From: a virus
Virus record (IMG/VR): IMGVR_UViG_3300043783_000058
Coordinates: 1 to 62,688 of that record
Length of the DNA: 62,688 bases
Strand: one strand, 5' to 3'
Numbering within the stretch: position 1 is the stretch's first letter; each line of letters opens with the position of its first letter. A program made the translations under genes and the position numbers. Below the pieces are notes generated by a model that worked only from the letters and a program-made list of their open reading frames with translations, was not told the DNA's origin and ran no database searches. Shown in pieces: positions 1-62,688 of the stretch.

Positions 1-127
1 CGCAGCTCATCCGCCAACAGGTGGCGCAGGCGATGTTCCCGGCGAACTACGCCCAGACGATGTCGAAGGCCGAGCTCGAACGCGCGCAGGCTGCCGAGTG
101 GCGCTTCCGTGCCAGTGGGCAAGGCGG
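1..127. repeat. Terminal direct repeat (assembly overlap), left copy
   Basis: These 127 bases are identical to 62562-62688. The overlap lies inside one open reading frame that stays in phase across the junction. An overlap of exactly 127 bases equals a common maximum assembly k-mer, so it most likely shows that the contig is circular and complete rather than a packaged terminal redundancy. Confidence 0.95.
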
Positions 128-722
128 CGGTAGCAAGATCACAGCGGGGAACGCACTGGCGTTCTCGAAGCAGGGCCAGACCGAATTCGACAACCAGGCC
201 CAGGGGCAGCTGCGGCCGGCGCCGACTCTGATGCCGGACCCGATGGGCGGTAAGAACAAAGACGGCACACCGGTGATGGTGGCGAACCCGCACGGTGGCA
301 CGCCACAGCGCGACCCAACAACCGTCTCTCCGATCTACCGTGGGCTCACCGCCTCGGAGCGGCAGCAGGGCGGCGCGCTCGCGCAGCAGATCGCTGCAGC
401 CAACATCGGCGACGGCATGACTCCCGGCACTGCCGCGGAGATAGCCGCGCGCGTGCAGGTTGCCTCGCGCAATCCGACTGCGAACCACAAGGGCGCGGAC
501 GGTAAGTTGTATCCAGATCTCGTCATGAGTCACGGCGAAGACGGACAGCCGCCGCACGTGTCAGTGTGGGATGGCCACCGCTACATGCAGGCGTGGACCT
601 CGCCGAACATTCTGCCGGAAGGTCCTGCTCCGGGTGGCGGTGGCATCGACACCAGTGGAGGCAACACTGGCGGCGGAGGCGGGGAACCGTCCGAGGCGCC
701 AGTCGAAGAACCACCCGCGTAA
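1..722 (+). CDS. Internal virion-type protein, C-terminal part (gene begins at 60050)
   Basis: This is the 3' end of the gene that starts at 60050 and crosses the contig junction. Codons are in phase from base 3. Joined over the 127-base overlap the gene is 3234 bases, 1077 residues. This part ends in Gly/Pro/Glu-rich low-complexity sequence with GGGG runs, typical of a disordered tail. It lies 10 bases before the 2232-residue virion protein and after a 380-residue Gly/Gln-rich one. By position it belongs with the proteins that podoviruses carry inside the capsid and eject with the DNA. I recognise no enzymatic domain. Confidence 0.8.
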   Translation, partial: QLIRQQVAQAMFPANYAQTMSKAELERAQAAEWRFRASGQGGGSKITAGNALAFSKQGQTEFDNQAQGQLRPAPTLMPDPMGGKNKDGTPVMVANPHGGTPQRDPTTVSPIYRGLTASERQQGGALAQQIAAANIGDGMTPGTAAEIAARVQVASRNPTANHKGADGKLYPDLVMSHGEDGQPPHVSVWDGHRYMQAWTSPNILPEGPAPGGGGIDTSGGNTGGGGGEPSEAPVEEPPA

Positions 723-732
723 GGAGTGAGCC

Positions 733-3700
733 ATGGCTGATCCAGTCCCCGGCACTCCTGACCTGACGCCGCCCGAGGGCGTCCCTCAAGGTATAGACAC
801 TGCCGCTCTCACCGCGAAGGGCCAAGCGCAATACGCTGCGACGCCGTCTGGCAACCGTGGCTCTGTGAGCATCAGCCAGCGCGGCGGCACCAAGTTCGGA
901 ACCTACCCTGGAGCTGGCACCCTTCCTCCCGCTCCCGCTGCTGAGCCAGAAGGCACGAAGGAGCAGCCGGCAGTTCAGCCAGTTGAAAAGCCCGCGTCCG
1001 TCCAACCGAAAGAGAACGACGACCTAGACCCGAGCGTGCACGGGTTCTTCAAGTGGGCATGGAACGGAGTGAAGGAGGGTGCTGAGAGCGCTGTACCTTC
1101 GCTCGTCGGTGGCGCGGCCGAGACCGCAAACGTGTTCCTCGGTATGCCCGCCGCCCGCGCAGCCGACGCTGTGATGGATGTCGTGCACGGCAAGATGCCG
1201 TCGAGCTCTGGCACGCATGCAGCCCAGGACTGGATGGGCGACTACTACAACAAGCAGTTGAAACCCGCCATCGACGCGTGGGAGCCCGAGGCTGGAAACC
1301 CCATCGCCCAGGGTACCCAGGGTGGCACGATGCTAGCGCTCACCAAGATCCCGGGTGTTGGGACGGCCGCCGGCGCCGCGATGGCTGCCGGTACGTTCAC
1401 ACGCTCGATGACGAACGCGATGGACGAGGGACAGACCGCGACCCAGGCCGTGGGCGGAGCGACCGTGGACACTCTCGCCATGCTGGCGATCATGAAGTTC
1501 GTCGGCAAGGAGGGTGTTGGTCTCGACAAGATCCCGTACGCGTGGGTGCGACGTGTCATCGCCGCCGTTCCTATCGCAGACATCATCGGACTCGGACAGG
1601 ACCTCGCGAAGAAAGAGATCCTCGAACACACCGGCAACCACGCCGCAGCCGAGAAGATCGACGTGACTGAGAAGCTGACCGATGTGGGCAGCATCATTCA
1701 GAACGAGATCTTCGCGATCCTCGGCGGCGCCCAACATGGTCAGCAGGGCGAGCACCAGACTGGACCGAAGCCGCCCGACCCCGCGCCCGTGAAGCCGGCC
1801 GCCGGCGCACCGCCGACACCGCCGACCCCAGAGGGTAAGGAGCCGCCTCCCCCGCCGCCGGCACCAAAAGCTATCGAAGGCACAGCACCAAAAGCTAGCG
1901 AAGCTACGGCGGTGCCCGCTGTCCCCGACCACCCCACGGGTGAGCCGGCGAAGCAGATCCGCGCGCAGCTGACCGACATGAACCGGTCAGCAACGCCGCG
2001 CAATGGAGTCCTGATCACCCCCGACACGTGGGCACACCTCGGCGAGCTGGGTGAGGACCACCCGCACGCCGGCCCGGTGCTGAACCAGATCGAGCAGGCG
2101 CGTAAGCAGGGTCGCGTGGTTGAGACCCCCGTCGGCGATCTGGTCACGAAGACGAAGGCTATCGCAGCCAGCGCGAAGGCCGAACTCACCGCCGGCGTGG
2201 ACCCACAGGAGGTCATTGGCCGTGTCACCCTGGGCACGGACGGACCAAAGCGCCCAGACCAGACCCAGGTAGTCCAATCACTGGAGCCACATGACGGAGC
2301 TGTAACCTCCGAGCGCGCGGTCAGCCCCGCGGAGCGCGACCCCGCCATGCAGGAGGCCATGGACTCAGGGAAAGTGCCCCGAGTGTCCACGCCGGAAGCG
2401 GTGCTGCATGACCGGCAGGAAGCCATGGCCAAGGAATTACCGGCCCCCGGTGCCGATACCGCCCGACCCGAGAACGCCGCTCCTGCGCCCTCTGGCGAAC
2501 CAGATTCTGTTAAACCGGGCATGTTCAAGACGGCATCGGGTAAGGAAGTACCCGTACACGTGCTCCCGGACGGTCGTATCCAGCCGCTGGATGACAACGG
2601 CGAACCCGCTGGGACCCCAGTTACTCCGCCGGCAGGCAGCGTGCGCATCGGCCCCAAGGAGCCGCTTGCCCCCGTGGAGGCCGCGCCGGTGGAGGACCTC
2701 AAAGGCAAGAGCGCCATGGAGCAGCTGCCGGCTGTGGTCAGTGCGCACGAGAAGATGGAGGCGGTGCCAGAGGGCAAGAAGAAATCTGCCTCGTTGAAGG
2801 AGCGACAGGATAACGCGAGCGCGGTGGCAGAGGCTCTCCAGAAAGCCGCGGTCGAGGCGAAGGAGAAGGGAACGGCCAGCGAAGCGGCCATCGAGCGCGC
2901 GAACGAAGCAGCCAGGGCAGCTAAGGGGCTGACCAACATCTCGAAAGAGAACACGGAGAAGGGCCGCGGGACCGGCCATGTGCAGGTGACTGCCAAGGTT
3001 GCTGAGATGCACAAGGCCGCGCGCGGTCTGCTGGGCGAAGCCCGCGAAGGCGACGAGGTCAAAGAGACCCCGAAGCAGGCAGTCACGAAGAAGCAGATCC
3101 TCAAGCGCGCCGTGAAGGCCGTGGCCAACGCCGAGGGCGCAGTCAAAGAAGTCGTGAAGGAAGCGATCAAGGGCGGCACCGAGGCCATCGCCAAGAAGCG
3201 CGAGGAGAAAAAGCCGGTCAAGGAGCCCACCGCTACGCGTCAGGAGTACGCGCGTATGCAGGCGCTCAAGGACAAGTTGATGGCCGCGCGCACGCCAGAC
3301 ACCGCTCGTGCCGCGCGCGATGAGCTTGAGACCCACCTGAACGCCGTGGTGGATCGTCTCGGCCAGCCGCGCGACATGGTGATGGAGTTCCTCAAGAGCG
3401 CCGACGAGGAGCGCAAGGAGTCCAGGGGTCGGAAGATGTCCGACACCATCGAGGATGAGGAGCAGCAGTTCGACCGACCGGACGAGGGCTTCGACACTGT
3501 GTATCGGCCGCACCAGGCGGGCGACAAAGCTGGGAAGCTGCTTTGGAACAAGGGCACGACGAAGATGCGTGCCGACTTCAAGACCCTGGGCGACGAGCTG
3601 GACAAGCGGGGATTCTTCCAGAAGATGCGCGAGCTGGAGGACACCGGGCGCGCGTCGAGCGCGCGGCGCGTGTTGGAGGAAGTGCTGAAGCACGCGAAGG

Positions 3701-6700
3701 ACGCTGGCATAGAGTCAGGCGTTACCCAACACATCCAACATATCCTGATGCGGCTGCCGGACGTACCGCTGTACAGCCGCAGCACCATCATCCGGCCACC
3801 CACTGGCGCCGCGTTCAGCGAGGCGACTGTTGGATTGTTCCATGCGTCGGCGGATCACCCGAACCTCCAGGTCAACTTCCGCGATATGCCGGGCAAGCGC
3901 ACCACCGCTGGCATCCTGCACACGCTGATGCACGAGTCAGAGCACGCGGCGACTATGTTGGAGCTGCACTACAACCCGAAGGGCGAGCTAGCCACAGCGG
4001 CCGAGCACGCGCGCCAGATTCTGGAGCGGCGCCTGCGGGACCTGTACGGCAACAAGATGATCGACGAGCACCTGGCCTACTGGAGAGTGGCCGACGCTGG
4101 CAAGCCCGAGGAGTACCACGGTGAGTTCTACGGTCTGCAAGATTCGAAGGAGATGATGGCCGAGTTGGTGAATCCGCACTTCGTGGAGCGGATCATCGAG
4201 TCGGAGATGGTTCGCCAGAAGGGCGAGAACCTCCCCTCTCAGCGTGGCCTGCCGACGCTGCTGCACTTCATCTATGGCAAGCTCGCTAAGTTCTTCGGGT
4301 ACCCCGAGAAGGAAGGCCCCGGCCTGATGCTGCACATGCTCGATCTGCAACGCGACATCAGCAAGGCGCAGCGCGAACACTTCAGCCAGTTCTACGGCGA
4401 GGGTGCGTTCGAACGGCAGGTGACGAGCTTCCCGCCGGACTACACCGCGAACCTGGCGAAAGCTGCTGAGCTCGATCCGTTCCACGAGCTGAAGCGACCA
4501 GCCCCCATGATCAAGGCGGAGGACGCGAGCGCGCACATCGTGGGTGACGAGGCGGTAGCAACCGCTCGCGACACCGCGCACGCTATAGCCAGTGGCAGCA
4601 TAGACAAGGCGCGTCGTAGCGGCACCGCGCTTGAGACCGTCGGGCAGATCTTCCGTGGTCGTAGCAAATACTTCGGGAACTCGGACGACCCGACGAACCC
4701 GATGAACGAGCTGCGTGACGCGCACACCGAGAAGGAGAAGGGGATCATGGCGGGCAAGCGCATCTCCAACCCGGTCGCGCGCCTGTGGCAGAAGCTGAAC
4801 AACGAGAGTAACCGCCGCGTCGGCCAGCTGATGATCGACGCCAGCCTGTACAAGATCAGCCTGCGTCGCCCGCTCAGCGAGGACGATCTGGCAAAGAAGC
4901 CGGATGCGTTTAAGAAGCAGGTTGCGGAACTCACTCGCCGGTACGAAGCACTCACCGACAAGGAGCGAGCGGTGTACGACGGCGCAGCGGACGCGAACAA
5001 GGAGCTGCGCGCCGTCGAGCGCCGCACTGCTATCGACTCCGCCATCGAAGGGTTCGACCTCAAGGTGACTGACGCTGAGCGGGCGCAGCTCTACGCCGCC
5101 AAGGATGAGGGCGCATACGACAAGCTCGTCGGTAAGGGCCAGCTCCTGGACTTCGGCGAGCAGAACGACAAGCTCAAGGCGGCCCTCAAGGCGTGGGTGG
5201 GTGGCCGCGATCTCGAAGGGGACTACTTCCACCTCGGGCGCCAGGGCAACTACGTGGTGCAGGCGAAGCCGGAGGGGTCGAAGGAGTTCGCCAATGAGGC
5301 CGAGGCTAACAAGTGGGCGGACTCAGCCCGCGGCATGTCGCCGAACTCGAAGGCCGACGTGGAGTTCCGTGGCGGCAAGTGGGTGGTGGACTACAAAGTC
5401 GACCATGTGTCCATGCACAAGACCCGCAAGGAGGCAGAGAAGATGCAGGCGCAGCTGGAGCGCGGCGGCTTCGAGCCGGGGTCCGTGACCGAGAAGAATT
5501 TCGACGCGAACAACGCCCCGCTCAGCCATGGTATGACCGAGCTGATGGCAGAGGCGACTCGCAAACTGAATAGGGGAGGCAACCCTGCTGACGTGAAGCC
5601 GCTGGTGGACTCGCTCCACAGCGCCTTCCTCCAGATGCAGGCGCAGCGGTCGGAGTACGCCGGCTCGCGCCTGATGCGAAAGGGCGTGGGCGGCGTGAAG
5701 GCGAGCGAGATGCGCCAGAATTTCGCCGAGCACGCGACGGCGACCACCTGGCACACCTCGCAGCTGCGGACGATCTTCAAGCAGGCCGCCGCCCTGGCGC
5801 GGCTGCGCGGCATGGCCCGCGACAGCGACGTGCCGCAGTCTCTGGCTTACAAGCGCGGCGAGACAGTGACTGCGCTGGCGAACCACAGCGCAGTGGACGT
5901 GAACACGTTCGGCAAGTTCGGCGGGTTCAACCGCGCCACCGCGCGCCTGGGGTTCCTCTCGTACCTGGCTAGCCCGATGCACGCCGCGATCTGGATGACA
6001 CAAAACGCTTACGGGATCTCGACCGCTGGTGCAAAGTACGGCTACGGTCGCGCGACAGGGGCGTTCGGCCGGGGGATGGGGGCGACGTTCAGCCCAGCGA
6101 TGCGGTCCGCGATGCGGGCGGCGTTCAAGGGTGGCAACGCAGACGACATTACCGCAGCTATCATCAAAGCGATTGGCGAGCATCCCACTATGGGCAAGTG
6201 GGCGCCCGCCATCAAGGAGCTGCACGACCGTGGCGTGATCCAGCATGGCTACGCGAATGAACTGGGCGACTTGGCGGTCGGAGGGAACAACAAAGTCTCT
6301 CGTGTATTTGAATGGGCGCGGCTGCTGCCCTCTATGGCTGATGCCTTCAATCGCACCAGCACTGCTCTCGCTGGTCTCGAACTTACAGGCGGTGATCTAC
6401 GCAAGACCACCGACCTGATCGAGCAGATCCACGCGGACTACTCGCAGGAGAACAAGCCGCTCGCGTTCAAGTACGCCGGCCGCATCCCAGGCGGTAACAG
6501 CCTGATCATGATGAAGACCTACGTGCAGTCGATGGCTCACCTGATGTACAGCAACCTGGCTGCGACGGTGACGGGAGAGACGCGGGCCGCGAAGTGGGAG
6601 GCCGCTAAAACGGTTGGCGGGATGATGGTGGTGAGCACGCTGTTCGCAGGAGTGTACGGTGCTGTTGGGCTGGAGCCTGCGCGGCTGATCGCGTACGCCT

Positions 6701-7431
6701 ACCACAAGCTGTTCGACGAGGAGGGTGAGGTATGGGATATGAAGAATGCGATCCACCACTGGCTGGTGGACACGCTTGGCGCGGGTGTTGGGAACGCCCT
6801 GGCCCGCGGCCCAGTCGCGAGCGCACTGGGAATCGACGTGCAAGACCGTATGGGGTTGGCCAACCTGTTCTTCTTCAACCCGCCCGACCTGATGACCACG
6901 GACAAGTCGGTGTGGGGAACGTTCTTCATGGACGAACTTGGACCGCTGTTCCAGATGCTGGTCGACGGCGCAACCGAGGCAACCGGCCACATTCAAAACG
7001 GTGAGTACGCACAGGCCATGGCGTCGATACTGCCGATCAAGGTCGTGAAGGATGGATTAAAAGCTCTCCAGTTGGGCACAACTGGCAAGACTAATATCCG
7101 TGGTGCCGTGCAGACGGAGCCGTCGGCGTTGGATGCGGCGAAGCAGGCGTTCGGGGTGAAGCCGGTTAGCGTAGCAGAGGCTCAAGAGAAGTCTGGGGTC
7201 ATATCCGAGTACAGCAAGGCCGAGGGAATCGCTCGTACCAACATCATACGAGCTCTGGCTGGTCAGAAGGACGGGGCGATGGATCGGCGAAACTCATTCA
7301 ACCAACGCTTCCCCAACAAGAAGATCACGTCGGCGGATGTGGAGTCGTATAGGAAGGGGACGTTGAGGCAGGAGCAGGGGATTACAAAGGACCGGCGAGC
7401 AGCCGAGGCCGCTGACTTCTCAGGGCGTTAG
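733..7431 (+). CDS. Giant internal virion (ejection) protein with HExxH metallopeptidase motif
   Basis: This 2232-residue protein starts at an ATG with AAGGAG 6 bases upstream. Residues 1-110 are Pro/Ala-rich, and about 110-300 contain small-residue hydrophobic stretches of membrane-active type. A long charged Lys/Glu/Ala helical region follows, to about 900. Residues 1067-1071 read HESEH after a hydrophobic helix, and E1140 or E1144 could be the third zinc ligand, so a gluzincin-like protease is plausible. The C-terminal ~600 residues alternate amphipathic and hydrophobic helices, as in large polyvalent phage virion proteins. It is last in the virion operon and overlaps the convergent primase gene by 12 bases. 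Inference: it is ejected with the DNA, and the protease may cut peptidoglycan peptides, host proteins or itself. The virion role is fairly sure, the protease activity is not. Confidence 0.8.
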   Translation: MADPVPGTPDLTPPEGVPQGIDTAALTAKGQAQYAATPSGNRGSVSISQRGGTKFGTYPGAGTLPPAPAAEPEGTKEQPAVQPVEKPASVQPKENDDLDPSVHGFFKWAWNGVKEGAESAVPSLVGGAAETANVFLGMPAARAADAVMDVVHGKMPSSSGTHAAQDWMGDYYNKQLKPAIDAWEPEAGNPIAQGTQGGTMLALTKIPGVGTAAGAAMAAGTFTRSMTNAMDEGQTATQAVGGATVDTLAMLAIMKFVGKEGVGLDKIPYAWVRRVIAAVPIADIIGLGQDLAKKEILEHTGNHAAAEKIDVTEKLTDVGSIIQNEIFAILGGAQHGQQGEHQTGPKPPDPAPVKPAAGAPPTPPTPEGKEPPPPPPAPKAIEGTAPKASEATAVPAVPDHPTGEPAKQIRAQLTDMNRSATPRNGVLITPDTWAHLGELGEDHPHAGPVLNQIEQARKQGRVVETPVGDLVTKTKAIAASAKAELTAGVDPQEVIGRVTLGTDGPKRPDQTQVVQSLEPHDGAVTSERAVSPAERDPAMQEAMDSGKVPRVSTPEAVLHDRQEAMAKELPAPGADTARPENAAPAPSGEPDSVKPGMFKTASGKEVPVHVLPDGRIQPLDDNGEPAGTPVTPPAGSVRIGPKEPLAPVEAAPVEDLKGKSAMEQLPAVVSAHEKMEAVPEGKKKSASLKERQDNASAVAEALQKAAVEAKEKGTASEAAIERANEAARAAKGLTNISKENTEKGRGTGHVQVTAKVAEMHKAARGLLGEAREGDEVKETPKQAVTKKQILKRAVKAVANAEGAVKEVVKEAIKGGTEAIAKKREEKKPVKEPTATRQEYARMQALKDKLMAARTPDTARAARDELETHLNAVVDRLGQPRDMVMEFLKSADEERKESRGRKMSDTIEDEEQQFDRPDEGFDTVYRPHQAGDKAGKLLWNKGTTKMRADFKTLGDELDKRGFFQKMRELEDTGRASSARRVLEEVLKHAKDAGIESGVTQHIQHILMRLPDVPLYSRSTIIRPPTGAAFSEATVGLFHASADHPNLQVNFRDMPGKRTTAGILHTLMHESEHAATMLELHYNPKGELATAAEHARQILERRLRDLYGNKMIDEHLAYWRVADAGKPEEYHGEFYGLQDSKEMMAELVNPHFVERIIESEMVRQKGENLPSQRGLPTLLHFIYGKLAKFFGYPEKEGPGLMLHMLDLQRDISKAQREHFSQFYGEGAFERQVTSFPPDYTANLAKAAELDPFHELKRPAPMIKAEDASAHIVGDEAVATARDTAHAIASGSIDKARRSGTALETVGQIFRGRSKYFGNSDDPTNPMNELRDAHTEKEKGIMAGKRISNPVARLWQKLNNESNRRVGQLMIDASLYKISLRRPLSEDDLAKKPDAFKKQVAELTRRYEALTDKERAVYDGAADANKELRAVERRTAIDSAIEGFDLKVTDAERAQLYAAKDEGAYDKLVGKGQLLDFGEQNDKLKAALKAWVGGRDLEGDYFHLGRQGNYVVQAKPEGSKEFANEAEANKWADSARGMSPNSKADVEFRGGKWVVDYKVDHVSMHKTRKEAEKMQAQLERGGFEPGSVTEKNFDANNAPLSHGMTELMAEATRKLNRGGNPADVKPLVDSLHSAFLQMQAQRSEYAGSRLMRKGVGGVKASEMRQNFAEHATATTWHTSQLRTIFKQAAALARLRGMARDSDVPQSLAYKRGETVTALANHSAVDVNTFGKFGGFNRATARLGFLSYLASPMHAAIWMTQNAYGISTAGAKYGYGRATGAFGRGMGATFSPAMRSAMRAAFKGGNADDITAAIIKAIGEHPTMGKWAPAIKELHDRGVIQHGYANELGDLAVGGNNKVSRVFEWARLLPSMADAFNRTSTALAGLELTGGDLRKTTDLIEQIHADYSQENKPLAFKYAGRIPGGNSLIMMKTYVQSMAHLMYSNLAATVTGETRAAKWEAAKTVGGMMVVSTLFAGVYGAVGLEPARLIAYAYHKLFDEEGEVWDMKNAIHHWLVDTLGAGVGNALARGPVASALGIDVQDRMGLANLFFFNPPDLMTTDKSVWGTFFMDELGPLFQMLVDGATEATGHIQNGEYAQAMASILPIKVVKDGLKALQLGTTGKTNIRGAVQTEPSALDAAKQAFGVKPVSVAEAQEKSGVISEYSKAEGIARTNIIRALAGQKDGAMDRRNSFNQRFPNKKITSADVESYRKGTLRQEQGITKDRRAAEAADFSGR

Positions 7432-9831
7432 TTCTTTCTTGATCTCGGCTTTGTCGAGGTCAGGGTTCATCCATTTTTGTTTGTTGCGCCAGCAGATCGG
7501 GCGCGGGGACTTGGCACCCACGCGGATCTGATGCATCTGCACGGCTTCAGGTAACGCACGCCGGAGGAAGCCGCGGATTTCTTCGGAGGCATAGGTCTTG
7601 CCGGTCTCGGAGTGCAGGTACTGTTTCACCATGTCGGCGGTCACAAGGTCGCGGTCGAACGGCGGCTCGCCATACTGGCAGGCGTCGTTGATGATGCGCA
7701 CTTCCTTGGTCTGGCTCTTGCTGACCATGCGGATCTTGGCAGCGGTCAGCGGTGGCGGCGCTGCGGGGTTGAACCCGTTCAGGTTCACCTGCGCGAAGTA
7801 CCACCGCAGCACGCCCGCCGCCCGCGCGGAGTTCAGCCACTTGTACAGGCCGGCGAAGTACGCATCCTTCTGCGCCTTCGAAGTCCACACTCGGATCGGC
7901 GCGTGGGCATACACACCCCAGCGTCGCTCGCCTTCGCTCGGCAACGACATCGCGTCCTCGTAGTTGCTGGTCGCGCTTATCCACAGGCGGTTACGTATAT
8001 TGAAGGGGGACATGAACTTAGGGTGGACTTCGACAGTCGATCCAGCCACGAGAGACTTGAGCGCGTTAGCAGTGTCGTCGGAGTCCCACCGCCCGTTGAT
8101 GTGGATCTCGTCAAAATGCAGAAACTTCTTTCCGTTAATATAACTTGAGTAGGCTCCTCGAAGCGTCTTATTACCAACCATTTGTGTGTTGGATTCGCCG
8201 ACAAGGCGGCGAGGTATTTCGTACGCAAGCGTCGTTTTGCCCGTGCCGAATTCCGGCGAGATGATGAGCGGCGCCGAGTCAATTTTCACCTCCGGGTGCA
8301 GGACCAGGTGCGCGAACACCTGCTTCAGATAGTCGCTGAACGCCTGGTCTTCGTGGGTCGGGAACATGTATTTCCAGAAGTCGTCCAGTAGCGCGGATTC
8401 AGTTGCGGTGGCAGGTAGAAGATCCTCCGGCGGCGTGTACTGGTTGACGTAAGCCTTCCCTCCCTCGTCGTAGAGGGAACCAGCTGCAGGGTGAAAGCCG
8501 AGTGCCTGGACAGAATGACGGACACCGAATCGACGCATAACCTTACTGGCCTCAACCGGGACACCGTTGGAGCTGACAGGCATGTAACGTGTAAGCAAGT
8601 CATCTATCACCCTCGTGGTGAGCGCTTGGCGGGTGGTCATCGAGTAGTAGATCCCTTCCTGCTCCGTCACCAACACGAACTCGTTGGCCAGGAATTGCAC
8701 CGCGGTGTCGCGGTCGAAGCGGACCTTGCCCAGCTGGTTCACTGTGTGCTGGGCGGCGATCATCAGCGGGTCAGCTGTAACTCCACGCTCCACCCGGGGC
8801 TCGTCGTCACCCACACTCGGAGCAGTCTCCACCTGTTCTGACAGGCTAGCTGGCGCAACAGGTTCTGGAGTCCCGGGGGGCACGTACCCCGCGTCCAGAG
8901 CGAACTTGACAAGGGTCCCGACAGTGATCCCACCGCCAGGAGAGAAGGAATCCCATTCACGTCGAACGACGCCTGGACTCGAATACCCGGGTTGGGTTTG
9001 ACACCACTCGTGGAAGATCTCCCAGCTCTCCTCGGACTTTTTGCCCCAGTCCTGACACGCGCAGAGGACGGTGATCCAGTCGTCTCGGTTGTTGATCGGG
9101 GGAAGATGCACAGATCCCAGCATTGCTCGTACATCATCGGCTTTGAGATCCTTGTACTGTGGCTTGGTGTAGAGGTCGTCGTTCTTCGCGAGCGCCGCGA
9201 GCTTCGCCTTCGCGCCTGCCAGCGCCGCTACGCCTAGCTGCGCTGAGATGCGCTCAAGCGGATAGGTGCGGCCGTTGTCTTCGATGATGTGGCACGGCAG
9301 CGGCGTCGCGCCTTTACGGTTAAGTGTGCCGGGTGCACGAAGCACCCGAGCGAGATCGGCGGTGGCGCTGGGATCGGCAGGGAACTCTAGCTCCTTGCAC
9401 TTCGCCTTCAACGCCTCAGCTACCGGCTTCCATTCAGCGGCCGGCACGTCGCGGTCGAGACACCAGTAGCAGTGAACTCCGCGCCCTGAGTGAACGTAAA
9501 TACTAGGGGGAGGCAATCCCGTCGTCTTAACGAACGTGGTCAGGGCGCGGAGTGCATTCGGTATAGAGCCCTCGAAGTCCTTGCCGTCGAGGTCGAGGAA
9601 GATAGCGCGCTTCGCAATCGGGTCCGCGCGGTTGTCACCCGCGTAGGACCCCATCGCGAAGAACACATTCAGGGGCCGAGTGCTCAGCTCCTGAATCTGC
9701 TTCTCAAGCGCCTCGTGCGAGACGAGCCCGTTGTAATGCCGTTGTTCTGCGAGCTTCCCGTCTGGTCCGGTGATGCCTGTGAACAGCGTGTATGGGCCGC
9801 TCGCCGGGAGAACCCTGGCGAAGAAGCTCAT
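7420..9831 (-). CDS. Bifunctional primase (AEP-type) and SF3/D5-like helicase
   Basis: This 803-residue replication protein should make primers and unwind DNA at the fork. The N-terminal archaeo-eukaryotic-type primase shows LDLD at 79-82 (metal ligands), SGRGVH at 115-120 and RAPGTLNRKG at 165-174. A PriCT-like helical linker with Trp/Cys-rich motifs lies at about 250-300. The C-terminal helicase has Walker A PEFGTGKT at 526-533 and Walker B LHFDEI at 571-576, as in D5/VirE-type superfamily 3 helicases. It is the last gene of the leftward operon, directly after the probable ssDNA-binding protein, and with the family A polymerase forms a nearly complete replisome. It starts at an ATG 3 bases after the upstream stop with a weak ribosome site, suggesting coupled translation. 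Confidence 0.92.
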   Translation of the reverse strand: MSFFARVLPASGPYTLFTGITGPDGKLAEQRHYNGLVSHEALEKQIQELSTRPLNVFFAMGSYAGDNRADPIAKRAIFLDLDGKDFEGSIPNALRALTTFVKTTGLPPPSIYVHSGRGVHCYWCLDRDVPAAEWKPVAEALKAKCKELEFPADPSATADLARVLRAPGTLNRKGATPLPCHIIEDNGRTYPLERISAQLGVAALAGAKAKLAALAKNDDLYTKPQYKDLKADDVRAMLGSVHLPPINNRDDWITVLCACQDWGKKSEESWEIFHEWCQTQPGYSSPGVVRREWDSFSPGGGITVGTLVKFALDAGYVPPGTPEPVAPASLSEQVETAPSVGDDEPRVERGVTADPLMIAAQHTVNQLGKVRFDRDTAVQFLANEFVLVTEQEGIYYSMTTRQALTTRVIDDLLTRYMPVSSNGVPVEASKVMRRFGVRHSVQALGFHPAAGSLYDEGGKAYVNQYTPPEDLLPATATESALLDDFWKYMFPTHEDQAFSDYLKQVFAHLVLHPEVKIDSAPLIISPEFGTGKTTLAYEIPRRLVGESNTQMVGNKTLRGAYSSYINGKKFLHFDEIHINGRWDSDDTANALKSLVAGSTVEVHPKFMSPFNIRNRLWISATSNYEDAMSLPSEGERRWGVYAHAPIRVWTSKAQKDAYFAGLYKWLNSARAAGVLRWYFAQVNLNGFNPAAPPPLTAAKIRMVSKSQTKEVRIINDACQYGEPPFDRDLVTADMVKQYLHSETGKTYASEEIRGFLRRALPEAVQMHQIRVGAKSPRPICWRNKQKWMNPDLDKAEIKKELTP

Positions 9832-9834
9832 GCG

Positions 9835-11088
9835 CTAACCCAGGCTGTCCAGTCCAGCCAGGATGTTGCTGATCTCAGCTTCCATCTGTGGAGCAGGCGC
9901 GCTCGACACTTCTGTCGCTTGGGCATCAATCGTCACCGGCGCTCGTGCCGGGGGCGATTTGGACGCCGGCGGCGCGAACGGGTTCGGCGCTGTCTGCGCT
10001 ACCGGCTGAGGGGCCGGAGGCGCAGCCGGCTTCGACGGGGCCACCGTTGCGAACGGGTTCGCTGCAGGCGCCGCACTAGCGGAGGCGGCGACTGGGCTTG
10101 CCTCGTCGGTCTGTACCCGGAGCGTCCGGGGGGTGGGGTCAGCGACCGGTGCCACTGGCACCGCCCCGCGCGAAGCCGGCTGAACTGCTACTTGTCCCGG
10201 CTGCAGGCCCTGCGGCGGTGGCGGCTGCAGCTGATCGGCCGGCGTGGCCGCTTGCTGCGGGATCGCCTGCCACTCCACGTTGTTACGTGGGGCGTAGGTC
10301 GCGGGCTGCACGGGCGCGGGCTGAGCCTCGACCACCTCGGGGTGCTCGACGACCACGTCGTTGTCCGCGAGCACACGCTGCACGCTGTCGCTGGCGTACT
10401 GCTCCAGCACCTGATCCGCTTCCTCGTCGGTCAGCGGGCGCTGGGCTTTGAACACCGGCTTCGGGTGGGAAGCATCGAGGTCGAAGCTGATGCGCGTGAC
10501 CACCGAGTTGTACGGATAGCCGCGGCCCTTCAGCTGGTCGGACATGGCCGACAGCTCCTTGAGCGAGCTGGGCGGCACGCGGAACAGCATAGCGCCGCCG
10601 AGTCCGATGTTCATGATGTCGGCTGCGGGAACCACGGCGAGCTTCTTGGTGTCGCGGCAAGCCTTCTGCTTGACGCCGTTGTCACCGACGAGCGAGCCGA
10701 ACTGGTTCTTCGGGCACAGCGCGCACGACGTGGCCTGCTTCTTGCTGGACGCATCGCTGGGCTTCACGCCATCCAGGCTGTAGCAGACGGGCGGCGAAGT
10801 GCTGCCCTCGACGTACTTGCCCTCGAAATACTGCTTATTGAGGAAGCCGTTGGCCTTGACGATCACCACGTCGATGTAGCCCACGGGGGTCTGGTCTTCA
10901 TTCAGCAGGACCTTCTCCTCGCCCTTGTACTTGATCCGGAACTTGCCGGCCTTGATGCCGACGATCCCGTAGCTGCCTTTGATTCCGTCGCCCAGCTCGG
11001 TGCCGACGCCGGCTGCCACGAGCGGAGCAAACTTCTTCGAGAGGACAGCGCCTCCCTCCTGTGCGAACAGGGTTACTTGAGTGGACAC
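9835..11088 (-). CDS. Probable phage single-stranded DNA-binding protein
   Basis: 417 residues from a GTG start with AGGAGG 9 bases upstream. The N-terminal half (about 1-230) is beta-rich and contains a Cys cluster, CALC near 128-131 with another Cys about 20 residues on, that could hold zinc. The second half is a long Pro/Ala/Gln-rich disordered linker ending in a short hydrophobic-acidic tip (LAGLDSLG). An OB-like core, a flexible linker and a C-terminal recruiting tip is the plan of ssDNA-binding proteins, and the gene sits just before the primase-helicase. I did not recognise a specific family, so the function is inferred from architecture and context. A replication scaffold is the alternative. 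Confidence 0.6.
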   Translation of the reverse strand: MSTQVTLFAQEGGAVLSKKFAPLVAAGVGTELGDGIKGSYGIVGIKAGKFRIKYKGEEKVLLNEDQTPVGYIDVVIVKANGFLNKQYFEGKYVEGSTSPPVCYSLDGVKPSDASSKKQATSCALCPKNQFGSLVGDNGVKQKACRDTKKLAVVPAADIMNIGLGGAMLFRVPPSSLKELSAMSDQLKGRGYPYNSVVTRISFDLDASHPKPVFKAQRPLTDEEADQVLEQYASDSVQRVLADNDVVVEHPEVVEAQPAPVQPATYAPRNNVEWQAIPQQAATPADQLQPPPPQGLQPGQVAVQPASRGAVPVAPVADPTPRTLRVQTDEASPVAASASAAPAANPFATVAPSKPAAPPAPQPVAQTAPNPFAPPASKSPPARAPVTIDAQATEVSSAPAPQMEAEISNILAGLDSLG

Positions 11089-11090
11089 GG

Positions 11091-11480
11091 TTACTTGCCT
11101 CCTGGTCTACGAATGTGACAAGAGATCTCCCGGCTGATTCTCAGGCCCGGAGGGATCTCGGAAGTGGACTCGATGTAGTCGGCGACAACAGATTTGCTGA
11201 CTCGCTTTTCGAGCATGGCCCAGAGGTCACGCTGCTTGATGAATGCAAGTGTAGCATCGAAATCGTCGACTGCAACAGTGGTATCTGTCTGCAGGAACGC
11301 GGTACCGGAGGCTGTTTTTGCAGACTCCTGGCCGCTATCCACCAACACCTTCTGGATGTAAGCCTCCAGCTTGAACATCTTGTCGGTGAGTTCCTTCATG
11401 GCGACGGCCTGCTTCTTCTTCAGGTCGTCCCGTAGATCGCGCAGCTGGATATAGCCGGCGATCACCTGGTCAATCGTCAT
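11091..11480 (-). CDS. Conserved-looking coiled-coil protein in the replication operon
   Basis: 129 residues from an ATG with AGGAGG 6 bases upstream. Residues 1-50 form a Lys/Leu-rich heptad region and the rest is mixed alpha/beta. It overlaps the helicase stop by 4 bases and ends just before the probable ssDNA-binding protein, so it is co-translated with replication or recombination proteins. The coiled-coil start recalls Gam/Gp157-type accessory proteins, but I cannot see a diagnostic motif and assign no function. Confidence 0.8.
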   Translation of the reverse strand: MTIDQVIAGYIQLRDLRDDLKKKQAVAMKELTDKMFKLEAYIQKVLVDSGQESAKTASGTAFLQTDTTVAVDDFDATLAFIKQRDLWAMLEKRVSKSVVADYIESTSEIPPGLRISREISCHIRRPGGK

Positions 11481-13036
11481 AGTGCCTCCTGTTTCTCAAA
11501 CAACTCCAGAAGCGTCCCCTGCATGGCAGCGTTCGCTTTGAGCCTGGCGTACACCTTCCGCTCGGCGGCAGTGCCCTCGATGTGGATGATGTGTGTGTTC
11601 TGTGTCTGGCCCGCGCGCGTGATACGAGCGTTGGCCTGCTGGTAGATCTCCAGTGACTGCGGCGGCGAGGCCCAGATGATGGTGTTGGCCTGAGTCAAAG
11701 TCAACCCATGCGCCATTGTCTGGGGGTGGGCGACAATGACACGGAGATCCGCTGCAGCGGTCTGAAAATCTGCAAAGATTCTGGTCCGGTCTGGCTGGGA
11801 TACGTCGCCGTGAACTTGCGCGACTCGCCCTGCCCCCAGGTGCGCGACGAATACACCGTGGAGAAGCTGTACAAAGTACCTGAACGGAGCGAAGACAATA
11901 ACCTTTCCGCTACTGCCTTGGATGAGAGAAGCGATCTCTTGGAATCGGTCGACACCACCACAGTAGTGTCCTTTGCCCGCCGCGTCGTACGCGAAGCCTG
12001 CTGAGATCTGGAGGAGCTTTCCAAGTTTTACTCCTTCGTTCGCCGCGGTGATCTCTTTCGATTTGATCTGCGCGGCGTAGTGGTCGTGCATGTCCTTGTA
12101 CGCTTTCGCGGCGGGCGGCGCAAGCTGGACTGTGCGGGCGCTGTAGGTTGTTGGCGGGAGATCGAAGCACTCGGCGCGGGTGAACCTGACAGCGGGCTGC
12201 ATGATTGAGTGGGCGGTGTCGGCGGCGTCCGCACGGGGTACCCACTTAAATGTAGTGATCTGCCGCATGGTTCGGTCCTTGAAAGCCTTGAAGGAGAAGC
12301 CGGCAAGTTCCGGAGTAAGGAGCCGACTTTGACCGTACGCATCAGTTGGCGCATTAGGTGTTGGACTTCCCGTGAGTCCCCATGCAAAGTTGCTACGGCG
12401 CACAACTGGCTCCAGGTACTTCCATCGGTTGGTCCTGCGGTTGCGGTACGAAGCAAGCTCGTCAACCACGACTCCGTCAAGGTCACTTCGAGCAAACAGC
12501 TCGCCATGCAGGACCTCAACTCCGTCGTGGTTGATAATGTAGACATCAGCTTGCTCAGAAAATCGTTTGAGTCTTTTGGCTTTTGATCCATGCAACACTT
12601 TCGTGGTGAGGTGTGGGAAGTTGCGAAAGATCTCATCCACCCACACGGTTTCAAGGGTGCTCAGCGGCGCGACCACGAGCAGCCTGTGCAGCAGACCCTC
12701 CCGGCGGAGGTAGTCATAGGCCCACAGGACTGCCCGCGTCTTGCCAACGCCCATCTCACTCAGGACATAGGCGCGACGTGCGATGCTGCAAAGGTCAGCG
12801 GTCACACGCTGGGAGTCGAAAGGCGTACCGCCGCCCCAGTCGTAGTAGTACCCGATTGGGGACGGTGCGTTCAGCCCCAGGTTTCGAAGGAGGCGTACCG
12901 TGTCCACCTTGTGGGCCACAGCTAGCCACCAGTCGCCGCCGGCCTGGAACCTCTGCGCTACGTTGCTGCCGAGGGTGTGCTCCACGTCAGCGCGGTATGG
13001 CAGTACGATCTTCCGGTGCTCCGGGAAAACTTTCAT
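11477..13036 (-). CDS. SNF2-like superfamily 2 DNA helicase/translocase
   Basis: This 519-residue ATP-dependent DNA translocase probably acts in replication restart or recombination. Walker A EMGVGKT is at 94-100, the Walker B equivalent is VVDELA near 190-195 (DELA instead of DEAH), and motif III GLTGSPTP follows near 220. Motif VI, QANARITRAGQ, is near residue 480 and is of the SNF2/ERCC3 type. The start at 13036 is chosen because its ATG overlaps the upstream TGA (ATGA); a longer version would begin inside the neighbour. Family membership is clear, the cellular role is inferred. Confidence 0.9.
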   Translation of the reverse strand: MKVFPEHRKIVLPYRADVEHTLGSNVAQRFQAGGDWWLAVAHKVDTVRLLRNLGLNAPSPIGYYYDWGGGTPFDSQRVTADLCSIARRAYVLSEMGVGKTRAVLWAYDYLRREGLLHRLLVVAPLSTLETVWVDEIFRNFPHLTTKVLHGSKAKRLKRFSEQADVYIINHDGVEVLHGELFARSDLDGVVVDELASYRNRRTNRWKYLEPVVRRSNFAWGLTGSPTPNAPTDAYGQSRLLTPELAGFSFKAFKDRTMRQITTFKWVPRADAADTAHSIMQPAVRFTRAECFDLPPTTYSARTVQLAPPAAKAYKDMHDHYAAQIKSKEITAANEGVKLGKLLQISAGFAYDAAGKGHYCGGVDRFQEIASLIQGSSGKVIVFAPFRYFVQLLHGVFVAHLGAGRVAQVHGDVSQPDRTRIFADFQTAAADLRVIVAHPQTMAHGLTLTQANTIIWASPPQSLEIYQQANARITRAGQTQNTHIIHIEGTAAERKVYARLKANAAMQGTLLELFEKQEAL

Positions 13037-13266
13037 GAGCTGGGCGGGTACTGCTTGCTCAACTCGATCAGCCGGTCTGCTACCCGCAGACACGCTACCA
13101 ATTCTTCATCAATGACTTTCTCCGCGTTCTCCTTCGCCAGATGCAGCTGCTGAATCCGCGTAGCAGCATTGGATACAAACGGCGGCGCTACCGCGGCTGC
13201 TATCAGCAGGCGCGTCTGCACGCTGCCGAGCAGTGCGGCCATCGCTTGCGCGGTCACGTCATCCAC
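13033..13266 (-). CDS. Small hypothetical helical protein
   Basis: 77 residues from a GTG that overlaps the upstream stop (GTGGATGA), so translation is probably coupled. It is Ala/Leu/Glu-rich and mostly helical, with no recognisable motif. It ends with a 4-base overlap onto the helicase gene. A longer version from a TTG at 13287 is possible. Confidence 0.65.
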   Translation of the reverse strand: MDDVTAQAMAALLGSVQTRLLIAAAVAPPFVSNAATRIQQLHLAKENAEKVIDEELVACLRVADRLIELSKQYPPSS

Positions 13267-13546
13267 GGGGCTTACCCAACAGCGCAAGCGTCGTCGCTAA
13301 TGCCGACGGCCATCCAAGCCCGTCGATCTCTGACTGCGTCAGGATGTTTGCCATCAGCACAGTGATCGGGTCGATGATCGACACGACCTTACCGTAGATT
13401 GCCGGGGACCCCGCCATCTTGTTCGTGAAGCCGCTCGGGCTCAGGTCGAACGAGAAGCGAGGGCAGCCAAAGCTATCGCAGACAACGTAGATCGTTTCGA
13501 TCTTAGCCATCGGCGCCTGATGCTCGACTGGGAAGTGGTGGATCAT
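13259..13546 (-). CDS. Small hypothetical protein
   Basis: 95 residues if translation starts at the ATG overlapping the exonuclease stop (ATGA at 13543-13546), or 83 residues from the ATG at 13510. The N-terminal part is beta-rich (KIETIYVV, then a Cys-Pro turn) and the C-terminal part is hydrophobic. I recognise no family. It sits in a chain of 4-base overlaps between exonuclease and helicase. Confidence 0.65.
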   Translation of the reverse strand: MIHHFPVEHQAPMAKIETIYVVCDSFGCPRFSFDLSPSGFTNKMAGSPAIYGKVVSIIDPITVLMANILTQSEIDGLGWPSALATTLALLGKPRG

Positions 13547-14145
13547 AGCCGCACCGTGTGCTTCAAGCCGCCGTTCAGGATGAACTTCTCCATCGCCACA
13601 ACGGCACGAGCCTGCGCGCAGGCATCCTCGACGGCGTTGTGGGATACGTACATGCCGCGGGCTGCGCCGTTCATCTCGTCGGTCCAGCCCATCTTCCCCG
13701 CGATCTCCCGGATGGTCCGGTACGAGCGCGGCTGGTTGTACTGGAACGGCCAGTGGGGTAGGCCGGTCGGCCGGCTGATGGTCTGGATCAGGGGCTCCCG
13801 GCGCCACCAGTTCTCAAGGATCACGAAGTCGAAGTGGGGGTCGTTGGCCCAGACCGTCTTGCACTCGTAGCGCCGCCACAAGGCCAGCAGTTCGGTCGCC
13901 GCCTGGAAGGGCCACACCCGCCCATCGGGGCCGAACGTCGCCTGCTGCGCCTCCTTGGACTGGCTCAGCCACCATTCGATGGTGCCCGGGTCTATGTGCC
14001 CGTGCCACGCGCCGCGCAGGATGGGCCAGCTGCCCATGTCGATCACCTTCTGCTCGGGGTTGAACACGGCTACCCCGATGGCCACGATGGCGGCGTCGTT
14101 GTGGGTGCTCAGCGTTTCGAGGTCGATCATCAATGCGTTATTCAC
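13543..14145 (-). CDS. DEDDh 3'-5' exonuclease (Rv2179c-like)
   Basis: This 200-residue nuclease removes nucleotides from 3' ends. MIDLET at residues 6-11 gives the DxE pair, ANDPHFD near 99-105 gives the second acidic motif, and HNAVEDA near 169-175 gives the H...D of the DEDDh class. Size and motif spacing fit phage members of the Rv2179c-like exonuclease group, so RNA and DNA substrates are both possible. It starts at GTG, with GGAG 10 bases upstream inside the preceding gene, and overlaps it by 8 bases. Next to a second nuclease and a helicase, a repair or recombination role is likely. Confidence 0.85.
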   Translation of the reverse strand: MNNALMIDLETLSTHNDAAIVAIGVAVFNPEQKVIDMGSWPILRGAWHGHIDPGTIEWWLSQSKEAQQATFGPDGRVWPFQAATELLALWRRYECKTVWANDPHFDFVILENWWRREPLIQTISRPTGLPHWPFQYNQPRSYRTIREIAGKMGWTDEMNGAARGMYVSHNAVEDACAQARAVVAMEKFILNGGLKHTVRL

Positions 14146-14689
14146 GTTTCGTAATCTCCAGGTCCTTGCCCAGCACCTCGGCCATGTGCTGAGCGGTATA
14201 CATACCTAACGCACCACCCTGGGGGTTCGCGAGCCACGCGTACAGCTCCCACATCCCCGGTCCCTCGGCGGCGTCCACGAGGAACACGGAGCCACCGGCG
14301 TTGAGCACGTCGCTGGCCGTCTCGCACTGGCGCCGGGTCATCTTCCCACCCGGGGCCTTGGCTTCGATGGCCGCGTACATGCCGCGGTGGCAGACGTGGT
14401 AATCGAGCGCGGGCTTACCCATCCCGTTCTGCACGGGCTTGTGCCGGTACGCCTCGAACTCAGCGAGCACGGCGTCGATCCGACTCTTGACCTGACCTTC
14501 AGGCGTCACGTCCTTCGCCAGCTGGGGGTTGTATGCCGCCAGCAGCTGACCGTGCACCATCTGCGTCGTCATCTCCGGCGGCATTGGGATCAATTCCCAG
14601 TCCGAGCTCGTCGTCCCCCTCCCCTCGCTCAGATCGAACTGGGGTGAAGATCGCATCCAGTGCGGTGTGCTGGTGAGGGTTGTGATCAC
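14138..14689 (-). CDS. VRR-NUC-type nuclease (Holliday-junction-resolvase fold)
   Basis: 183 residues. The conserved core begins near TPEGQVK (about 62-68). It contains HRGMYAAIEAKAPGG (about 101-115), with the E-A-K of a PD-(D/E)XK site, then TRRQ and a GGSVFLVD strand. That is the VRR-NUC plan, a small endonuclease for branched DNA. The GTG start is chosen for its strong ribosome site (AAGGAG, 7-base spacing). This gives an unusual 191-base out-of-frame overlap with the preceding gene. An internal start near 14584 or 14509 would shorten the overlap but has weaker signals. Codons in this frame are strongly GC-ending through the overlap, so this frame is the coding one there. Confidence 0.8.
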   Translation of the reverse strand: MITTLTSTPHWMRSSPQFDLSEGRGTTSSDWELIPMPPEMTTQMVHGQLLAAYNPQLAKDVTPEGQVKSRIDAVLAEFEAYRHKPVQNGMGKPALDYHVCHRGMYAAIEAKAPGGKMTRRQCETASDVLNAGGSVFLVDAAEGPGMWELYAWLANPQGGALGMYTAQHMAEVLGKDLEITKRE

Positions 14690-15086
14690 GGAACAGCTCC
14701 TTCAGGTGTTGTTGAATCCTCGCCGCGTCGGCGACAGCCTTGGATAGATCGGGCTGCACGGGCGGGCGGTCGTCGTTGAGCTTGTTGCTCGTGTACGCGT
14801 CCACAATGATCCCGATGCACGCGAGCATCGAGGACAGGTGGGGCACTTTCGTCTCGGGGTCGGCCCACTCACCCGCCATGAACTTCATCTTGTGCCGCTC
14901 CAGCGCTGCGATGTAGATCGACAGCCGCACGCCTGCCACGCGCCAGTTGAACTTGCCGTACTTGAGCGCGCCCTCAGCGAAGCCCAGCGAGGCGAACAGG
15001 ACCATAGAGTCGGGCACGAGATCGAGGTGGATCTTGCTCGACCCGATGTGATCCTTCGGGTTGGTCAGCTTGGGATCGTGCGTCAT
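14499..15086 (-). CDS. dATP/dGTP diphosphohydrolase-like protein (MazZ/DUF5664 type)
   Basis: 195 residues. The first ~140 match the phage family annotated as dATP/dGTP diphosphohydrolase (MazG-like helices): NPKDHIGSSKI near the start, GFAEGALKYGKFNWR about 36-50, then a helix with ERHKMKF and a conserved Asp/Glu region. Such enzymes convert purine dNTPs to dNMPs; in 2-aminoadenine phages the relative MazZ trims dGTP. Residues after about 140 overlap the next gene and have poor third-position GC, so the tail may be non-conserved or the product of a frame error. It starts at an ATG overlapping the DUF4406-like stop (ATGA). The family assignment is good, the exact substrate uncertain. Confidence 0.75.
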   Translation of the reverse strand: MTHDPKLTNPKDHIGSSKIHLDLVPDSMVLFASLGFAEGALKYGKFNWRVAGVRLSIYIAALERHKMKFMAGEWADPETKVPHLSSMLACIGIIVDAYTSNKLNDDRPPVQPDLSKAVADAARIQQHLKELFRDHNPHQHTALDAIFTPVRSERGEGDDELGLGIDPNAAGDDDADGARSAAGGIQPPAGEGRDA

Positions 15087-15553
15087 CGCAGCAGCTTCAG
15101 TCGATCCTCAATCGCCTTGCTCACGGACCACAGCACCGTGAACCTGGAGATGGGAACGAATGTCTCCGTGTCGTCATGCCACCGGTAGAACTCGAACCGG
15201 TTATCGGACGGGCGCTTCTCGTCTGTGAGGAGGGCAGTGACCGCCTCCAGATTCGCGCCGCGGGACTTCTCCCACCCATCCATGAAGATGATGCCGTCGA
15301 TCTTGTCAGCAATCAGCAGCACGTCTTTGGCCAGGATCTGGCCCCACGTTTCACCGCCGACCTTGCCGTCCTTGTCGTACGTGCCGTCCTTCGACTTCAT
15401 CGCAGCGGCCTGAACGGCGGGGGAGTCCTGCTCAGCAGGGCTGATGATCGTCAGCCCCTTCGCTCGCAGCAGCGCAGCGACCCGATGGAACTTCGGGAAG
15501 TTGTACTGCTTGTAGCCGGTCATCGGACCAGCCAGGTAGTAGGTCTTATTCAA
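15083..15553 (-). CDS. DUF4406-like protein (nucleoside 2-deoxyribosyltransferase fold)
   Basis: 156 residues from a TTG start (GGAG about 8 bases upstream; no ATG gives the conserved N-terminus). It opens with YYLAGPMTG at 5-13 and later has [20 protein letters not shown], with the Gly-Trp-Glu...Glu pattern of the nucleoside 2-deoxyribosyltransferase/DNPH1 superfamily. Relatives cleave or exchange the base-sugar bond of (deoxy)nucleosides or nucleotides. In an operon with two dNTP-hydrolase-like genes, a role in shaping the nucleotide pool is likely. The substrate cannot be read from sequence. Confidence 0.8.
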
Positions 15554-15822
15554 GATACATCTCCATTCTCCTTGATCTTGGTGTCTTCGTAGGGCGCGGC
15601 TGCGCGCCGATAGAATTCTAGCTTGGCGCATTCCAACACGCCGACCACTTCGTTGAGGTGGGCGTAGCGCGTCGGTCCTTGGGTCAGCGTGGTATGGTCG
15701 TACGCTTGCCCCTGCAGATAGGTCCTGCACAGCTGGGTGATGGCGTAGTTCAGCTCGCCAGCGTTGCGCGGGAACTCGCCAGCGTCCAAGCGCTGGCGAT
15801 CCTTCGGTGTTACGTATGGCAT
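15550..15822 (-). CDS. Small phage protein of the nucleotide cluster
   Basis: 90 residues from an ATG with GGAGG 4-6 bases upstream. It has a PYVTPKDRQ start and a helical core ([22 protein letters not shown]) seen in a widespread family of short phage proteins found with nucleotide-metabolism genes. It overlaps both neighbours by a few bases. Function unknown. Confidence 0.8.
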
Positions 15823-16316
15823 CACTCCTCCGGAACCATCTCGCTGCTCGACTGCACCAGCTCCTTCGGATGGCGCGGCACGATCTGCGGCGTGGGATCG
15901 GGAACCGGGGCCGAGCGCACGTGCTCGACCGCCGCGCCCGGTGGTAGTTTCCTGTAGTCGCCCCACTTTCGCTGGGTGTTCTTGTGGTACTTGCTCGTGA
16001 GGGCAGCAGCCACCTGCAGCGGCGTGTACCCGGCGCGGAAGGCGCCGTCGAACGCGAGGATCGCCACGTCGATCCACTCCTCAAGGTCGTGCGGCTCGCG
16101 GTCCACCTCGGCTAGTTCCTTCCTGATGTGGTTGCGCACTCCGAGTGTCGGGTCTTGAATCGGTGGACGAGATCCCGGCGTGCCGAACGCCCTGAACGAG
16201 AACTCCCGCGCGGTGGTCAGGATGCTTGCGAGCGGGAGGATCATGCGCCCATCGAAATCGTGGACGGTGAAATCCACGGGCGCCGCGGGCGCGGCGGACT
16301 CAGTTACTTCTGCCAA
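15822..16316 (-). CDS. DUF550-like dATP/dGTP pyrophosphohydrolase
   Basis: 164 residues from a TTG start with AGGAG 6 bases upstream; the frame is open further but no other start has a ribosome site. The central [30 protein letters not shown] (two short motifs, EV..EP and EEWID) is the four-helix signature of DUF550, a MazG-like all-alpha NTP pyrophosphohydrolase family. It is predicted to convert dATP/dGTP to monophosphates plus pyrophosphate. Together with the MazZ-like gene 700 bases downstream, the phage has two enzymes aimed at purine dNTPs. The C-terminal ~50 residues are Pro-rich. Confidence 0.8.
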
Positions 16317-16326
16317 TGTAATCTCC

Positions 16327-16683
16327 TCAGCTGGGAAGCCAGCTATCGTTTCGAAAGGGTCGCTTGACGTTGTTCGCGCCGTTGCGCCAGGCGCTCCACG
16401 CCCACGCAATGGCCGCGGCCGGCACCCACGGGCGGAACCCTGTGGGATACAACGCGCCACCAACCAGGATGGCCTGCTGTCCGGACACGCCGTCTTCGGC
16501 GTTGCCGTACCACGCGTTGAGCCAGCCCCACGCCCACTGGTCTACGGGCGGGTGGCCGGGCTTGATCGACTTGAGCGTCGGCGCTGTCCATGCCTTGCAG
16601 ATGCACGGCAGGATCAGGATGAAGTAGCCCACTGCTTGGGCCACTGCGATTTTCACTTGGTCTTTCCATGTCATGACAAGCAT
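16327..16683 (-). CDS. Small hydrophobic membrane protein
   Basis: 118 residues from the ATG with GGAGG 10 bases upstream; an ATG 9 bases later overlaps the preceding stop (ATGA) and is the alternative. It is Trp-rich, with one clear membrane segment near the start (about 14-30) and a second weaker one at about 98-110. It is paired with another membrane protein gene upstream. Function unknown. Confidence 0.7.
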   Translation of the reverse strand: MLVMTWKDQVKIAVAQAVGYFILILPCICKAWTAPTLKSIKPGHPPVDQWAWGWLNAWYGNAEDGVSGQQAILVGGALYPTGFRPWVPAAAIAWAWSAWRNGANNVKRPFRNDSWLPS

Positions 16684-16967
16684 CGGACTAACACCTCCAG
16701 CAGAGTGCCGAGCACTATGCCTGTTGCGTAACCAACGAAGTCTGACCACCCATCCGCGAAGGTCTGCGGCGGGGTCGTCTCGTAATGGATGTCGAACCAG
16801 AACTCTTTCCAAGCTGCGAGTAGCAACAGACCGGCCAGCGTCCACGGTCGATTGTGTGAGACGTGCAGAAGCAAGAACGTCCACGTGCAGGCGAACCAGC
16901 AGTGGGCGTTGAACGTCACGAAGCCCGGGCTCTCCGTGATCTGCGCGACCTTATCGACGATGGTCAA
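16671..16967 (-). CDS. Small membrane protein with two transmembrane segments
   Basis: 98 residues from a TTG start (GGAG 8 bases upstream, inside the end of the previous gene). It has hydrophobic helices at about 22-50 and 75-92 and a Trp/His-rich centre, and resembles small VanZ/DUF-type phage membrane proteins only in outline. It overlaps the next membrane protein by 13 bases; the two may act together at the inner membrane. Function not recognised. Confidence 0.7.
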   Translation of the reverse strand: MTIVDKVAQITESPGFVTFNAHCWFACTWTFLLLHVSHNRPWTLAGLLLLAAWKEFWFDIHYETTPPQTFADGWSDFVGYATGIVLGTLLEVLVRCLS

Positions 16968-16968
16968 C

Positions 16969-18561
16969 TCACATTCTCCAGGTGCCGTCGATGATGTTGA
17001 TCAGCTGCCGCTTGCCGTCGGCGTGCAAGATGCAATGGGTGTTCAGCCAGCTCGACGGTCCGCGATTGTACTCCAGTCGCAGGTAAGAGCTAGTGCCCAC
17101 CTGATAGCAGCCTTCCTCTATTCCCGGTGTGTGAGAGTGTCCAATAATAGAGCGCGTACCGATACGACGCAGACCACGAATGGACCCAGGTGCTCCGCTG
17201 GGGCCAACGTCTCCGTGCATCCCCAGTTCCACACCCGCCACAACCAGCGACTCGTCTCCGGATAGTGCCGTGACGTTCGATCCTGCGGATGCCAGCAGCA
17301 TCCCAAACGGGCTAGGATATTCAGTCCCTCCGACGCCCAGCTTGGTTGCCTTGACCATGGCCAGAGCCGTCGCCAAATAGAACTCGGCATTGGTCGGGTC
17401 CTCCTTCCAGTCGGCCTTGACTATCCAGCGCCTCAGCATGTCGTCATGGTTTGAACTAACGACAACGCCATGTCGTGTGCTGGATGTCCTTGCGGATACG
17501 TACTCAATCGCCCGCGCCACTTCCGCCCCAGCCGAGAGGCGACCAGCACGTAGCTTCGCGATGGCGTTAAAAGGGTTGCCTGCATGATGGGGATTGACCG
17601 AGTACGAGTCAAGGAGGTCATGAAAGACAAGACGCTTCGGCTGAAGGGTTTCCACAAGGCCCCCTTCACCAAATGTCCCGCGCTCGACCGCCGGGTCCAC
17701 GAAATCAACATGCGTATCTCCTAGCACGATGGCCTCGGGCGCCGGCGCGGGGCGCGAGCCCTTCGGCCCGTAGCGTTTGGTCAGGTCAGTGAACTCACCT
17801 GTCTCCTTGTCCGCATGGACGTGGCGCAGATGAAAGATCTTGTCTTCGAACTCCACGATCACGGCGCTGAAGCTGTGATGGAATTCGCCCAGCTTCCCTC
17901 GCTTGGTGTCGGTGTAGTTCTTGATCGTTACTGCCCCCGTCGTGGTGAGCAGCTTCGGCAGCTTGGTCTTCGGCACCGGTATGGTACGCAGCTGCAACTT
18001 GGTGTGGCCAAAGATCGCAGACTCCGGACCGGAGATCGACTCGAAGCCCCGCAGCGGTTCGCTGGCCGCGGCCTCGGTCTTGATGTCCGCCATCAGGATC
18101 AGGTTGTCGTTGATCGTGCGGCGTGTGTTCCACAGGTACTTCACGACTGCTGGGTCCCACCACTCGCGGCTCTCCTGGCGCTTCGACCAGACCGACGTGG
18201 GGTTCTTGTACCGCAGCGGGACGACCAGCAGCTCGGCTGAATTCTCCAGCGCGTACGCTTCCAGTGACTGCAGGAAGGCGCTGTGCACCGGGGTGGCATT
18301 CTGTGCCGCGGTGATCACGAGCCGCTTGGTGGTCTTCAGGAAGCGCTGGAAAACCTTCGGCGCCTCCACGACTCCTGCCTGCGTCCGCGGCTGCTGCATG
18401 GGCTCAGTAGTTGAGTAGCAGTACGGGCCGTTCTTCTTACTGCACTCCCACCGCACCGCGCCGCCCTTGGTCGTGTTTCCACGATGCATGGGTCCCCCAC
18501 ACTTAGGGCACGCGGGGACCAGATTTCCTTTGCGATTTTTTATCATCTTACCGGCGTACAT
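16969..18561 (-). CDS. Calcineurin-like metallophosphoesterase with N-terminal zinc ribbon
   Basis: 530 residues from an ATG with GAGG 7 bases upstream. The N-terminus has CPKCG at 18-22 with C40 and C48, a zinc ribbon. The dimetal phosphoesterase motifs are GDTH at 281-284, D315, SNHDD at 370-374, MHGD near 449 and GHSH at 474-477, in canonical order. The family hydrolyses phosphodiesters of nucleic acids, nucleotides or proteins. Size and domain type recall the T5 A1 pre-early protein, which is tied to host DNA degradation and second-step DNA transfer, but I cannot confirm homology. It sits near a Cas4-like nuclease, so attack on host DNA is a reasonable guess. Confidence 0.85.
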   Translation of the reverse strand: MYAGKMIKNRKGNLVPACPKCGGPMHRGNTTKGGAVRWECSKKNGPYCYSTTEPMQQPRTQAGVVEAPKVFQRFLKTTKRLVITAAQNATPVHSAFLQSLEAYALENSAELLVVPLRYKNPTSVWSKRQESREWWDPAVVKYLWNTRRTINDNLILMADIKTEAAASEPLRGFESISGPESAIFGHTKLQLRTIPVPKTKLPKLLTTTGAVTIKNYTDTKRGKLGEFHHSFSAVIVEFEDKIFHLRHVHADKETGEFTDLTKRYGPKGSRPAPAPEAIVLGDTHVDFVDPAVERGTFGEGGLVETLQPKRLVFHDLLDSYSVNPHHAGNPFNAIAKLRAGRLSAGAEVARAIEYVSARTSSTRHGVVVSSNHDDMLRRWIVKADWKEDPTNAEFYLATALAMVKATKLGVGGTEYPSPFGMLLASAGSNVTALSGDESLVVAGVELGMHGDVGPSGAPGSIRGLRRIGTRSIIGHSHTPGIEEGCYQVGTSSYLRLEYNRGPSSWLNTHCILHADGKRQLINIIDGTWRM

Positions 18562-18564
18562 ACA

Positions 18565-19011
18565 TTATCCTCGCTTCATCGTTTGCACGTCGCCGCCCGT
18601 GTTCGGGTCCCAGCGCATGGCTGTTCGAACTGCTTCCTCGGCGGTGGCACCGTGCGCCATCGCCCCCATAGCGTACCCGTGTCCGGTGCCGATAGCATAG
18701 AACTCATCGGTGATCTTGTTTGGGCGGCACCATTTGTCGTACCAGAATAGGCCGTCTTTCGTTAGCACGAGGCAGCAGAAGTCTGCCTCTCCGTCCACGA
18801 GGCGGGCTGGGGGCTTCGGCCTTCGGCCTTTCTTCTTCGCCCCGTACCAGTCCACGAAGATCATCCCCGTGGTGTCGTCACCCGCAGTCGCGATGATGTC
18901 GCCGTCCACCTGGAACAGCTTCTCGGTGCGATAGATACCCGGGTGGTACCCCTCATCGGTGCCACGCGTGTCCGCGGCGATCACGCCGTCTCGGTACGCA
19001 ATGGTGGTCAC
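18565..19011 (-). CDS. HslV/proteasome-like Ntn hydrolase
   Basis: 148 residues from a GTG start that overlaps the upstream stop (GTGA). After Met removal the N-terminus is TTIAYRDG, exposing Thr as in HslV and proteasome beta subunits. D13 (AADTR) and K30 (TEKLF), counted from that Thr, fit the family's D17 and K33 with a shorter loop, and the following DGDIIATAGD strand matches the HslV core. The C-terminal helix (ATAEEAVRTA) is also typical. I see no HslU/ClpY ATPase in the genome except the MoxR protein at 26447-27541. Inference: a self-compartmentalising peptidase or an Ntn amidase. The fold is likely, the substrate unknown. Confidence 0.75.
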   Translation of the reverse strand: MTTIAYRDGVIAADTRGTDEGYHPGIYRTEKLFQVDGDIIATAGDDTTGMIFVDWYGAKKKGRRPKPPARLVDGEADFCCLVLTKDGLFWYDKWCRPNKITDEFYAIGTGHGYAMGAMAHGATAEEAVRTAMRWDPNTGGDVQTMKRG

Positions 19012-19184
19012 GCTATACACCGCGTGCAGCGCAGACGTTTGTCGCGTACTTGCGGGCCGTGCTTCCAGCCAAGCCACATCGGTCGCCCGCACCATGTTAG
19101 GTTGCCCTCGGTGATAGTGTTGGCGCGGTGAAAAATCTTACCGCGCGGCGCGGCGACGGAGTAGAAACGGCGGACTTTGCTCAT
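19008..19184 (-). CDS. Small Cys-containing hypothetical protein
   Basis: 58 residues. The ATG overlaps the nuclease stop and the stop overlaps the next GTG (both 4-base overlaps), so translation is coupled on both sides. It is basic and Trp-rich, with LTWCGRPMW in the centre and CTRC near the C-terminus, which could bind one metal. No family recognised. Confidence 0.7.
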   Translation of the reverse strand: MSKVRRFYSVAAPRGKIFHRANTITEGNLTWCGRPMWLGWKHGPQVRDKRLRCTRCIA

Positions 19185-19843
19185 TTGCGTGGTTTCCAAA
19201 ATTGGCAATCGGTTACGACACAGCCCTTGCAGAAGTAGTTTTCGCGCGGCGGGAAGTCCTGCTTCTCATGAGCCGCCTGATAGTTTGCCACTCGCTTAAG
19301 GATAGGTCCCCACACGGCAGACACATCGGCCCGCTTAATCCTGTCACCTGCTTGAACCTTCCGCGCTTTCGTCCAGTAGTACGCCGGCGTGACAACGTCG
19401 ATCTCCGGTGCGAGGTGCAACAGCACCGCCGCGTTGAGGTTCAGCTGCGTGAAGTCATCATGCGGCCGACCGGTCTTCCAGTCCCACACGACGCCGTAGC
19501 TGCCGTTGTACTGGGTGAGGTCGGACTTTACTCTAAGCCACGCGTCTTTGGAATACCATTCAACAGGCTGCCAGTTCACATCCAAACATATCTGTTGCTC
19601 GACGAGCTTCTGGCCCGCCGACTTCTCAATCATGGCCAGGGCGCCTTCATGGACGCGCAGGTGGATCGGCAGCGTTACCCGGTCGCGGAGCCGCAGCTCG
19701 AACGCCTTGTGGGTGGTCTTCCCCTCGATCATGGCATCCGACTCGGGCTCCTTGAGGTCCTTCTTGACGTTCAGGTGCCAGAATTTCCGCGGGCACGTCT
19801 CGAAGCCGTCCAGGCGGCTGTAGCTCCAGGCGACAGGCTTCAT
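19181..19843 (-). CDS. PD-(D/E)XK nuclease with Cas4-like Cys pattern
   Basis: 220 residues from an ATG with GGAG 6 bases upstream. The N-terminus (SYSRLDGFETCPRKFW) is the Cas4/AddB/RecB-nuclease signature. GKTTHKAFE supplies the motif-I His/Glu region, and VVWDWKTG (about 130-137) gives the D...(E/D)xK metal site. A C-terminal C-x2-C-x4-C plus the early Cys could coordinate a 4Fe-4S cluster as in Cas4. It would degrade or resect DNA ends. It is encoded between replication genes and the metallophosphoesterase; roles in recombination, host DNA degradation or end processing are all possible. Confidence 0.85.
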   Translation of the reverse strand: MKPVAWSYSRLDGFETCPRKFWHLNVKKDLKEPESDAMIEGKTTHKAFELRLRDRVTLPIHLRVHEGALAMIEKSAGQKLVEQQICLDVNWQPVEWYSKDAWLRVKSDLTQYNGSYGVVWDWKTGRPHDDFTQLNLNAAVLLHLAPEIDVVTPAYYWTKARKVQAGDRIKRADVSAVWGPILKRVANYQAAHEKQDFPPRENYFCKGCVVTDCQFWKPRK

Positions 19844-20283
19844 ATCATCTCCATCAAGGAGAGTTGCGCCCGGATATTTTCCAACTCCTCGCCGCTCAGG
19901 CTGCGAGGCTCGTAGGCGTAGAGGCGCACGGGGAAGTTGTTGTCGTTCTTCCAGCTCTGCCGCGGCGACTTGCGCCAGCCCTTGGGCAGCTTCAGGTCGC
20001 CCCACAGCTTCATGTTGAGCCGCGCCTTCACCTGGATGTCCACGATGATGCGCAGTTCGACCCGTTTGCCGTTCTTGTATGGCATCCGCTGCATTCGCGG
20101 CAGCTCACGCTTGGTCCCCTGCGGGACGATGATCCCTCCGCGGACGTGGTACCCGTTCGGCACATCGACATACTCCCAGTCGATCTTGCGCACCACCTCG
20201 GCTGGCTTCGGCGCGCACGTCATCACGCTCTGGAACGGCACGGGCGCTGCGGGCTGCAGCACCAGCTTGTAAGGGTTTTTCAA
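19840..20283 (-). CDS. Hypothetical basic protein
   Basis: 147 residues from a TTG start with GGAAG 6 bases upstream. A beta-rich N-terminal half is followed by a basic, Trp-containing helical half (KLPKGWRKSPRQSWK). The stop overlaps the nuclease start. No family recognised; nucleic-acid binding is conceivable from charge alone. Confidence 0.75.
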   Translation of the reverse strand: MKNPYKLVLQPAAPVPFQSVMTCAPKPAEVVRKIDWEYVDVPNGYHVRGGIIVPQGTKRELPRMQRMPYKNGKRVELRIIVDIQVKARLNMKLWGDLKLPKGWRKSPRQSWKNDNNFPVRLYAYEPRSLSGEELENIRAQLSLMEMI

Positions 20284-20585
20284 GCAATCTTCCTTTTGTA
20301 TGCAAACGCAACTGCCTGCCTGCGCCTGCTGCCACCCTCGTTCGAGCGGCGTTCGAACTCTGTCAGAATCAAGTCCGCCTTGATGTTCAGCACATCGCAG
20401 ATCCACTGCAGCGAGCCGATGTAGTCAGCTCGCTCGCGCAACCAGATGCGGGCTCGGCGGCGTTCCACTTTACCCTCGCTGGTTGTTGGGTCAATCGTCG
20501 CATCGTCAATGGCCTGCCGCAGCACCGCCATCCACAGATGGCCGTATGCGTCGAGTACCGGCGACAGGTCAAAGTGATTCAGCAT
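20280..20585 (-). CDS. Hypothetical helical protein
   Basis: 101 residues from an ATG; the ribosome site is weak and the start lies 6 bases inside the upstream gene, suggesting coupling. It is Arg/Ala-rich and predicted largely helical (ERRRARIWLRERAD). Function unknown. Confidence 0.7.
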   Translation of the reverse strand: MLNHFDLSPVLDAYGHLWMAVLRQAIDDATIDPTTSEGKVERRRARIWLRERADYIGSLQWICDVLNIKADLILTEFERRSNEGGSRRRQAVAFAYKRKIA

Positions 20586-20803
20586 TGCCGCAGGTGGCCG
20601 CCTGGTGCGTCGTAGATGCCATTGGGGCAGACTGGCGCGTCGAGGTCCGGAGCCAGTGCCTGCTGGTCCCAGCGCTGCGAGCCAAACCTCCAGCCGTCCG
20701 GCTGCGCCGGCTGCGGCGCGACGTGGAACGCGAGGCCCGCGCACACGGTCATAAAGATACCGATGAAGACTCCGATAAGGAATGCTCGCTGCGCTTGTGT
20801 CAC
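20579..20803 (-). CDS. Small single-span membrane or signal-anchored protein
   Basis: 74 residues from a GTG start that overlaps the DNA polymerase stop (GTGA) with GGAG 8 bases upstream. A membrane helix spans about 7-24 (FLIGVFIGIFMTVCAGL), and the rest is Pro/Gln/Trp-rich with two Cys in the last 20 residues. It is probably anchored in the inner membrane with a periplasmic tail. No family recognised. Confidence 0.7.
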   Translation of the reverse strand: MTQAQRAFLIGVFIGIFMTVCAGLAFHVAPQPAQPDGWRFGSQRWDQQALAPDLDAPVCPNGIYDAPGGHLRQC

Positions 20804-22665
20804 TTTGCGTCTCCGTATGTGGGACCGTGTTTTACTTCTACGGCGATGGGGAGGTCGGGTAGGAAGTCTACCTGTCTCGTCATGACCGCGGCAACTACTG
20901 CTTTCACTCGCTCGACGATGGCCGTCGGGACCACCCAAACCAGCTCGTCGTGCACCTGGAGCGCCGTTGGCAGCCCCGCTCGGGCCAGCGTGAGCTCTGC
21001 GCGCGAGGCGATGATGCGGGCTATGGCCTGCGCGATATTCTCCAGAAACATTCCGCCCCAAATATTTCTGTCGGCGTTCTTGATGAACCGACTGTCGAAC
21101 GTCAGCGTCCGCCCCGTTGCTTTAAGGTTGGGGTAGATGACTGGCATCCCGTTGGGGAGGATGATCCTTTCGTGCGCGAACGAGATACCACCCCACGGGG
21201 ACGGCCAGATACTTCCTCGGTTGAGCATGTGGCAGCGGGCTGCGTGTTCAAGCGCGCCCCAGAGCTGCGGGATTTTCGGGTACGTGTTCCGGTAGAGCTG
21301 GACGATGTCGACGGCTTGTCGTTGGGTGAGGAAAATATCTTCGTTTGCAACTCGGAGTGCGAACTTAGCGCCCCCCATGCCATATCCCAGCCCAAGAATA
21401 CAGGTCTTGCCAACAAAGCGTTCTTGGGACTTTTTGTCGGTGACTGGCCGCTGGTAGATCTTGGAAGCGAATTCCGCATATATGTCGCGCCCTGCAGCGA
21501 ACCCGTCACGAAGTAGTGTTTCCCCAGCCAACGTGGCAACGATGCGAGCTTCGATGTTGGAGAAGTCGGCGGCGACAACTGAGTACCCGGTGGGAGCCTG
21601 GACAGCATAGCGGAGATGACCCTTTCGAAGTCCTCCGCCTTTATCGAACTCGACTCGTGGAAGGTTTTGGAGGTTGATCTCGTCGTCGCCCGAAAGACGG
21701 CCTGGGTGGGCTCCGTAGTACACCAGTGGCACGGGCAGCTCACCGCCCTTGAGATCACTGAGGGTGATGAGGCGCTTGACCCGGCCTTCTTCGAGGGTGC
21801 TGGATAGAGCGAGCTTAGCCTGGACAAGCTGCCGGACCCGTACATCGTCATGAGTAAGGAGTTCTTTGAACGCGAGATCGTCTTTGGCGAAGGCATAGGT
21901 TGCGGTGCCCTTTTTGTTGAGCTTCTTCGGCGCCTCAACGCCGTGGTTGCTCAACAGCTTTGCGAATTTCGGTCTGGATCGGATGTCGGTGATGGTGCAC
22001 TTGAAGTCGCGCTCCAACTGGCCGACCAGATGCTCTTTCTTGACTTCTATGTCAAGAAGCCGGTTTACCAGCGCCTTGCGGTTCAGCCTGAGCCTCGGAC
22101 GGACGAACTTCTTGATGGTTAAATCAAGAATCTCCTGCTCCTCCCACGGGAGGATGGTCTTCAGGTGATCGGCGATGCGCCGGCACAGCGTGCTGTCGCC
22201 GATGCAGTAAGCCCCGTACGCGGCCAGCTGCTCGGGTGAAAAATCCTCGCGGCGCAGCCCCCTGGCTTTGACCGCCTCGTCGCCCTTCACGCCCACCTTG
22301 AGGTGCCGCGCGACGGCGTCGAGAGATGCGCTCTTGGTGTACGGCACCAGGTGCGGACGCGCGCCGACCATTGTGCAGAGATACATCGCGGGTTGGATCT
22401 GCAGGCGCCACTCCAACACCGCAGCTTCCAGTCGCGCGTTGTGGGCCACTACCCGGACGGCCGACCAATCTGGGACGAGCCGGAGTAACTCGCTGCGGAC
22501 GTGGTTGGCGTCCCCAGTGATCCAGTGGTCAGCGCCGTCCGGGGTGGTAAGTCCACACCCAATGATCTCGAACCTCGGATCTAACACATACTCGCTCGTC
22601 GTGAGACGGTCGAGGCTGTATTGCTGGTCGTAGTACAGCTCGAAGTCGAGAGGGATGTCGATCAA
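20800..22665 (-). CDS. Family A DNA polymerase with 3'-5' exonuclease domain
   Basis: 621 residues, the replicative polymerase. The proofreading domain is at about 1-180: DFE at 7-9, AHNARLE at 74-80, YGAYCIGD at 150-157. The polymerase core has motif A AADFSNIEAR at 365-374 (catalytic D367), a motif B helix with R416, K420, Y428 and G429, and motif C VHDEL at 571-575. The residue four after K420, equivalent to E. coli Phe762, is Leu. There is no 5'-3' exonuclease domain. It starts at a TTG overlapping the upstream stop (TAATTG), and an in-frame ATG comes only after the first exonuclease motif. It partners with the primase-helicase at 7420-9831. Confidence 0.95.
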   Translation of the reverse strand: MIDIPLDFELYYDQQYSLDRLTTSEYVLDPRFEIIGCGLTTPDGADHWITGDANHVRSELLRLVPDWSAVRVVAHNARLEAAVLEWRLQIQPAMYLCTMVGARPHLVPYTKSASLDAVARHLKVGVKGDEAVKARGLRREDFSPEQLAAYGAYCIGDSTLCRRIADHLKTILPWEEQEILDLTIKKFVRPRLRLNRKALVNRLLDIEVKKEHLVGQLERDFKCTITDIRSRPKFAKLLSNHGVEAPKKLNKKGTATYAFAKDDLAFKELLTHDDVRVRQLVQAKLALSSTLEEGRVKRLITLSDLKGGELPVPLVYYGAHPGRLSGDDEINLQNLPRVEFDKGGGLRKGHLRYAVQAPTGYSVVAADFSNIEARIVATLAGETLLRDGFAAGRDIYAEFASKIYQRPVTDKKSQERFVGKTCILGLGYGMGGAKFALRVANEDIFLTQRQAVDIVQLYRNTYPKIPQLWGALEHAARCHMLNRGSIWPSPWGGISFAHERIILPNGMPVIYPNLKATGRTLTFDSRFIKNADRNIWGGMFLENIAQAIARIIASRAELTLARAGLPTALQVHDELVWVVPTAIVERVKAVVAAVMTRQVDFLPDLPIAVEVKHGPTYGDAK

Positions 22666-23472
22666 TTAGTCGTTCGATCCGTTGTCGATGTCAGCACCTG
22701 ACTCTTTGGTGCCGAACTGAGCCCAGCTGAACTCCGAGTTGGAAGCGGAGACCTTGCCGAGCCCGGATACTAGATGGCCTTTCGCCAGCGCGTCAAGCAA
22801 TCGTTGCACCCTCGACTTGTCATACTCAGCCCACCCGTTGGGAAACGGGCTGCGGCGCTCCTGTTCGTTCAGCGCTGCCTGTTGTCTCGGCGTACAGTAT
22901 TGGACGATCTCCGGCACCATGCGCCTGACCTGTCCGACCGTGGCGGCCATCTCCAGGATATTTTTGATGGTCTCCTGCGCCTCCAGATGGGCAACGGAGG
23001 TCTGCCCGGCGGCGACGGCCCACTCAAAGAACTCCTTGGTCTTCTCCCCTCCAATCGCGTGCCGGATCTGGTCGGTGGTGATCCACCGGCGCTCATCCGG
23101 GCCGAACTTGTGCAGCGGCATGTGATGGGGTCCCTCCTGCCATGACGGCAGGTCCATAAACTCACCCTCGTCCCGCTCCTGCGGGTTGAGGTAGAACCTC
23201 ACACCCAGCTGGCCGCCGTGGAGCTGCAGATCAGGCACGACGAAGATCACCATGTGCTCGGTCGCTGAATGGCGGTAGTCCAGGTACTTGTACGCCGTCA
23301 GCAGCTCGTGCGCCTGCTTGATCTCATCCGGGAGGTCCCGGTGCCAGATCGACCGCATCTCGTCCGCGGTGAGCGGACAGCGGAGGAACTTGACCGTCTC
23401 ATTCAGCACGCTGTGCAGACGTGCCGTGAGTTCGGAGGTGGTTTGATAGTCAACTCGGTTTCTTATCGCCAT
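22666..23472 (-). CDS. Hypothetical protein upstream of DNA polymerase
   Basis: 268 residues from an ATG with AGGAGA 6 bases upstream. The N-terminal ~110 residues are alpha/beta with a strand-rich part (HMVIFVVPDLQLHGGQLGVRFYL), the middle is helical, and the C-terminal 30 residues are polar and acidic. The stop overlaps the polymerase TTG. I recognise no domain. Tight coupling to the polymerase suggests a replication-linked role. Confidence 0.8.
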   Translation of the reverse strand: MAIRNRVDYQTTSELTARLHSVLNETVKFLRCPLTADEMRSIWHRDLPDEIKQAHELLTAYKYLDYRHSATEHMVIFVVPDLQLHGGQLGVRFYLNPQERDEGEFMDLPSWQEGPHHMPLHKFGPDERRWITTDQIRHAIGGEKTKEFFEWAVAAGQTSVAHLEAQETIKNILEMAATVGQVRRMVPEIVQYCTPRQQAALNEQERRSPFPNGWAEYDKSRVQRLLDALAKGHLVSGLGKVSASNSEFSWAQFGTKESGADIDNGSND

Positions 23473-23773
23473 GCTTCTCCTTTCGCAGTTTGTCGATTTG
23501 TTCGTACGCCCCCGGCTGCGGGTTGGGGTTGCTAAGCCCAACCAGAGCCGGGTTCTTCTCCAACGCCTTCGCGTAGAGCTTCTCCATGCACTCCTTGAGG
23601 TCCGCGTTGTAGTCCACGGCCATCACTTCCACGGCTGCGTCTGCCAACGCGGTCATGGACATGATGTGGCGGTGCATCCACTCGCGCCGCTTCTGCGCGA
23701 ATTTTCGCTTCGCCATCAGGTGTGAGGCGACGCCCCCCACGATTGCGATGATTCCAACTTGCAATGGGTCCAT
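23450..23773 (-). CDS. Small membrane-anchored helical protein
   Basis: 107 residues from an ATG with GAGAGG upstream. A short N-terminal hydrophobic helix (about 6-20) is followed by a basic stretch and a long amphipathic helix (TALADAAVEVMAV); the C-terminus is Lys-rich. It overlaps the next gene by 23 bases. Function unknown. Confidence 0.7.
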   Translation of the reverse strand: MDPLQVGIIAIVGGVASHLMAKRKFAQKRREWMHRHIMSMTALADAAVEVMAVDYNADLKECMEKLYAKALEKNPALVGLSNPNPQPGAYEQIDKLRKEKHGDKKPS

Positions 23774-24085
23774 CTACACCCTCTCAGGTTGAGTCAACAC
23801 GAATGTGATGTGGCCGTACTCGCGTTTGCCAGATGGCCACGTGCGCACGGCTATGTCACGCGATTTCTTGAACCAGCGCCGCGGCTTAGCAACCGGCAAC
23901 CACTTGGGCCACTCCGGTCGCGGCCCCCAGACTTGCTCGTTGCGGCCGATGACATCCAGCGCGCCGAACCCGTGGAAGCAGAACGCATCTCCGCAGTCGC
24001 CGCAACTGATGTTCACGGAACCGCCGCCTTCGGGGCCACTCCGGAACCTCTCTCCGTCGCATGTCGGACATTTGATGTTAGCCAT
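23774..24085 (-). CDS. Zinc-ribbon hypothetical protein
   Basis: 103 residues. CPTC at 6-9 and CGDCGDAFC about 27 residues later make a likely zinc ribbon; the C-terminal part is basic and Trp-rich (PEWPKWLPV, RRWFKKS). The ATG lies 8 bases before the stop of the VWA gene. A nucleic-acid-binding accessory role is possible but unproven. Confidence 0.75.
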   Translation of the reverse strand: MANIKCPTCDGERFRSGPEGGGSVNISCGDCGDAFCFHGFGALDVIGRNEQVWGPRPEWPKWLPVAKPRRWFKKSRDIAVRTWPSGKREYGHITFVLTQPERV

Positions 24086-25268
24086 CCTTCTCTCCCAGCG
24101 GCACATGCACGGTCGTGCCCCACGGCGCCTGGATGCCCGGTGTCGTGATGGCCCAGACGGTCGGGATGCCCCGATCCTCGCCGAACCCGGTGTACCCATC
24201 GGTGAACACCACCACGCTCTCAGCCGGGATGTGCCGGTCGTCGATGATGTCGAACACCTTGGTCATATCGGTGCCACCACCACCTCCGGCCTTCTGTCCC
24301 AGCTCCTTGAGCATGTTCACGTCGTCGATCTCGATCACGTCCCCGTGCAGGCCATCGTCCACGTACATGACGTGGATCATCTTGGGCTGGATCTCCTCCA
24401 GTATTCCCCCAAGCTCGCCGAGGAAGGTCTTCAGCTCCTCCTCTCCGATGGACCCCGACGTGTCGATCTCCACCGCGACCTCCGGTCCCTGCAGGCCAGA
24501 CCTACCGGGCATATACACGTGAGGAGCGACCGCCAGCTTGCGCCGGTTGGGTCGTGCCCAGGTGTACACGTCCTTGCCGCGTGTGTTGTTCATGACCGCT
24601 CGGCGCAAGTGCTCGCGCCAGTCGATCTTGGGCTTGCAGAACTCGTCGATGAATCGGTCGAGTCCTCCGCAACCCTTGCCCTGCATCTTGGCCAGCTCCT
24701 TCGCCTTCTGCAGTGCCGCTTGGGTCTCCGGCACGTTGGGAAGGTCGTTCGGGTCTGGTTCCTCGTGCTGATCCGGACCATCGGGCTTCTCGTCCTCGTC
24801 CTCCGGCAGCTTCAGATACACCTCGTCAACGATGTCGTCCGCAGTCACCTGCGAATTCTGCAGCGAGCCCAGCGGCAGCTTGAAGCCTTGGCCGGTCAGG
24901 TGCGCGTTGATGATGTAATCAGCCGCGTGGTTGAACTTCTTGTGCGAGAACTTCTCAAGGTCCGGGCCTACGCCCAGCTGGATATATCCCTGCGCACGCG
25001 CCATGTGCTGGAAAATGATGTGGTCGATCTCGTGGCACAGCATCCCGATTCGCTCGTCGATGGTGTACTTGGCGAAGTTCTCCGGATTGATCCAGATGTG
25101 CTTGCCATCGGTCGCAGCCAGGTTCAGCTGCGAGCCCGACGGCAAAGCCTTCGTCTCCACGACCTCAGTCAGATCCAGCAACAGTGACGCGAAGAAAGGG
25201 TGTCTAACCAGCAGCGCGCTTATCGCCTCCGTCAGAGCCGGGTGGCGTTTCCCGCTTTGCTGCGTCAT
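24078..25268 (-). CDS. VWA-domain protein with N-terminal putative metallopeptidase
   Basis: 396 residues from an ATG with AGGAGA upstream. The N-terminal domain contains LCHEIDHIIFQH with HExxH at 79-83, the metallopeptidase-like domain that precedes VWA-like (DUF2201-type) domains. An acidic linker (about 150-180) follows. The C-terminal VWA-like domain has the MIDAS motif DTSGS at 269-273, a GGGGTDM loop near 330 and VVVFTDG. Such proteins partner MoxR-class AAA+ ATPases, and one is encoded 1.2 kb upstream in the same operon. Inference: a chaperone or metal-dependent remodelling complex acting on a phage or host protein. Confidence 0.85.
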   Translation of the reverse strand: MTQQSGKRHPALTEAISALLVRHPFFASLLLDLTEVVETKALPSGSQLNLAATDGKHIWINPENFAKYTIDERIGMLCHEIDHIIFQHMARAQGYIQLGVGPDLEKFSHKKFNHAADYIINAHLTGQGFKLPLGSLQNSQVTADDIVDEVYLKLPEDEDEKPDGPDQHEEPDPNDLPNVPETQAALQKAKELAKMQGKGCGGLDRFIDEFCKPKIDWREHLRRAVMNNTRGKDVYTWARPNRRKLAVAPHVYMPGRSGLQGPEVAVEIDTSGSIGEEELKTFLGELGGILEEIQPKMIHVMYVDDGLHGDVIEIDDVNMLKELGQKAGGGGGTDMTKVFDIIDDRHIPAESVVVFTDGYTGFGEDRGIPTVWAITTPGIQAPWGTTVHVPLGEKDG

Positions 25269-25530
25269 ATCGGCTTACTCTCCTCGCGATGATGTTGCCT
25301 TCGTTCACCAGCATGATCCGGCGGTCTGGAAAGACGCACCACCGGTACATGCGCCCCTGCGGGTCTTTGCCTGCCCCTGATTCGAGCGGGCAGACTATGA
25401 CACCGCGAACGCTGTACTCATGCTGTTGGTCGCGCACGCTCGGGCCGAACGATCCGGCCATTACGCACACGTCCTCGGGGATGGACGACACACGCCACGC
25501 TCCCCTGTGGTGCTGCAGGGGGAGCTTCAT
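25204..25530 (-). CDS. Hypothetical protein inside the MoxR-VWA module
   Basis: 108 residues. The ATG overlaps the upstream stop (ATGA) with GGGAG 5 bases before it. It is beta-rich (YSVRGVIVC, MYRWCVFPDRRIMLV) with a basic C-terminus, and overlaps the VWA gene by 65 bases. No recognised family. Its place between two module members suggests it is an accessory of that module. Confidence 0.75.
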   Translation of the reverse strand: MKLPLQHHRGAWRVSSIPEDVCVMAGSFGPSVRDQQHEYSVRGVIVCPLESGAGKDPQGRMYRWCVFPDRRIMLVNEGNIIARRVSRYDAAKRETPPGSDGGDKRAAG

Positions 25531-26447
25531 AGCTCCCACACCGCAGCGATGGCGGCGTCGTGCGCGATGGCTTCTGCAGCCTGCGCCACCTCAGCCGCCT
25601 TGGCCGGGCTCGTCCTGATCGCCGCGATGGGAACTGCGAGCAGCTCCTTCTCGATGCGGTCAGCGAGCGCCGTCAGCTCGGGCTTTCCTGTCGCGTTCAT
25701 GGTCCGCAACATTCCGACCATCCCCTGCAGATTCGTGTTGAGCGAATCGTACAGCCTGGTCTTCTCGCCCGCACCGGCCTTACCCAGCTGGGTAGACATG
25801 CGTCCGATGCAAGTGAGCAGGCGCTCCTTCACGTCGGCCATTGCGTTCCCCATCTGAGACTCCAGTGCCTTCGCGTGACGCTGTCCCAGAGCCTCGATGA
25901 GCGCCGTGGGGACATTGAGCCGCGTGAAGTCGGATTGTGCTGGAACCGGGAGCAGATCGACGCGAACACCGAACATCGCGGCGACTTGATCAGCTCTCGG
26001 GTAATCGTCGATAGAAGCCAGCCCACCCAGATTGGTGATGGCCTGCTGCACGCGAGCGTCCCAGACGTTGACCAACGCCTGCACTGCCTCGTCATACGGC
26101 TTCTTGACTTGGTTGAGCCCGGACAGAAAGTCGATGGCGCCTACGGCCCCGATGAGGCGCGGACCGGCGTTGGTCGCACCTTCACCGCGGCCACACCACG
26201 GTACCGAATTCTGCCGGACGTACTGCCTGACTTGCTCGGCGGCCTTCTGGACTGTCGTCAGTTCAGAGTCCGCCGACGCAAACAGGTACTTCACGAACTT
26301 ACCGCTGTCGCGGGCTGCGCCCTTGGCTGCGATAACTTCGGACGACACTTCGCGATCCGTCACGCGCCCAGACCACGACCGAATGTCGAGGTCCACGAGC
26401 ATGTAGTTCGCTGCAAGAGCGTCGTTGAGCAGAGTTGTGTCTGCCAT
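25527..26447 (-). CDS. DUF3150-like middle component of the MoxR-VWA module
   Basis: 306 residues starting at an ATG that overlaps the MoxR stop (TAATG). Mostly helical: an N-terminal VDLDIRSWSG strand-turn, then long helices with conserved-looking WDARVQQAITNLGG. In phages and proteobacteria a ~300-residue DUF3150 protein commonly sits between a MoxR ATPase and a VWA protein, and this gene has that size, place and opening motif. The assignment rests on context plus partial motif recognition. Biochemical role unknown; probably a substrate adaptor. Confidence 0.75.
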   Translation of the reverse strand: MADTTLLNDALAANYMLVDLDIRSWSGRVTDREVSSEVIAAKGAARDSGKFVKYLFASADSELTTVQKAAEQVRQYVRQNSVPWCGRGEGATNAGPRLIGAVGAIDFLSGLNQVKKPYDEAVQALVNVWDARVQQAITNLGGLASIDDYPRADQVAAMFGVRVDLLPVPAQSDFTRLNVPTALIEALGQRHAKALESQMGNAMADVKERLLTCIGRMSTQLGKAGAGEKTRLYDSLNTNLQGMVGMLRTMNATGKPELTALADRIEKELLAVPIAAIRTSPAKAAEVAQAAEAIAHDAAIAAVWEL

Positions 26448-27541
26448 TACCGTCCTGTGCTCGAAGTGATCAGGGCCTTGTTGCTGTGTATCCACTTGAT
26501 CAGCGCGGGCGAGTTGAGCAGCGCACTGCCGCTCCGCTCCAGCAACGACTTCGCCATGGACACCTGCACCTCGCGCGGGAGGCGCTCAGTGTATTGCCAC
26601 AGCGGGTCGATGTTGTCCGGCTTCGCGAAGTGAATGCACATCTGTCCGGCCGCCCATCCAGCCGACAGTTCCGTCGGGCACTTCGCCTTCTTGGGGTCGG
26701 CGAGGATCTCATCCAGCGTGGGCAGCTTGTCCCACACCTTCAGGTACCCGAACATGTTCGCGCCAGCACCCTCTCCGATGTCACCGTACACCGCCTGCTG
26801 GATTAGCGGGTCCGTGGGCAGCTCCATGTCTATGAGCCTGCCCTCAGCGTCGCGCTCCAAACCCACCTGCAGCTTGTTCGCCGCGCGCACGACAGATCGT
26901 GCAGACGCGAACGGGCGGCCAGTGTCTGGCACCTCGTCTACGAACGCCACAGTCGGATTCGACTTCGCCCAGCTGATGATCAGCGGATGAATGCCATGAG
27001 CCTCCGCCCACACGGCCCACGACAAGGCGTCGTTCTCCATGTTGATCTCGGTGACTCGGTTCTGGATGTGCGCGAGCATCTTGAATGCCCCCGACCTATC
27101 CTTCGCGCGATTGCTCGCCGCCCAGACTTGCCAGCCTTTGGGCAGCGTGAAGTCGCCGAACCGCTTCTCCAAGAGCACACCAGAGAGTGCCTTCTGCGTG
27201 AGGTGCTCAGCGGACGACAGCTCGTCCACCAAGTAGATCCCGCGCGGGTGCTTGGCGAAATACTCGTCACTGGGCAGCTCGGGCGACCGCGTGAACATGC
27301 TGATCGGCTGACCAGCGGCGTTCTTCGTGGGTACCAAGAAGCCCTTGTAGTCCGGTGCGTCCAGCGTTGGCGCAACGCTCACGAAGCTACCAAACTGCTC
27401 GCCGTAGTGCGCGCTCAGGATAGCCACGATCTCGTTACGGATCACGCTGGTCTTGCCCAGTCCGGGTGGACCGACCAAGTGCACCGCGTCCCCGGCCTCG
27501 TACAAGGTCCGTGAGACTTTCTGCAGATCTAGGATTCGCAT
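26447..27541 (-). CDS. MoxR-class AAA+ ATPase
   Basis: 364 residues from an ATG with GGAGG 8 bases upstream. Walker A GPPGLGKT is at 24-31, Walker B GIYLVDE at 101-107, and sensor 1 AASNRAKD is near 141-148; a helical lid follows. MoxR-type ATPases form hexameric rings that remodel partner proteins with a VWA co-factor. The gene order MoxR / DUF3150-like / small protein / VWA-metallopeptidase is kept within 3.5 kb with overlapping stops and starts, so the four probably form one machine. It is also the only AAA+ unfoldase candidate that could feed the HslV-like protein, which is speculative. Confidence 0.9.
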   Translation of the reverse strand: MRILDLQKVSRTLYEAGDAVHLVGPPGLGKTSVIRNEIVAILSAHYGEQFGSFVSVAPTLDAPDYKGFLVPTKNAAGQPISMFTRSPELPSDEYFAKHPRGIYLVDELSSAEHLTQKALSGVLLEKRFGDFTLPKGWQVWAASNRAKDRSGAFKMLAHIQNRVTEINMENDALSWAVWAEAHGIHPLIISWAKSNPTVAFVDEVPDTGRPFASARSVVRAANKLQVGLERDAEGRLIDMELPTDPLIQQAVYGDIGEGAGANMFGYLKVWDKLPTLDEILADPKKAKCPTELSAGWAAGQMCIHFAKPDNIDPLWQYTERLPREVQVSMAKSLLERSGSALLNSPALIKWIHSNKALITSSTGR

Positions 27542-27569
27542 CCTATTTACCTCCGTTGTTGAACATCAC

Positions 27570-27899
27570 TCAATCGGTACCGACGCGCTCCGGAGTTAAG
27601 AACGTCGCCCCAGCAGAAATCTGCTCGTGCTCATGGAGCCGAGTTACGAATTTGATCAGATCGAATCGCGTGTTGTCCTCTTTGAACAGACGCGCCAGCG
27701 CATCCACCACGCTCGCCCACTGTACATTCGCAGGGTCCTTGTTGTCGGTGGTGGTCGGTGGCTTGCAGTCCTTAAGGATGCGCGCAAACGCTTCGTAGTC
27801 GCGCTTGCTGTAGTGATTCACTTGGCCCGGATGACGCAGCGGCATCGACGGCACCGGCCGGCCTTGAGGATCTACCAGATCACCGTACGAATTGCGCAC
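27570..27899 (-). CDS. Hypothetical protein
   Basis: 109 residues from a GTG with AGGAGG 5 bases upstream. A helical C-terminal half (DALARLFKEDNTRFDLIKFVTRL) follows a Pro-rich N-terminus. It precedes the MoxR ATPase by 28 bases and may share its transcript. No family recognised. Confidence 0.75.
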   Translation of the reverse strand: MRNSYGDLVDPQGRPVPSMPLRHPGQVNHYSKRDYEAFARILKDCKPPTTTDNKDPANVQWASVVDALARLFKEDNTRFDLIKFVTRLHEHEQISAGATFLTPERVGTD

Positions 27900-27900
27900 A

Positions 27901-28158
27901 TCAGCCTCCTTCGATTATCTGTTTGCAGCGTGGACACAGGTGCTGGTAGCCGCGCATCTTGCCCGCAAAGGCGAACGCGCTGTAGTGCCGGATGGCTGAG
28001 TCGTAGCCATCACACCTGAATCCCTTGCGGGTGAGAAAGAAGCGGCCTCGGAACTTGAAGTGCATCCCATCTCCGCACGCGATCACGTCGATGTCCGGAC
28101 CCACTGCGGCCCGTGTCATCAGCAACCGAATGCTGAATGGCACTTCTTCGCGAGGCAC
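27901..28158 (-). CDS. Small Cys-containing hypothetical protein
   Basis: 85 residues from a GTG with GGAGA 6 bases upstream. Beta-rich, ending with CPRCKQIIEGG; an earlier Cys pair makes metal binding possible. Function unknown. Confidence 0.7.
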   Translation of the reverse strand: MPREEVPFSIRLLMTRAAVGPDIDVIACGDGMHFKFRGRFFLTRKGFRCDGYDSAIRHYSAFAFAGKMRGYQHLCPRCKQIIEGG

Positions 28159-28168
28159 TGGGATCTCC

Positions 28169-28393
28169 TCAGTTCATCACCGTGGACACATTTAAGCGCG
28201 TGAGGTACGCGCTCACTTCAGCTATGCGCTGGTCGAACGCTGCGTCCATGGCCCTGACGTGGATCAGCTGCTCGGGGCTGAGCCCCGGCGCGGGCTGCGC
28301 GGCGCGCATCGAGCGCAGCATATCCAAATAGTCTGCGAGCCAGTTGATCGGGACGATCTTGGCTACGTGAACTATTGCGTCGTTTCTGGCCAT
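28169..28393 (-). CDS. Small hypothetical protein
   Basis: 74 residues from the ATG; a TTG at 28429 would add 12 residues and overlap the upstream gene. Neither start has a strong ribosome site. Helical, with a DAIVHVAKIVPINWLADYLD segment. Unrecognised. Confidence 0.55.
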   Translation of the reverse strand: MARNDAIVHVAKIVPINWLADYLDMLRSMRAAQPAPGLSPEQLIHVRAMDAAFDQRIAEVSAYLTRLNVSTVMN

Positions 28394-28406
28394 GCACACG
28401 AGCGTA

Positions 28407-28589
28407 TCAAGGTGTGCCGGGGTACTCAAGCCCCAGATTCCGATACAGCTCGCGGTTCATTTCTTCGAGGGTCTGTTCCATGTGGGCGAGACCGTCGAGC
28501 GGGTTCGCGGCTAGGAACTCGCGCTCATTTCTCTGATGCTCCTGCCACGCCTTGGTCCGGTGCAGCGGGAACATGATCACGTTGCTCAC
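28407..28589 (-). CDS. Small hypothetical helical protein
   Basis: 60 residues from a GTG with GGAG 8 bases upstream (inside the preceding gene, 65-base overlap). Highly charged amphipathic helices (QEHQRNEREFLA, MEQTLEEMNREL). Unrecognised. Confidence 0.55.
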   Translation of the reverse strand: MSNVIMFPLHRTKAWQEHQRNEREFLAANPLDGLAHMEQTLEEMNRELYRNLGLEYPGTP

Positions 28590-28755
28590 GTTTGTACTCC
28601 AAGGCGCGGGTGCGCCTGTCCATCCACTCGTCGTAATGCGCGCTGCACATTTGCAGCCAGCGCGTGGGATCGCTCGCACATCCACACTTGAGCACCTCGA
28701 CGCCGTCGCTATTGCGAGTACGAATGTGCGTGCTGCCATTCAAGAGATGAATCAC
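28525..28755 (-). CDS. Small Cys/His-containing hypothetical protein
   Basis: 76 residues. The GTG overlaps the upstream stop (GTGA) with GGGAG 8 bases before it. CGC followed by CSAHYDEW resembles the C...CxxHxxE pattern of its upstream neighbour, suggesting a small metal-binding fold. Basic C-terminus. Unrecognised. Confidence 0.6.
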   Translation of the reverse strand: MIHLLNGSTHIRTRNSDGVEVLKCGCASDPTRWLQMCSAHYDEWMDRRTRALEYKREQRDHVPAAPDQGVAGASEK

Positions 28756-28994
28756 TTGCTGAACTCCCAATGCGGTCGCAGCCATGCGCTGCGATTGTGT
28801 AGGTGATCGCTCCACTCCATGGTGGTGCGGGCTACGGGGCTGGGCTTGCCAGCCGATGCGATGTAGCGCAGCTCGTGCAGCGCGCAGAGACAGTGATCCT
28901 CGATGCCGTCCTCCATGCAGCCGGGATACATGCACGGCCACGGTCGGTCGTCGCCCTGCGCGGCCCCGCGATACTCCCGCAGCAAGTCGCGCAT
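28752..28994 (-). CDS. Small zinc-finger-like protein, paralogue of 32827-33054
   Basis: 80 residues from an ATG with AGGAGA 6 bases upstream. A CxxxxC region (PCMYPGCME) followed by CALHELRYIASAGKPS resembles the protein encoded at 32827-33054 (ACAYRGCTE, then CALHEMAWIAHKGAPS). The C/C/C/H set could bind one zinc. The paralogues lie at the start of opposite transcription arms. Function unknown. Confidence 0.7.
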   Translation of the reverse strand: MRDLLREYRGAAQGDDRPWPCMYPGCMEDGIEDHCLCALHELRYIASAGKPSPVARTTMEWSDHLHNRSAWLRPHWEFSK

Positions 28995-29010
28995 GGGATC
29001 TCCTTTTGGA

Positions 29011-29096
29011 ATAAAAACGGCCGATGGCGGGCGGCGCGAAGCAATCGCCCTGAGATGCGTGGTCCCGATAGGCCCACGAACTCAAACCATCGGCCG
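29011..29096 (-). ncRNA. Structured intergenic element: branched hairpin with terminal U-tract
   Basis: On the minus strand a perfect 10-bp stem (CGGCCGATGG at 29096-29087 with its complement at 29027-29018) encloses 59 bases. These can form two further arms: GGGCG with CGCCC (29050-29046/29033-29029), and CCACG with CGTGG plus flanking GAG/CTC (29083-29052). The outer stem is followed at once by TTTTTAT. It fills the 112-base gap between two genes. It is either an intrinsic terminator with an elaborate apex or a small RNA with its own terminator. The pairing is seen, the function is inferred. Confidence 0.5.
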
Positions 29097-29106
29097 GGGT
29101 TTCGAC

Positions 29107-29262
29107 TTACAGCTTCGCTTTCACAGCCGCGGCGGCCTTCTGGGCCTCAGCGACTGCAGCAGCCACAGCGACCTGAATCTTGGCCTGTGTCGCTGCATTC
29201 TGGTGCAGATACACAGCGATCCCGGCTACGGCCGCGCTCGCAATCCCTACGATGAATAGCAT
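29107..29262 (-). CDS. Small membrane-anchored Ala-rich peptide
   Basis: 51 residues from an ATG with GGAGG 6 bases upstream. An N-terminal membrane helix (MLFIVGIASAAVAGIAVYL) and an Ala/Lys amphipathic helix. Probably inner-membrane. Unrecognised. Confidence 0.65.
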   Translation of the reverse strand: MLFIVGIASAAVAGIAVYLHQNAATQAKIQVAVAAAVAEAQKAAAAVKAKL

Positions 29263-29300
29263 GGTACACCTCCGCTCAGTGTGTGAGCGTGTGGACCATA

Positions 29301-29696
29301 TCACGATCCTTCGGCTGGGGCCACCGTGGGTATCGCTTGCAGCTTCGCGATCACGCCGACTTCCACGAAGATCATGGGCTGGTCGGGCGGGAACTCGAAG
29401 CCTTCGCCGAATATCTTATGCAGCACGCTCCTGCGAACGTGCGCAATCATTCCAGTGCGGTCGGCCTCACTGGGCTTGAGTGTCGCCGAACCGGAGCCAG
29501 CGTTGCTGACCTCGACCAGCGCCAAATACTCCTCAGTCTTGGCTTGGTCATCCGGGCACAGGCCCCAACCTGTCACGGCGTAGCGCTCGAATCGCTCGCG
29601 CAGCCGCGTATCTAACAGGATGTTGCCGGTGTCGAATGCCTTGCCACAGACCATGCAAGCGTGCTGCTCCATGGTCACGTAACTTTTATCGCTCAT
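29301..29696 (-). CDS. Hypothetical protein with N-terminal CxxC
   Basis: 131 residues. Two adjacent ATGs exist; the second is 6 bases from AGGAGG and is preferred. CMVC near residue 14 plus a later Cys (WGLCPDD) may bind metal. The C-terminal half is alpha/beta (QPMIFVEVGVIAKLQAIP). Unrecognised. Confidence 0.75.
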   Translation of the reverse strand: MSDKSYVTMEQHACMVCGKAFDTGNILLDTRLRERFERYAVTGWGLCPDDQAKTEEYLALVEVSNAGSGSATLKPSEADRTGMIAHVRRSVLHKIFGEGFEFPPDQPMIFVEVGVIAKLQAIPTVAPAEGS

Positions 29697-29714
29697 CATC
29701 GTCCTCCTGAATTA

Positions 29715-29831
29715 TTACCGCTCACGTCGCCTCCATCCGATCCATCCAAAGATCAGCGTGCAGAGCGTGAGTGAGATGATCAGGTACCACACGAAGAACC
29801 TGAACAGGAAAACCAACAGATTAACGTACAT
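29715..29831 (-). CDS. Very small hydrophobic membrane peptide
   Basis: 38 residues from an ATG lying inside the end of the lipoprotein gene, with GAGG about 10 bases upstream. Nearly all hydrophobic (VFLFRFFVWYLIISLTLCTLIF) with a basic tail (WRRRER), so one membrane span with the C-terminus probably cytoplasmic. Its overlap with a lipoprotein gene suggests coupled envelope functions. Confidence 0.5.
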   Translation of the reverse strand: MYVNLLVFLFRFFVWYLIISLTLCTLIFGWIGWRRRER

Positions 29832-29952
29832 GGTCGTAGCACCTCGCGTGCGATGCCGCGGGATGAGCGCGGCACCAGTCGTCGGACATTTGAAAGATGC
29901 CAGCGCAGCTACTCAGCAGCGTGGCGAGCATAGCGACGCAGATAGCGCGCAC
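29821..29952 (-). CDS. Small lipoprotein
   Basis: 43 residues from a GTG with AGGAGG 6 bases upstream. A short signal peptide ends in a lipobox (LLSSC); the mature peptide of ~28 residues has two more Cys. Probably a lipid-anchored envelope protein expressed early. Superinfection exclusion is a classical job of such early phage lipoproteins, but nothing here proves it. Confidence 0.6.
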   Translation of the reverse strand: MRAICVAMLATLLSSCAGIFQMSDDWCRAHPAASHARCYDHVR

Positions 29953-30067
29953 GGTTGGCCTCCTTTCGCTTGCGCCGGACGGTCGCGCGCACAAGCGCCA
30001 GTGCCTCGGCGGCCTTGCCACCGACTCGGAACATGTCTACGCCGTCAAGATCCGGCCTGACTTTCAT
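29909..30067 (-). CDS. Small basic protein
   Basis: 52 residues from an ATG with AGGAGA 5 bases upstream. Arg/Ala-rich helix (RATVRRKRKEANRARYLRRY). It overlaps the stop of the upstream gene by 23 bases and the lipoprotein start by 44 bases; the lipoprotein ribosome site lies in its coding sequence. Nucleic-acid binding is possible from charge. Confidence 0.5.
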   Translation of the reverse strand: MKVRPDLDGVDMFRVGGKAAEALALVRATVRRKRKEANRARYLRRYARHAAE

Positions 30068-30230
30068 TCTGCTCTCCTGCGATGCGCACCATCACGAGGC
30101 TGTTGCCACACACGCAGTGCAGACACCAGCCTTGCTTGGCGAGCGTATTCACCTGATTCTCAGTGATGCTCGGATACTCCGATGCCATCTCCACGAACTT
30201 GTACTCAAGCGTTGGGCGCTGTGGAGCCAT
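30045..30230 (-). CDS. Small hypothetical protein
   Basis: 61 residues from an ATG with GAGGG about 10 bases upstream. Compact alpha/beta pattern (LEYKFVEM, NQVNTLAKQGWCLHCVCGN) resembling short DUF4177-type phage proteins in outline. Weak identification. Confidence 0.6.
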   Translation of the reverse strand: MAPQRPTLEYKFVEMASEYPSITENQVNTLAKQGWCLHCVCGNSLVMVRIAGEQNESQAGS

Positions 30231-30423
30231 TGTCTGGTCCCTCGATGTGATCTTGGCATACATACGAGCCGTAAGGACACGGGCTCGGGGTTGGTATCGG
30301 CACAGTCGGCACATCGTTTAGCGCCGTTGGCATCTCGAACGTATCGGGATGAGTCAGCACCCAGATCGCGAGCGCCGTAACCAGCGCGAGCCACGCGATG
30401 AACGCGAATCGTCCTAGCGTCAT
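30205..30423 (-). CDS. Small signal-anchored or secreted protein
   Basis: 72 residues from an ATG that overlaps the upstream stop (ATGA) with GAGGA 9 bases before it. One hydrophobic helix (FIAWLALVTALAIWVLT) then a Pro/Thr-rich tail with two Cys. Probably periplasmic, anchored by its N-terminus. Confidence 0.65.
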   Translation of the reverse strand: MTLGRFAFIAWLALVTALAIWVLTHPDTFEMPTALNDVPTVPIPTPSPCPYGSYVCQDHIEGPDNGSTAPNA

Positions 30424-30557
30424 GGGCGCGTCCTCACAGCATTGGGGAGCGCCTTGAAGCGCGCGAGCCTTTCGCGGTTAGCTTTGCGGGCTGCCAACTG
30501 CTTCTTAGTCGGCTTGCGCCCGTGCAGCGCCATGAACAGTATATGATCGAAGCTCAC
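30420..30557 (-). CDS. Small basic helical protein
   Basis: 45 residues from a GTG with GGAGG 7 bases upstream. Lys/Arg-rich helix (RKPTKKQLAARKANRERLARF). The stop overlaps the next ATG. Unrecognised; candidate nucleic-acid binder. Confidence 0.6.
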   Translation of the reverse strand: MSFDHILFMALHGRKPTKKQLAARKANRERLARFKALPNAVRTRP

Positions 30558-30632
30558 GCAAATCCCTCCTTCCAAAGTGGTCCGGAGTGGGGACAATACA
30601 CGATGTGCCCTTTCAGCCGCTCCGGGTCGGCG

Positions 30633-30836
30633 TCACTCGCGCCGTTGGGGCTCCTGCACTCCGCCGGCGCGAAGTCTTAAATAGGTTTGGCGGGCTGCGC
30701 GGATTCGCGCCTCGCGCTCTCGTCGAGCGCGCACTCGCGCCAGCTCCGCCAGGCATTCGTCTGCCCTTAGCTTGGCAACGCTTCGCGCCGCTTCCCTGGA
30801 CCTGGTGGGGCGCCGATTCGAAATCCACAGTGCCAT
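30633..30836 (-). CDS. Small Arg-rich helical protein
   Basis: 67 residues. The ATG overlaps the upstream stop (TAATG) with AGGAG 8 bases before it. A single long Arg/Ala/Glu helix, plausible as a coiled coil. Unrecognised. Confidence 0.6.
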   Translation of the reverse strand: MALWISNRRPTRSREAARSVAKLRADECLAELARVRARREREARIRAARQTYLRLRAGGVQEPQRRE

Positions 30837-31024
30837 TATCGGAACTCCTTGCGCATGCACGCACGGATGGCAATGAACTGCGCCATGGCGCGATTGATCA
30901 CCTTGGGATCACGCACGCGAGCCAATCCGAACTGACTCACCAGCGCGCCGAGATCATCGAGCTTTTGGGGCTTGGCGGCTTCGAGATCGTATATCGACCT
31001 ACGACGCCTGAATAGGTTTCGCAC
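30836..31024 (-). CDS. Small hypothetical protein
   Basis: 62 residues from a GTG with AGGAGG 6 bases upstream. Basic N-terminus (RNLFRRRRSIY) and helical rest. First gene after an intrinsic terminator, so it may be reached by read-through. Unrecognised. Confidence 0.65.
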   Translation of the reverse strand: MRNLFRRRRSIYDLEAAKPQKLDDLGALVSQFGLARVRDPKVINRAMAQFIAIRACMRKEFR

Positions 31025-31075
31025 TTGGTGCCTCCTGCTTTACGCAGCACGCTAGCGGCGCCAACGTGCTCTGTA

Positions 31076-31112
31076 AAGCAAAAAGAACCCGCGCAGTTCG
31101 TCCCTGCGCGGG
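31076..31112 (-). terminator. Intrinsic terminator after 31133-31678
   Basis: On the minus strand CCCGCGCAG and CTGCGCGGG form a perfect 9-bp stem with a 7-base loop, followed by TTCTTTTTGC. It lies 21 bases after the stop of the 181-residue protein and before the chain of tiny genes, so it should split or attenuate the leftward transcript. Confidence 0.85.
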
Positions 31113-31132
31113 CTGAGGCTAGGTCTGTCAGC

Positions 31133-31678
31133 CTACTTCACTGTCAGCGCGGCCTGTATCGCAGCGTCGCCCTTGACGAACGCTACAATCCGGCTGGCTA
31201 CATCTCGCGTGGACACGCTCACCTTGGGCACATCGGTGCCGGGGAAATTCTCCGCGTTGGTCGCCGTGCGCTCCAACGACTTGAGGAACTTCACCAGACC
31301 GAGCGTGGTCGGGTCTTTCTCCTTGGTGAGATCAGCGTACGTGGTCTCCATGGCATCGTCGATGCGGAAGTCCGCTTCGGTCCTGCCGCCGAACTTGTCC
31401 TTGTTCACCCGCCACGACTTGGTATCGGGGTCGATGCTCAGTGACACTCGGCCATTGGAGAACTCGCTGTACCAGACCTTGAGGGCCTGAACGCGCTGCG
31501 AGCGCGGCAGCGTGTCCATCAGTCGCGTGATGCCCGTCCAGTCGCCATGGGCGCGAGCGTGGTCGAGCGTTGAGCACGCGGCCAGATGAATGTCCGCTGT
31601 CAGCGTCTGCGCGGTCTCACCGATGCGCTCGATCAGCGCACCAGTGTCCTTCTGGTCAAGCAAGTCTGTGATCTTCAT
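31133..31678 (-). CDS. Early hypothetical protein, 181 residues
   Basis: Starts at an ATG with GGAG 8 bases upstream. Helical N-terminal half, then a strand pair (RVSLSIDPDTKSWRVNKDKFGG) and a helical end. No recognised domain. The 82-base leader upstream can form two hairpins on the minus strand (GGATGCA/TGCATCC and GGTGG/CCACC). With its own terminator downstream, this gene is probably expressed as a separate strong early unit. Confidence 0.85.
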   Translation of the reverse strand: MKITDLLDQKDTGALIERIGETAQTLTADIHLAACSTLDHARAHGDWTGITRLMDTLPRSQRVQALKVWYSEFSNGRVSLSIDPDTKSWRVNKDKFGGRTEADFRIDDAMETTYADLTKEKDPTTLGLVKFLKSLERTATNAENFPGTDVPKVSVSTRDVASRIVAFVKGDAAIQAALTVK

Positions 31679-31760
31679 GGGCTACTCCGGGGTTATGCGG
31701 TGGCGAACTCTTACCACCCTCGGATGCACTCTCGTTATGACAAATGCATCCTGAGCTGGT

Positions 31761-31997
31761 TTACTTGAATCGGGCAATCTGCACTCGCACCTGCCGCGCC
31801 ATGCGAGCATCTCTCCGGCCGTCCGCGCGCTTCTGATTGCAGATTACGTGCGAGCCGACCGGCGAGCGCATCACGCGCTGCCAAAGGTTCGCAGGTATCT
31901 GTGTAAGCTGCGCGATACGACCGGCTCGATTCTCGATGTGCGGGATTGCGAAGTACCGACCCTTGAACAGTCTGACTTCTCTACCGTGGAGCTTCAT
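31761..31997 (-). CDS. First gene of the leftward arm, small basic protein
   Basis: 78 residues from an ATG with GAGG 5 bases upstream (a GTG 18 bases earlier is possible). Very basic (about one Arg/Lys in five), with short strands and a helical Arg-rich end. It is the gene closest to the dyad region at 32045-32329, in the position often held by an early regulator or host take-over factor. No family recognised. Confidence 0.7.
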   Translation of the reverse strand: MKLHGREVRLFKGRYFAIPHIENRAGRIAQLTQIPANLWQRVMRSPVGSHVICNQKRADGRRDARMARQVRVQIARFK

Positions 31998-32067
31998 ATG
32001 AACCTCGCTTATCACAGTCTCGACGATATGGGGCTTTCGCCGGAGCTTATGCCCTAAGCCCGCGCGA

Positions 32068-32294
32068 TGTAACAGTCACCGAAAAACGAACTGTTACACG
32101 GAAGTCATTGATTATGCGGGCTGAACGGGCTGTGTAACAGTGTAACAGTGGTTTTCGCAAGCCCGCTCAATGAGTAGGAATGCGTAAACACTATATAATA
32201 ACTGTTACACTGTTACAATATAGTAATAACTTATTAGCAAATCAATGACTTAGCCCGCGTAACACTCATCATGGTAAACTGTTGCACTGTTACA
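32068..32294. repeat. Eight-bp iteron cluster TGTAACAG / CTGTTACA
   Basis: Seven exact copies: TGTAACAG at 32068, 32133 and 32141; CTGTTACA at 32091, 32202, 32210 and 32287. A one-mismatch copy is at 32279. Copies at 32133/32141, 32202/32210 and 32279/32287 are directly abutting pairs, and the pairs on either side point towards each other. I did not notice exact copies elsewhere when reading the window. Likely binding sites for one protein as tandem dimers. Confidence 0.85.
32217..32245 (-). promoter_or_regulatory. Sigma70-type leftward promoter
   Basis: On the minus strand a -35 box TTGATT (32245-32240), a 17-base spacer and a -10 box TATATT (32222-32217). Initiation would fall about 32210, inside the abutting CTGTTACA pair, so a protein bound there would block or modulate it. 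It points towards the leftward early genes starting at 31997. Confidence 0.65.
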
Positions 32295-32756
32295 CCATGT
32301 AATCGTGTGCACGGGCTGAGGGCATAAGCCCCGGATTGTGTATCTGTCCGGTTAGGATATATCTGCGCGTGTTTACGTGGACACTCCACGTCAAGCCGCA
32401 GACTTACGTTTAAGCCCGCATAGCGGACTAGAGACTAAGCGGCCGGGACGTTACGAGGGAATTACACCTCACCCGTTAGCCTACTCGGCGCGGAATAAAG
32501 CCCGCAGTTGTCCCTATAGCGCGCACGACATCAGTCTTGTGACCTACCGAGCGCACACCATAGGCTGCTAGGTGTTACCGCACCCGCGTTGCCTCGCACT
32601 GGCCGGGTACCTTGGGAGCGTACGTGCGGTGACAGTGCAACCATAGGGATTCTGGATTGCATTATGACCAGACCCCCCATGGTAGGGTGGACCGAGGGGG
32701 AGGGGGCTCGGCGGGCGGCTTACCCCAAGCCCGCATGGTTGTGCTATCCCTGGACC

Positions 32757-32772
32757 TATACATACGTAATGG
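32757..32772 (+). promoter_or_regulatory. Start-codon box, copy 1
   Basis: TATACATACGTAATGG, identical to 32815-32830 and one base different from 34372-34387. TATACA would serve as a -10 box with its centre about 10 bases before the A of ATG, fitting initiation at the start codon itself (leaderless mRNA). It precedes a possible 22-codon peptide. Confidence 0.5.
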
Positions 32773-32837
32773 TGGCGGGAGAAATTCGCTCTGGGTATCG
32801 GCGCGAAGCCGTGGTATACATACGTAATGGACGCTGA
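32769..32837 (+). CDS. Possible 22-residue leader peptide
   Basis: The ATG at the end of box 1 opens a 22-codon frame ending inside the next gene (11-base overlap with 32827-33054), and box 2 lies within it. No ribosome site. It may be a coupled leader or only chance; reported because both repeats end on an ATG that opens a frame. Confidence 0.25.
   Translation: MVAGEIRSGYRREAVVYIRNGR
32815..32830 (+). promoter_or_regulatory. Start-codon box, copy 2
   Basis: TATACATACGTAATGG; the ATG at 32827 is the start of the first rightward gene, which has no Shine-Dalgarno sequence. See copies at 32757 and 34372. Confidence 0.55.
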
Positions 32838-33054
32838 AGCCTATCGTGAGTTCGTGCGTGGTATGCCTAGGCCCGCTCCGCCCGCATGTGCGTATAGAGG
32901 CTGCACCGAAAATAAACTCAAGCACTCGCCCCTATTCTGCGCACTACACGAGATGGCTTGGATCGCGCACAAGGGAGCACCTAGTCACCAACTTGACAGC
33001 GTCGAGATCGGCGCCGCGGTTTTATGGGCGAAGAACTACCACATACAGACATAA
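32827..33054 (+). CDS. First rightward gene: small zinc-finger-like protein
   Basis: 75 residues. The start codon is the ATG of box 2; no ribosome site precedes it. ACAYRGCTE, then FCALHEMAWIAHKGAPS, matches the pattern of the protein at 28752-28994, so the two are paralogues with a possible C/C/C/H zinc site. Its position beside the dyad region, opposite the leftward arm, suggests early expression. Function unknown. Confidence 0.7.
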   Translation: MDAEAYREFVRGMPRPAPPACAYRGCTENKLKHSPLFCALHEMAWIAHKGAPSHQLDSVEIGAAVLWAKNYHIQT

Positions 33055-33335
33055 AGCACCGCCGTCTGAGTTCCCTCACGCCGGACGAGAAGGCCGACGT
33101 GCAGGCTCTCCTGTCGCTGATCAATGCGCGTGCCCAGGACCTCGAAGAAGACGGCACGAACCACGTGACGCTGAACGTGGCCAAACCACCGTACGCCGCT
33201 AATGTACTACGCGTGCCCATGACCGCCACGGTCAACGAGCTCGTGGGGTGGGCGCTCCTGCTGGCCAGGCCGCCGAACGTGCCTCCGGCCCCGCCGGCGG
33301 CGCCCACGAATCCGGTGGTCGCATCGGACGTGTGA
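33024..33335 (+). CDS. Small hypothetical protein
   Basis: 103 residues from an ATG 31 bases inside the preceding gene, without a clear ribosome site; translation may be coupled. Helical N-terminal part (LTPDEKADVQALLSLI) and a Pro/Ala-rich C-terminus. Followed 16 bases later by an intrinsic terminator. Unrecognised. Confidence 0.65.
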   Translation: MGEELPHTDIKHRRLSSLTPDEKADVQALLSLINARAQDLEEDGTNHVTLNVAKPPYAANVLRVPMTATVNELVGWALLLARPPNVPPAPPAAPTNPVVASDV

Positions 33336-33350
33336 TCGGAAAGAGCCTAA

Positions 33351-33383
33351 CGCCCCGGGGACTTACACCCGGGGCTTTTCTTT
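33351..33383 (+). terminator. Intrinsic terminator
   Basis: GCCCCGGGG (33352-33360), 7-base loop, CCCGGGGC (33368-33375), then TTTTCTTT. It ends the first short rightward unit (32827-33335). Confidence 0.9.
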
Positions 33384-33429
33384 GGTAGTCTCGCGAATGC
33401 ACCCCAACCTCTTTTCGGAGACTATGACC

Positions 33430-33912
33430 ATGAAATCACTGAAGGCTCTCGCGGCTGCTGTTGTCGCGGCTCTTTGCATCGGCACGGCGAGTGCCCAGTA
33501 CGCGACGATCCCGCCGAACGCGATTGGGCCGTTGGCGCCATACAGCGTCGTGTGCAACGCCACCGCTTCGCTCGGATACCCCGGCGTGGGCGCAGCGAAC
33601 TGCTCGTTCGTTGCTGACCAGACCAGCCCCCAGTGGGTGGCGTCAGGTGCCGGCACCGGCGAGTGCGCGACTGCCCCTGCCAACATCAAGGGCGGATCGC
33701 ACAGCGGATCGTTCACGTGCGCGGGCACCGCGGGCGCCAGCACGCTACCGATTACGCTGCCGACTGCCCCGAACGGGTGGGCGTGTGTCGGATCGGACGT
33801 GACTCAGGGTACGGCTGTAACCACTTCGGTTACGAGCACGACCGGCGCGACGCTGAAGTTCACCTCGGTGGCCAACACCGACGTGATCCAGTTCGCCTGC
33901 TTCGGCTACTAG
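33430..33912 (+). CDS. Secreted protein with signal peptide, paralogue of 58037-58483
   Basis: 160 residues from the second of two close ATGs (GGAG 9 bases upstream); the first, at 33424, is too close. A classical signal peptide (MKSLKALAAAVVAALCIGTASAQ) ends in ASA. The mature part is Ala/Thr/Gly-rich, beta-type, with four or more Cys. Its last ~60 residues (APNGWACVGSD..., ending VIQFACFGY) resemble the end of the protein at 58037-58483. The upstream bases of the two genes also look related. Exported to the periplasm or beyond; role unknown. Confidence 0.8.
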   Translation: MKSLKALAAAVVAALCIGTASAQYATIPPNAIGPLAPYSVVCNATASLGYPGVGAANCSFVADQTSPQWVASGAGTGECATAPANIKGGSHSGSFTCAGTAGASTLPITLPTAPNGWACVGSDVTQGTAVTTSVTSTTGATLKFTSVANTDVIQFACFGY

Positions 33913-33919
33913 ACGATTT

Positions 33920-33995
33920 CGCGGTATAGCTCAGCGGCCAGAGTGCCCGGCTCATAACCGGGAAGTCGAAGGTTCGAGTCCTTCTACCGCTACCA
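33920..33995 (+). tRNA. tRNA with CAU anticodon (Met/Ile2-type), CCA encoded
   Basis: A 76-base cloverleaf: acceptor 33920-33926 with 33985-33991, D arm 33929-33944, anticodon stem CCCGG/CCGGG with loop CTCATAA (anticodon CAT at 33953-33955), T arm GAAGG-TTCGAGT-CCTTC, discriminator A and CCA at 33993-33995. All stems pair except the first acceptor pair, C1 opposite U72. It lacks the three consecutive G-C pairs of initiator tRNAs in the anticodon stem, so elongator Met or lysidine-modified Ile is more likely. Confidence 0.92.
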
Positions 33996-34008
33996 CGATT
34001 GCCCTCTC

Positions 34009-34046
34009 GGAGTGATACTCCAACCACCGGCCTAATCACCCGGTGG
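34009..34046 (+). promoter_or_regulatory. Tandem hairpins in the leader of 34056-34364
   Basis: GGAGTGATACTCC (34009-34021) is a perfect 5-bp stem-loop, and CCACCGG (34024-34030) pairs with CCGGTGG (34040-34046). The second stem touches the ribosome site (GGGAGG) of the next gene, so it may limit translation or mark 3'-end processing of the tRNA transcript. There is no U-tract, so it is not a terminator. Confidence 0.4.
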
Positions 34047-34055
34047 GAGGGGGCG

Positions 34056-34364
34056 ATGAATATCGACGGATGGTGCTGGGCGTGCAGCGTCCCGAAAGAG
34101 ATCTGGCTCAAGCTGGCTCTCCTGAACGTGACGGTCTCGTATAACGTGCAGGACCGCGCGGTCGTCCTGCTCCATCCTGCCCTCCTGGCTGCCGATAAGG
34201 CCCGCCAGGCCGTGAACCACCACCGGGTGGTGCTACGGCACGACGCCATCAAGCACACCTGGTATGTGAACCCCCACAAGACGACGCTCCCGCAGTGGGA
34301 GTCGATCTGCTCGGAGATCGCTGAGGTCGTGCACGCGTATCATTGGGCTGGCGGAAATCCATGA
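34056..34364 (+). CDS. Small protein, member of a local paralogue family
   Basis: 102 residues from an ATG with GGAGG 6-8 bases upstream. SVPKEIWLKLALL near the start and LPQWESICSEIAEVV near the end recur in altered form in the C-terminal half of 34384-35358 (SVPEDIALRLALL, YGWEDTAGALADII). The ending also recurs in 36162-36458 (LSKWEQVCGELLEL). This suggests repeated duplication of one ~80-residue domain. Function unknown. Confidence 0.75.
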   Translation: MNIDGWCWACSVPKEIWLKLALLNVTVSYNVQDRAVVLLHPALLAADKARQAVNHHRVVLRHDAIKHTWYVNPHKTTLPQWESICSEIAEVVHAYHWAGGNP

Positions 34365-34371
34365 ACTGCGA

Positions 34372-34387
34372 TATACGTACGTAATGG
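34372..34387 (+). promoter_or_regulatory. Start-codon box, copy 3
   Basis: TATACGTACGTAATGG, differing from the boxes at 32757 and 32815 by one base. Its ATG (34384) starts the 324-residue protein, which has no Shine-Dalgarno sequence. TACGTACGTA within it is palindromic, so an operator is an alternative to a leaderless promoter. Confidence 0.5.
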
Positions 34388-35358
34388 ACTTCTCGAAGCT
34401 ACAGCAGCAGATCACCGACTTCGTGCGTCTTCGCGACCAGAAGACCATCGACGCTGAGATCAAGCGTGTGATCACGATGGGCGGCGGCGTGCCTGGGCTC
34501 GCGAACGCGATCAACAACGCCCAGCAGCAGAACCTGAACCACCAGGCGATGCAGAACATGATGCAGTCGCAGCAAAATATGGGCGGCGCGATGCCGATGT
34601 TCCCGCCGCCTGGGCAGCCGATGGGCCAGGGCATCGCTTCTGCCGGGTACCAGCTGGACGACGATCACGTCACCCGCGGCATCCTCAACGGCTTCGAGCT
34701 GAAGGACAAAGCGACCTACGAGTTCGCCGCTACGACAGCGCAGCTCCTGGGCGCCCGAATCAGGGCGAGCTGGTCTCCAAACCGCAGCCCGCGCTGCACG
34801 CCGCGCGCGGGGATCGTGTGGCAGCTGTTCAATCACAACTGGATGGTCGACGTGCAATGGGTGGGCGATGCGACCGGCGGCTCAGAGGAGCAGTGGACGG
34901 CGCGCTTCGCCGAGCTCGCGGATCTGATCAGCAAGGCGCGCGAGGACGGCGACAAGCAGTACGGCGACGAGCCGGAGCGGCCCGCGGCGCCTGCTGCAGC
35001 GCTCGCGGTGCAGGCAATGCTTCTTCGCAGTCCGGGTTCGCGCAGGGTGGCGGCAATATCAGTGCCGGAGGACATAGCCTTACGATTGGCGCTGCTGGGA
35101 GTCCACTGGGAGTGGGGCAATGACATCGACAACCAGCGCGGCGGCTTTCGGTTCTCCGCTGGGGGCCAGCACATCATGACTTCGCCCGCATCGACGATTG
35201 ACAAGTACGGCTGGGAGGACACTGCCGGTGCGCTCGCAGACATCATTGCACGCGCCCGAGGCGTGCCGATTGGGTGGATGAAAACAACACAAGCAACGAT
35301 GCCGCGCGTGGATGCAGCCGCAGTCATCGAGGAGGACGCATTCCGTGGGACGAAGTGA
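34384..35358 (+). CDS. Two-domain protein containing the local paralogue domain
   Basis: 324 residues from the ATG of box 3. The N-terminal ~90 residues are Gln/Met/Gly/Pro-rich. Two units follow, each ending in a W-x(n)-E-L-x-D-L/I-I helix (EEQWTARFAELADLI near 185; YGWEDTAGALADII near 285). The second unit starts SVPEDIALRLALLG, as in 34056-34364. Between them (about 35000-35060) codon use is less typical and another frame is open, so a frameshift or fusion of two genes is possible. Function unknown. Confidence 0.7.
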   Translation: MDFSKLQQQITDFVRLRDQKTIDAEIKRVITMGGGVPGLANAINNAQQQNLNHQAMQNMMQSQQNMGGAMPMFPPPGQPMGQGIASAGYQLDDDHVTRGILNGFELKDKATYEFAATTAQLLGARIRASWSPNRSPRCTPRAGIVWQLFNHNWMVDVQWVGDATGGSEEQWTARFAELADLISKAREDGDKQYGDEPERPAAPAAALAVQAMLLRSPGSRRVAAISVPEDIALRLALLGVHWEWGNDIDNQRGGFRFSAGGQHIMTSPASTIDKYGWEDTAGALADIIARARGVPIGWMKTTQATMPRVDAAAVIEEDAFRGTK

Positions 35359-35701
35359 ACTTGCGAAGATGGTGAGCGCCGGAGATCTCGGCGGCACCGC
35401 AGAAGCTCTGACGAACCCGGGCTACCGAGAGGTGCTGGGACAGGGCGACGTGGCCCGCGGCACGGAAGACCCCGTGCTGGGCGAAGACATACGCGCTCTC
35501 CTGATCATGGCGCAATGCGTAGCCCGCTGGATGGGCACGTACTGGGACGTGCGTCGGCTGTCTGGCATCGACCAGCCGCGCGACTGGGTCCCGCCGCGCC
35601 CGGGCATCAAGTGGCGAGCCCTGACCGGCATCGCCGCGAACGCGACGTTCGAGGAGTGGCGGGAGGGGCTGAACAGTTTCGTTGGAGGTCTCGGGAAATG
35701 A
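35345..35701 (+). CDS. Hypothetical protein
   Basis: 118 residues from a GTG with GGAGG 9 bases upstream, overlapping the preceding gene by 14 bases. It ends FEEWREGLNSFVGGLGK, a helix like the endings of its neighbours, so it may be a diverged member of the same paralogue family. Unrecognised otherwise. Confidence 0.7.
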   Translation: MGRSELAKMVSAGDLGGTAEALTNPGYREVLGQGDVARGTEDPVLGEDIRALLIMAQCVARWMGTYWDVRRLSGIDQPRDWVPPRPGIKWRALTGIAANATFEEWREGLNSFVGGLGK

Positions 35702-35901
35702 CTCGGACCTCGGTGGGCACACGCGTCCGCGTGAACTTCTACTTCGACACGGCGATGTTTGACGGCCTGCGTCGCCTGGCGGGGTTGCAGAACACCACCT
35801 ACTCGGAGTTGATCCGCGTGGCTGTGCGCGAGTACCTCATCCGACAGACAGAGGCGGCGATCAGGGCCGACAAAGCCATCAAGGAGATTGGACGTGAATG
35901 A
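35698..35901 (+). CDS. Ribbon-helix-helix DNA-binding protein
   Basis: 67 residues starting at an ATG that overlaps the previous stop (ATGA), GGAGG 9 bases upstream. A short basic strand (TRVRVNFYFD) followed by two helices (MFDGLRRLAGLQNTTYSELIRVAVREYL) is the CopG/Arc ribbon-helix-helix plan. It probably dimerises and represses or activates a phage promoter. It is the only recognisable transcription-factor fold in the genome and so a candidate ligand of the iterons at 32068-32294, which is inference. Confidence 0.75.
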   Translation: MTRTSVGTRVRVNFYFDTAMFDGLRRLAGLQNTTYSELIRVAVREYLIRQTEAAIRADKAIKEIGRE

Positions 35902-36181
35902 ACCAGACGACGGCACCGTCATCAAGATCTACACCACCGACCAGCCACGGATACTCGGCTTGTTCCACTTCGCCCGTTCGTATGCTGGAACAGCCGGAGC
36001 TGACACACGCGCTGGCTACGCTGGAGTCATTGGCCAAGTGGGGCCGTGCAAGTGTGGCAATCCGACACACACGTTTCCGAGGTACTATTCTGTGACGCCG
36101 TGCGTGTACGTTCGGCTGATGGGATATATGCTGACTTGCCGAATCCCAGGATGGCTCTGCGATGCGCTACTCGGCGCCTAG
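35894..36181 (+). CDS. Hypothetical Cys-containing protein (frame uncertain)
   Basis: 95 residues from a GTG with AGGAGA 6 bases upstream. Beta-like start (TVIKIYTTDQ), Cys-rich end (PCKCGN, LTCRIPGWLC). A frame shifted by one base (ATG at 35898 or 35981 to 36095) is also open and its end looks protein-like, so a frameshift around 35980 cannot be excluded. Unrecognised. Confidence 0.5.
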   Translation: MNEPDDGTVIKIYTTDQPRILGLFHFARSYAGTAGADTRAGYAGVIGQVGPCKCGNPTHTFPRYYSVTPCVYVRLMGYMLTCRIPGWLCDALLGA

Positions 36182-36458
36182 AATGAGCCCGGTGTTCGGG
36201 GTCGACATGGGTGAGATGCCCAAGGGACCAACTACGGTCATACGCGCCGCGACTGACCCGGTGCGCGTGCCAGAGGACATCGAGACGGTCAAGATCATCC
36301 AGCGTTGTCTGTGCCGCGTGACGCTGGGCGAAGACTGCTACGTGGTGCAGGGTTTGACTGGAGACACACGCACGGTGCCCTACGGGGCGCTCCTCTCGAA
36401 GTGGGAGCAGGTTTGCGGTGAACTCCTAGAGCTGGCGACGCGCTCGGAGATGGTCTGA
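36162..36458 (+). CDS. Small protein, local paralogue family member
   Basis: 98 residues from an ATG overlapping the previous gene by 20 bases. VPEDIETVKIIQ and a C-terminal LLSKWEQVCGELLELA helix match the family pattern of 34056-34364. The stop overlaps the next ATG. Function unknown. Confidence 0.65.
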   Translation: MRYSAPRMSPVFGVDMGEMPKGPTTVIRAATDPVRVPEDIETVKIIQRCLCRVTLGEDCYVVQGLTGDTRTVPYGALLSKWEQVCGELLELATRSEMV

Positions 36459-36964
36459 TGAAAATTTTACTCGGGCTCGCGCTCGTGATACTCGCACACG
36501 GTGCTGGGCAGGCTCCCACCGCTCCGATGGCTCCCGGCGTCGTGCATCCTGGCGCGAAGAACGCCGACAACCAGGACGTGCCGCACCAGGGCGACGCCAT
36601 GGTCGCCGTGGCCGAAGACGACAGTGTACTGATCTTTGTTGTACGCGATAGCCAGAGGGACGAAGACGATGGCAGCAAAAGCATCATCGTCGTGATCGTG
36701 GCTGTCGACGGCGTGCCGAACCACGCCGGCGCACACCGCCTAGCCGGCCGCGCCCGCTTCAAATGTACCGAAAACGAGAACCGGACCATGGCGGGATACA
36801 TCCTTGACGACGATGGCAACATCATCGACAAGAAAGACGGCCAACCCAACTGGAAACCAACGAAGGAAGGCAGCGTAGCTGAGCTGATTGCCAACATCGT
36901 GTGCCACAAGGAGCAGCCGGCGCCGAAATATCACGAGCCGCTGCCGGAAGCCACCGAGATATGA
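36458..36964 (+). CDS. Secreted or periplasmic hypothetical protein
   Basis: 168 residues starting at an ATGA overlap. An N-terminal signal sequence (MKILLGLALVILAHGAGQA) precedes a Pro/Ala segment and an acidic alpha/beta domain with strands (SVLIFVVRD, IIVVIVAVDG). Its place just before the terminase genes is unusual for a secreted protein. Function unknown. Confidence 0.7.
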   Translation: MKILLGLALVILAHGAGQAPTAPMAPGVVHPGAKNADNQDVPHQGDAMVAVAEDDSVLIFVVRDSQRDEDDGSKSIIVVIVAVDGVPNHAGAHRLAGRARFKCTENENRTMAGYILDDDGNIIDKKDGQPNWKPTKEGSVAELIANIVCHKEQPAPKYHEPLPEATEI

Positions 36965-37542
36965 ACGATGAAGCTCTCACTGAAGCACTGGCTGCTCTTG
37001 TCCCTGCTACTCCTGTGGTTGGGAATGACATCGTGGCTGGTGCTCCGGCTGTGCCAACAGATCGAGAAAGCAGCGATGTGCGAGATGCTTTTTCAGATTT
37101 CGACAACCAACTCATTGCGGATTTAGTCGCAAACCTCAAGCCGAAGAAAGACATCCTTGCGCGATATGGACTCAACGAAGCCGATCTCGTCGCCCGCTCA
37201 CGTAATCCGGAGTGGCAGTCACGCTATCGACAGATGTCTGCGGTTTGGAACTCTGATCAGAACCTTAAGGAGCGAATTCGGACCAAAGCAGCGTATCTCC
37301 TCGAAGATTCTCTGGTGCCACTATTTCGCATCATCTCCGGGAGCGGCACTCACGCGGCCAAGCTGCAGGCGATTGACCAGCTGATGAAAATTTCAACGGT
37401 GGCACACATTCCGAAGGACGAGCCACCTGCCGGCGGCGGTAGCCGCATCACGATCAACATCGGCGGCGGGAAAGTCCCGATCACCGTCGGACATGAGGAC
37501 GCAAATGGACGAACCATCGCCCGTATCGACGCCCCAGGTTAA
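36961..37542 (+). CDS. Probable terminase small subunit
   Basis: 193 residues from an ATG overlapping the previous stop (ATGA). An acidic/Ala-rich N-terminus is followed by a helical DNA-binding-like region (LIADLVANLKPKKDILARYGL, then a helix-turn-helix-like NPEWQSRYRQM) and an oligomerisation-like helix (HAAKLQAIDQLMKIS). This is the usual arrangement of small terminase subunits in podoviruses. Two small genes separate it from the large subunit. It should recognise packaging sites and load the large subunit. Moderately sure. Confidence 0.7.
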   Translation: MNDEALTEALAALVPATPVVGNDIVAGAPAVPTDRESSDVRDAFSDFDNQLIADLVANLKPKKDILARYGLNEADLVARSRNPEWQSRYRQMSAVWNSDQNLKERIRTKAAYLLEDSLVPLFRIISGSGTHAAKLQAIDQLMKISTVAHIPKDEPPAGGGSRITINIGGGKVPITVGHEDANGRTIARIDAPG

Positions 37543-37864
37543 GGCCGAGTTCCCGAACGGGGATTGCGCCAGGGGGCGCGTGTACCAGCTCGCGAATCCG
37601 CTGAACGCGTTTCAGCAGATCGTCGTCATGGGCCTGGACACGTACACAGACACCGGCACGCTGATCCAGACGCTGCGCGGCGTGTGTGCGGACCAAGACA
37701 AGCGAATCAAGGAGCTCAACCAGGGCGAGCAGGTGTGGGCCGCTCGCGTAGGGGAGCTCCAGAACCGACTCGACAACCTGCGCGCGGTGCGCAGGAGCGA
37801 GCTGCGGCCGGAGATCGAGCAACAGCTGCTGGATCTGCCGTCGCAATATCGACAGGAAGGGTGA
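37505..37864 (+). CDS. Hypothetical helical protein between terminase genes
   Basis: 119 residues from an ATG with GAGG 6 bases upstream (another ATG 12 bases earlier). Overlaps the small terminase by 38 bases. The C-terminal half is a charged coiled-coil helix (RVGELQNRLDNLRAVRRSELR). No family recognised; a packaging or head accessory by context. Confidence 0.75.
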   Translation: MDEPSPVSTPQVKAEFPNGDCARGRVYQLANPLNAFQQIVVMGLDTYTDTGTLIQTLRGVCADQDKRIKELNQGEQVWAARVGELQNRLDNLRAVRRSELRPEIEQQLLDLPSQYRQEG

Positions 37865-37868
37865 ACCA

Positions 37869-38282
37869 ATGGCCGAGATTTCCAACCGCCTTGAGGCGGT
37901 CGTTACCAACCTGACGCGCAATCTCACGCACGTCGAAACCAACATCGCAACCGCTACCAAGGCTGTCGCGCAGTTGGACGACGCGTCGAAGGCGTCAATC
38001 GAGCAGCTCCTGACGAAGTGGGAGCATCCGCAGGCAATTTCCCAGTTCGTCACGGCCGTTGCCCAGCTGAAGGGCCTCACGGACGCGCGATCTGAGATGG
38101 AAGCCGCGGTCGCACTGCTCCAGGTGGGCGCCTCCGATGAGGAATTCCTCAGCGCTGCGCAGGCCCAGATGGAAGCCAACAAGGCGAGTGCCGCGAGCCC
38201 TCTTTCTCCCGCCGGACAGAGCCCTGTCGCTGCTCCTCTGGCTCCGGCGAATGAAGCCTCGGCTACCGCCCCGGCTGCGTGA
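37869..38282 (+). CDS. Hypothetical coiled-coil protein
   Basis: 137 residues from an ATG with AGGAAGGG upstream. Residues 1-95 are Ala/Thr/Gln-rich helices with heptad character; the last 40 are Ala/Pro/Ser low complexity. It lies directly before the terminase large subunit. Unrecognised. Confidence 0.75.
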   Translation: MAEISNRLEAVVTNLTRNLTHVETNIATATKAVAQLDDASKASIEQLLTKWEHPQAISQFVTAVAQLKGLTDARSEMEAAVALLQVGASDEEFLSAAQAQMEANKASAASPLSPAGQSPVAAPLAPANEASATAPAA

Positions 38283-38364
38283 TCGGATCGAGCGTGAGTG
38301 GCGTCAAAAACAATTAACTCGCGCAACAGAAGTGCTCATTAAGAAGCACCTTCGGTTGATGTGA
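38251..38364 (+). CDS. Possible tiny basic protein
   Basis: 37 codons from an ATG inside the end of the previous gene; no clear ribosome site. The product is a strongly basic helix (RLRDRIEREWRQKQLTRATEVLIKKH). It ends 4 bases before the terminator ahead of terminase. Reported at low confidence. Confidence 0.35.
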   Translation: MKPRLPPRLRDRIEREWRQKQLTRATEVLIKKHLRLM

Positions 38365-38368
38365 CCAA

Positions 38369-38394
38369 CCCCCGGGGAAACCCGGGGAGTTTTT
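38369..38394 (+). terminator. Terminator hairpin overlapping the terminase ribosome site
   Basis: CCCCGGG (38370-38376), a GAAA tetraloop, CCCGGGG (38381-38387), then AGTTTTT. The 3' arm plus AG (GGGGAG) is also the only Shine-Dalgarno sequence for the ATG at 38395, which directly follows the U-tract. The same 26 bases could therefore terminate transcription and hide the terminase ribosome site. Confidence 0.8.
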
Positions 38395-39816
38395 ATGGCC
38401 GACCATCGAACATTTAACGCACCGCCGACCCTGAGCGAGTTCATGCTCAGCGACAAGCGCGTGCGATTGGTACGAGGACCAGTAGGCTCCGGCAAATCAT
38501 CCGCGATGGTGATGGAGCTGCTGCGCCGCGCGACCGAGCAAGCGCCTGACCCGCGAGACGGCATCCGTCGGACGCGGTTTGCGCTCGTGCGCAACACCCT
38601 CCCGCAGCTGCAGACCACGACCGCTAAAACGGTAGCGGAACTGCTGCGCGGCATCGTAACTTACGAAGCACAGTACAAGACGTTTTGGATTCGCGTCGGG
38701 GACATCGAAAGTGAATGGATCATGCTACCGCTGGACACTCCAGAGAACGTACAGCGCCTTCTTTCGCTTGATCTCACTGCTGGATGGCTATCCGAGTTAC
38801 GTGAGCTGCCCCCACAAATTCTTATGGATGTGCTTGGCCGCTGCGGTCGGTATCCTTCGATGGCTAATGGTGGGCCTACCTGGCGCGGAGTCATCGGCGA
38901 GACTAATAGCTTCAGCGAAGACAGCCCCTGGTTCCCCATCCTCGAAGAAGGAGTGATGCCGGACGGCAAACCGCGGCCCGCGTCGTGGGGGTACTGGATT
39001 CAGCCCGGCGCGCGCGACGAAGGGGCCGAAAACCGTGAGAATCTCGTCGCGGGATACTACGAAGATCTCATCGCGGACAACAGCGCCGAGTGGGTCGAGC
39101 AGTACGTCGACAACAAGGTCACGCCGTCGCTTTCCGGTGAAGCGGTCTTCCGTGCCAGCTGGCGCAACGACTTTCACGTCGCAAAAGTCGACTTACTCCC
39201 GGTGCCCGGCACTCTGGTGGTTGTTGGAATGGACTTCGGCCGGAATCCAGCCGCCGTGCTCACTCAGATGGACATTCGAGGGCGACTGGTCGTCATCGAC
39301 GAGCTGATCACCAAAGAAGTCGGCAGCATGGGCATCGAGCAGTTCGTGACGACGCAATTGCGGCCCCTGTTGGCGCATCCGAAGTACGCGCGCCTCCCAG
39401 TCGGCATTGTCGGCGACCCCGCCGGCGTAGCCCGCTCACAGATCGGCGAGGAGAGCGTCTTCAAGGCGCTCGGGCGTCTCGGCTTCGCCTCCCAGCCTGC
39501 GATGACGAACGACATTGAGCCGCGGCTGCGCGCGGTGGAGAAATGGCTGCTCCAGCAACGCGACGGCAAGGCCGCGCTCCTGGTTTCGCCTCACTGCACG
39601 AACCTGATACGAGCCATGGGTGCGCGCTACCGATACGAGCGCGTTAAGTCCGGGGAACTCAAGCCCTTACCGACGAAATCACACCCCTGGTCAGATATTG
39701 CCGACGCACTTCAGTACGGCGTGCTGGGACACAGTGGTAACGTGTTGAGCCGCTTGAACCGTGTCCGGCGGAACGAAAAACCGAAGCCGCCACCCCCGTC
39801 GAGGGCTTGGACATGA
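38395..39816 (+). CDS. terL: Terminase large subunit
   Basis: 473 residues. The packaging ATPase has Walker A GPVGSGKS at 28-35 and a Walker B/catalytic acid region LTAGWLSELRE near 127-136. The C-terminal nuclease is RNase-H-like, with GMDFGRNP (D280), GDPAG near 343 and HPWSDIADAL near 435 providing the three acidic metal ligands. It pumps DNA through the portal encoded next and cuts the concatemer. Translation starts at an ATG whose ribosome site lies in a terminator-like hairpin. Confidence 0.93.
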   Translation: MADHRTFNAPPTLSEFMLSDKRVRLVRGPVGSGKSSAMVMELLRRATEQAPDPRDGIRRTRFALVRNTLPQLQTTTAKTVAELLRGIVTYEAQYKTFWIRVGDIESEWIMLPLDTPENVQRLLSLDLTAGWLSELRELPPQILMDVLGRCGRYPSMANGGPTWRGVIGETNSFSEDSPWFPILEEGVMPDGKPRPASWGYWIQPGARDEGAENRENLVAGYYEDLIADNSAEWVEQYVDNKVTPSLSGEAVFRASWRNDFHVAKVDLLPVPGTLVVVGMDFGRNPAAVLTQMDIRGRLVVIDELITKEVGSMGIEQFVTTQLRPLLAHPKYARLPVGIVGDPAGVARSQIGEESVFKALGRLGFASQPAMTNDIEPRLRAVEKWLLQQRDGKAALLVSPHCTNLIRAMGARYRYERVKSGELKPLPTKSHPWSDIADALQYGVLGHSGNVLSRLNRVRRNEKPKPPPPSRAWT

Positions 39817-39877
39817 CAAACAAGTGCTTAGACGGTAATCTGGCCCGACAAGACCGCTCTTAGGCGGCGGAGCTACG

Positions 39878-42199
39878 ATGGGAGCCATTGACACGACCTC
39901 GCCGACCGCCGGATACGCCGGCACCGCAGCGAATCTCGGCAACTCAGCCCGCGCCGCCAGCCCCATCCCCGGGGTCAACGACGGCGCCGCAGCTGATCGT
40001 TCCGGGAAGTCGAATGCGTTCCGGCAGCAGCGTGGTCACGCCCTCGACCCGATGAAGCATCAGGGGCGCGGTTTGCTCCGCGTTCTGTCCAACGACGAGC
40101 TCGATGCAGCCGAAAGACGCTCCGTGGACCTCTCTGAAGTCGAACATGAGGTCGCAACCGAGCTCGCGAACTACGTTCGGCAGCGTTTCGAGAAAGCAGT
40201 GCGCCACCGGCGCGTAATTGCAGTCGACGATGAGTTGATTCGCGACATGCGCGCCTACAACGGGCAGTACGACCCGGGCACGCTGCAGGCGATCCAGTCG
40301 ATGAACGGCTCGACGGTGTACTCGCGGCTCATGACAATGAAGTGCCGGGGCGCCACCGCGCTGCTCCGGAACGTCTACATGAACTCGGATCGCCCCTGGA
40401 CGCTCTATCCGACCTCCGATCCGACCGTTCCTGACTCCATCGAGAGCAAAATCGCGAATTTGGTGCACTCGGAGGTCATGAATGCGAACCAACAGGGCCT
40501 TCAAGTGCCCCAGGACCAGATTCGCGACCGACTTTTGGAGCTTTACGAGGCTGCGAAGCTCAATGAGCGCCGCAAAGCCGAGGAAGATGCCAAACACGCC
40601 CAGTTGAAGGTCGACAAGATCCTCGAAACCGGCCGTTTCTACACCGCGCTGAGCGAATTCTTGGCCGATCTGCCCGTGTACAAGTACGCGGTGCTCAAAG
40701 GACCGGTCACGCGCAAGCATACGAGCCTGAAATGGGTCCGTGGGAGCCGAAAACTAGAAGCGCACGAGGAAGCGCGCTTCTTTTGGGAGCGCGTGAGCCC
40801 CTGGGACATCTGGTTCAGCCCCGGCGCGACCAACATACACAACACGGAGGTGTTTGAGCGTCAGCGCATGAGCGTGAACGACCTCTACAACCTCATCGGC
40901 CTCCCCGGGTACCGCGAGGAGGACATCCGCGCGATCATCCAGGCGTACGAGGGCCGCGGCTTCAAGGAATGGATACAGATTTTCGACTACGAGCGCGCCC
41001 AGATGGAGGGCCGCAACAACATTCTCGATGACACGTACATCAACGCCATCGAGTTTCACGGTTTCATCCTCGGCCGGTACCTCATGGAGTACAAAGTGCC
41101 GGGTGTGGACGATCCGCTGAAGCCTTACTTCGTCACGGCGTGGATGGTCGACAAGCGCATCTTCAAAGTGATGCTGAATCCCAGCCCGCGCCTGCGCGTC
41201 CCCTACTATGTGACGAGTTTCGACAAGCAGCCGGGCTCGCTGTTCGGCAACGGCATCCCCGCGCTGGCGAACGACCTGACCGACGTGATCAACGCCACGC
41301 TCCGCGCGCTCGTTAACAACATCGCGATCAGCTCCGGCCCGCAGGTGGTGTACGACGAGGAGCTGTTCTCGCCCTCGCAGGACGACTCGCTCTACCCGTG
41401 GAAGCGGTGGAAGTACACCGGCGATCCGTCGCGGCCGAACGCCGCGCCCGTGACCTTCTTCCAGCCCCAGAGCAACGCGAACGAGCTCATGGGGATCATC
41501 GACAAGTTCTCAGTGATGCTCGACGACGTGAGCACCATTCCGCGTTATCTGACCGGCAGCGGTCAAGCCGGAGGCGCGGGGCGAACAGCATCGGGCTTGT
41601 CGATGCTGATTAACAATGCCAACAAGACACTGCAAAACGTCGCGGACAACATAGACACCGACGTGTTCCAGCCACTGTTGGAAATGCTTTATGATTTCAT
41701 CATGCTCACCGACACTACGGGTCTACTCCGCGGTGACGAGGAGATCGTGGTCGAAGGCGTGCGCCAGGCCGCGAAGCAGGAGCAGGATCTCACCAAGCAG
41801 CTCCAGTTCCTGCAGCTGATCAACAACCCGTCGTACCAGGGCCTGCTCGGTCCGGACGAGACGGCACGCATCCTCCAGCAGATCGCCGACAACATCGGTA
41901 TGGAGGTCAAAGTCAAGCAGCCCGGCGACAATCCGACGCCGCCTCAGTTGCCCGGCCTGCCGCCCGCGGTGGTCACGCCTCCGGGCTGGCCCGCGAGCGC
42001 CGCGCTCCCGCCGCCCGCGCAGCCGGGGGCTGGTCCGGCCGGCGGAACCGGTGCGGGGTTCAACCCGCAGGGGTCGAACGCGCCCGCGCCGAGCGGCGCC
42101 GCGCCTCCGGGCGCTGGCGGAGTACAGGGCATCCCGGCCGCGCCGCAGGGGTTCGCGCCGCTCAACACGGTCCAGCCCCAGGCACTACCAGGAGTTTGA
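39878..42199 (+). CDS. Portal protein (head-tail connector)
   Basis: 773 residues from an ATG with GGAG 6 bases upstream, near the size of P22-type and N4-type portals. A disordered N-terminus (1-50) precedes an alpha/beta core, with NGSTVYSRLM near 145, LKGPVTRKH, conserved aromatic motifs, and a long helix followed by SGPQVVYDEEL and LTGSGQAGGAGRTASGLSML. That last stretch is characteristic of podovirus portals. The last ~110 residues are Pro/Gly/Ala-rich. Twelve copies would form the ring for DNA entry and tail attachment. It lies between terminase and scaffold/capsid genes, as expected. Confidence 0.88.
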   Translation: MGAIDTTSPTAGYAGTAANLGNSARAASPIPGVNDGAAADRSGKSNAFRQQRGHALDPMKHQGRGLLRVLSNDELDAAERRSVDLSEVEHEVATELANYVRQRFEKAVRHRRVIAVDDELIRDMRAYNGQYDPGTLQAIQSMNGSTVYSRLMTMKCRGATALLRNVYMNSDRPWTLYPTSDPTVPDSIESKIANLVHSEVMNANQQGLQVPQDQIRDRLLELYEAAKLNERRKAEEDAKHAQLKVDKILETGRFYTALSEFLADLPVYKYAVLKGPVTRKHTSLKWVRGSRKLEAHEEARFFWERVSPWDIWFSPGATNIHNTEVFERQRMSVNDLYNLIGLPGYREEDIRAIIQAYEGRGFKEWIQIFDYERAQMEGRNNILDDTYINAIEFHGFILGRYLMEYKVPGVDDPLKPYFVTAWMVDKRIFKVMLNPSPRLRVPYYVTSFDKQPGSLFGNGIPALANDLTDVINATLRALVNNIAISSGPQVVYDEELFSPSQDDSLYPWKRWKYTGDPSRPNAAPVTFFQPQSNANELMGIIDKFSVMLDDVSTIPRYLTGSGQAGGAGRTASGLSMLINNANKTLQNVADNIDTDVFQPLLEMLYDFIMLTDTTGLLRGDEEIVVEGVRQAAKQEQDLTKQLQFLQLINNPSYQGLLGPDETARILQQIADNIGMEVKVKQPGDNPTPPQLPGLPPAVVTPPGWPASAALPPPAQPGAGPAGGTGAGFNPQGSNAPAPSGAAPPGAGGVQGIPAAPQGFAPLNTVQPQALPGV

Positions 42200-42263
42200 T
42201 GATTCGACAAATTGCGGTACGATCAGGTTGCTAGCCCCGTACCCCCGTCAAGAGGGATGACCC

Positions 42264-42803
42264 ATGAAGCGAGATGCAAACGAAAAAGCAGGCCGTCAAG
42301 GCGGACCCGCCCACAGCGGATTCGGCGGTACCCATGTCGGCGGAGTCGACCGTGACGGCGCGGGCAGCCCCAGCCAGGTTGACAAGATTCGGCCCGCCGG
42401 CGTAGTGCCGCAGGGCACTGGCCCGACCTTCACCTGCAACGATCCCATCGTCGGCAAGACGTTCGGCGAGAAGCGCGGGAAGACCGAGGGCAAGTTCAAG
42501 CCGTCCTACGGCGCCTCTCATGGCACCGGTTCCACCGTGGTCACTGAGAAGACCGGTCCGACGCTGACGGTAAACAAGCCGGCGCTGACGCAGCCGTACG
42601 CAGATGTGAAGCCGGTGATCTCGAAGCAGATCGCCGAGGAAGTTTCGAAGTTCCGCCCCTTGGAAACTGCTGGGGAGCTGACCGCAACGCAGTCTGGTAG
42701 CGGGGGTCCGACCGATCATCCGTACTTTCTCTCGAAGGAGTACGACAAGAAGGGCGCGAAGTCGAGCATCGGCAAGCGCGTCAAGCCGTTCGAAGGTGCG
42801 TGA
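42264..42803 (+). CDS. Putative head-associated protein, Gly/Lys-rich
   Basis: 179 residues from an ATG with GAGGG 8 bases upstream. Low-complexity Gly/Thr/Lys/Pro sequence with little predicted structure. Near the C-terminus AGELTATQSGSGGPTDHPYFL resembles a segment in the next gene, implying duplication. It lies in the head operon; a minor head or DNA-associated role is possible. Confidence 0.7.
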   Translation: MKRDANEKAGRQGGPAHSGFGGTHVGGVDRDGAGSPSQVDKIRPAGVVPQGTGPTFTCNDPIVGKTFGEKRGKTEGKFKPSYGASHGTGSTVVTEKTGPTLTVNKPALTQPYADVKPVISKQIAEEVSKFRPLETAGELTATQSGSGGPTDHPYFLSKEYDKKGAKSSIGKRVKPFEGA

Positions 42804-43102
42804 TGACCGAGCACAAGACTTCAGTCACCGGCCCTGTGATCCACTGCAACGAGACCCACGTGCCCGACAACGGCGGCGCGGCGGGGATCAAGCCAGAGGG
42901 CAGCATGGCCTCGTACCCGAGCAAGGATCAGGGCTGCTTCCGTGGCGCCCAGACCGCCGGCGAGCTGACTGCCTCTCAGAGCGGCAGCGGCGGCCCAGTG
43001 GATCACGAGTACCTGCTGCGGAAGACCTATCCGAAGCACGGCGGCGAAGCTGCTGAAATTCACGGCCCACTGAAGGCCAAGTTCAACGGTGCACGCAAAT
43101 GA
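42803..43102 (+). CDS. Putative head-associated protein, paralogous module
   Basis: 99 residues from an ATG with AAGG 6 bases upstream. AGELTASQSGSGGPVDHEYLL matches a segment of the preceding protein, so the two share a short module. Otherwise Gly-rich and unrecognised. Confidence 0.7.
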   Translation: MTEHKTSVTGPVIHCNETHVPDNGGAAGIKPEGSMASYPSKDQGCFRGAQTAGELTASQSGSGGPVDHEYLLRKTYPKHGGEAAEIHGPLKAKFNGARK

Positions 43103-43377
43103 AAGGCGTAGTCAACCCGCCGGTTCACTTTCCGAAGGAAGGGAGCCAGTCCAAGCTGTCGCATGACATGAGCGGCGACAAGCGCATTGATCACAAGATT
43201 CTCACCAACGGCGAGGCTGTCGATCTTGGCATGGCCCCGCCGCACCGGCGCCTCTGGGAACGCGACTACTCGAAGGAGAAAGCGGCCCCCGGACTCAAGG
43301 ATTTCTCCGAGGCAGCGGAGCCCGGCGAAACCGGTATCCATCTCGACAACGTCCACCGCGCAGGCGGCAAATTCTGA
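43099..43377 (+). CDS. Hypothetical protein in head operon
   Basis: 92 residues, ATG overlapping the previous stop (ATGA). His/Lys/Gly-rich, probably weakly structured. The stop overlaps the next start (TGATG). Unrecognised. Confidence 0.7.
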   Translation: MKGVVNPPVHFPKEGSQSKLSHDMSGDKRIDHKILTNGEAVDLGMAPPHRRLWERDYSKEKAAPGLKDFSEAAEPGETGIHLDNVHRAGGKF

Positions 43378-43589
43378 TGGCCACCCGAGCTGAACTTGCG
43401 GCCATCATGGCTGCACTGACTCCGAACGCGAACTGGCGTCAATACGTCAACACGCTGGAGGGGCATTACAACTCTCTCGTGGACCGTCTTCTCGATTCCC
43501 CACATCCGGACGAGGCGCTAAGAGGCGAGTGCCGCGCGGTCCGTAACCTGCTGAAGAACATCAACAAAGCAACTGGAGATCTGACATGA
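43377..43589 (+). CDS. Small helical protein in head operon
   Basis: 70 residues, ATG overlapping the preceding TGA. Three amphipathic helices with aromatic residues (NANWRQYVNTLEGHYNSLV). The stop overlaps the scaffold start. Unrecognised. Confidence 0.75.
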   Translation: MATRAELAAIMAALTPNANWRQYVNTLEGHYNSLVDRLLDSPHPDEALRGECRAVRNLLKNINKATGDLT

Positions 43590-44662
43590 CCGAAGCAGCC
43601 GCCCCATCGGGCGTGAAGCTCCCCGCCGGCGTCCGCGCACAGGTGGAGGAAGCGAATCGCCTCATCGCTGAACTCAACGCTCCCCCTGTCGGCGCCCCCG
43701 GCAATGCCGGAACTCCCGGAACTCCCGGAACTCCCGGAACTCCCGGCACGGTGCACAGCCCGCCGAATCCCGGCCTGCGGCCCGATCTGGCTGCGCGCCA
43801 CGCGCCGCCCGCGCCGCCCCCGGTGCCGGATGCCGAGGAGCGCGCTCGCGTCGCCGAGGCGCGGTATGCATCGCTTCAAGGCAAGTACAACGCGGAGACC
43901 GCGGCGCTGCGCGCCCAGGTGGACCAAAACACCCAGCTCGTGAGCCAGCTGTTGGCGCGCGATGCCGCGCCGCCCGCCGCACCCGCCGCGCCCGCGCAGC
44001 AGTCACCGGAGGATTACCTTCGGGCGCTCGGCGCTACCGATCAGGACATCAAGGACTACGGGGAGTTGCTCCCGATCCTGGTGCGCATTGCCCAGAACAT
44101 GTACAGGCCGACCATCGACAAGCTGCAGGGCGAGCTCACGCAGTTGCGCGGCGCTGCCAATTCACAGAGTCAGCAGTTGGCTGTGACACGTCGGGAGAGC
44201 ATTTTTCAGGCGCTCGACGGGGTGTTGCCCACGTGGCGTGCCGTCAACGAAAGCACCGAGTTCCTTGATTGGCTCAAAGTTCATGATATATTCGCAGGCG
44301 TATCTCGTCAGGTAGCTCTGACGAGCGCTTTTAGGAACCTCGACCAAGCACGGGTCGTGGCCATCTTCGAAGCGTACGCAAGGGAATACCCCGAGCTGGC
44401 CCGAGCCCCGAACGCTCCATTAGTGGACCCCGGGACACTCGTAGCCCCCGAGATACGGGGGGATCAGCCGCCGGCGGCTCCCGAAGGAAGTGGGTCGAAG
44501 AAGATCTGGTCTGAATCCGAGATCCGAAACTTCTACACCCGAGTGCGGAAGAAGCAGGTGAGCGCAGAGGCTTACCGCCAATTCCAGGCAGAGATCGCGA
44601 CGGCGACCGCAGAAGGCCGGGTGAGACCGGACCGACTCGACTTCCACGCGAACTCACGATAA
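43586..44662 (+). CDS. Probable capsid scaffolding protein
   Basis: 358 residues from an ATG with GGAG 7 bases upstream. The N-terminal third is Pro/Ala/Gly-rich with a GTP tripeptide repeat (residues ~42-53). The middle has a long heptad helix (RARVAEARYASLQGKYNAETAALRAQVDQ), and the C-terminus is charged and helical. Position immediately before the major capsid gene, coiled-coil content and acidic/basic ends are typical of scaffolding proteins that guide procapsid assembly and are then removed. No catalytic motif seen. Confidence 0.75.
   Translation: MTEAAAPSGVKLPAGVRAQVEEANRLIAELNAPPVGAPGNAGTPGTPGTPGTPGTVHSPPNPGLRPDLAARHAPPAPPPVPDAEERARVAEARYASLQGKYNAETAALRAQVDQNTQLVSQLLARDAAPPAAPAAPAQQSPEDYLRALGATDQDIKDYGELLPILVRIAQNMYRPTIDKLQGELTQLRGAANSQSQQLAVTRRESIFQALDGVLPTWRAVNESTEFLDWLKVHDIFAGVSRQVALTSAFRNLDQARVVAIFEAYAREYPELARAPNAPLVDPGTLVAPEIRGDQPPAAPEGSGSKKIWSESEIRNFYTRVRKKQVSAEAYRQFQAEIATATAEGRVRPDRLDFHANSR
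43709..43744 (+). repeat. Nine-base tandem repeat in scaffold gene
   Basis: Four exact copies of GGAACTCCC, encoding the Gly-Thr-Pro repeats in the linker. Copy number could change by slippage without breaking the frame. Confidence 0.9.
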
Positions 44663-44692
44663 GAACAACATCCTTCGGGAAGGTGAACGAAC

Positions 44693-45805
44693 ATGGCGAA
44701 TCCAGGCGCATATCCCCAGGGCACACCGTACCTTGGCACAGCTGCCAATCCGGCGTACTCGGGAATTTTCATTCCCATCATCTGGTCGGGAAAGTTCGTG
44801 GAGAAATTCTACGACGCGACCGTGCTGGGCGCGATTGCTTCCACGGACTACGAGGGTGAGATCCGGAACTTCGGTGACACCGTCAACATCCGTACCCATC
44901 CGACGATCAACATCTCGCCGTACTCTGCCAACCAGGCTCTGGTCGTGCAGCGTCCGTCGAGCCCGCTGGTCACTCTGTCCATCAACCAGGGCGCGTACTT
45001 CAATACCGTTCTGGACGATGTCATGGAGATCCAGGCGGACGTGGACCTCCTGAGCAACTGGGCGGACAACGCCTCGGAGCAGATGAAGGTTTACGTGGAC
45101 ACACAGATTCTGACCATCGACTCCATCGGCAACAACGTCTCGCTGCCTGCCAACATGGGCACGGCCGCGGGCCGCATCTCGGGCTCGGTCAACCTCGGCT
45201 ACAGTGCCAACACTGTGACGGCCGGTGGTCCGACCGCTGGCGTGCCGCTGAGCATCGGCTCAGTCGCTGCCGGCACCGGCTCGGGAAGCACCAATGCCAA
45301 CGCTCGCAAGATCGTTGACTTCATCATCGACGCCGGCCTGGTGCTCGACGAGCAGCGCTGCCCTGAGACGGGCCGCTGGATCGTCCTGCCCGCCTGGGCA
45401 GCTGCGATGGTCAAGCGTGGTGTGTTCCAGCAGGCTTACCTGACCGGCGACGCGGTGTCCATCGCGCGCAACGGGCGTCTCGGCATGATCGACCGGTTCA
45501 CGGTCTATGTGTCGAACCTCCTGCCGGTAGGCAGCGCCAGCAACGCGCAGGCCCTGGGTAGCACGTACCCCGAGCTCGCCTCGATCAACAACCCTCCGGG
45601 GACTGGTGGTCTGGCAGCCGGCGAGTACGCGAGCTACTTCGGTCACGCGCTGGGCCTGACGTTCGCGTCGCAGATGACGAAGGTCGAGACTCTCCGCTCG
45701 GAGAGCACCTTCGGCACCCTGATGCGCGGACTGCAGGTGTGGGGCTTCCAGGTCATCAATCCGACGCTGGTCGGATATGCCGTCCTGAAGAACTCTGGTC
45801 TGTAA
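44693..45805 (+). CDS. Major capsid protein
   Basis: 370 residues from an ATG with AAGG 9 bases upstream; a small CCTTC/GAAGG hairpin covers the ribosome site. Sequence features fit HK97-fold coat proteins: an N-terminal arm, a glycine-hinged helical region with IRNFGDTVNIRTHP, a loop with polar/Gly sequence at about 165-200, and a C-terminal LMRGLQVWGFQVINPTLVGYAVL ending. Size, position after the scaffold and before the adaptors, and a terminator directly downstream (high expression) all support the call. Not matched to a named subfamily. Confidence 0.88.
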   Translation: MANPGAYPQGTPYLGTAANPAYSGIFIPIIWSGKFVEKFYDATVLGAIASTDYEGEIRNFGDTVNIRTHPTINISPYSANQALVVQRPSSPLVTLSINQGAYFNTVLDDVMEIQADVDLLSNWADNASEQMKVYVDTQILTIDSIGNNVSLPANMGTAAGRISGSVNLGYSANTVTAGGPTAGVPLSIGSVAAGTGSGSTNANARKIVDFIIDAGLVLDEQRCPETGRWIVLPAWAAAMVKRGVFQQAYLTGDAVSIARNGRLGMIDRFTVYVSNLLPVGSASNAQALGSTYPELASINNPPGTGGLAAGEYASYFGHALGLTFASQMTKVETLRSESTFGTLMRGLQVWGFQVINPTLVGYAVLKNSGL

Positions 45806-45811
45806 TCGAAT

Positions 45812-45870
45812 GCCCCCTTGGGGCAGCTGATCAAGGGGGCTATCCTGTAACGGGGTAGCCCCCTTTCTTC
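45812..45870 (+). terminator. Terminator with a competing antiterminator-like stem
   Basis: GGGGGCTA (45835-45842) pairs with TAGCCCCC (45856-45863), followed by a pyrimidine tract TTTCTTCTTCTTC. CAAGGGGGC (45832-45840) can instead pair perfectly with GCCCCCTTG (45812-45820). The two stems share bases and exclude each other, as in attenuators. It lies between the capsid gene and the adaptor genes, where it could set the ratio of capsid to tail mRNA. Confidence 0.75.
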
Positions 45871-45888
45871 TTCTTCAGGAGGTGCATC

Positions 45889-46206
45889 ATGGCTGTTGTA
45901 CGAGTTATCGTTGCGAAGGTCGCGTTCATTGGCGACGGCGCCGCGACGACCTACGCTCTCAATACAAACACTGGCGTGTACGAGTTGCTGGAGAACTCTC
46001 CGAACTCCGCGCCTTCCATCGCAATGAACGGGCTACCGCTGGGCGCCGCGACTGTGACTGCGATCAATCCGCTGTCTGGCATCACGCAGATCGGAAAGAT
46101 CCCGTACACGGTCGTGTTCGCGTCACCGACTGCGACGATCACGTTTGCCAGTGCGCCGCCGGCCGGCCAGCTGGATTATCTGACGCTCGGCCTGGTCGTG
46201 CCGTAA
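45889..46206 (+). CDS. Small beta-rich structural protein
   Basis: 105 residues from an ATG with AGGAGG 6 bases upstream. Nearly all beta-strand pattern with Thr/Val/Ala alternation (YTVVFASPTATITFASAPP), a compact Ig-like or decoration-type sandwich. Directly follows the capsid gene, so a head decoration or head-fibre protein is plausible. Not matched to a family. Confidence 0.7.
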   Translation: MAVVRVIVAKVAFIGDGAATTYALNTNTGVYELLENSPNSAPSIAMNGLPLGAATVTAINPLSGITQIGKIPYTVVFASPTATITFASAPPAGQLDYLTLGLVVP

Positions 46207-46215
46207 GGTGCGGCC

Positions 46216-46626
46216 ATGGTCACGTTCGTCTCGAAGTCGCTGGATGACGCCGTCACGCAGGTGCGGCTGACGATCAATGACGTTGGTGTGAACGGGGCCA
46301 ATTTCCGTTACACCAACGCTCAGATCGTCGCGCAGTTCAATACGGCGATCCGGGAGCTGTACCGCTACCGGCCGGACGCGTTCATCGGCAACTTCACGCA
46401 GGGGGTGCTGGTAAACAACAACCCGCTGCCAACGTATAGCGACGCGATAGATCTCGGCTTGAACCCAGCGACTGTGCTGCCGTTCGATGACCGCATGTTC
46501 TTCAACGCGGTCGTATTCTTCATCGTGGGAATGCTGGAGCTCGGCGACGACGAGTTCACTGACCAGAGCCGCTCCGCGCAGCTGCTGTCATCTTTCCGGC
46601 AGATGCTCATCGGACCAGGAGGCTGA
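46216..46626 (+). CDS. Head-to-tail adaptor protein
   Basis: 136 residues from an ATG with AAGG 7 bases upstream. Helical pattern with SLDDAVTQVRLTINDVG, YTNAQIVAQFNTAIRELYRYRPD and a C-terminal helix, characteristic of the DUF6682-type phage adaptor family. This forms the ring below the portal (equivalent to P22 gp4 / T7 gp11 in role). Confidence 0.8.
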   Translation: MVTFVSKSLDDAVTQVRLTINDVGVNGANFRYTNAQIVAQFNTAIRELYRYRPDAFIGNFTQGVLVNNNPLPTYSDAIDLGLNPATVLPFDDRMFFNAVVFFIVGMLELGDDEFTDQSRSAQLLSSFRQMLIGPGG

Positions 46627-46628
46627 TC

Positions 46629-47357
46629 ATGGCTATTGTCACACTTGACGGCGGTCAATCCAGCTCAGCAGTCAACGGCCAGAGCACTACCTACATCGTC
46701 GACAAGATCCTCACACGGCAGCCCGGTATCCCGGACACGCTCGTCAACAGCGAGCTGCAGGACACCATCCGCCACTTCTACACGCAGTCGACTGGATGGC
46801 GCGCGGTAGTTGGGCCGTACGTGATTTCTGTGAACCAGGCTGAGGTTCCGCTGAACCCCGTGGATCAGTACACGCAGCTGCAGTTCGTGCTGAACGCATG
46901 GATGTTTCCCAGCATCAACGGCGCGCAGTTCCCGCAGCCACTCGTGCTGTCGCCACGCCTGATCGTCGGCCCCGACGTGGCGCCGCCGTCTTCGGTCTTC
47001 ATGATCAAGCCGGACGTGGCTCGTTTGTTCCCGGTGCCGAACGCGACCTATGGTCCCATCCTGTTTTTCTACGCCGCGCTGGTGCCTGTGGTCAACACCA
47101 CAATGCTACCCAACATCACGATGACGCATCACCTGGATGCGCTGATGTGGGGCACGATGGCGCGCCTCTACCGCATGAAAGGAAAGCCGTGGAGCGACAT
47201 CGAGCAGGCGCGGGAGTACCAGAACATGTACCGCCAGGAGGTCAAGATGCACCGCGATCAGGCGAACCGCGCTTACTCGGGGGCGGACACACCCATGCGT
47301 ATCCCGAACTTCGCCCCGCGGCGGATCATCGGGAGCCCGTGGGCTGTGGCTGATTGA
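46629..47357 (+). CDS. Tail adaptor / tubular protein
   Basis: 242 residues from an ATG with AGGAGG 6 bases upstream. The N-terminus is helical and then beta-rich (VVGPYVISVNQAEVPLNPVDQYTQ, VFMIKPDVARLFPVPN), with a C-terminal helical segment (IEQAREYQNMYRQEVKMHRDQAN). It follows the first adaptor, so it probably forms the second part of the head-tail interface. The family is not certain. Confidence 0.7.
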   Translation: MAIVTLDGGQSSSAVNGQSTTYIVDKILTRQPGIPDTLVNSELQDTIRHFYTQSTGWRAVVGPYVISVNQAEVPLNPVDQYTQLQFVLNAWMFPSINGAQFPQPLVLSPRLIVGPDVAPPSSVFMIKPDVARLFPVPNATYGPILFFYAALVPVVNTTMLPNITMTHHLDALMWGTMARLYRMKGKPWSDIEQAREYQNMYRQEVKMHRDQANRAYSGADTPMRIPNFAPRRIIGSPWAVAD

Positions 47358-47358
47358 T

Positions 47359-47766
47359 GTGGCCACATTCCTCTACGGCGTAACGAGTCAGCAGGCGGAA
47401 GCGACGGGTCTCAACTGGCCCGGCGCGACTGTCTGGGGCCTTCTCGTGACCGCGGCCTATGTGCCGCAGATCAACGTCGACCAGCACGTCAGCGACATAC
47501 CTGCTGCGGCCATCATCGCGCGCGTCGGGCCTATGACCAGCATGGCGTCTGCGAACGGCATCTGTTCGGGGATACTCCCGCAGTTTTTTGCGCTACTTAG
47601 CACCGTGAACGCTGCCGCCATCGTGCTGTATTTCAACACGAGTGTTGATACGACTTCGCAGCTGATCTACTACTCCTCAGACGGCGTCGGCTTCCCGCTC
47701 CCGCTTCAGGGCTTCAACTACGCCGTCGCGTACGACCAGTCATTCAGCGGCTGGTTCCAGGTATGA
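47359..47766 (+). CDS. Small virion-associated protein
   Basis: 135 residues from a GTG; the ribosome site is weak. Ala/Val/Ser-rich with predicted strands (FLYGVTSQQAEATGLNWPGATVWGLLV). The stop overlaps the fibre gene start. Probably a fibre or tail accessory. Unrecognised. Confidence 0.65.
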   Translation: MATFLYGVTSQQAEATGLNWPGATVWGLLVTAAYVPQINVDQHVSDIPAAAIIARVGPMTSMASANGICSGILPQFFALLSTVNAAAIVLYFNTSVDTTSQLIYYSSDGVGFPLPLQGFNYAVAYDQSFSGWFQV

Positions 47767-50087
47767 GCAATCCCAGCCCGCCGCGTATCGCCCTCACTGG
47801 TAACAGCGGCCTTAGCGCCAGCTTCCAGTGGTGGTACGCCGATCCGGTGAGCCTGCTGCACTTTGAGGACGGCGCCAACACGTTCGTTGATAGCGCTTCG
47901 TCCCCTCTCACGTGGACCGCAGGCGGCAGCAACGGCACGGCGACTGAGAGCACGGCGCAGTATAAGTTCGGCACAGCCTCGGCTAACTTCAGTGGCTACA
48001 ACTGCTTCCTCACGACGCCTAACAACGTCGGCAGCCCGCTCGATCTCGCAACCGGGCAGACAGATTTTACGATTGACATGTGGGTCTACCCGACGACCTT
48101 CACGTGGCCGAGCGGCAGTCTGGGTACTATTTGCGACCTTACAGCTGGCTTCACTACTCTGTTCCGCCTGTATATAGGCAACTCCGGCCGGTTGAATGCG
48201 CAGTTTTCCGGCGCCAATGGATGGGGCACCCTTTCGCATCCAACTGCGCTAGCTCTCAACACATGGACTCATGTCGCTCTCACGCGGTCCACGTCCAGCG
48301 GATATACGAATCCGGACATTATGACTCTGTACGTGAACGGCGTCCCGCAGGCCGAAACCGGCAATGGCGGTTCGACGGCTTTTCCAGCTCTCCCCGGCTC
48401 CGGCGGTCTGGCGTATCTCGGCGCTTCGTATAACAGCAACGTCCAGGGGACCGGCTTCTATCAAGGCTACATCGACGAGTTTCGGGTTGCGAAATATTCT
48501 ATTTGGCAAGGCGCCTTCACGCCGCCGACTGCGCCCAGCGATCCTTTTCCGACTCCGGGTTTCTGGGAGATAACACGTAACAGCGTGCCTCTGGCGACTG
48601 TTACGGCTCCGACTCAGACCTACACAGATACAACCCCGGTCTACGGGCAGATCTATGCCTACACGGTGGCGCCATCTAATTCGGGCGGAACGCCCACTGG
48701 TACGGTCTCCAGCCCCGTCGGCTTCCTTGATTTGCAGTGGACGCGTAAAACCACCAATAGTGTAAGCAACGCGATCTTTGGTGCGGCTGCCGATTCTAAC
48801 GGCAACATCCTGATTGGATATAACAACAGTAACACCGGCGCCGCGATTGTCGACCGTTCTACCGACGGCGGCAATTCGTGGACGAACGTCCTGACTATAG
48901 CCAGCGCTACGTTCAATGGCGGCGGGATCTGGTGCGACGGGTCTGTGTTCATTGTGGCGCCTACGAGCACCACCACACTCTATCGTTCAACTGACGGCGG
49001 CCAGACGTTCTCCTCCATCACCGGCGGGGGATTGACGAACGGATACAACATCAAACAGATGGTGTATGACGGCGCTGGACAGTGGTGGGCCGAGCAAGGT
49101 GGGGGCACGAACGCTGGGTACCATTCAACCGATGGTGGCCTGACGTGGGCCAACGTGACGACGTTCCCAGCCAGCCCCGGCTTCTATATGACCTGGCTCG
49201 GTACGAACAACCTGTTCGCTACGGTTGGCAGCGTGACTGGGTACACATCTTCTGATGGGCTGACGTGGACGGGGCAGTCTGTTTCGCAGATCGCCCCAAT
49301 CGGCGGCACGAATTATCCGGCGAACGCGCTGAACGGCACGGGGATGTTCGGGTGTATCAGCGCAAGCGGCAGCGGGTTTATGACAACCACTGTTGCTTCG
49401 CTGCCCATGGGCGCTGGGAATGAGCTGACTCAGGCCGGATCTATACCTCTCGCGCAGGAAGGATTTATCGCTGGCGGCGGAGGAGCTTTTGTCGTCGCGA
49501 GCTTCACAGCTTTTGCTTCGAGTCCTGACGGCATCAATCAGTGGGCAGATGATACTGGTACTGGGCTAGATAACACCCAGACTCTGATCTACGTCCCGAC
49601 GAAGAACATTTTCTTTTCGGGCGGAGCACAGGGCCACGCGACTGTATCCACCCCGGTCGTGCCCGTTCCGTCTGGCCCGGGTGTCAGCATCTCTCCCTCG
49701 AACGCGAACGTCCCCGTCAATGGCGGCACGTTCAACTTCACCTTGGTGAGCCAAGACGGCACCCACGCGACGCCCGCGATCAACGGGGTGCCGTACGGTA
49801 ATTCCACCCTGGGGTTCATCAATGACTCCGGGTACTACGTGGCCCCGATTGGTCTGACGAGCCTGCCCTCGCCAAACGTGCTCACGCTGACCCTCACGCT
49901 GGACGAGGACCACACGTTCGTGGCTACTGCCACCATCACCCTGACGGCTCCCACGCAGACGGTTCAGGCGTATGGCGCCTTTCGTGGACCCAAAGCCTTC
50001 AAGCCGGTATCCTTGGTCAACGTGGGGACGATCAATCCTAAGATCTACGCCCCTGGCGAAAACACAACAGTAAAGAGCCAGTCATGA
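47763..50087 (+). CDS. Large appendage protein: LamG-like domain, Asp-box beta-propeller, Ig-like end
   Basis: 774 residues, ATG overlapping the previous stop. A LamG/concanavalin-like sandwich spans about 28-245 (LLHFEDGANTFVDSA, FTIDMWVYP, YIDEFRVAKY). An Fn3-like segment follows at about 262-318. Asp-box repeats of sialidase/BNR type lie near 365 (RSTDGGNSW), 407 (RSTDGGQTF), 454 (HSTDGGLTW) and 495 (SSDGLTW), suggesting a beta-propeller. The last ~120 residues are Ig-like. Such a layout fits a receptor- or glycan-binding appendage. I see no complete sialidase active site (no clear RIP motif), so binding is more likely than hydrolysis. Confidence 0.8.
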   Translation: MSNPSPPRIALTGNSGLSASFQWWYADPVSLLHFEDGANTFVDSASSPLTWTAGGSNGTATESTAQYKFGTASANFSGYNCFLTTPNNVGSPLDLATGQTDFTIDMWVYPTTFTWPSGSLGTICDLTAGFTTLFRLYIGNSGRLNAQFSGANGWGTLSHPTALALNTWTHVALTRSTSSGYTNPDIMTLYVNGVPQAETGNGGSTAFPALPGSGGLAYLGASYNSNVQGTGFYQGYIDEFRVAKYSIWQGAFTPPTAPSDPFPTPGFWEITRNSVPLATVTAPTQTYTDTTPVYGQIYAYTVAPSNSGGTPTGTVSSPVGFLDLQWTRKTTNSVSNAIFGAAADSNGNILIGYNNSNTGAAIVDRSTDGGNSWTNVLTIASATFNGGGIWCDGSVFIVAPTSTTTLYRSTDGGQTFSSITGGGLTNGYNIKQMVYDGAGQWWAEQGGGTNAGYHSTDGGLTWANVTTFPASPGFYMTWLGTNNLFATVGSVTGYTSSDGLTWTGQSVSQIAPIGGTNYPANALNGTGMFGCISASGSGFMTTTVASLPMGAGNELTQAGSIPLAQEGFIAGGGGAFVVASFTAFASSPDGINQWADDTGTGLDNTQTLIYVPTKNIFFSGGAQGHATVSTPVVPVPSGPGVSISPSNANVPVNGGTFNFTLVSQDGTHATPAINGVPYGNSTLGFINDSGYYVAPIGLTSLPSPNVLTLTLTLDEDHTFVATATITLTAPTQTVQAYGAFRGPKAFKPVSLVNVGTINPKIYAPGENTTVKSQS

Positions 50088-50431
50088 GCCTGCAAATCTC
50101 CGCCAGCTTTCAGCAGTCCCCTGTCGAGCTCAAGCGCTATCTCCTGGACTGGACCGCGCAGCTAGCCCAGGGGGAGACCGTCACCGCCATCCAGGCGACG
50201 GTCTCCTCGGTGACGGACCCGTCGAACCTCGGCGGTGCGCAGGTGACTGGTGTGGCGATTGCGCCGCTGGGTAATCAGGCAGTGTTCTTCATGAGCTTCA
50301 CGAACCCCGGCCCGGGTCCCAATACTGCGGACGGCCAGACGTACCTCGTGAGCTTCGTGGCGACGACCTCGCTGACGCAGAAGTGGCAGGACATGGTGCA
50401 GTTCGTGGTAGCCAACAAGAACGGAGTTTAA
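50084..50431 (+). CDS. Small fibre-associated beta protein
   Basis: 115 residues, ATG overlapping the previous stop (ATGA). A single beta-sandwich pattern (SVTDPSNLGGAQVTGVAIAPLG, YLVSFVATT) like the small fibre-tail adaptor proteins encoded between fibre genes in many phages. Role inferred from fold pattern and position. Confidence 0.65.
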   Translation: MSLQISASFQQSPVELKRYLLDWTAQLAQGETVTAIQATVSSVTDPSNLGGAQVTGVAIAPLGNQAVFFMSFTNPGPGPNTADGQTYLVSFVATTSLTQKWQDMVQFVVANKNGV

Positions 50432-50434
50432 GCC

Positions 50435-51481
50435 ATGAGTCTTTTCATCTACGGTGACAATGCCTCCTCGACGATGGCGTCGGGGATCACGAACGCTCAG
50501 ACCACTGTCACCGTACAAACCGGGCAGGGGGCCTTCTTCCCGGCGCCCTCAGCCGGCCACATCCTCGCGGTCACGTTCGAGGACACCGCCGGCAACCTGG
50601 AAGTCGCCTACTGCACCGGCATCACCGGCGACACGCTCACTGTCATACGAGGCTCGGAGACCATCCCGTCGCAGGCCGGCGGTCCGGCGCTCGCATTCGC
50701 GTCCGGCTCGCGCGTCGAGGCGCGTGTCACCCAGGGTATGCTCGGCGCCCTGCTTCAGAAGAATGGCGGCGACACTCTCACCGGCACGACCAACCTGAAC
50801 GGCGTCCTGGCGCTCGCTGGCGGCGGCTCGATCCAGGGCGGCGAGTTCACTGGCGCGCTCCGCGGCGCAGCCGGCCAGACCGGGAACCAGATCCTTGTCC
50901 CCGTAGGCACTGGCCCAGCGACCAGCGCTGGCAGCCCGATCCTCACGACCGCGAATCTGAACAGCAACCTGCCCGCGGGCTTTGGCCTCATGTCCGCGGG
51001 CATGATCTGTCTGTGGTACGGCTCGACTGGCACCATCCCGAGCGGGTGGAGCCCTTGCGATGGCGGCACCTACAACACCTTCATCACGCCTGATCTGCGC
51101 AACCGGTTCGTCGTGGGTGCAGGTTCGTCCTTCACGCAGGGCAGCACAGGCGGCTCATCCGGCACGACCACTGGCTCGACCGACCCCTCGGGACAGATCA
51201 GCATCGCTGGTCACACTCTGAGCGTGGCCGAGATACCGTCACACGCGCACAACATCTACTCTGCGTCGGAGTTCTCGGGCAGCTCGTTCTCGTTCCCGAA
51301 CTACGCCGGCGCGACTGGTGGCGCGTTCACCAACACCAATCCGGGTGCAGGTGGTGCGCTCATACAGAACACCGGCGGCGGTGGGTCGCATACGCACGGC
51401 CTGACGGGCAACCTGGCGCACACGCACTCGTACAACCTGCCGCCGTACTACGCGCTGGTCTACATCATGCGCACGTCGTAA
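50435..51481 (+). CDS. Tail fibre protein with C-terminal collar domain
   Basis: 348 residues from an ATG with GGAG 8 bases upstream. The N-terminal domain is beta-rich with ITGDTLTVIRGSE, typical of fibre anchors. The middle is a Gly/Ala/Thr shaft. Residues about 185-348 match the phage tail collar domain: GMICLWYGSTGTIPSGWSPCDGGTY, ITPDLRNRFVVGAG and the His-rich end SHAHN...SHTHG...PPYYALVYIMR. The HxH repeats may coordinate iron as in other collar-type fibre tips. A likely receptor-binding fibre. Confidence 0.88.
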   Translation: MSLFIYGDNASSTMASGITNAQTTVTVQTGQGAFFPAPSAGHILAVTFEDTAGNLEVAYCTGITGDTLTVIRGSETIPSQAGGPALAFASGSRVEARVTQGMLGALLQKNGGDTLTGTTNLNGVLALAGGGSIQGGEFTGALRGAAGQTGNQILVPVGTGPATSAGSPILTTANLNSNLPAGFGLMSAGMICLWYGSTGTIPSGWSPCDGGTYNTFITPDLRNRFVVGAGSSFTQGSTGGSSGTTTGSTDPSGQISIAGHTLSVAEIPSHAHNIYSASEFSGSSFSFPNYAGATGGAFTNTNPGAGGALIQNTGGGGSHTHGLTGNLAHTHSYNLPPYYALVYIMRTS

Positions 51482-51490
51482 GGGTGATCT

Positions 51491-52738
51491 ATGACCTCCG
51501 GGGTAGTGATTGCACCGACGGTGGTTCGGATCAAGACCTCGGCGATTCAGACGCCGGCTGGCGACGGTTCGAACCACAGCACGATTCTCAATCAGCTGAA
51601 GGAGGCGTCTGAGATTTCTCAGCGTCTCCGCGGCAACATTGGGGACAGCTATGTGCGCGTCAGCGAGCTCGTGGCCCTCGGCCTAGCGAACATCGTTGGC
51701 AACGCGGTGGTTCTCATCAACGGTGGCGTAGCCGGCGGCACTGTGATCATTGGGGGTGGCGGTGGCGGCGGAGGCGTCGGTGCTACCGGCTCGACTGGGG
51801 CAACGGGACCGCAGGGGCCTCCCGGCGACGACGGCTATCCCGGCGCCGACGGCGATCCGGGACCCCCAGGGCTTGCCGGTCCGTCTGGCTCTACGGGCCT
51901 CCAGGGACCTCCAGGTGACGACGGCGTGATGGGGGACGACGGAGCCCCAGGTCCCCCCGGCGTGGCTGGCCCGCAGGGTGCTACTGGCCCTCCGGGGTCA
52001 CAGGGGCCTCCTGGCGACGACGGCGCCCCGGGCGAAGATTCATGGACCCCCGGACCGCCTGGCCCACAGGGCAACCCCGGCACCGCCGGACCTCCCGGCA
52101 CGACTGTCGTCGGCATGGACGGCGACCCGGGCGAAGACAGTATGCACATCCCCGGCGTGCAAGGCCCCCCGGGGAACATCGGTCCGACCGGACCCGCCGG
52201 CGCGGTAGGGGTTGATTTCTACGATCCGGTCCCGGGCGACGACGGCCCGATGATCCCCGGTGCTCAAGGCCCGCAGGGCAACATTGGCCCGGTCGGTCCT
52301 CCCGGCGCTGTAGGGGTTGATTTCTACGATCCGGTCCCGGGCGACGACGGCCCGATGATCCCCGGTGCTCAAGGCCCGCAGGGCAACATTGGCCCGGTCG
52401 GTCCTCCCGGCGCTGTAGGGGTCGATTTCTACGATCCGGTTCCCGGAGACGACGGCGCGCCCATCCCCGGCTCTCAAGGCCCGCAGGGCAACACCGGCGC
52501 GCAAGGCCCTATCGGCCCGGTTCTCTACCCCGCGGACGACGTTGGCTTTGACGAGCCGCCCCCGTGGAACGCGCGCCCGCGAGAGCCCGCATGGCAGATT
52601 TCGTACAAGGGTCCATACTACACAGGGAGTTTCCAGGTCGAGACCGGGAACTTCGCTATTCAATGCAAGCGCCTACAGCTCAAGGGCAGCGAGCGTTTGA
52701 GTGTGAGCGGAACCGGGCGGCTGAGCGTTTACAACTGA
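51491..52738 (+). CDS. Collagen-like fibre protein
   Basis: 415 residues from an ATG with AAGGG 8 bases upstream. Residues 1-80 form an N-terminal trimerisation or anchoring part, then a poly-Gly stretch (about 88-95). Gly-X-Y triplets run from about 97 to 350, rich in GPP, GDD and GPQ. They are interrupted by three copies of a 35-residue unit with [12 protein letters not shown]. The last ~60 residues are a small beta domain. Collagen-like shafts form triple helices in phage fibres. The Asp-rich interruptions could bind calcium. Confidence 0.88.
52211..52525 (+). repeat. 105-base tandem repeats in collagen-like gene
   Basis: Units start at 52211, 52316 and 52421, spaced exactly 105 bases (35 codons). 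The first two are almost identical at DNA level and the third diverges in its second half. In-frame repeats could expand or shrink by recombination and change fibre length. Confidence 0.92.
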
Positions 52739-52747
52739 GAGTTCACC

Positions 52748-53389
52748 ATGGCAGACATCCTACTCGACACTCAAAGCGCTTCTGCAACGCCAGCGGCCGG
52801 ACAGAGCGTGCTGTTCCCCGAGACCACTGGTAAGCGGTGGACGTACAAGGACGACGCCGGCCGCACGTACACGCTTGGCGAGGGGTGTATCCGCAACCAG
52901 GCCGTTTCTTCGGTAACAGGCTACGCGGCTGACACATACCTCGCGGGCTCAAGCATCACGATTCCGGCGAGCTTGACGCTTCAGGCCGGTACTCAGTATC
53001 GCTGCAAGATCAGCTTGAACAAGACGGCAGTCGGCACAGCCGCGCCGGTGTTCAACATCCGCATCGGCACTGCCGGCACAACGGCGGACGCGGTGCTCGC
53101 AACGCTCACCACTGCGGTACAGACGGCAGCGGCAGATACCGGATGGCTTGAGATCCTGGTCACGATCCGAACGGTGGGTGCTGCGGCTACGTCGCAGGTG
53201 ACGTTTGCATTCCTGCATACCGCCGGTGCGGCAGCCGGCTTTGGCTTCGCCTCGCCTGCGATAAACGAAGTCGCTGGCACCGCGTTCAATTCGACCACGG
53301 CCTCGCTCATCATCGGGATTTCGATGAACTTCGGAGCTTCGGCCAACGTCACCACGACCCAGGTCGAGGCGGAATTGCTGAATATTTGA
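52748..53389 (+). CDS. Fibre-type beta-sandwich protein
   Basis: 213 residues from an ATG with a modest GAGAG site. Beta-rich, Thr/Ala/Gly-dominated, with a jelly-roll-like alternation typical of phage carbohydrate-binding tips (YRCKISLNKTAVGTAAPVFNIRIG, WLEILVTIRTVGAAATSQVTFAF). It follows the collagen-like shaft gene, so it may be its tip or a head-surface binding protein. Not matched to a named family. Confidence 0.7.
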   Translation: MADILLDTQSASATPAAGQSVLFPETTGKRWTYKDDAGRTYTLGEGCIRNQAVSSVTGYAADTYLAGSSITIPASLTLQAGTQYRCKISLNKTAVGTAAPVFNIRIGTAGTTADAVLATLTTAVQTAAADTGWLEILVTIRTVGAAATSQVTFAFLHTAGAAAGFGFASPAINEVAGTAFNSTTASLIIGISMNFGASANVTTTQVEAELLNI

Positions 53390-53440
53390 CCCTGACGTAT
53401 GATGCCCAAGGAGCCGCCGTAGAGCGGTCTGGAGAAGAAA

Positions 53441-53812
53441 ATGCTGAACAAACCAGTACGCTTTGGTCCGGTCGCTCTCACGACTACTCTGACCACGAAC
53501 ATCCTGAACCCGAACGTGACCTCCCTGTCAGGTCCGGTTGGGTTCGCGCTCACCCAGCCGTACTTCCTGCTCAAGCACATCCGCATCGTGAACAAGACCG
53601 CCTCCGGCGCGACTGTCTCGTTGTGGGTGGGTGCGACGGCAGGCAACGTGGCGGGCACCGAGTTCGGGTTTCAGGGCACGACTGTCGCGGCCAACTCGTA
53701 CATTGACTGGTACGGGGCGCTGCGTCTCGACGCCGCGGACTTCTTGGTTGGAGGCGCCGGGACTGCGACCGCGCTGACGTTCCAGGCAGAAGGCGAAGTC
53801 GGAATCTCGTAA
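53441..53812 (+). CDS. Small structural beta protein
   Basis: 123 residues from an ATG with GGAG about 6 bases upstream. Beta-sandwich pattern (HIRIVNKTASGATVSLWVGA, NSYIDWYGALRLDAADFLVGG), resembling small virion decoration or tail proteins. Function inferred only from operon position. Confidence 0.7.
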   Translation: MLNKPVRFGPVALTTTLTTNILNPNVTSLSGPVGFALTQPYFLLKHIRIVNKTASGATVSLWVGATAGNVAGTEFGFQGTTVAANSYIDWYGALRLDAADFLVGGAGTATALTFQAEGEVGIS

Positions 53813-53833
53813 TCGACCCGTGGGGGTGGACTG

Positions 53834-55717
53834 ATGGCCGCTCTCCGGATAGAGAACTTTTCTGGGATTGCGCCGCGCTACTCAGCGCGGCTGCTCTCCC
53901 AGAACCAGGCGCAGGCGTCACAGAACACGAAGCTCCTTTCTGGAGAGATACGCGGCTACCATGAAGCGCAACTCCTCTTTGATTTTAACCCGCAGCTCCT
54001 TGCATACCCAATCGCGAGGGCTTTTCGGCTCCCAGCCTCTGTCAACGCGCCCATCCCGATTGGTGGGTCAGACACGTGGCTCGGCTTCAAAGACGCCGCG
54101 GTCAACTTCGTCCGCACCCCCGTCCTCAACGACCAGTTCGAGCGCTACTACTGGACCGGCGACAGCACAACCGCCTTCAGCGGAGCACCCGCGTACAACA
54201 CTCGCGCCCGGATCAATGCCTCGTCCGCACCCTGGATACTCGGAATCCCAACGCCTACTGCCGCCCCGTCGGTAGCGGCGCCCGCCGGGTCCGCTGAGAC
54301 CCGCGCCTACACCTACACGTTCATATCTGCGTATGGCGAGGAGGGCTCACCCGCCCCTGCCACCGTGGTTTCAGGCGGCGCGCCCGGCACATGGAACATC
54401 ACCGGCATCCAGACTTCGGTGCCGAACCCGAGCTTCTACAACCTGGCGACGACGCGTATTTACCGCAGCGTCGGCAACGCGTACTTCTGGGTGGCCGACA
54501 TAGCGTTCGGCACCAGCTCCTACTCTGACTCGATCCCGAGCGCCACGGTGGCGCTGAACTTCACCCTGCCGTCGCTGAACTGGACGCCACCCCCGGCTAC
54601 GCTGCAGGGCATCGTGGCGCACCCTGGCGGCTTCCTCGTGGGCTTCAGCGGTCGCGATGTCTGGATGTCTGCGCCGTATCAGCCGCACGCGTGGCCGATT
54701 CAGTCCGTGCAGACGTGTCAGACCGAGGTCGTCGGGCTCGCGATATTCAACAACTGCATCATCGTGATGACGACCAGCCACCCATACTTCGGGGAGGGCA
54801 TGAGTCCGACCAACATCACGCTGCAGAAGATGGACGCTGTTGAGCCGTGCGTGTCCCAGCGCAGCATCGTGACCACCGTGGACGGCGTCTACTACGCCAG
54901 CCCGCAGGGCATCATCCGCGCGACAGGAGGCACGACCGAGCTCGTCTCGCGCCAGTTGTTCACCCGCGAGGAGTGGCAGCAGCTGTTCTCTCCGACCACT
55001 GTGTATGCGGTGCCGTATGGCGTGGAGTACATCGCGTTCTCCACAACCGCCACCGGCTTCGTCTTCAGCCCCACTGACCCGACCACCCCGCTCAGCCAGC
55101 TGGACCGGTTCTCCAACGTGGCGGCGATCCAGCAGGACCAATACTCGGGAGACGTGTACCTGATTTCGAACAGCCAGGTGCTGCTGTGGGACCCGCCGAA
55201 CTCGATCCCCTACTCCTACACGTGGCAGTCGAAGGTGTTCGATCTGCCGAAGCCTGTGAACTTCGGCGCGATGCGTCTTAAGTTCAACGCGGGCATCACG
55301 ACGGTCAATGCGGCACAGCTTGCTGCCTACACGTCTTACAACGGCCGTCGCATCCTTAAGCCGTTGAATCCAATCAACGGATGCCCGTTGAACGGTGTGC
55401 GGACGCTGGCATATCCGGGGTTCACGACACCCGGTTATTCCCCTCCGCCGGAGATCAAGAACCCCATCGCGGGGTCGCCCTTGTATCAGCTGGCGCAATA
55501 CGCGAGTATTACAGGTGGGGCCACCGTGACTGTGCAGGCGCGAGACCTGATGACGACCGCATGGATCACAGTGTTCCAGGGTGCGTTGACCACCGAAAGG
55601 ATCTACCGGATGCCCGCTGGCATCAAGAGCGACGGATGGCAAGTAACGATAGTGGGGAACACGCCGGTGTACAGCTTCGCGATGGCGGAAACCGCGAAAG
55701 AGCTACAAGACGTATGA
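53834..55717 (+). CDS. Tail nozzle / packaged-DNA stabilisation-type protein
   Basis: 627 residues from an ATG with GGGGG 8 bases upstream. The N-terminal FSGIAPRYSARLLSQNQAQASQNTKL stretch and the repeated beta-propeller-like strands (VVGLAIFNNCIIVMTTSHPYF, VDGVYYASPQGIIRA, VEYIAFSTTATGFVF) are typical of podovirus nozzle proteins (T7 gp12 / P22 gp10 role). It closes the channel after packaging and forms the tail tube end. It is last in the tail operon and its stop overlaps the lysis cassette. Confidence 0.78.
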   Translation: MAALRIENFSGIAPRYSARLLSQNQAQASQNTKLLSGEIRGYHEAQLLFDFNPQLLAYPIARAFRLPASVNAPIPIGGSDTWLGFKDAAVNFVRTPVLNDQFERYYWTGDSTTAFSGAPAYNTRARINASSAPWILGIPTPTAAPSVAAPAGSAETRAYTYTFISAYGEEGSPAPATVVSGGAPGTWNITGIQTSVPNPSFYNLATTRIYRSVGNAYFWVADIAFGTSSYSDSIPSATVALNFTLPSLNWTPPPATLQGIVAHPGGFLVGFSGRDVWMSAPYQPHAWPIQSVQTCQTEVVGLAIFNNCIIVMTTSHPYFGEGMSPTNITLQKMDAVEPCVSQRSIVTTVDGVYYASPQGIIRATGGTTELVSRQLFTREEWQQLFSPTTVYAVPYGVEYIAFSTTATGFVFSPTDPTTPLSQLDRFSNVAAIQQDQYSGDVYLISNSQVLLWDPPNSIPYSYTWQSKVFDLPKPVNFGAMRLKFNAGITTVNAAQLAAYTSYNGRRILKPLNPINGCPLNGVRTLAYPGFTTPGYSPPPEIKNPIAGSPLYQLAQYASITGGATVTVQARDLMTTAWITVFQGALTTERIYRMPAGIKSDGWQVTIVGNTPVYSFAMAETAKELQDV

Positions 55718-56004
55718 ACATCGACTTCTCCAAACTGGTGCCGGATAAGGTCGCCGTCGTCCTGGCCGCTGTCTCTTGCCTTGGCGGCTGGGGTATTCAC
55801 GCGCTCAGCGTGTTCAATTTGGACCAGCAGAAGCTCGACGAGCACACAGCGCAGATCCAACATCTACAGACCGGCCAGCGGGAAACACACGACAAGCTCA
55901 ACGACATCGGCATCACCATTTTGAAGGTAGACGGCAAGCTCGATGTGTTGAATCAGAAAATCGACGACGACCGGGCCAATGCCAAAACAGCAAGGCAGCG
56001 GTGA
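55714..56004 (+). CDS. Membrane-anchored coiled-coil protein at head of lysis cassette
   Basis: 96 residues, ATG overlapping the nozzle stop (ATGA). One membrane helix (about 13-32) followed by a long coiled coil (QQKLDEHTAQIQHLQTGQRETHDKL). It may be a holin-associated or haemolysin-like membrane protein. Position before the endolysin supports a lysis role; the family is not recognised. Confidence 0.7.
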   Translation: MNIDFSKLVPDKVAVVLAAVSCLGGWGIHALSVFNLDQQKLDEHTAQIQHLQTGQRETHDKLNDIGITILKVDGKLDVLNQKIDDDRANAKTARQR

Positions 56005-56606
56005 TGGCTTCTAACATCGACCCAATCTATTTGCTACGGCATGGCCGTACGCCCATGGATACCGTGCATCGGTCCGATGGGCTGATCGACTTGCCCCTGT
56101 CCGACTCCGGTCGGCTGGGCCTCATCGCAGCGCAGCAGTACCTGAAGACCGTGCCGCTGAGGGTGATCTACGCCGCGCCGCTGAAGCGCACGACCGAGAC
56201 AGCTGAGATCATCAGGTCAGGCGTGCTGTCTGATCCGAAGATCATCATCTGCCCCGAGGCCATCACGTGGGATCTCGGGAAGTTGTCTGGCATGCAGAAG
56301 CGTTACAGCCGCCCCGAAGTCGATGAGCTGCTTAAACATCCGGCCGTCCGCGCTCCCAGCGGCGAGTCATACAGCAACTTCAAGCGCCGATATGTGCCGT
56401 GGTTCTACGGCCGCGCGGCGTCGGCCAAGAAGCCGATCCTGATTGTTGGTTCCGGCTCCAACTTCCGGTTGCTGGGCGACGTGCTGTTCGATGATCCCGA
56501 AGCCCTCAACCTGGACGAAGGCGGTCTTGCCATCCTGCGGCAGCTGGGCGGGTGGCACAAAGAGATCATCCTCGGCGAAGAAGACACGAGCCACTATGAA
56601 TCCTGA
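56004..56606 (+). CDS. Histidine-phosphatase-fold protein lacking the second catalytic His
   Basis: 200 residues, ATG overlapping the previous stop (TGATG). LLRHGRT at 10-16 carries the nucleophilic His13. LPLSDSGR, AAPLKRTTETA (R62 region) and PEAITWDLGKLSG (E85 region) follow in the right order for phosphoglycerate-mutase-like phosphatases. Where the second His is expected (VxHGG) the sequence reads VGSGS, with Ser150 in its place. The enzyme may therefore be weak, changed or a binding protein. Presence inside the lysis cassette is unexpected. The fold is certain, activity doubtful. Confidence 0.85.
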   Translation: MASNIDPIYLLRHGRTPMDTVHRSDGLIDLPLSDSGRLGLIAAQQYLKTVPLRVIYAAPLKRTTETAEIIRSGVLSDPKIIICPEAITWDLGKLSGMQKRYSRPEVDELLKHPAVRAPSGESYSNFKRRYVPWFYGRAASAKKPILIVGSGSNFRLLGDVLFDDPEALNLDEGGLAILRQLGGWHKEIILGEEDTSHYES

Positions 56607-57063
56607 TTCGTTGCGACAGTTGATCCGCAGCACCCTGACCCCGATGGGACTTTACTCAGCCGACGCTGAGGAACTCCTCATGGCGACGTGTGCGCAGGAG
56701 AGCCGGCTCGGCGAATATCGGCACCAGGTTCACGGACCCGCCATCGGCATTTTCCAGATGGAGCCCGAGGACTTCGATGATCTCTGGACGAACTACCTGG
56801 CCTACCACTTCGATCTGGCCACCGCGCTCCGGCAGCTCTCCGGTCAGCTCAGCCCTACTGCATCAGACATGCAGGACAACGATCCATTTGCTATCGCCAT
56901 GGCCCGCGTGCATTATCTGCGCGCGCATGGCGCCCTGCCTGCAGCCAGCGATCTAGCCGGCCTGTGGGCTTATTACAAGCTGCACTACAACACACCAGCA
57001 GGCGCCGCGACTCAGGCCGAGTTCGTGCATAACTACCGCCTGACAGGGGGATCTGCATCATGA
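56596..57063 (+). CDS. Endolysin, lytic-transglycosylase-like
   Basis: 155 residues from an ATG 11 bases inside the previous gene. CAQESRLGEYR has the catalytic Glu (E35) of SLT/lysozyme folds, and GPAIGIFQMEP at 48-57 is the GxxQ.. signature of transglycosylases. It cleaves the glycan chains of peptidoglycan during lysis. No signal peptide, so it should need the holin encoded next. Small helical C-terminus with aromatic residues (LAGLWAYYKLHYN). Confidence 0.82.
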   Translation: MNPDSLRQLIRSTLTPMGLYSADAEELLMATCAQESRLGEYRHQVHGPAIGIFQMEPEDFDDLWTNYLAYHFDLATALRQLSGQLSPTASDMQDNDPFAIAMARVHYLRAHGALPAASDLAGLWAYYKLHYNTPAGAATQAEFVHNYRLTGGSAS

Positions 57064-57263
57064 GTTTCGCAGGCTTCACCATCGACGTTAAGACGAGCAT
57101 CCTCATGATCTTTTTCATGGCGATCTTCGCGGCGGCCACGGTGTATCTGTTCAAGTTCCACAGCGACGCCAACTTCGCGGTGTTCGTTGGCGGCTTTACG
57201 GCGATGGGGTGTATCATGCACTGGATCGCCACCTACGACGACAAACACCCGGACCAGCACTGA
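57060..57263 (+). CDS. Holin
   Basis: 67 residues, ATG overlapping the endolysin stop (ATGA) with a GGGGGA site. Two membrane spans (about 13-32 and 39-56) with a short charged loop and a polar, His-rich end (YDDKHPDQH), as in class II holins. Position between endolysin and spanins supports the call. Confidence 0.78.
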   Translation: MSFAGFTIDVKTSILMIFFMAIFAAATVYLFKFHSDANFAVFVGGFTAMGCIMHWIATYDDKHPDQH

Positions 57264-57757
57264 TGTGGAAATTACTCCTGAATTTCTTGCCGCAGGCTGA
57301 CATCCTGTACGTGGTGATGTTCCTGAGCGCGGCCGGAGTGGGTGGCTATTACCTCCACAAGTACCACGCCGCCATCAACTACGAGACGACGGTCAAGGCC
57401 GAAAGCGCCGCGACTCTCGCCGCTGCGCGGAAGACGATCATTGACAACGACACGGACTACAAGGCCAAGTTGGCCGCGGAGAAGATCACACATGCGAACG
57501 ACACCCTGGCTGCTTTGCAGCAGCATAATGACGACGTTGCTCGGCTGCGCGCAGCCGCCGCTCGTCATGGATACGCCCCACTGGGTGGTCCCGCCGCCCC
57601 CGCCGCGGTTGCCGCTAGCGGGTCCAGCAGCGAGGCAAGCCTATCGGGACTGCCTGAACAAGCCATCGTGTGTCAAAGGCTTAGTGACGCCCTCGAACAC
57701 GACGACGGAATCCTCACCTCCGAGCGCGCCGAACGCGACGCACTGACAGGTAAGTAG
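57263..57757 (+). CDS. Rz: Inner-membrane spanin (Rz)
   Basis: 164 residues, ATG overlapping the holin stop (TGATG). An N-terminal membrane anchor (about 14-30) precedes a periplasmic coiled coil with Ala/Lys/Asp heptads (KAESAATLAAARKTIIDNDTD) to about residue 100, then Ala/Pro-rich sequence. The embedded Rz1 frame confirms the identity. Rz and Rz1 join to fuse inner and outer membranes in the last step of lysis, which implies a Gram-negative host. Confidence 0.85.
   Translation: MWKLLLNFLPQADILYVVMFLSAAGVGGYYLHKYHAAINYETTVKAESAATLAAARKTIIDNDTDYKAKLAAEKITHANDTLAALQQHNDDVARLRAAAARHGYAPLGGPAAPAAVAASGSSSEASLSGLPEQAIVCQRLSDALEHDDGILTSERAERDALTGK
57492..57746 (+). CDS. Rz1: Outer-membrane spanin lipoprotein (Rz1), embedded in Rz
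   Basis: 84 residues in the +1 frame, wholly inside Rz. The signal sequence ends in a lipobox (TTLLGC), and the mature protein is Pro-rich (PHWVVPPPPPRLPL) with two further Cys. Embedded arrangement, lipobox and proline content are all hallmarks of Rz1. The start is the ATG at 57492; an internal ATG just before TTLLGC is also possible. Confidence 0.85.
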   Translation: MRTTPWLLCSSIMTTLLGCAQPPLVMDTPHWVVPPPPPRLPLAGPAARQAYRDCLNKPSCVKGLVTPSNTTTESSPPSAPNATH

Positions 57758-57759
57758 CC

Positions 57760-57966
57760 GTGCCGGACACCAGCCAAAAGCAGCACAACTTCATGCAGGG
57801 CATCGCCCACGGGATGAAGCCGCGTAGCGGCCACGGCCCGTCGGTTGCCCAGGCCAAGGAGTTCGTGGCAGCTGACAAAACCCTCGGCAAATACGAGGGT
57901 GGCGGACTGGTGGGCAAGACCCGCACGCACGACCCTGTGACACCACATCTGCCCTTTTTGCGATGA
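57760..57966 (+). CDS. Small conserved phage-type protein
   Basis: 68 residues from a GTG two bases after Rz; ribosome site weak. SQKQHNFMQGIAHGMKPRSG near the start is a pattern common in short proteins of phages with this gene order (Gln/His, then Lys-Gly). Role unknown; a virion-ejection accessory is possible because internal virion genes follow. Confidence 0.65.
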   Translation: MPDTSQKQHNFMQGIAHGMKPRSGHGPSVAQAKEFVAADKTLGKYEGGGLVGKTRTHDPVTPHLPFLR

Positions 57967-58036
57967 CTTGCAGAACCGGGCACCTGACCGTAGACTTCTC
58001 CTGGTATCCACTCCACCTTTGCAAAGGGTTACTGAC

Positions 58037-58483
58037 ATGAAAACTTTTCTGAAGCGATTTCTGATGGGCTTGCTCGCTGCCACGTGCGGCGTAGCTCTTG
58101 CCTACACTGCGGCCGTGTACACCCCGTACGTCGGCTTTAACCCGGTCACTGGCCAGGTCGGTCAGCCGGCCATCACCGTCAACACCGGCACCCTCCCTGT
58201 TCTGGATGCGGCCACGTCCTGCGGCACCACGGCCACCGTGGCAGCTTCAGCTCTCGGCGGTGCTGCGCTGGTTCAGTACACCACGAACAGCGCGGGCGGC
58301 ACTTGCACCCTGCAGTTGGATCTACAGACGCAGGCACCGAACGGGTACTTCTGCGTGGCAGTCGATGAAACGACCGCTGCGAAGACCTTTACCCAAACGG
58401 CTCACACGACTTCGACGTGCACCGTTTCGGCGACCACCGTATCGTCTGGCGACAAGGTTCTGATCGAAATCAACGGATTCTGA
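58037..58483 (+). CDS. Secreted protein with signal peptide, paralogue of 33430-33912
   Basis: 148 residues from an ATG with AGGG 9 bases upstream. A signal peptide (MKTFLKRFLMGLLAATCGVALA) precedes a Thr/Ala/Val-rich beta domain with four Cys. APNGYFCVAVDETTAA and the closing SSGDKVLIEINGF match the C-terminal domain of the protein at 33430-33912. The bases before both genes look similar (a TAGnCT then CACyCCAACCT-like stretch). It is inserted between the lysis cassette and virion genes. Function unknown. Confidence 0.8.
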   Translation: MKTFLKRFLMGLLAATCGVALAYTAAVYTPYVGFNPVTGQVGQPAITVNTGTLPVLDAATSCGTTATVAASALGGAALVQYTTNSAGGTCTLQLDLQTQAPNGYFCVAVDETTAAKTFTQTAHTTSTCTVSATTVSSGDKVLIEINGF

Positions 58484-58963
58484 TTGGACCGCCTCATCGG
58501 GGACGGGGAGCGGATACAGGCGTGGCTGCACGAGCGGTCACGCCTTCCTCTTTCTAGGCCCTTCCACGGCATAGCCCGTGAAGTCGATGGTAGGATCGTG
58601 GCGGCGTTCGGCTACGACTACTTCCAAGGGTCTTCCTGCTGTATGCACCTCGGTGTCGACGCGCCCTGGGCTCTCAACAGGGCTTTGTTGCATCAGGCAT
58701 TTGAGGTACCCTTTGAGCAGTGGAACTATCTCTGCGTGCTTGCCATCATCCAAGCATGTAACGCGAAGGTCCTGAAGGTCGCCCTCCACATGGGCTTTCG
58801 GGAGTTCGCCAGAGTAGGGGAAGCGCACCCCGGTGGGGGACTCGTCTTCCTGAAGATGACAAAAGAACAATGCCGCTGGCTACGTACCAGTGGCGCGAGT
58901 AAGAACAATGTCAGGCGGCGTCGAAGCACCTCCAGCCCCGCGATTCGGTCAGCCGCAGGGTAA
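58484..58963 (+). CDS. GNAT-like acetyltransferase / T7 gp13-like virion protein
   Basis: 159 residues from a TTG directly after the preceding stop. A GNAT-type alpha/beta pattern: HGIAREVDGRIVAAFGYDYFQG strands, a central helix, ACNAKVLKVALHMGFREFARV as the acceptor-side motif. Podoviruses often carry such a protein before their internal virion genes, where T7 gp13 sits. The acetyl-CoA loop (Q/RxxGxG/A) is not clear, so it may be a structural derivative. The last ~20 residues are basic and overlap the next gene. Confidence 0.7.
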   Translation: MDRLIGDGERIQAWLHERSRLPLSRPFHGIAREVDGRIVAAFGYDYFQGSSCCMHLGVDAPWALNRALLHQAFEVPFEQWNYLCVLAIIQACNAKVLKVALHMGFREFARVGEAHPGGGLVFLKMTKEQCRWLRTSGASKNNVRRRRSTSSPAIRSAAG

Positions 58964-60050
58964 CTCGACCGACACGTTCAATACGGCGACGGGCAACGCG
59001 TCGCAGACGATGAACACTGCGCAGGCGTATAACACCAACGCGCAGAATCAGCTGAACACCACGCTCGGTACTGTGAACAACATGTCGGGCCTGATTGGTC
59101 AACAGGCTCAGGGCAACGTCGGTTCGTATCAGACGAACTTCCAGCCGCTCCAGGCTACGGAAGCGCAGGCCGCACAAAACTACGGATCTCAGGCGAACCT
59201 TCAGCGTTTGCAGGGGCAGGCTGTTGCCAACACTCAGGCGGGCGTACAGGCCGGCATCCAGAACCAGCGCGCTGCTCTCGCGTCTGAGGGCGTGGACCCG
59301 GCGAGCCTCCGTGGCAACGCGCTCGACCAACAGTCACAGGTCATGGGCGCAGCCGGTGCGGCCAACGCCGGCACGCAAGCGTCGATCCAGGGTCAGCAGC
59401 AGGCGTTCGGGATGGAGAACCAGGCCAACCAGATCGGCCTCGGCGTGGGACAGCAGGGCATGATGGGCGCTTCCGGTGCGGCCGGCGTAGCAAATCAGGG
59501 CCAGATGGCCATGAACCAGACCAACCAGGCCGGGGTGCAGAATCTCACCGCGGCCAATCAATACCTGCAGACTGGCAATCAAGCCAACGCCGGGCTGCTC
59601 AACGCGCAGCAGCAGGCGTACGCGGACATGGCGAATCAGTGGACGCAGAACCAGCAGTCGCAGTCGGCCATGGGAGCTGCCATCGGTACCGCCGGCGGAG
59701 TCCTCGGCGGCGCAGCTGGTAGCGGCGGACTTGAGCGGGGCGGCCCCGTCGAGCCGCAGCCACACCCCATGGGCATCCCGACGATGGCCAACGGCGGCAT
59801 CGCGATGGCGAGTCCGTTTGTTGGTGGGGGCATGGTGGGCCAGAAGGGCGCGCTGCCGACGAGCCCGATCCCCGGCAGCACTGACACGCGGCCGGCGCTG
59901 CTCACGCCCGGCGAGTTTGTCATGCCGAAGGACGTGGTCGACTTCAAGGGTGCGGATCACTTTCACAAGATGATCGACAGCATCCGCGAGCAGAAGAATA
60001 AGCGCATGGCGATCCCGCTCCACCACCCACCCCACGTGAGCATGCACTGA
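58908..60050 (+). CDS. Internal virion protein, Gln/Asn/Ala-rich
   Basis: 380 residues from an ATG 56 bases inside the previous gene (a GTG 18 bases earlier is possible). Residues 20-250 are Gln/Asn/Ala-rich helices (NAGTQASIQGQQQAFGMENQANQIG). A Gly-rich hydrophobic segment follows (AIGTAGGVLGGAAGSGG), then GGP/GGI turns and the motif RPALLTPGEFVMPKDVVDF, seen in many phage internal or tape-like proteins. It probably forms part of the ejected channel. The stop overlaps the next ATG. Confidence 0.78.
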   Translation: MSGGVEAPPAPRFGQPQGNSTDTFNTATGNASQTMNTAQAYNTNAQNQLNTTLGTVNNMSGLIGQQAQGNVGSYQTNFQPLQATEAQAAQNYGSQANLQRLQGQAVANTQAGVQAGIQNQRAALASEGVDPASLRGNALDQQSQVMGAAGAANAGTQASIQGQQQAFGMENQANQIGLGVGQQGMMGASGAAGVANQGQMAMNQTNQAGVQNLTAANQYLQTGNQANAGLLNAQQQAYADMANQWTQNQQSQSAMGAAIGTAGGVLGGAAGSGGLERGGPVEPQPHPMGIPTMANGGIAMASPFVGGGMVGQKGALPTSPIPGSTDTRPALLTPGEFVMPKDVVDFKGADHFHKMIDSIREQKNKRMAIPLHHPPHVSMH

Positions 60051-62688
60051 TGTCACAGTCTGGACAGAACATCGCGAATGCCCTGTTGGGTGGTGGCTCC
60101 GCGTACCTGAAGGCGAAGCAGGCCGCGCAGCAGCGTCAGCAGCGCCAACAGCAACAGGGGCAAGGACAGCCGTCGCCTGGGCAGGTGCAGCAGTTCATGC
60201 CGAAGCAGCAGCCAACGAGCCCCGGCGTTCAGAACGCTCAGGCGAACCCGTCACAGTTTCAGGCTGCAGATCCGAACTCTATGCAGGCGCCCGCGCTGGC
60301 TCCTACGAACCCCGCTGCGCCGCCGTCACAGGCTTACGGCCCATACGGCTCGCCGGCCACCGCACCGGCGGATGCTGCGCAAGCGATCCCGACACAGGCC
60401 CCCGTACAGAGCGCGTTGTCACAGAGCGCCGCGGCGCAGCCAGCTTTGCAGACGACCGCCTCGGGAGCTGACAGCTTGGCGGCTGGGTCCCCTCTCGCCT
60501 CCGGTGCTCCTGGCAGTGTAGCTGGTGCCAGTGCGACCGCTGCTGCCCCGTCTGCAGCTACTGCGACCGGCGCGACGACCGCGGGCGGCGGTGCTATCGG
60601 TGGCGCGCTTGGTGCCGCAGACGCGGCCGGTGCTGCTGGTGCGGCCGGCGCAGGCGTAGCAGGCGCGGATGTAGCTGGTATGGGCGCCGCGGATGCAGCC
60701 GGTGGCGCCATGATGGCAGGCGGTGCTGAAGCTGCTGGTGGCGCCGCTCTGGGTGCTGGCGCTGGTGCTGCTGGCGGTGCCGCCCTGGCTGGTGGTGCTG
60801 GTGCCGCTGGTGCCGTGGCCGGCGGTGCCGCAGCGGAAGCTGCAGCCGGCGCGGTCATTGCGGATGCGGCACCTGCCCTTCTGCTTCTCGCACAGAAGGG
60901 TGGGCTGATCCCACCTGCCCACCCGATGGCCCATCATCAGCATCCTGTGTGGCCTTTGCTGCATCACGTTGCTGGCGTGGGCAAGCAGCAGGGTATCCCC
61001 GCTGAGAATTCCAAGCCCTCTGGCATCGACACAGCCATCGAGCAGCCACAGCAACAGGGACCCGAGAATGAGCAGCCGCTCGCGCAAGGTGGTCTCGTGC
61101 AGACGCATCCTCCCCAGCCCGCGAATTTCGGCGGCGCGCGTCCGCCTCCGGGCACGCACGTCTTTGCGAACGGTGGCCCTGTCCGTGGACAGGCGCCGCC
61201 CATGATTCATGGTCGTCACCAGGCGATGCCCGTTGGTCCGAACAGCGGCATCGTGCCTGCGTCGACTGAGGGGCAGCTGCCCATGGCCAGCGGCGGACCG
61301 GTGCCGGGCTACGATGACGGCGGTCTGGCAGCCGGCTCTGGCTTCATGCAGCCAATGTCCCCGGGCAATACGCCGATGATCGGCAAGGCCGCCGGGCTCG
61401 CGCAGGGCTTTACCTCGGGCGTGGCCACGGGTCACAACCTGGCGGAGATGTGGCAGCAGCACCAGTACCGCAGCGCGCTGGCTGATCAGCAGCAGGCGCA
61501 GGGTCAAGTGGTTCAGCAGGGGCTCGTGGCGGAGGGTGCCGCGGCGCCGGACCAGAACCTGACGCTGCACGATCACGTCAATCACTTCTTCAGCGCGCTC
61601 CATGATACGTTCTTGGGGCATGACCAAGATCCTGAAATGGCGAAAGCTGTCGCTGAGCACCAGTCGCGAATCGCTGCGCGAACTGCAGCTCCTGTGGCCC
61701 AAGGTGTACCGGCTCCGGGTGCAACCCCTGCCGGCGCTGCTCCAGTTCCCGGAGCTGGTGCTGCACCAGGTGCTGCGCCTGCGCCTGCCGCTCAAGCCGC
61801 CCCCGGCTCAGCAGCTCCCCAGAGCGCAGGTGTTCAGTCTGTCACTCAAGCCACGCAGGCAGCTCGGACTTCATCGAGCGACCCAGCAACAGCTGGAGCT
61901 CAAGTCGCTACCTCCCCTCTCGCAGTGGCGTCGGCCATCTCTAGCCCTGAGACAAAAACAGGAACTGCTGAAACCCCTCCCAAGGGCGGGGAGAATTACT
62001 CTCTGGGTCCGACAGAGATGTCGCGCCTTGAGGCTGCTAAGACGAAGGCTGCAGTGGCAGCTGCGCGTGCTGGGCTGGACCCGACTAAGGTCTACGCTGC
62101 GCTCTCGGCTCAGCAGAACGCAGCCTTCCAAGGACAGTACCTCCGCAACATTGGTGCCGCTAATACGGCGCTGATGAACGGCGACCAGAAGGGCGTCGAG
62201 GACGCGCTGCGTTCGGCGAGCTATTACATACCGAACGGCCAGGCGCTGAACCAGCGCATGGCCACACAGGACGATGTCAAGCGCGCGCAGGCTGTCAACC
62301 CGAAGGGGGCGGCGCCGTTTGCTGTTGGCGATCACATCGTACAGAACCCGTTCTACGGAATGCCCGGGCACGCTGGTGAACAGCAACTGGTGCCGATCAC
62401 GCCGCTGACGCTGTCGAACATGGCGCAGGCGGCACTGCATCCGGAGAACTTCGCGACCGAGATGTACGGCCAGTACAAGATCGGCGTGCAGGCGCAGACC
62501 GAGCTGCAGAAGGCAGCCGCGTACCAGACCGGGATGGTCGGACGCTGGATGCAGGGCGACGCGCAGCTCATCCGCCAACAGGTGGCGCAGGCGATGTTCC
62601 CGGCGAACTACGCCCAGACGATGTCGAAGGCCGAGCTCGAACGCGCGCAGGCTGCCGAGTGGCGCTTCCGTGCCAGTGGGCAAGGCGG
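60050..62688 (+). CDS. Internal virion-type protein, N-terminal part (continues at 1-722)
   Basis: Starts at an ATG overlapping the previous stop (TGATG) and runs open to the window end; it continues in phase at base 1, total 1077 residues. Residues 10-60 are Gln-rich; about 140-290 are almost pure Ala/Gly with hydrophobic character (membrane-active type). About 280-430 contains repeated GG turns (AQKGGLIPP, FANGGPV, ASGGPVPGYDDGG). The C-terminal 350 residues are helical and charged. Same gene neighbourhood and turn motifs as 58908-60050, so probably an ejection protein. No enzyme domain seen. Confidence 0.82.
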   Translation, partial: MSQSGQNIANALLGGGSAYLKAKQAAQQRQQRQQQQGQGQPSPGQVQQFMPKQQPTSPGVQNAQANPSQFQAADPNSMQAPALAPTNPAAPPSQAYGPYGSPATAPADAAQAIPTQAPVQSALSQSAAAQPALQTTASGADSLAAGSPLASGAPGSVAGASATAAAPSAATATGATTAGGGAIGGALGAADAAGAAGAAGAGVAGADVAGMGAADAAGGAMMAGGAEAAGGAALGAGAGAAGGAALAGGAGAAGAVAGGAAAEAAAGAVIADAAPALLLLAQKGGLIPPAHPMAHHQHPVWPLLHHVAGVGKQQGIPAENSKPSGIDTAIEQPQQQGPENEQPLAQGGLVQTHPPQPANFGGARPPPGTHVFANGGPVRGQAPPMIHGRHQAMPVGPNSGIVPASTEGQLPMASGGPVPGYDDGGLAAGSGFMQPMSPGNTPMIGKAAGLAQGFTSGVATGHNLAEMWQQHQYRSALADQQQAQGQVVQQGLVAEGAAAPDQNLTLHDHVNHFFSALHDTFLGHDQDPEMAKAVAEHQSRIAARTAAPVAQGVPAPGATPAGAAPVPGAGAAPGAAPAPAAQAAPGSAAPQSAGVQSVTQATQAARTSSSDPATAGAQVATSPLAVASAISSPETKTGTAETPPKGGENYSLGPTEMSRLEAAKTKAAVAAARAGLDPTKVYAALSAQQNAAFQGQYLRNIGAANTALMNGDQKGVEDALRSASYYIPNGQALNQRMATQDDVKRAQAVNPKGAAPFAVGDHIVQNPFYGMPGHAGEQQLVPITPLTLSNMAQAALHPENFATEMYGQYKIGVQAQTELQKAAAYQTGMVGRWMQGDAQLIRQQVAQAMFPANYAQTMSKAELERAQAAEWRFRASGQG
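62562..62688. repeat. Terminal direct repeat (assembly overlap), right copy
   Basis: Identical to bases 1-127. Removing one copy gives a 62,561-base circle with an uninterrupted gene across the junction. Confidence 0.95.

Follow-up and report, generated by a model that had tools for sequence, protein, structure and literature searches.

Analysis of the window (the whole 62.7-kb stretch of DNA presented here, a circularly closed phage contig) revealed a mirrored array of short repeats at positions 32040 to 32334 that is probably a theta-type replication origin, at which a phage-specific, IHF-assisted initiator of no known family would act. We place the probability of this reading, which is drawn from sequence comparison, at roughly 0.7. 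The array is a conserved element and most likely represents an origin of PICI/P4-like geometry combined with IHF sites, in a lineage with no recognizable initiator.

Iterons and inverted repeats

The region contains eight TGTAACAGT sites, seven of them exact and one with 1 mismatch, located at 32068 (+), 32090 (−), 32133 (+), 32141 (+), 32201 (−), 32209 (−), 32278 (−; 1 mismatch), and 32286 (−), where minus-strand copies read ACTGTTACA on the plus strand. The exact 9-mer is absent from the rest of the window, which holds four further, scattered 1-mismatch matches. The 295-bp region holds seven copies of a single 8-mer, compared with a maximum of three in 500 dinucleotide shuffles, and no other stretch of the genome has as many copies of one 8-mer. 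As in iteron origins, the short specific repeat is confined to a single noncoding region. The dyad with its repeats is real and far beyond chance, and its elements are as follows:

32040-32065 (+): left arm of the outer 26-bp inverted repeat (23/26), with a counterpart in L032 and L008
32068-32076 (+): iteron TGTAACAGT, facing the next iteron
32090-32098 (−): iteron, ACTGTTACA on the plus strand
32133-32149 (+): tandem iteron pair TGTAACAGTGTAACAGT, 8-bp period
32201-32217 (−): mirrored tandem iteron pair within the AT-rich core, a perfect 17-bp inverted repeat of 32133-32149
32278-32294 (−): third tandem iteron pair, first copy with 1 mismatch
32309-32334 (−): right arm of the outer inverted repeat, with a counterpart in L032 and L008

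The two central tandem pairs form the perfect 17-bp inverted repeat (32133-32149/32201-32217), whereas shuffled sequences yielded no more than 14 bp; a perfect 12-bp inverted repeat lies at 32102-32113/32240-32251, and the outer repeat (32040-32065/32309-32334) matches at 23 of 26 positions, compared with at most 16 of 26 in shuffles. All the elements of the preliminary description, namely mirrored iteron pairs around an AT-rich center and a perfect 12-bp inner repeat, are present. The inverted repeat that it placed at the ends (17 bp, 16/17) also exists, but its actual length is greater (26 bp, 23/26). Iteron copies inside one genome match across the entire unit, so the protein that reads them would be expected to contact the whole unit. 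A nucleotide search of the dyad region against phage records returned no match, and a literature search for its core sequence found nothing relevant.

Many AAGCCCGC/GCGGGCTT copies are scattered through noncoding DNA between 32057 and 32870 of the window, and likewise in relatives, and some of them form hairpins, such as the terminator-like one at 31086-31114 listed below. Farther to the right, a direct repeat of TATACATACGTAATGG (32757-32781 and 32815-32839; 84% over 25 bp) carries an ATG in each copy, that of the second copy being the start of the ORF at 32827-33054; similar CATACATACGTA repeats occur near position 1040 of L010. The TATACATACGTAATGG repeat is possibly a phage promoter or leader.

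IHF-like sites and duplex stability

The inner 12-bp repeat, AATCAATGACTT(A), is a pair of sites matching the IHF consensus (WATCAANNNNTTR), and no other 300 bp of the genome are as AT-rich as the dyad region. Predicted features within and beside it are as follows:

31086-31114 (−): terminator-like hairpin with a T run, just 3′ of gene A
32101-32113 (−): second, inverted IHF-like site AATCAATGACTTC, 8/9 to the consensus, the weaker mirror copy
32190-32245 (−): two overlapping, weak sigma70-like promoter matches (32245-32217 and 32218-32190) directed toward genes B and A
32192-32251 (no strand): predicted duplex-unwinding element
32240-32252 (+): IHF consensus site AATCAATGACTTA, 9/9, the sole perfect match on either strand of 62.7 kb

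Of all 60-bp windows in the genome, the predicted unwinding element has the lowest duplex stability (z = 5.8, compared with 3.6 for the next best), so that an AT-rich segment predicted to melt easily lies beside the repeats. The evidence from sigma70-like promoters is weak, with three matches found compared with 1.3 expected. A DnaA-dependent origin was ruled out: DnaA boxes are absent from the region, and the single TTWTNCACA match in the genome is at 7977. We also considered the 14-mer containing the IHF site as a marker of one phage family and rejected it because it equals the IHF consensus, and many unrelated contigs also carry it.

Genomic setting

The ends of the contig share exactly 127 bp, a sign of circular closure by assembly. 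The left arm (minus strand) encodes a family A DNA polymerase (20800-22665), a SNF2/DEAD helicase, exonucleases, a MoxR-like ATPase, and a VWA/DUF2201 protein, and the right arm (plus strand) encodes the terminase large subunit, portal, and structural genes. By terminase and polymerase, the closest isolates are the Rhizobium phages RHph_TM3_14A and kin (43% and 36%), with the Pseudomonas phages Rollin and KPP25 more remote. Gene direction flips at the dyad region and the cumulative AT-skew minimum lies at 32055, confirming the earlier placement of the dyad where the transcription arms diverge; about 480 bp of apparently noncoding DNA separate it from the first rightward gene. GC skew, for which a switch had been expected here, does not change at the dyad: its extremes lie at 12.4 and 58.4 kb of the window, an outcome that, for GC skew, the preliminary description had counted against an origin. 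In relatives, too, the extremes lie off the array, except roughly in one. Among the ORFs of the window tested by HMM, no replicative (hexameric) helicase, primase, VapE homologue, integrase, recombinase, repressor family, or known initiator was recognized, and neither was a ParA-like ATPase; the earlier statement that no initiator or repressor of known family is encoded holds for every ORF tested.

Three other regions deserve mention. Consecutive leftward genes at 24078-27541 encode the MoxR-like ATPase, a protein with a distant DUF3150-annotated homologue, and the VWA/DUF2201 protein, a trio that recurs together in about 7 to 9 of 31 loci chosen for IHF-consensus 14-mers. A 530-aa protein (16969-18561) matches phrog_1745, "DNA transfer protein" (E = 2.5e-140), and has an N-terminal zinc-ribbon-like motif, with no PDB sequence match found. 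A 2,232-aa ORF (733-7431), the first 1,000 residues of which have no PHROG match, is probably a giant virion protein.

Array design in related phages

Relatives were gathered by terminase and by gene A similarity (gene A, 31133-31678, and gene B, 31761-31997, are described below). In about 17 related phages, tandem repeats of other sequence, with a period of 8 and sometimes 9 bp, lie with IHF-like sites beside gene A in AT-rich DNA. Examples of the tandem units are AAAGGGAC (L017), GGACAAGTA (L033), TGAGACAG (L010), TAGTTACA (L014), AGATACAA (L020), CTGTAAGA (L008), ATAACAGA (L032), TAAGACAA (L068), TGTAGCAG (L077), AACGTCAT (L083), TGACACA (L222), and CTACTCA (L220). "ACA" is common to 11 of 12 iteron units, a count reached in 2 of 3,000 letter shuffles, although the units were hand-picked. 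At least six copies of one 7-mer per 300 bp were found beside gene A in the window, L017, L033, L068, L077, L078, L079/L080/L083, L220/L223, and L222, compared with 4 of 1,028 control windows. A clear array was not seen in L025, L031, L059, L073, and L221, some of which are contigs that end there, and no gene A was detected close to the arrays of L163, L106, and L099.

Perfect IHF sites occur in 8 of 19 array regions (dinucleotide shuffles: mean 0.34, maximum 3) and sites of at least 8/9 in 18 of 19 (mean 6.2, maximum 11). In all five near-complete genomes, including the window, the 60-bp segment with the lowest stability genome-wide coincides with the array, not more than ~160 bp from the tandem iterons (stability minimum/array: 60354/60368, 45297/45336, 24306/24152, 15909/15828, and 32192/32133). 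Counterparts of the outer inverted repeat are present in two close relatives, L032 and L008 (21/24 each), and genes A and B were both found in 4 of 4 additional near-complete genomes. The preliminary description had asked whether relatives conserve the repeats and symmetry: the design is kept (tandem period, AT-rich DNA, IHF sites), while the letters differ. Since the geometry is retained and the recognition sequence replaced, these phages offer a natural series on the evolution of initiator specificity.

Linkage of the array to genes A and B is kept, but its position relative to promoters is not, which bears on the other function proposed earlier, a divergent switch at which a repressor or activator on the mirrored iterons would control a leftward and a rightward promoter. 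In the window the arms diverge exactly at the array, and promoter-like sequences, albeit weak, overlap the iterons; iterated operators with IHF are known from phage switches, and both the promoter and the stability evidence would fit a regulatory region as well. However, the position of the array varies: it lies upstream of A (and B), at the arm divergence, in the window, L032, L008, and L024. In most relatives (L010, L014, L017, L020, L033, L068, L077, L078, L079-L083, L220, L222, and others), the leftward operon contains the array, on the 3′ side of gene A, rather than having it between divergent promoters, so divergent-promoter control is unlikely to be the conserved function. In three whole genomes the AT-skew switch, i.e., the divergence point, is about 1.5 kb away. 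The colocalization with the stability minimum in all five genomes and the lack of a repressor or integrase family among the ORFs tested also speak against a switch, which we consider unlikely as the essential role, although autoregulation of B and A could coexist with an origin.

Similar arrays in unrelated phages and known systems

Matching anatomy was found immediately 3′ of VapE, DUF5906, or Toprim primase-helicase genes in unrelated uncultured phages (L134, L136, L232, L233, L240, L247, and L248), several of which share the identical TGTAACAG iteron; in L246, the primase-helicase neighbor was assigned by weak tblastn similarity only, and in L193, the array lies on the 5′ side. A primase was present within 2.5 kb of 4 of 23 IHF-14-mer loci with iterons and 1 of 64 without, a suggestive difference in a small sample whose seed primases came from the same loci. 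By analogy of position, gene A would fill the place of the initiator gene in these layouts. Together with the IHF sites, the stability minimum, and the arrays of relatives, the VapE/primase-helicase neighbors support the earlier proposal that iterons and the AT-rich core between them make up a replication origin.

The plasmids R6K and pSC101 combine iterons, an AT-rich region, and an IHF site, with iterons of 17 to 22 bp mostly in one orientation. The window likewise combines iterons, AT-rich DNA, and an IHF-like site, but its units are 8 bp long and occur in both orientations. Closer in unit length is crr of phage P4, where 8-bp direct repeats are read by the phage-coded alpha protein, a primase-helicase with an origin-binding domain; no alpha homologue was detected in the window. 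In PICI/SaPI origins, two sets of short iterons flank an AT-rich putative melting site beside a replication gene (PMC6092414). The window shares this arrangement of two iteron sets around an AT-rich region, but whereas the PICI/SaPI initiator is a recognizable Pri-Rep (primase/helicase), no primase/helicase of the Pri-Rep, VapE, or alpha type, which in PICI/P4-type origins would be encoded immediately 5′ of the origin, was found among the ORFs tested. The window also differs in that it is an entire phage genome encoding a family A polymerase and that its design includes an IHF site. That initiators can lack primase and helicase functions is shown by RepA of the Vibrio cholerae PLE, which has no predicted activity of either kind and whose N-terminal domain mediates DNA binding (PMC7145576). 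The PLE origin resembles the window in having iterons, but its RepA belongs to the RepA_N family, to which neither A nor B has a Pfam match. PICI-like geometry with IHF sites occurs both in a whole phage lineage with no recognizable VapE/primase initiator and in other uncultured phages whose genomes encode such a protein.

Candidate readers of the array

The following genes were considered as sources of the protein that reads the iterons:

31133-31678 (−): gene A, 181 aa, phrog_1448, function unknown; candidate initiator
31761-31997 (−): gene B, 78 aa, very basic (18 K+R, 4 D+E), no known family; candidate iteron reader
35698-35901 (+): RHH protein put forward earlier, conserved across the lineage; disfavored as specific reader

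The best candidates are genes A and B, a short leftward unit that begins next to the array. Gene A matches phrog_1448 (E = 1.3e-20), relatives of which occur in 259 phage records, including culturable Acinetobacter, Pseudomonas, and Caulobacter phages, with no homologues on PLSDB plasmids. Its structure model is confident (pLDDT 87.5): the chain opens with three helices and a beta hairpin, an order that we read as winged-helix-like, and continues into a helical region; the predicted fold has no significant PDB match. Gene B, proposed earlier as a reader, is still a good candidate, although its own model is poor and of low confidence. Since genome-specific iterons lie beside two conserved genes of unknown function, the protein reading them is probably an initiator of a new kind.

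Searches of BFVD with gene A returned uncharacterized phage proteins and weak, nonsignificant matches to small terminases. The latter would fit a packaging site (cosB- or pac-like) where the repeats would be bound by a small terminase and the DNA bent by IHF, as in lambda cosB, where terminase R sites are paired with an IHF site. Some unrelated arrays do lie near terminase genes (L099 and L193), and T7-like phages carry short repeats near their genome ends, similar to repeats found near A homologues. However, cosB adjoins terminase genes, whereas the array has early genes as neighbors and is separated from the large terminase gene by 6 kb in the window and by 4 to 8 kb in the lineage; elsewhere, matching anatomy abuts primase/VapE genes. 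Moreover, in Autographiviridae the A homologues belong to the early genes close to the left end, a long way from the expected terminase position. We regard packaging as distinctly improbable.

The RHH protein bears on another DNA-structural role (centromere-like, end maturation, or nucleoid organization), in which A, B, or RHH would read the array. RHH proteins often bind 7- to 8-bp tandem repeats, and the gene is conserved in the lineage. Yet its predicted base-contact residues (R/K-N-Y), at positions that we presume from the known RHH fold, are mostly unchanged in phages with different iterons; it is therefore disfavored as the specific reader, contrary to the earlier suggestion. With no ParA-like ATPase recognized in the window, we judge such a role very unlikely.

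An attachment or recombination site (attP) with arm-type and IHF sites is highly improbable: IHF sites and short direct repeats, both attP features, are present, and the same IHF 14-mer occurs singly just 3′ of tRNA-like sequences in L118, L153, and L203, but the ORFs tested include no recognizable integrase or recombinase, the tRNA-Met gene is 1.6 kb away from the dyad, and mirrored arrays recur in phages that have another repeat sequence but retain gene A. The 14-mers of L118, L153, and L203 are probably attachment-site IHF sites of integrated elements.

A model for initiation

On the origin reading, the 8-bp iterons would be bound in both orientations around the AT-rich core by a phage-encoded protein, for which genes A and B are the likeliest sources. 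Host IHF would bend the DNA at 32240-32252, and probably also at 32101-32113, so that the mirrored iteron clusters meet; the weakest duplex of the genome (32192-32251) would then melt, and the family A polymerase, with a recruited helicase and primase, would start theta replication. The B-A unit may be autoregulated, as promoter-like sequences overlap the iterons.

A more specific version, possible but tentative, is that gene A represents a new initiator class, i.e., a winged-helix protein with no ATPase that would read 8-bp iterons and recruit the replisome with host IHF. In T7-like phages, the related early proteins would likewise act at an origin or at the start of the genome, and the iterons would diversify rapidly at a fixed 8-bp period, giving each phage a private origin. 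Such privacy could, for example, have been favored by nucleases that target origins, by satellites, or by relatives infecting the same cell. The proposal gives phrog_1448, a family of unknown function, a concrete and testable role. The A homologues of Autographiviridae sit beside differently spaced repeats, which counts against the origin reading.

Upstream of these homologues, the repeats are spaced 11 to 13 bp, recalling the T7 short repeats, in L205 (Caulobacter phage Cd1; 584), L207 (Acinetobacter phage Petty; 383-552), L209, L211, and L212, and perfect IHF consensus sites are present in Cd1 and Petty. In the Rhizobium phage RHph_TM3_14A (L204), an AT-rich intergenic region between co-directional genes (19355-20125) contains an inverted IHF-like pair and is possibly a counterpart origin in a cultured phage. 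Finally, in L230 and L231, TGTAACAG iteron arrays and PIF1/RecD-like helicase genes are no more than about 1.5 kb apart, and these arrays may represent another origin type.
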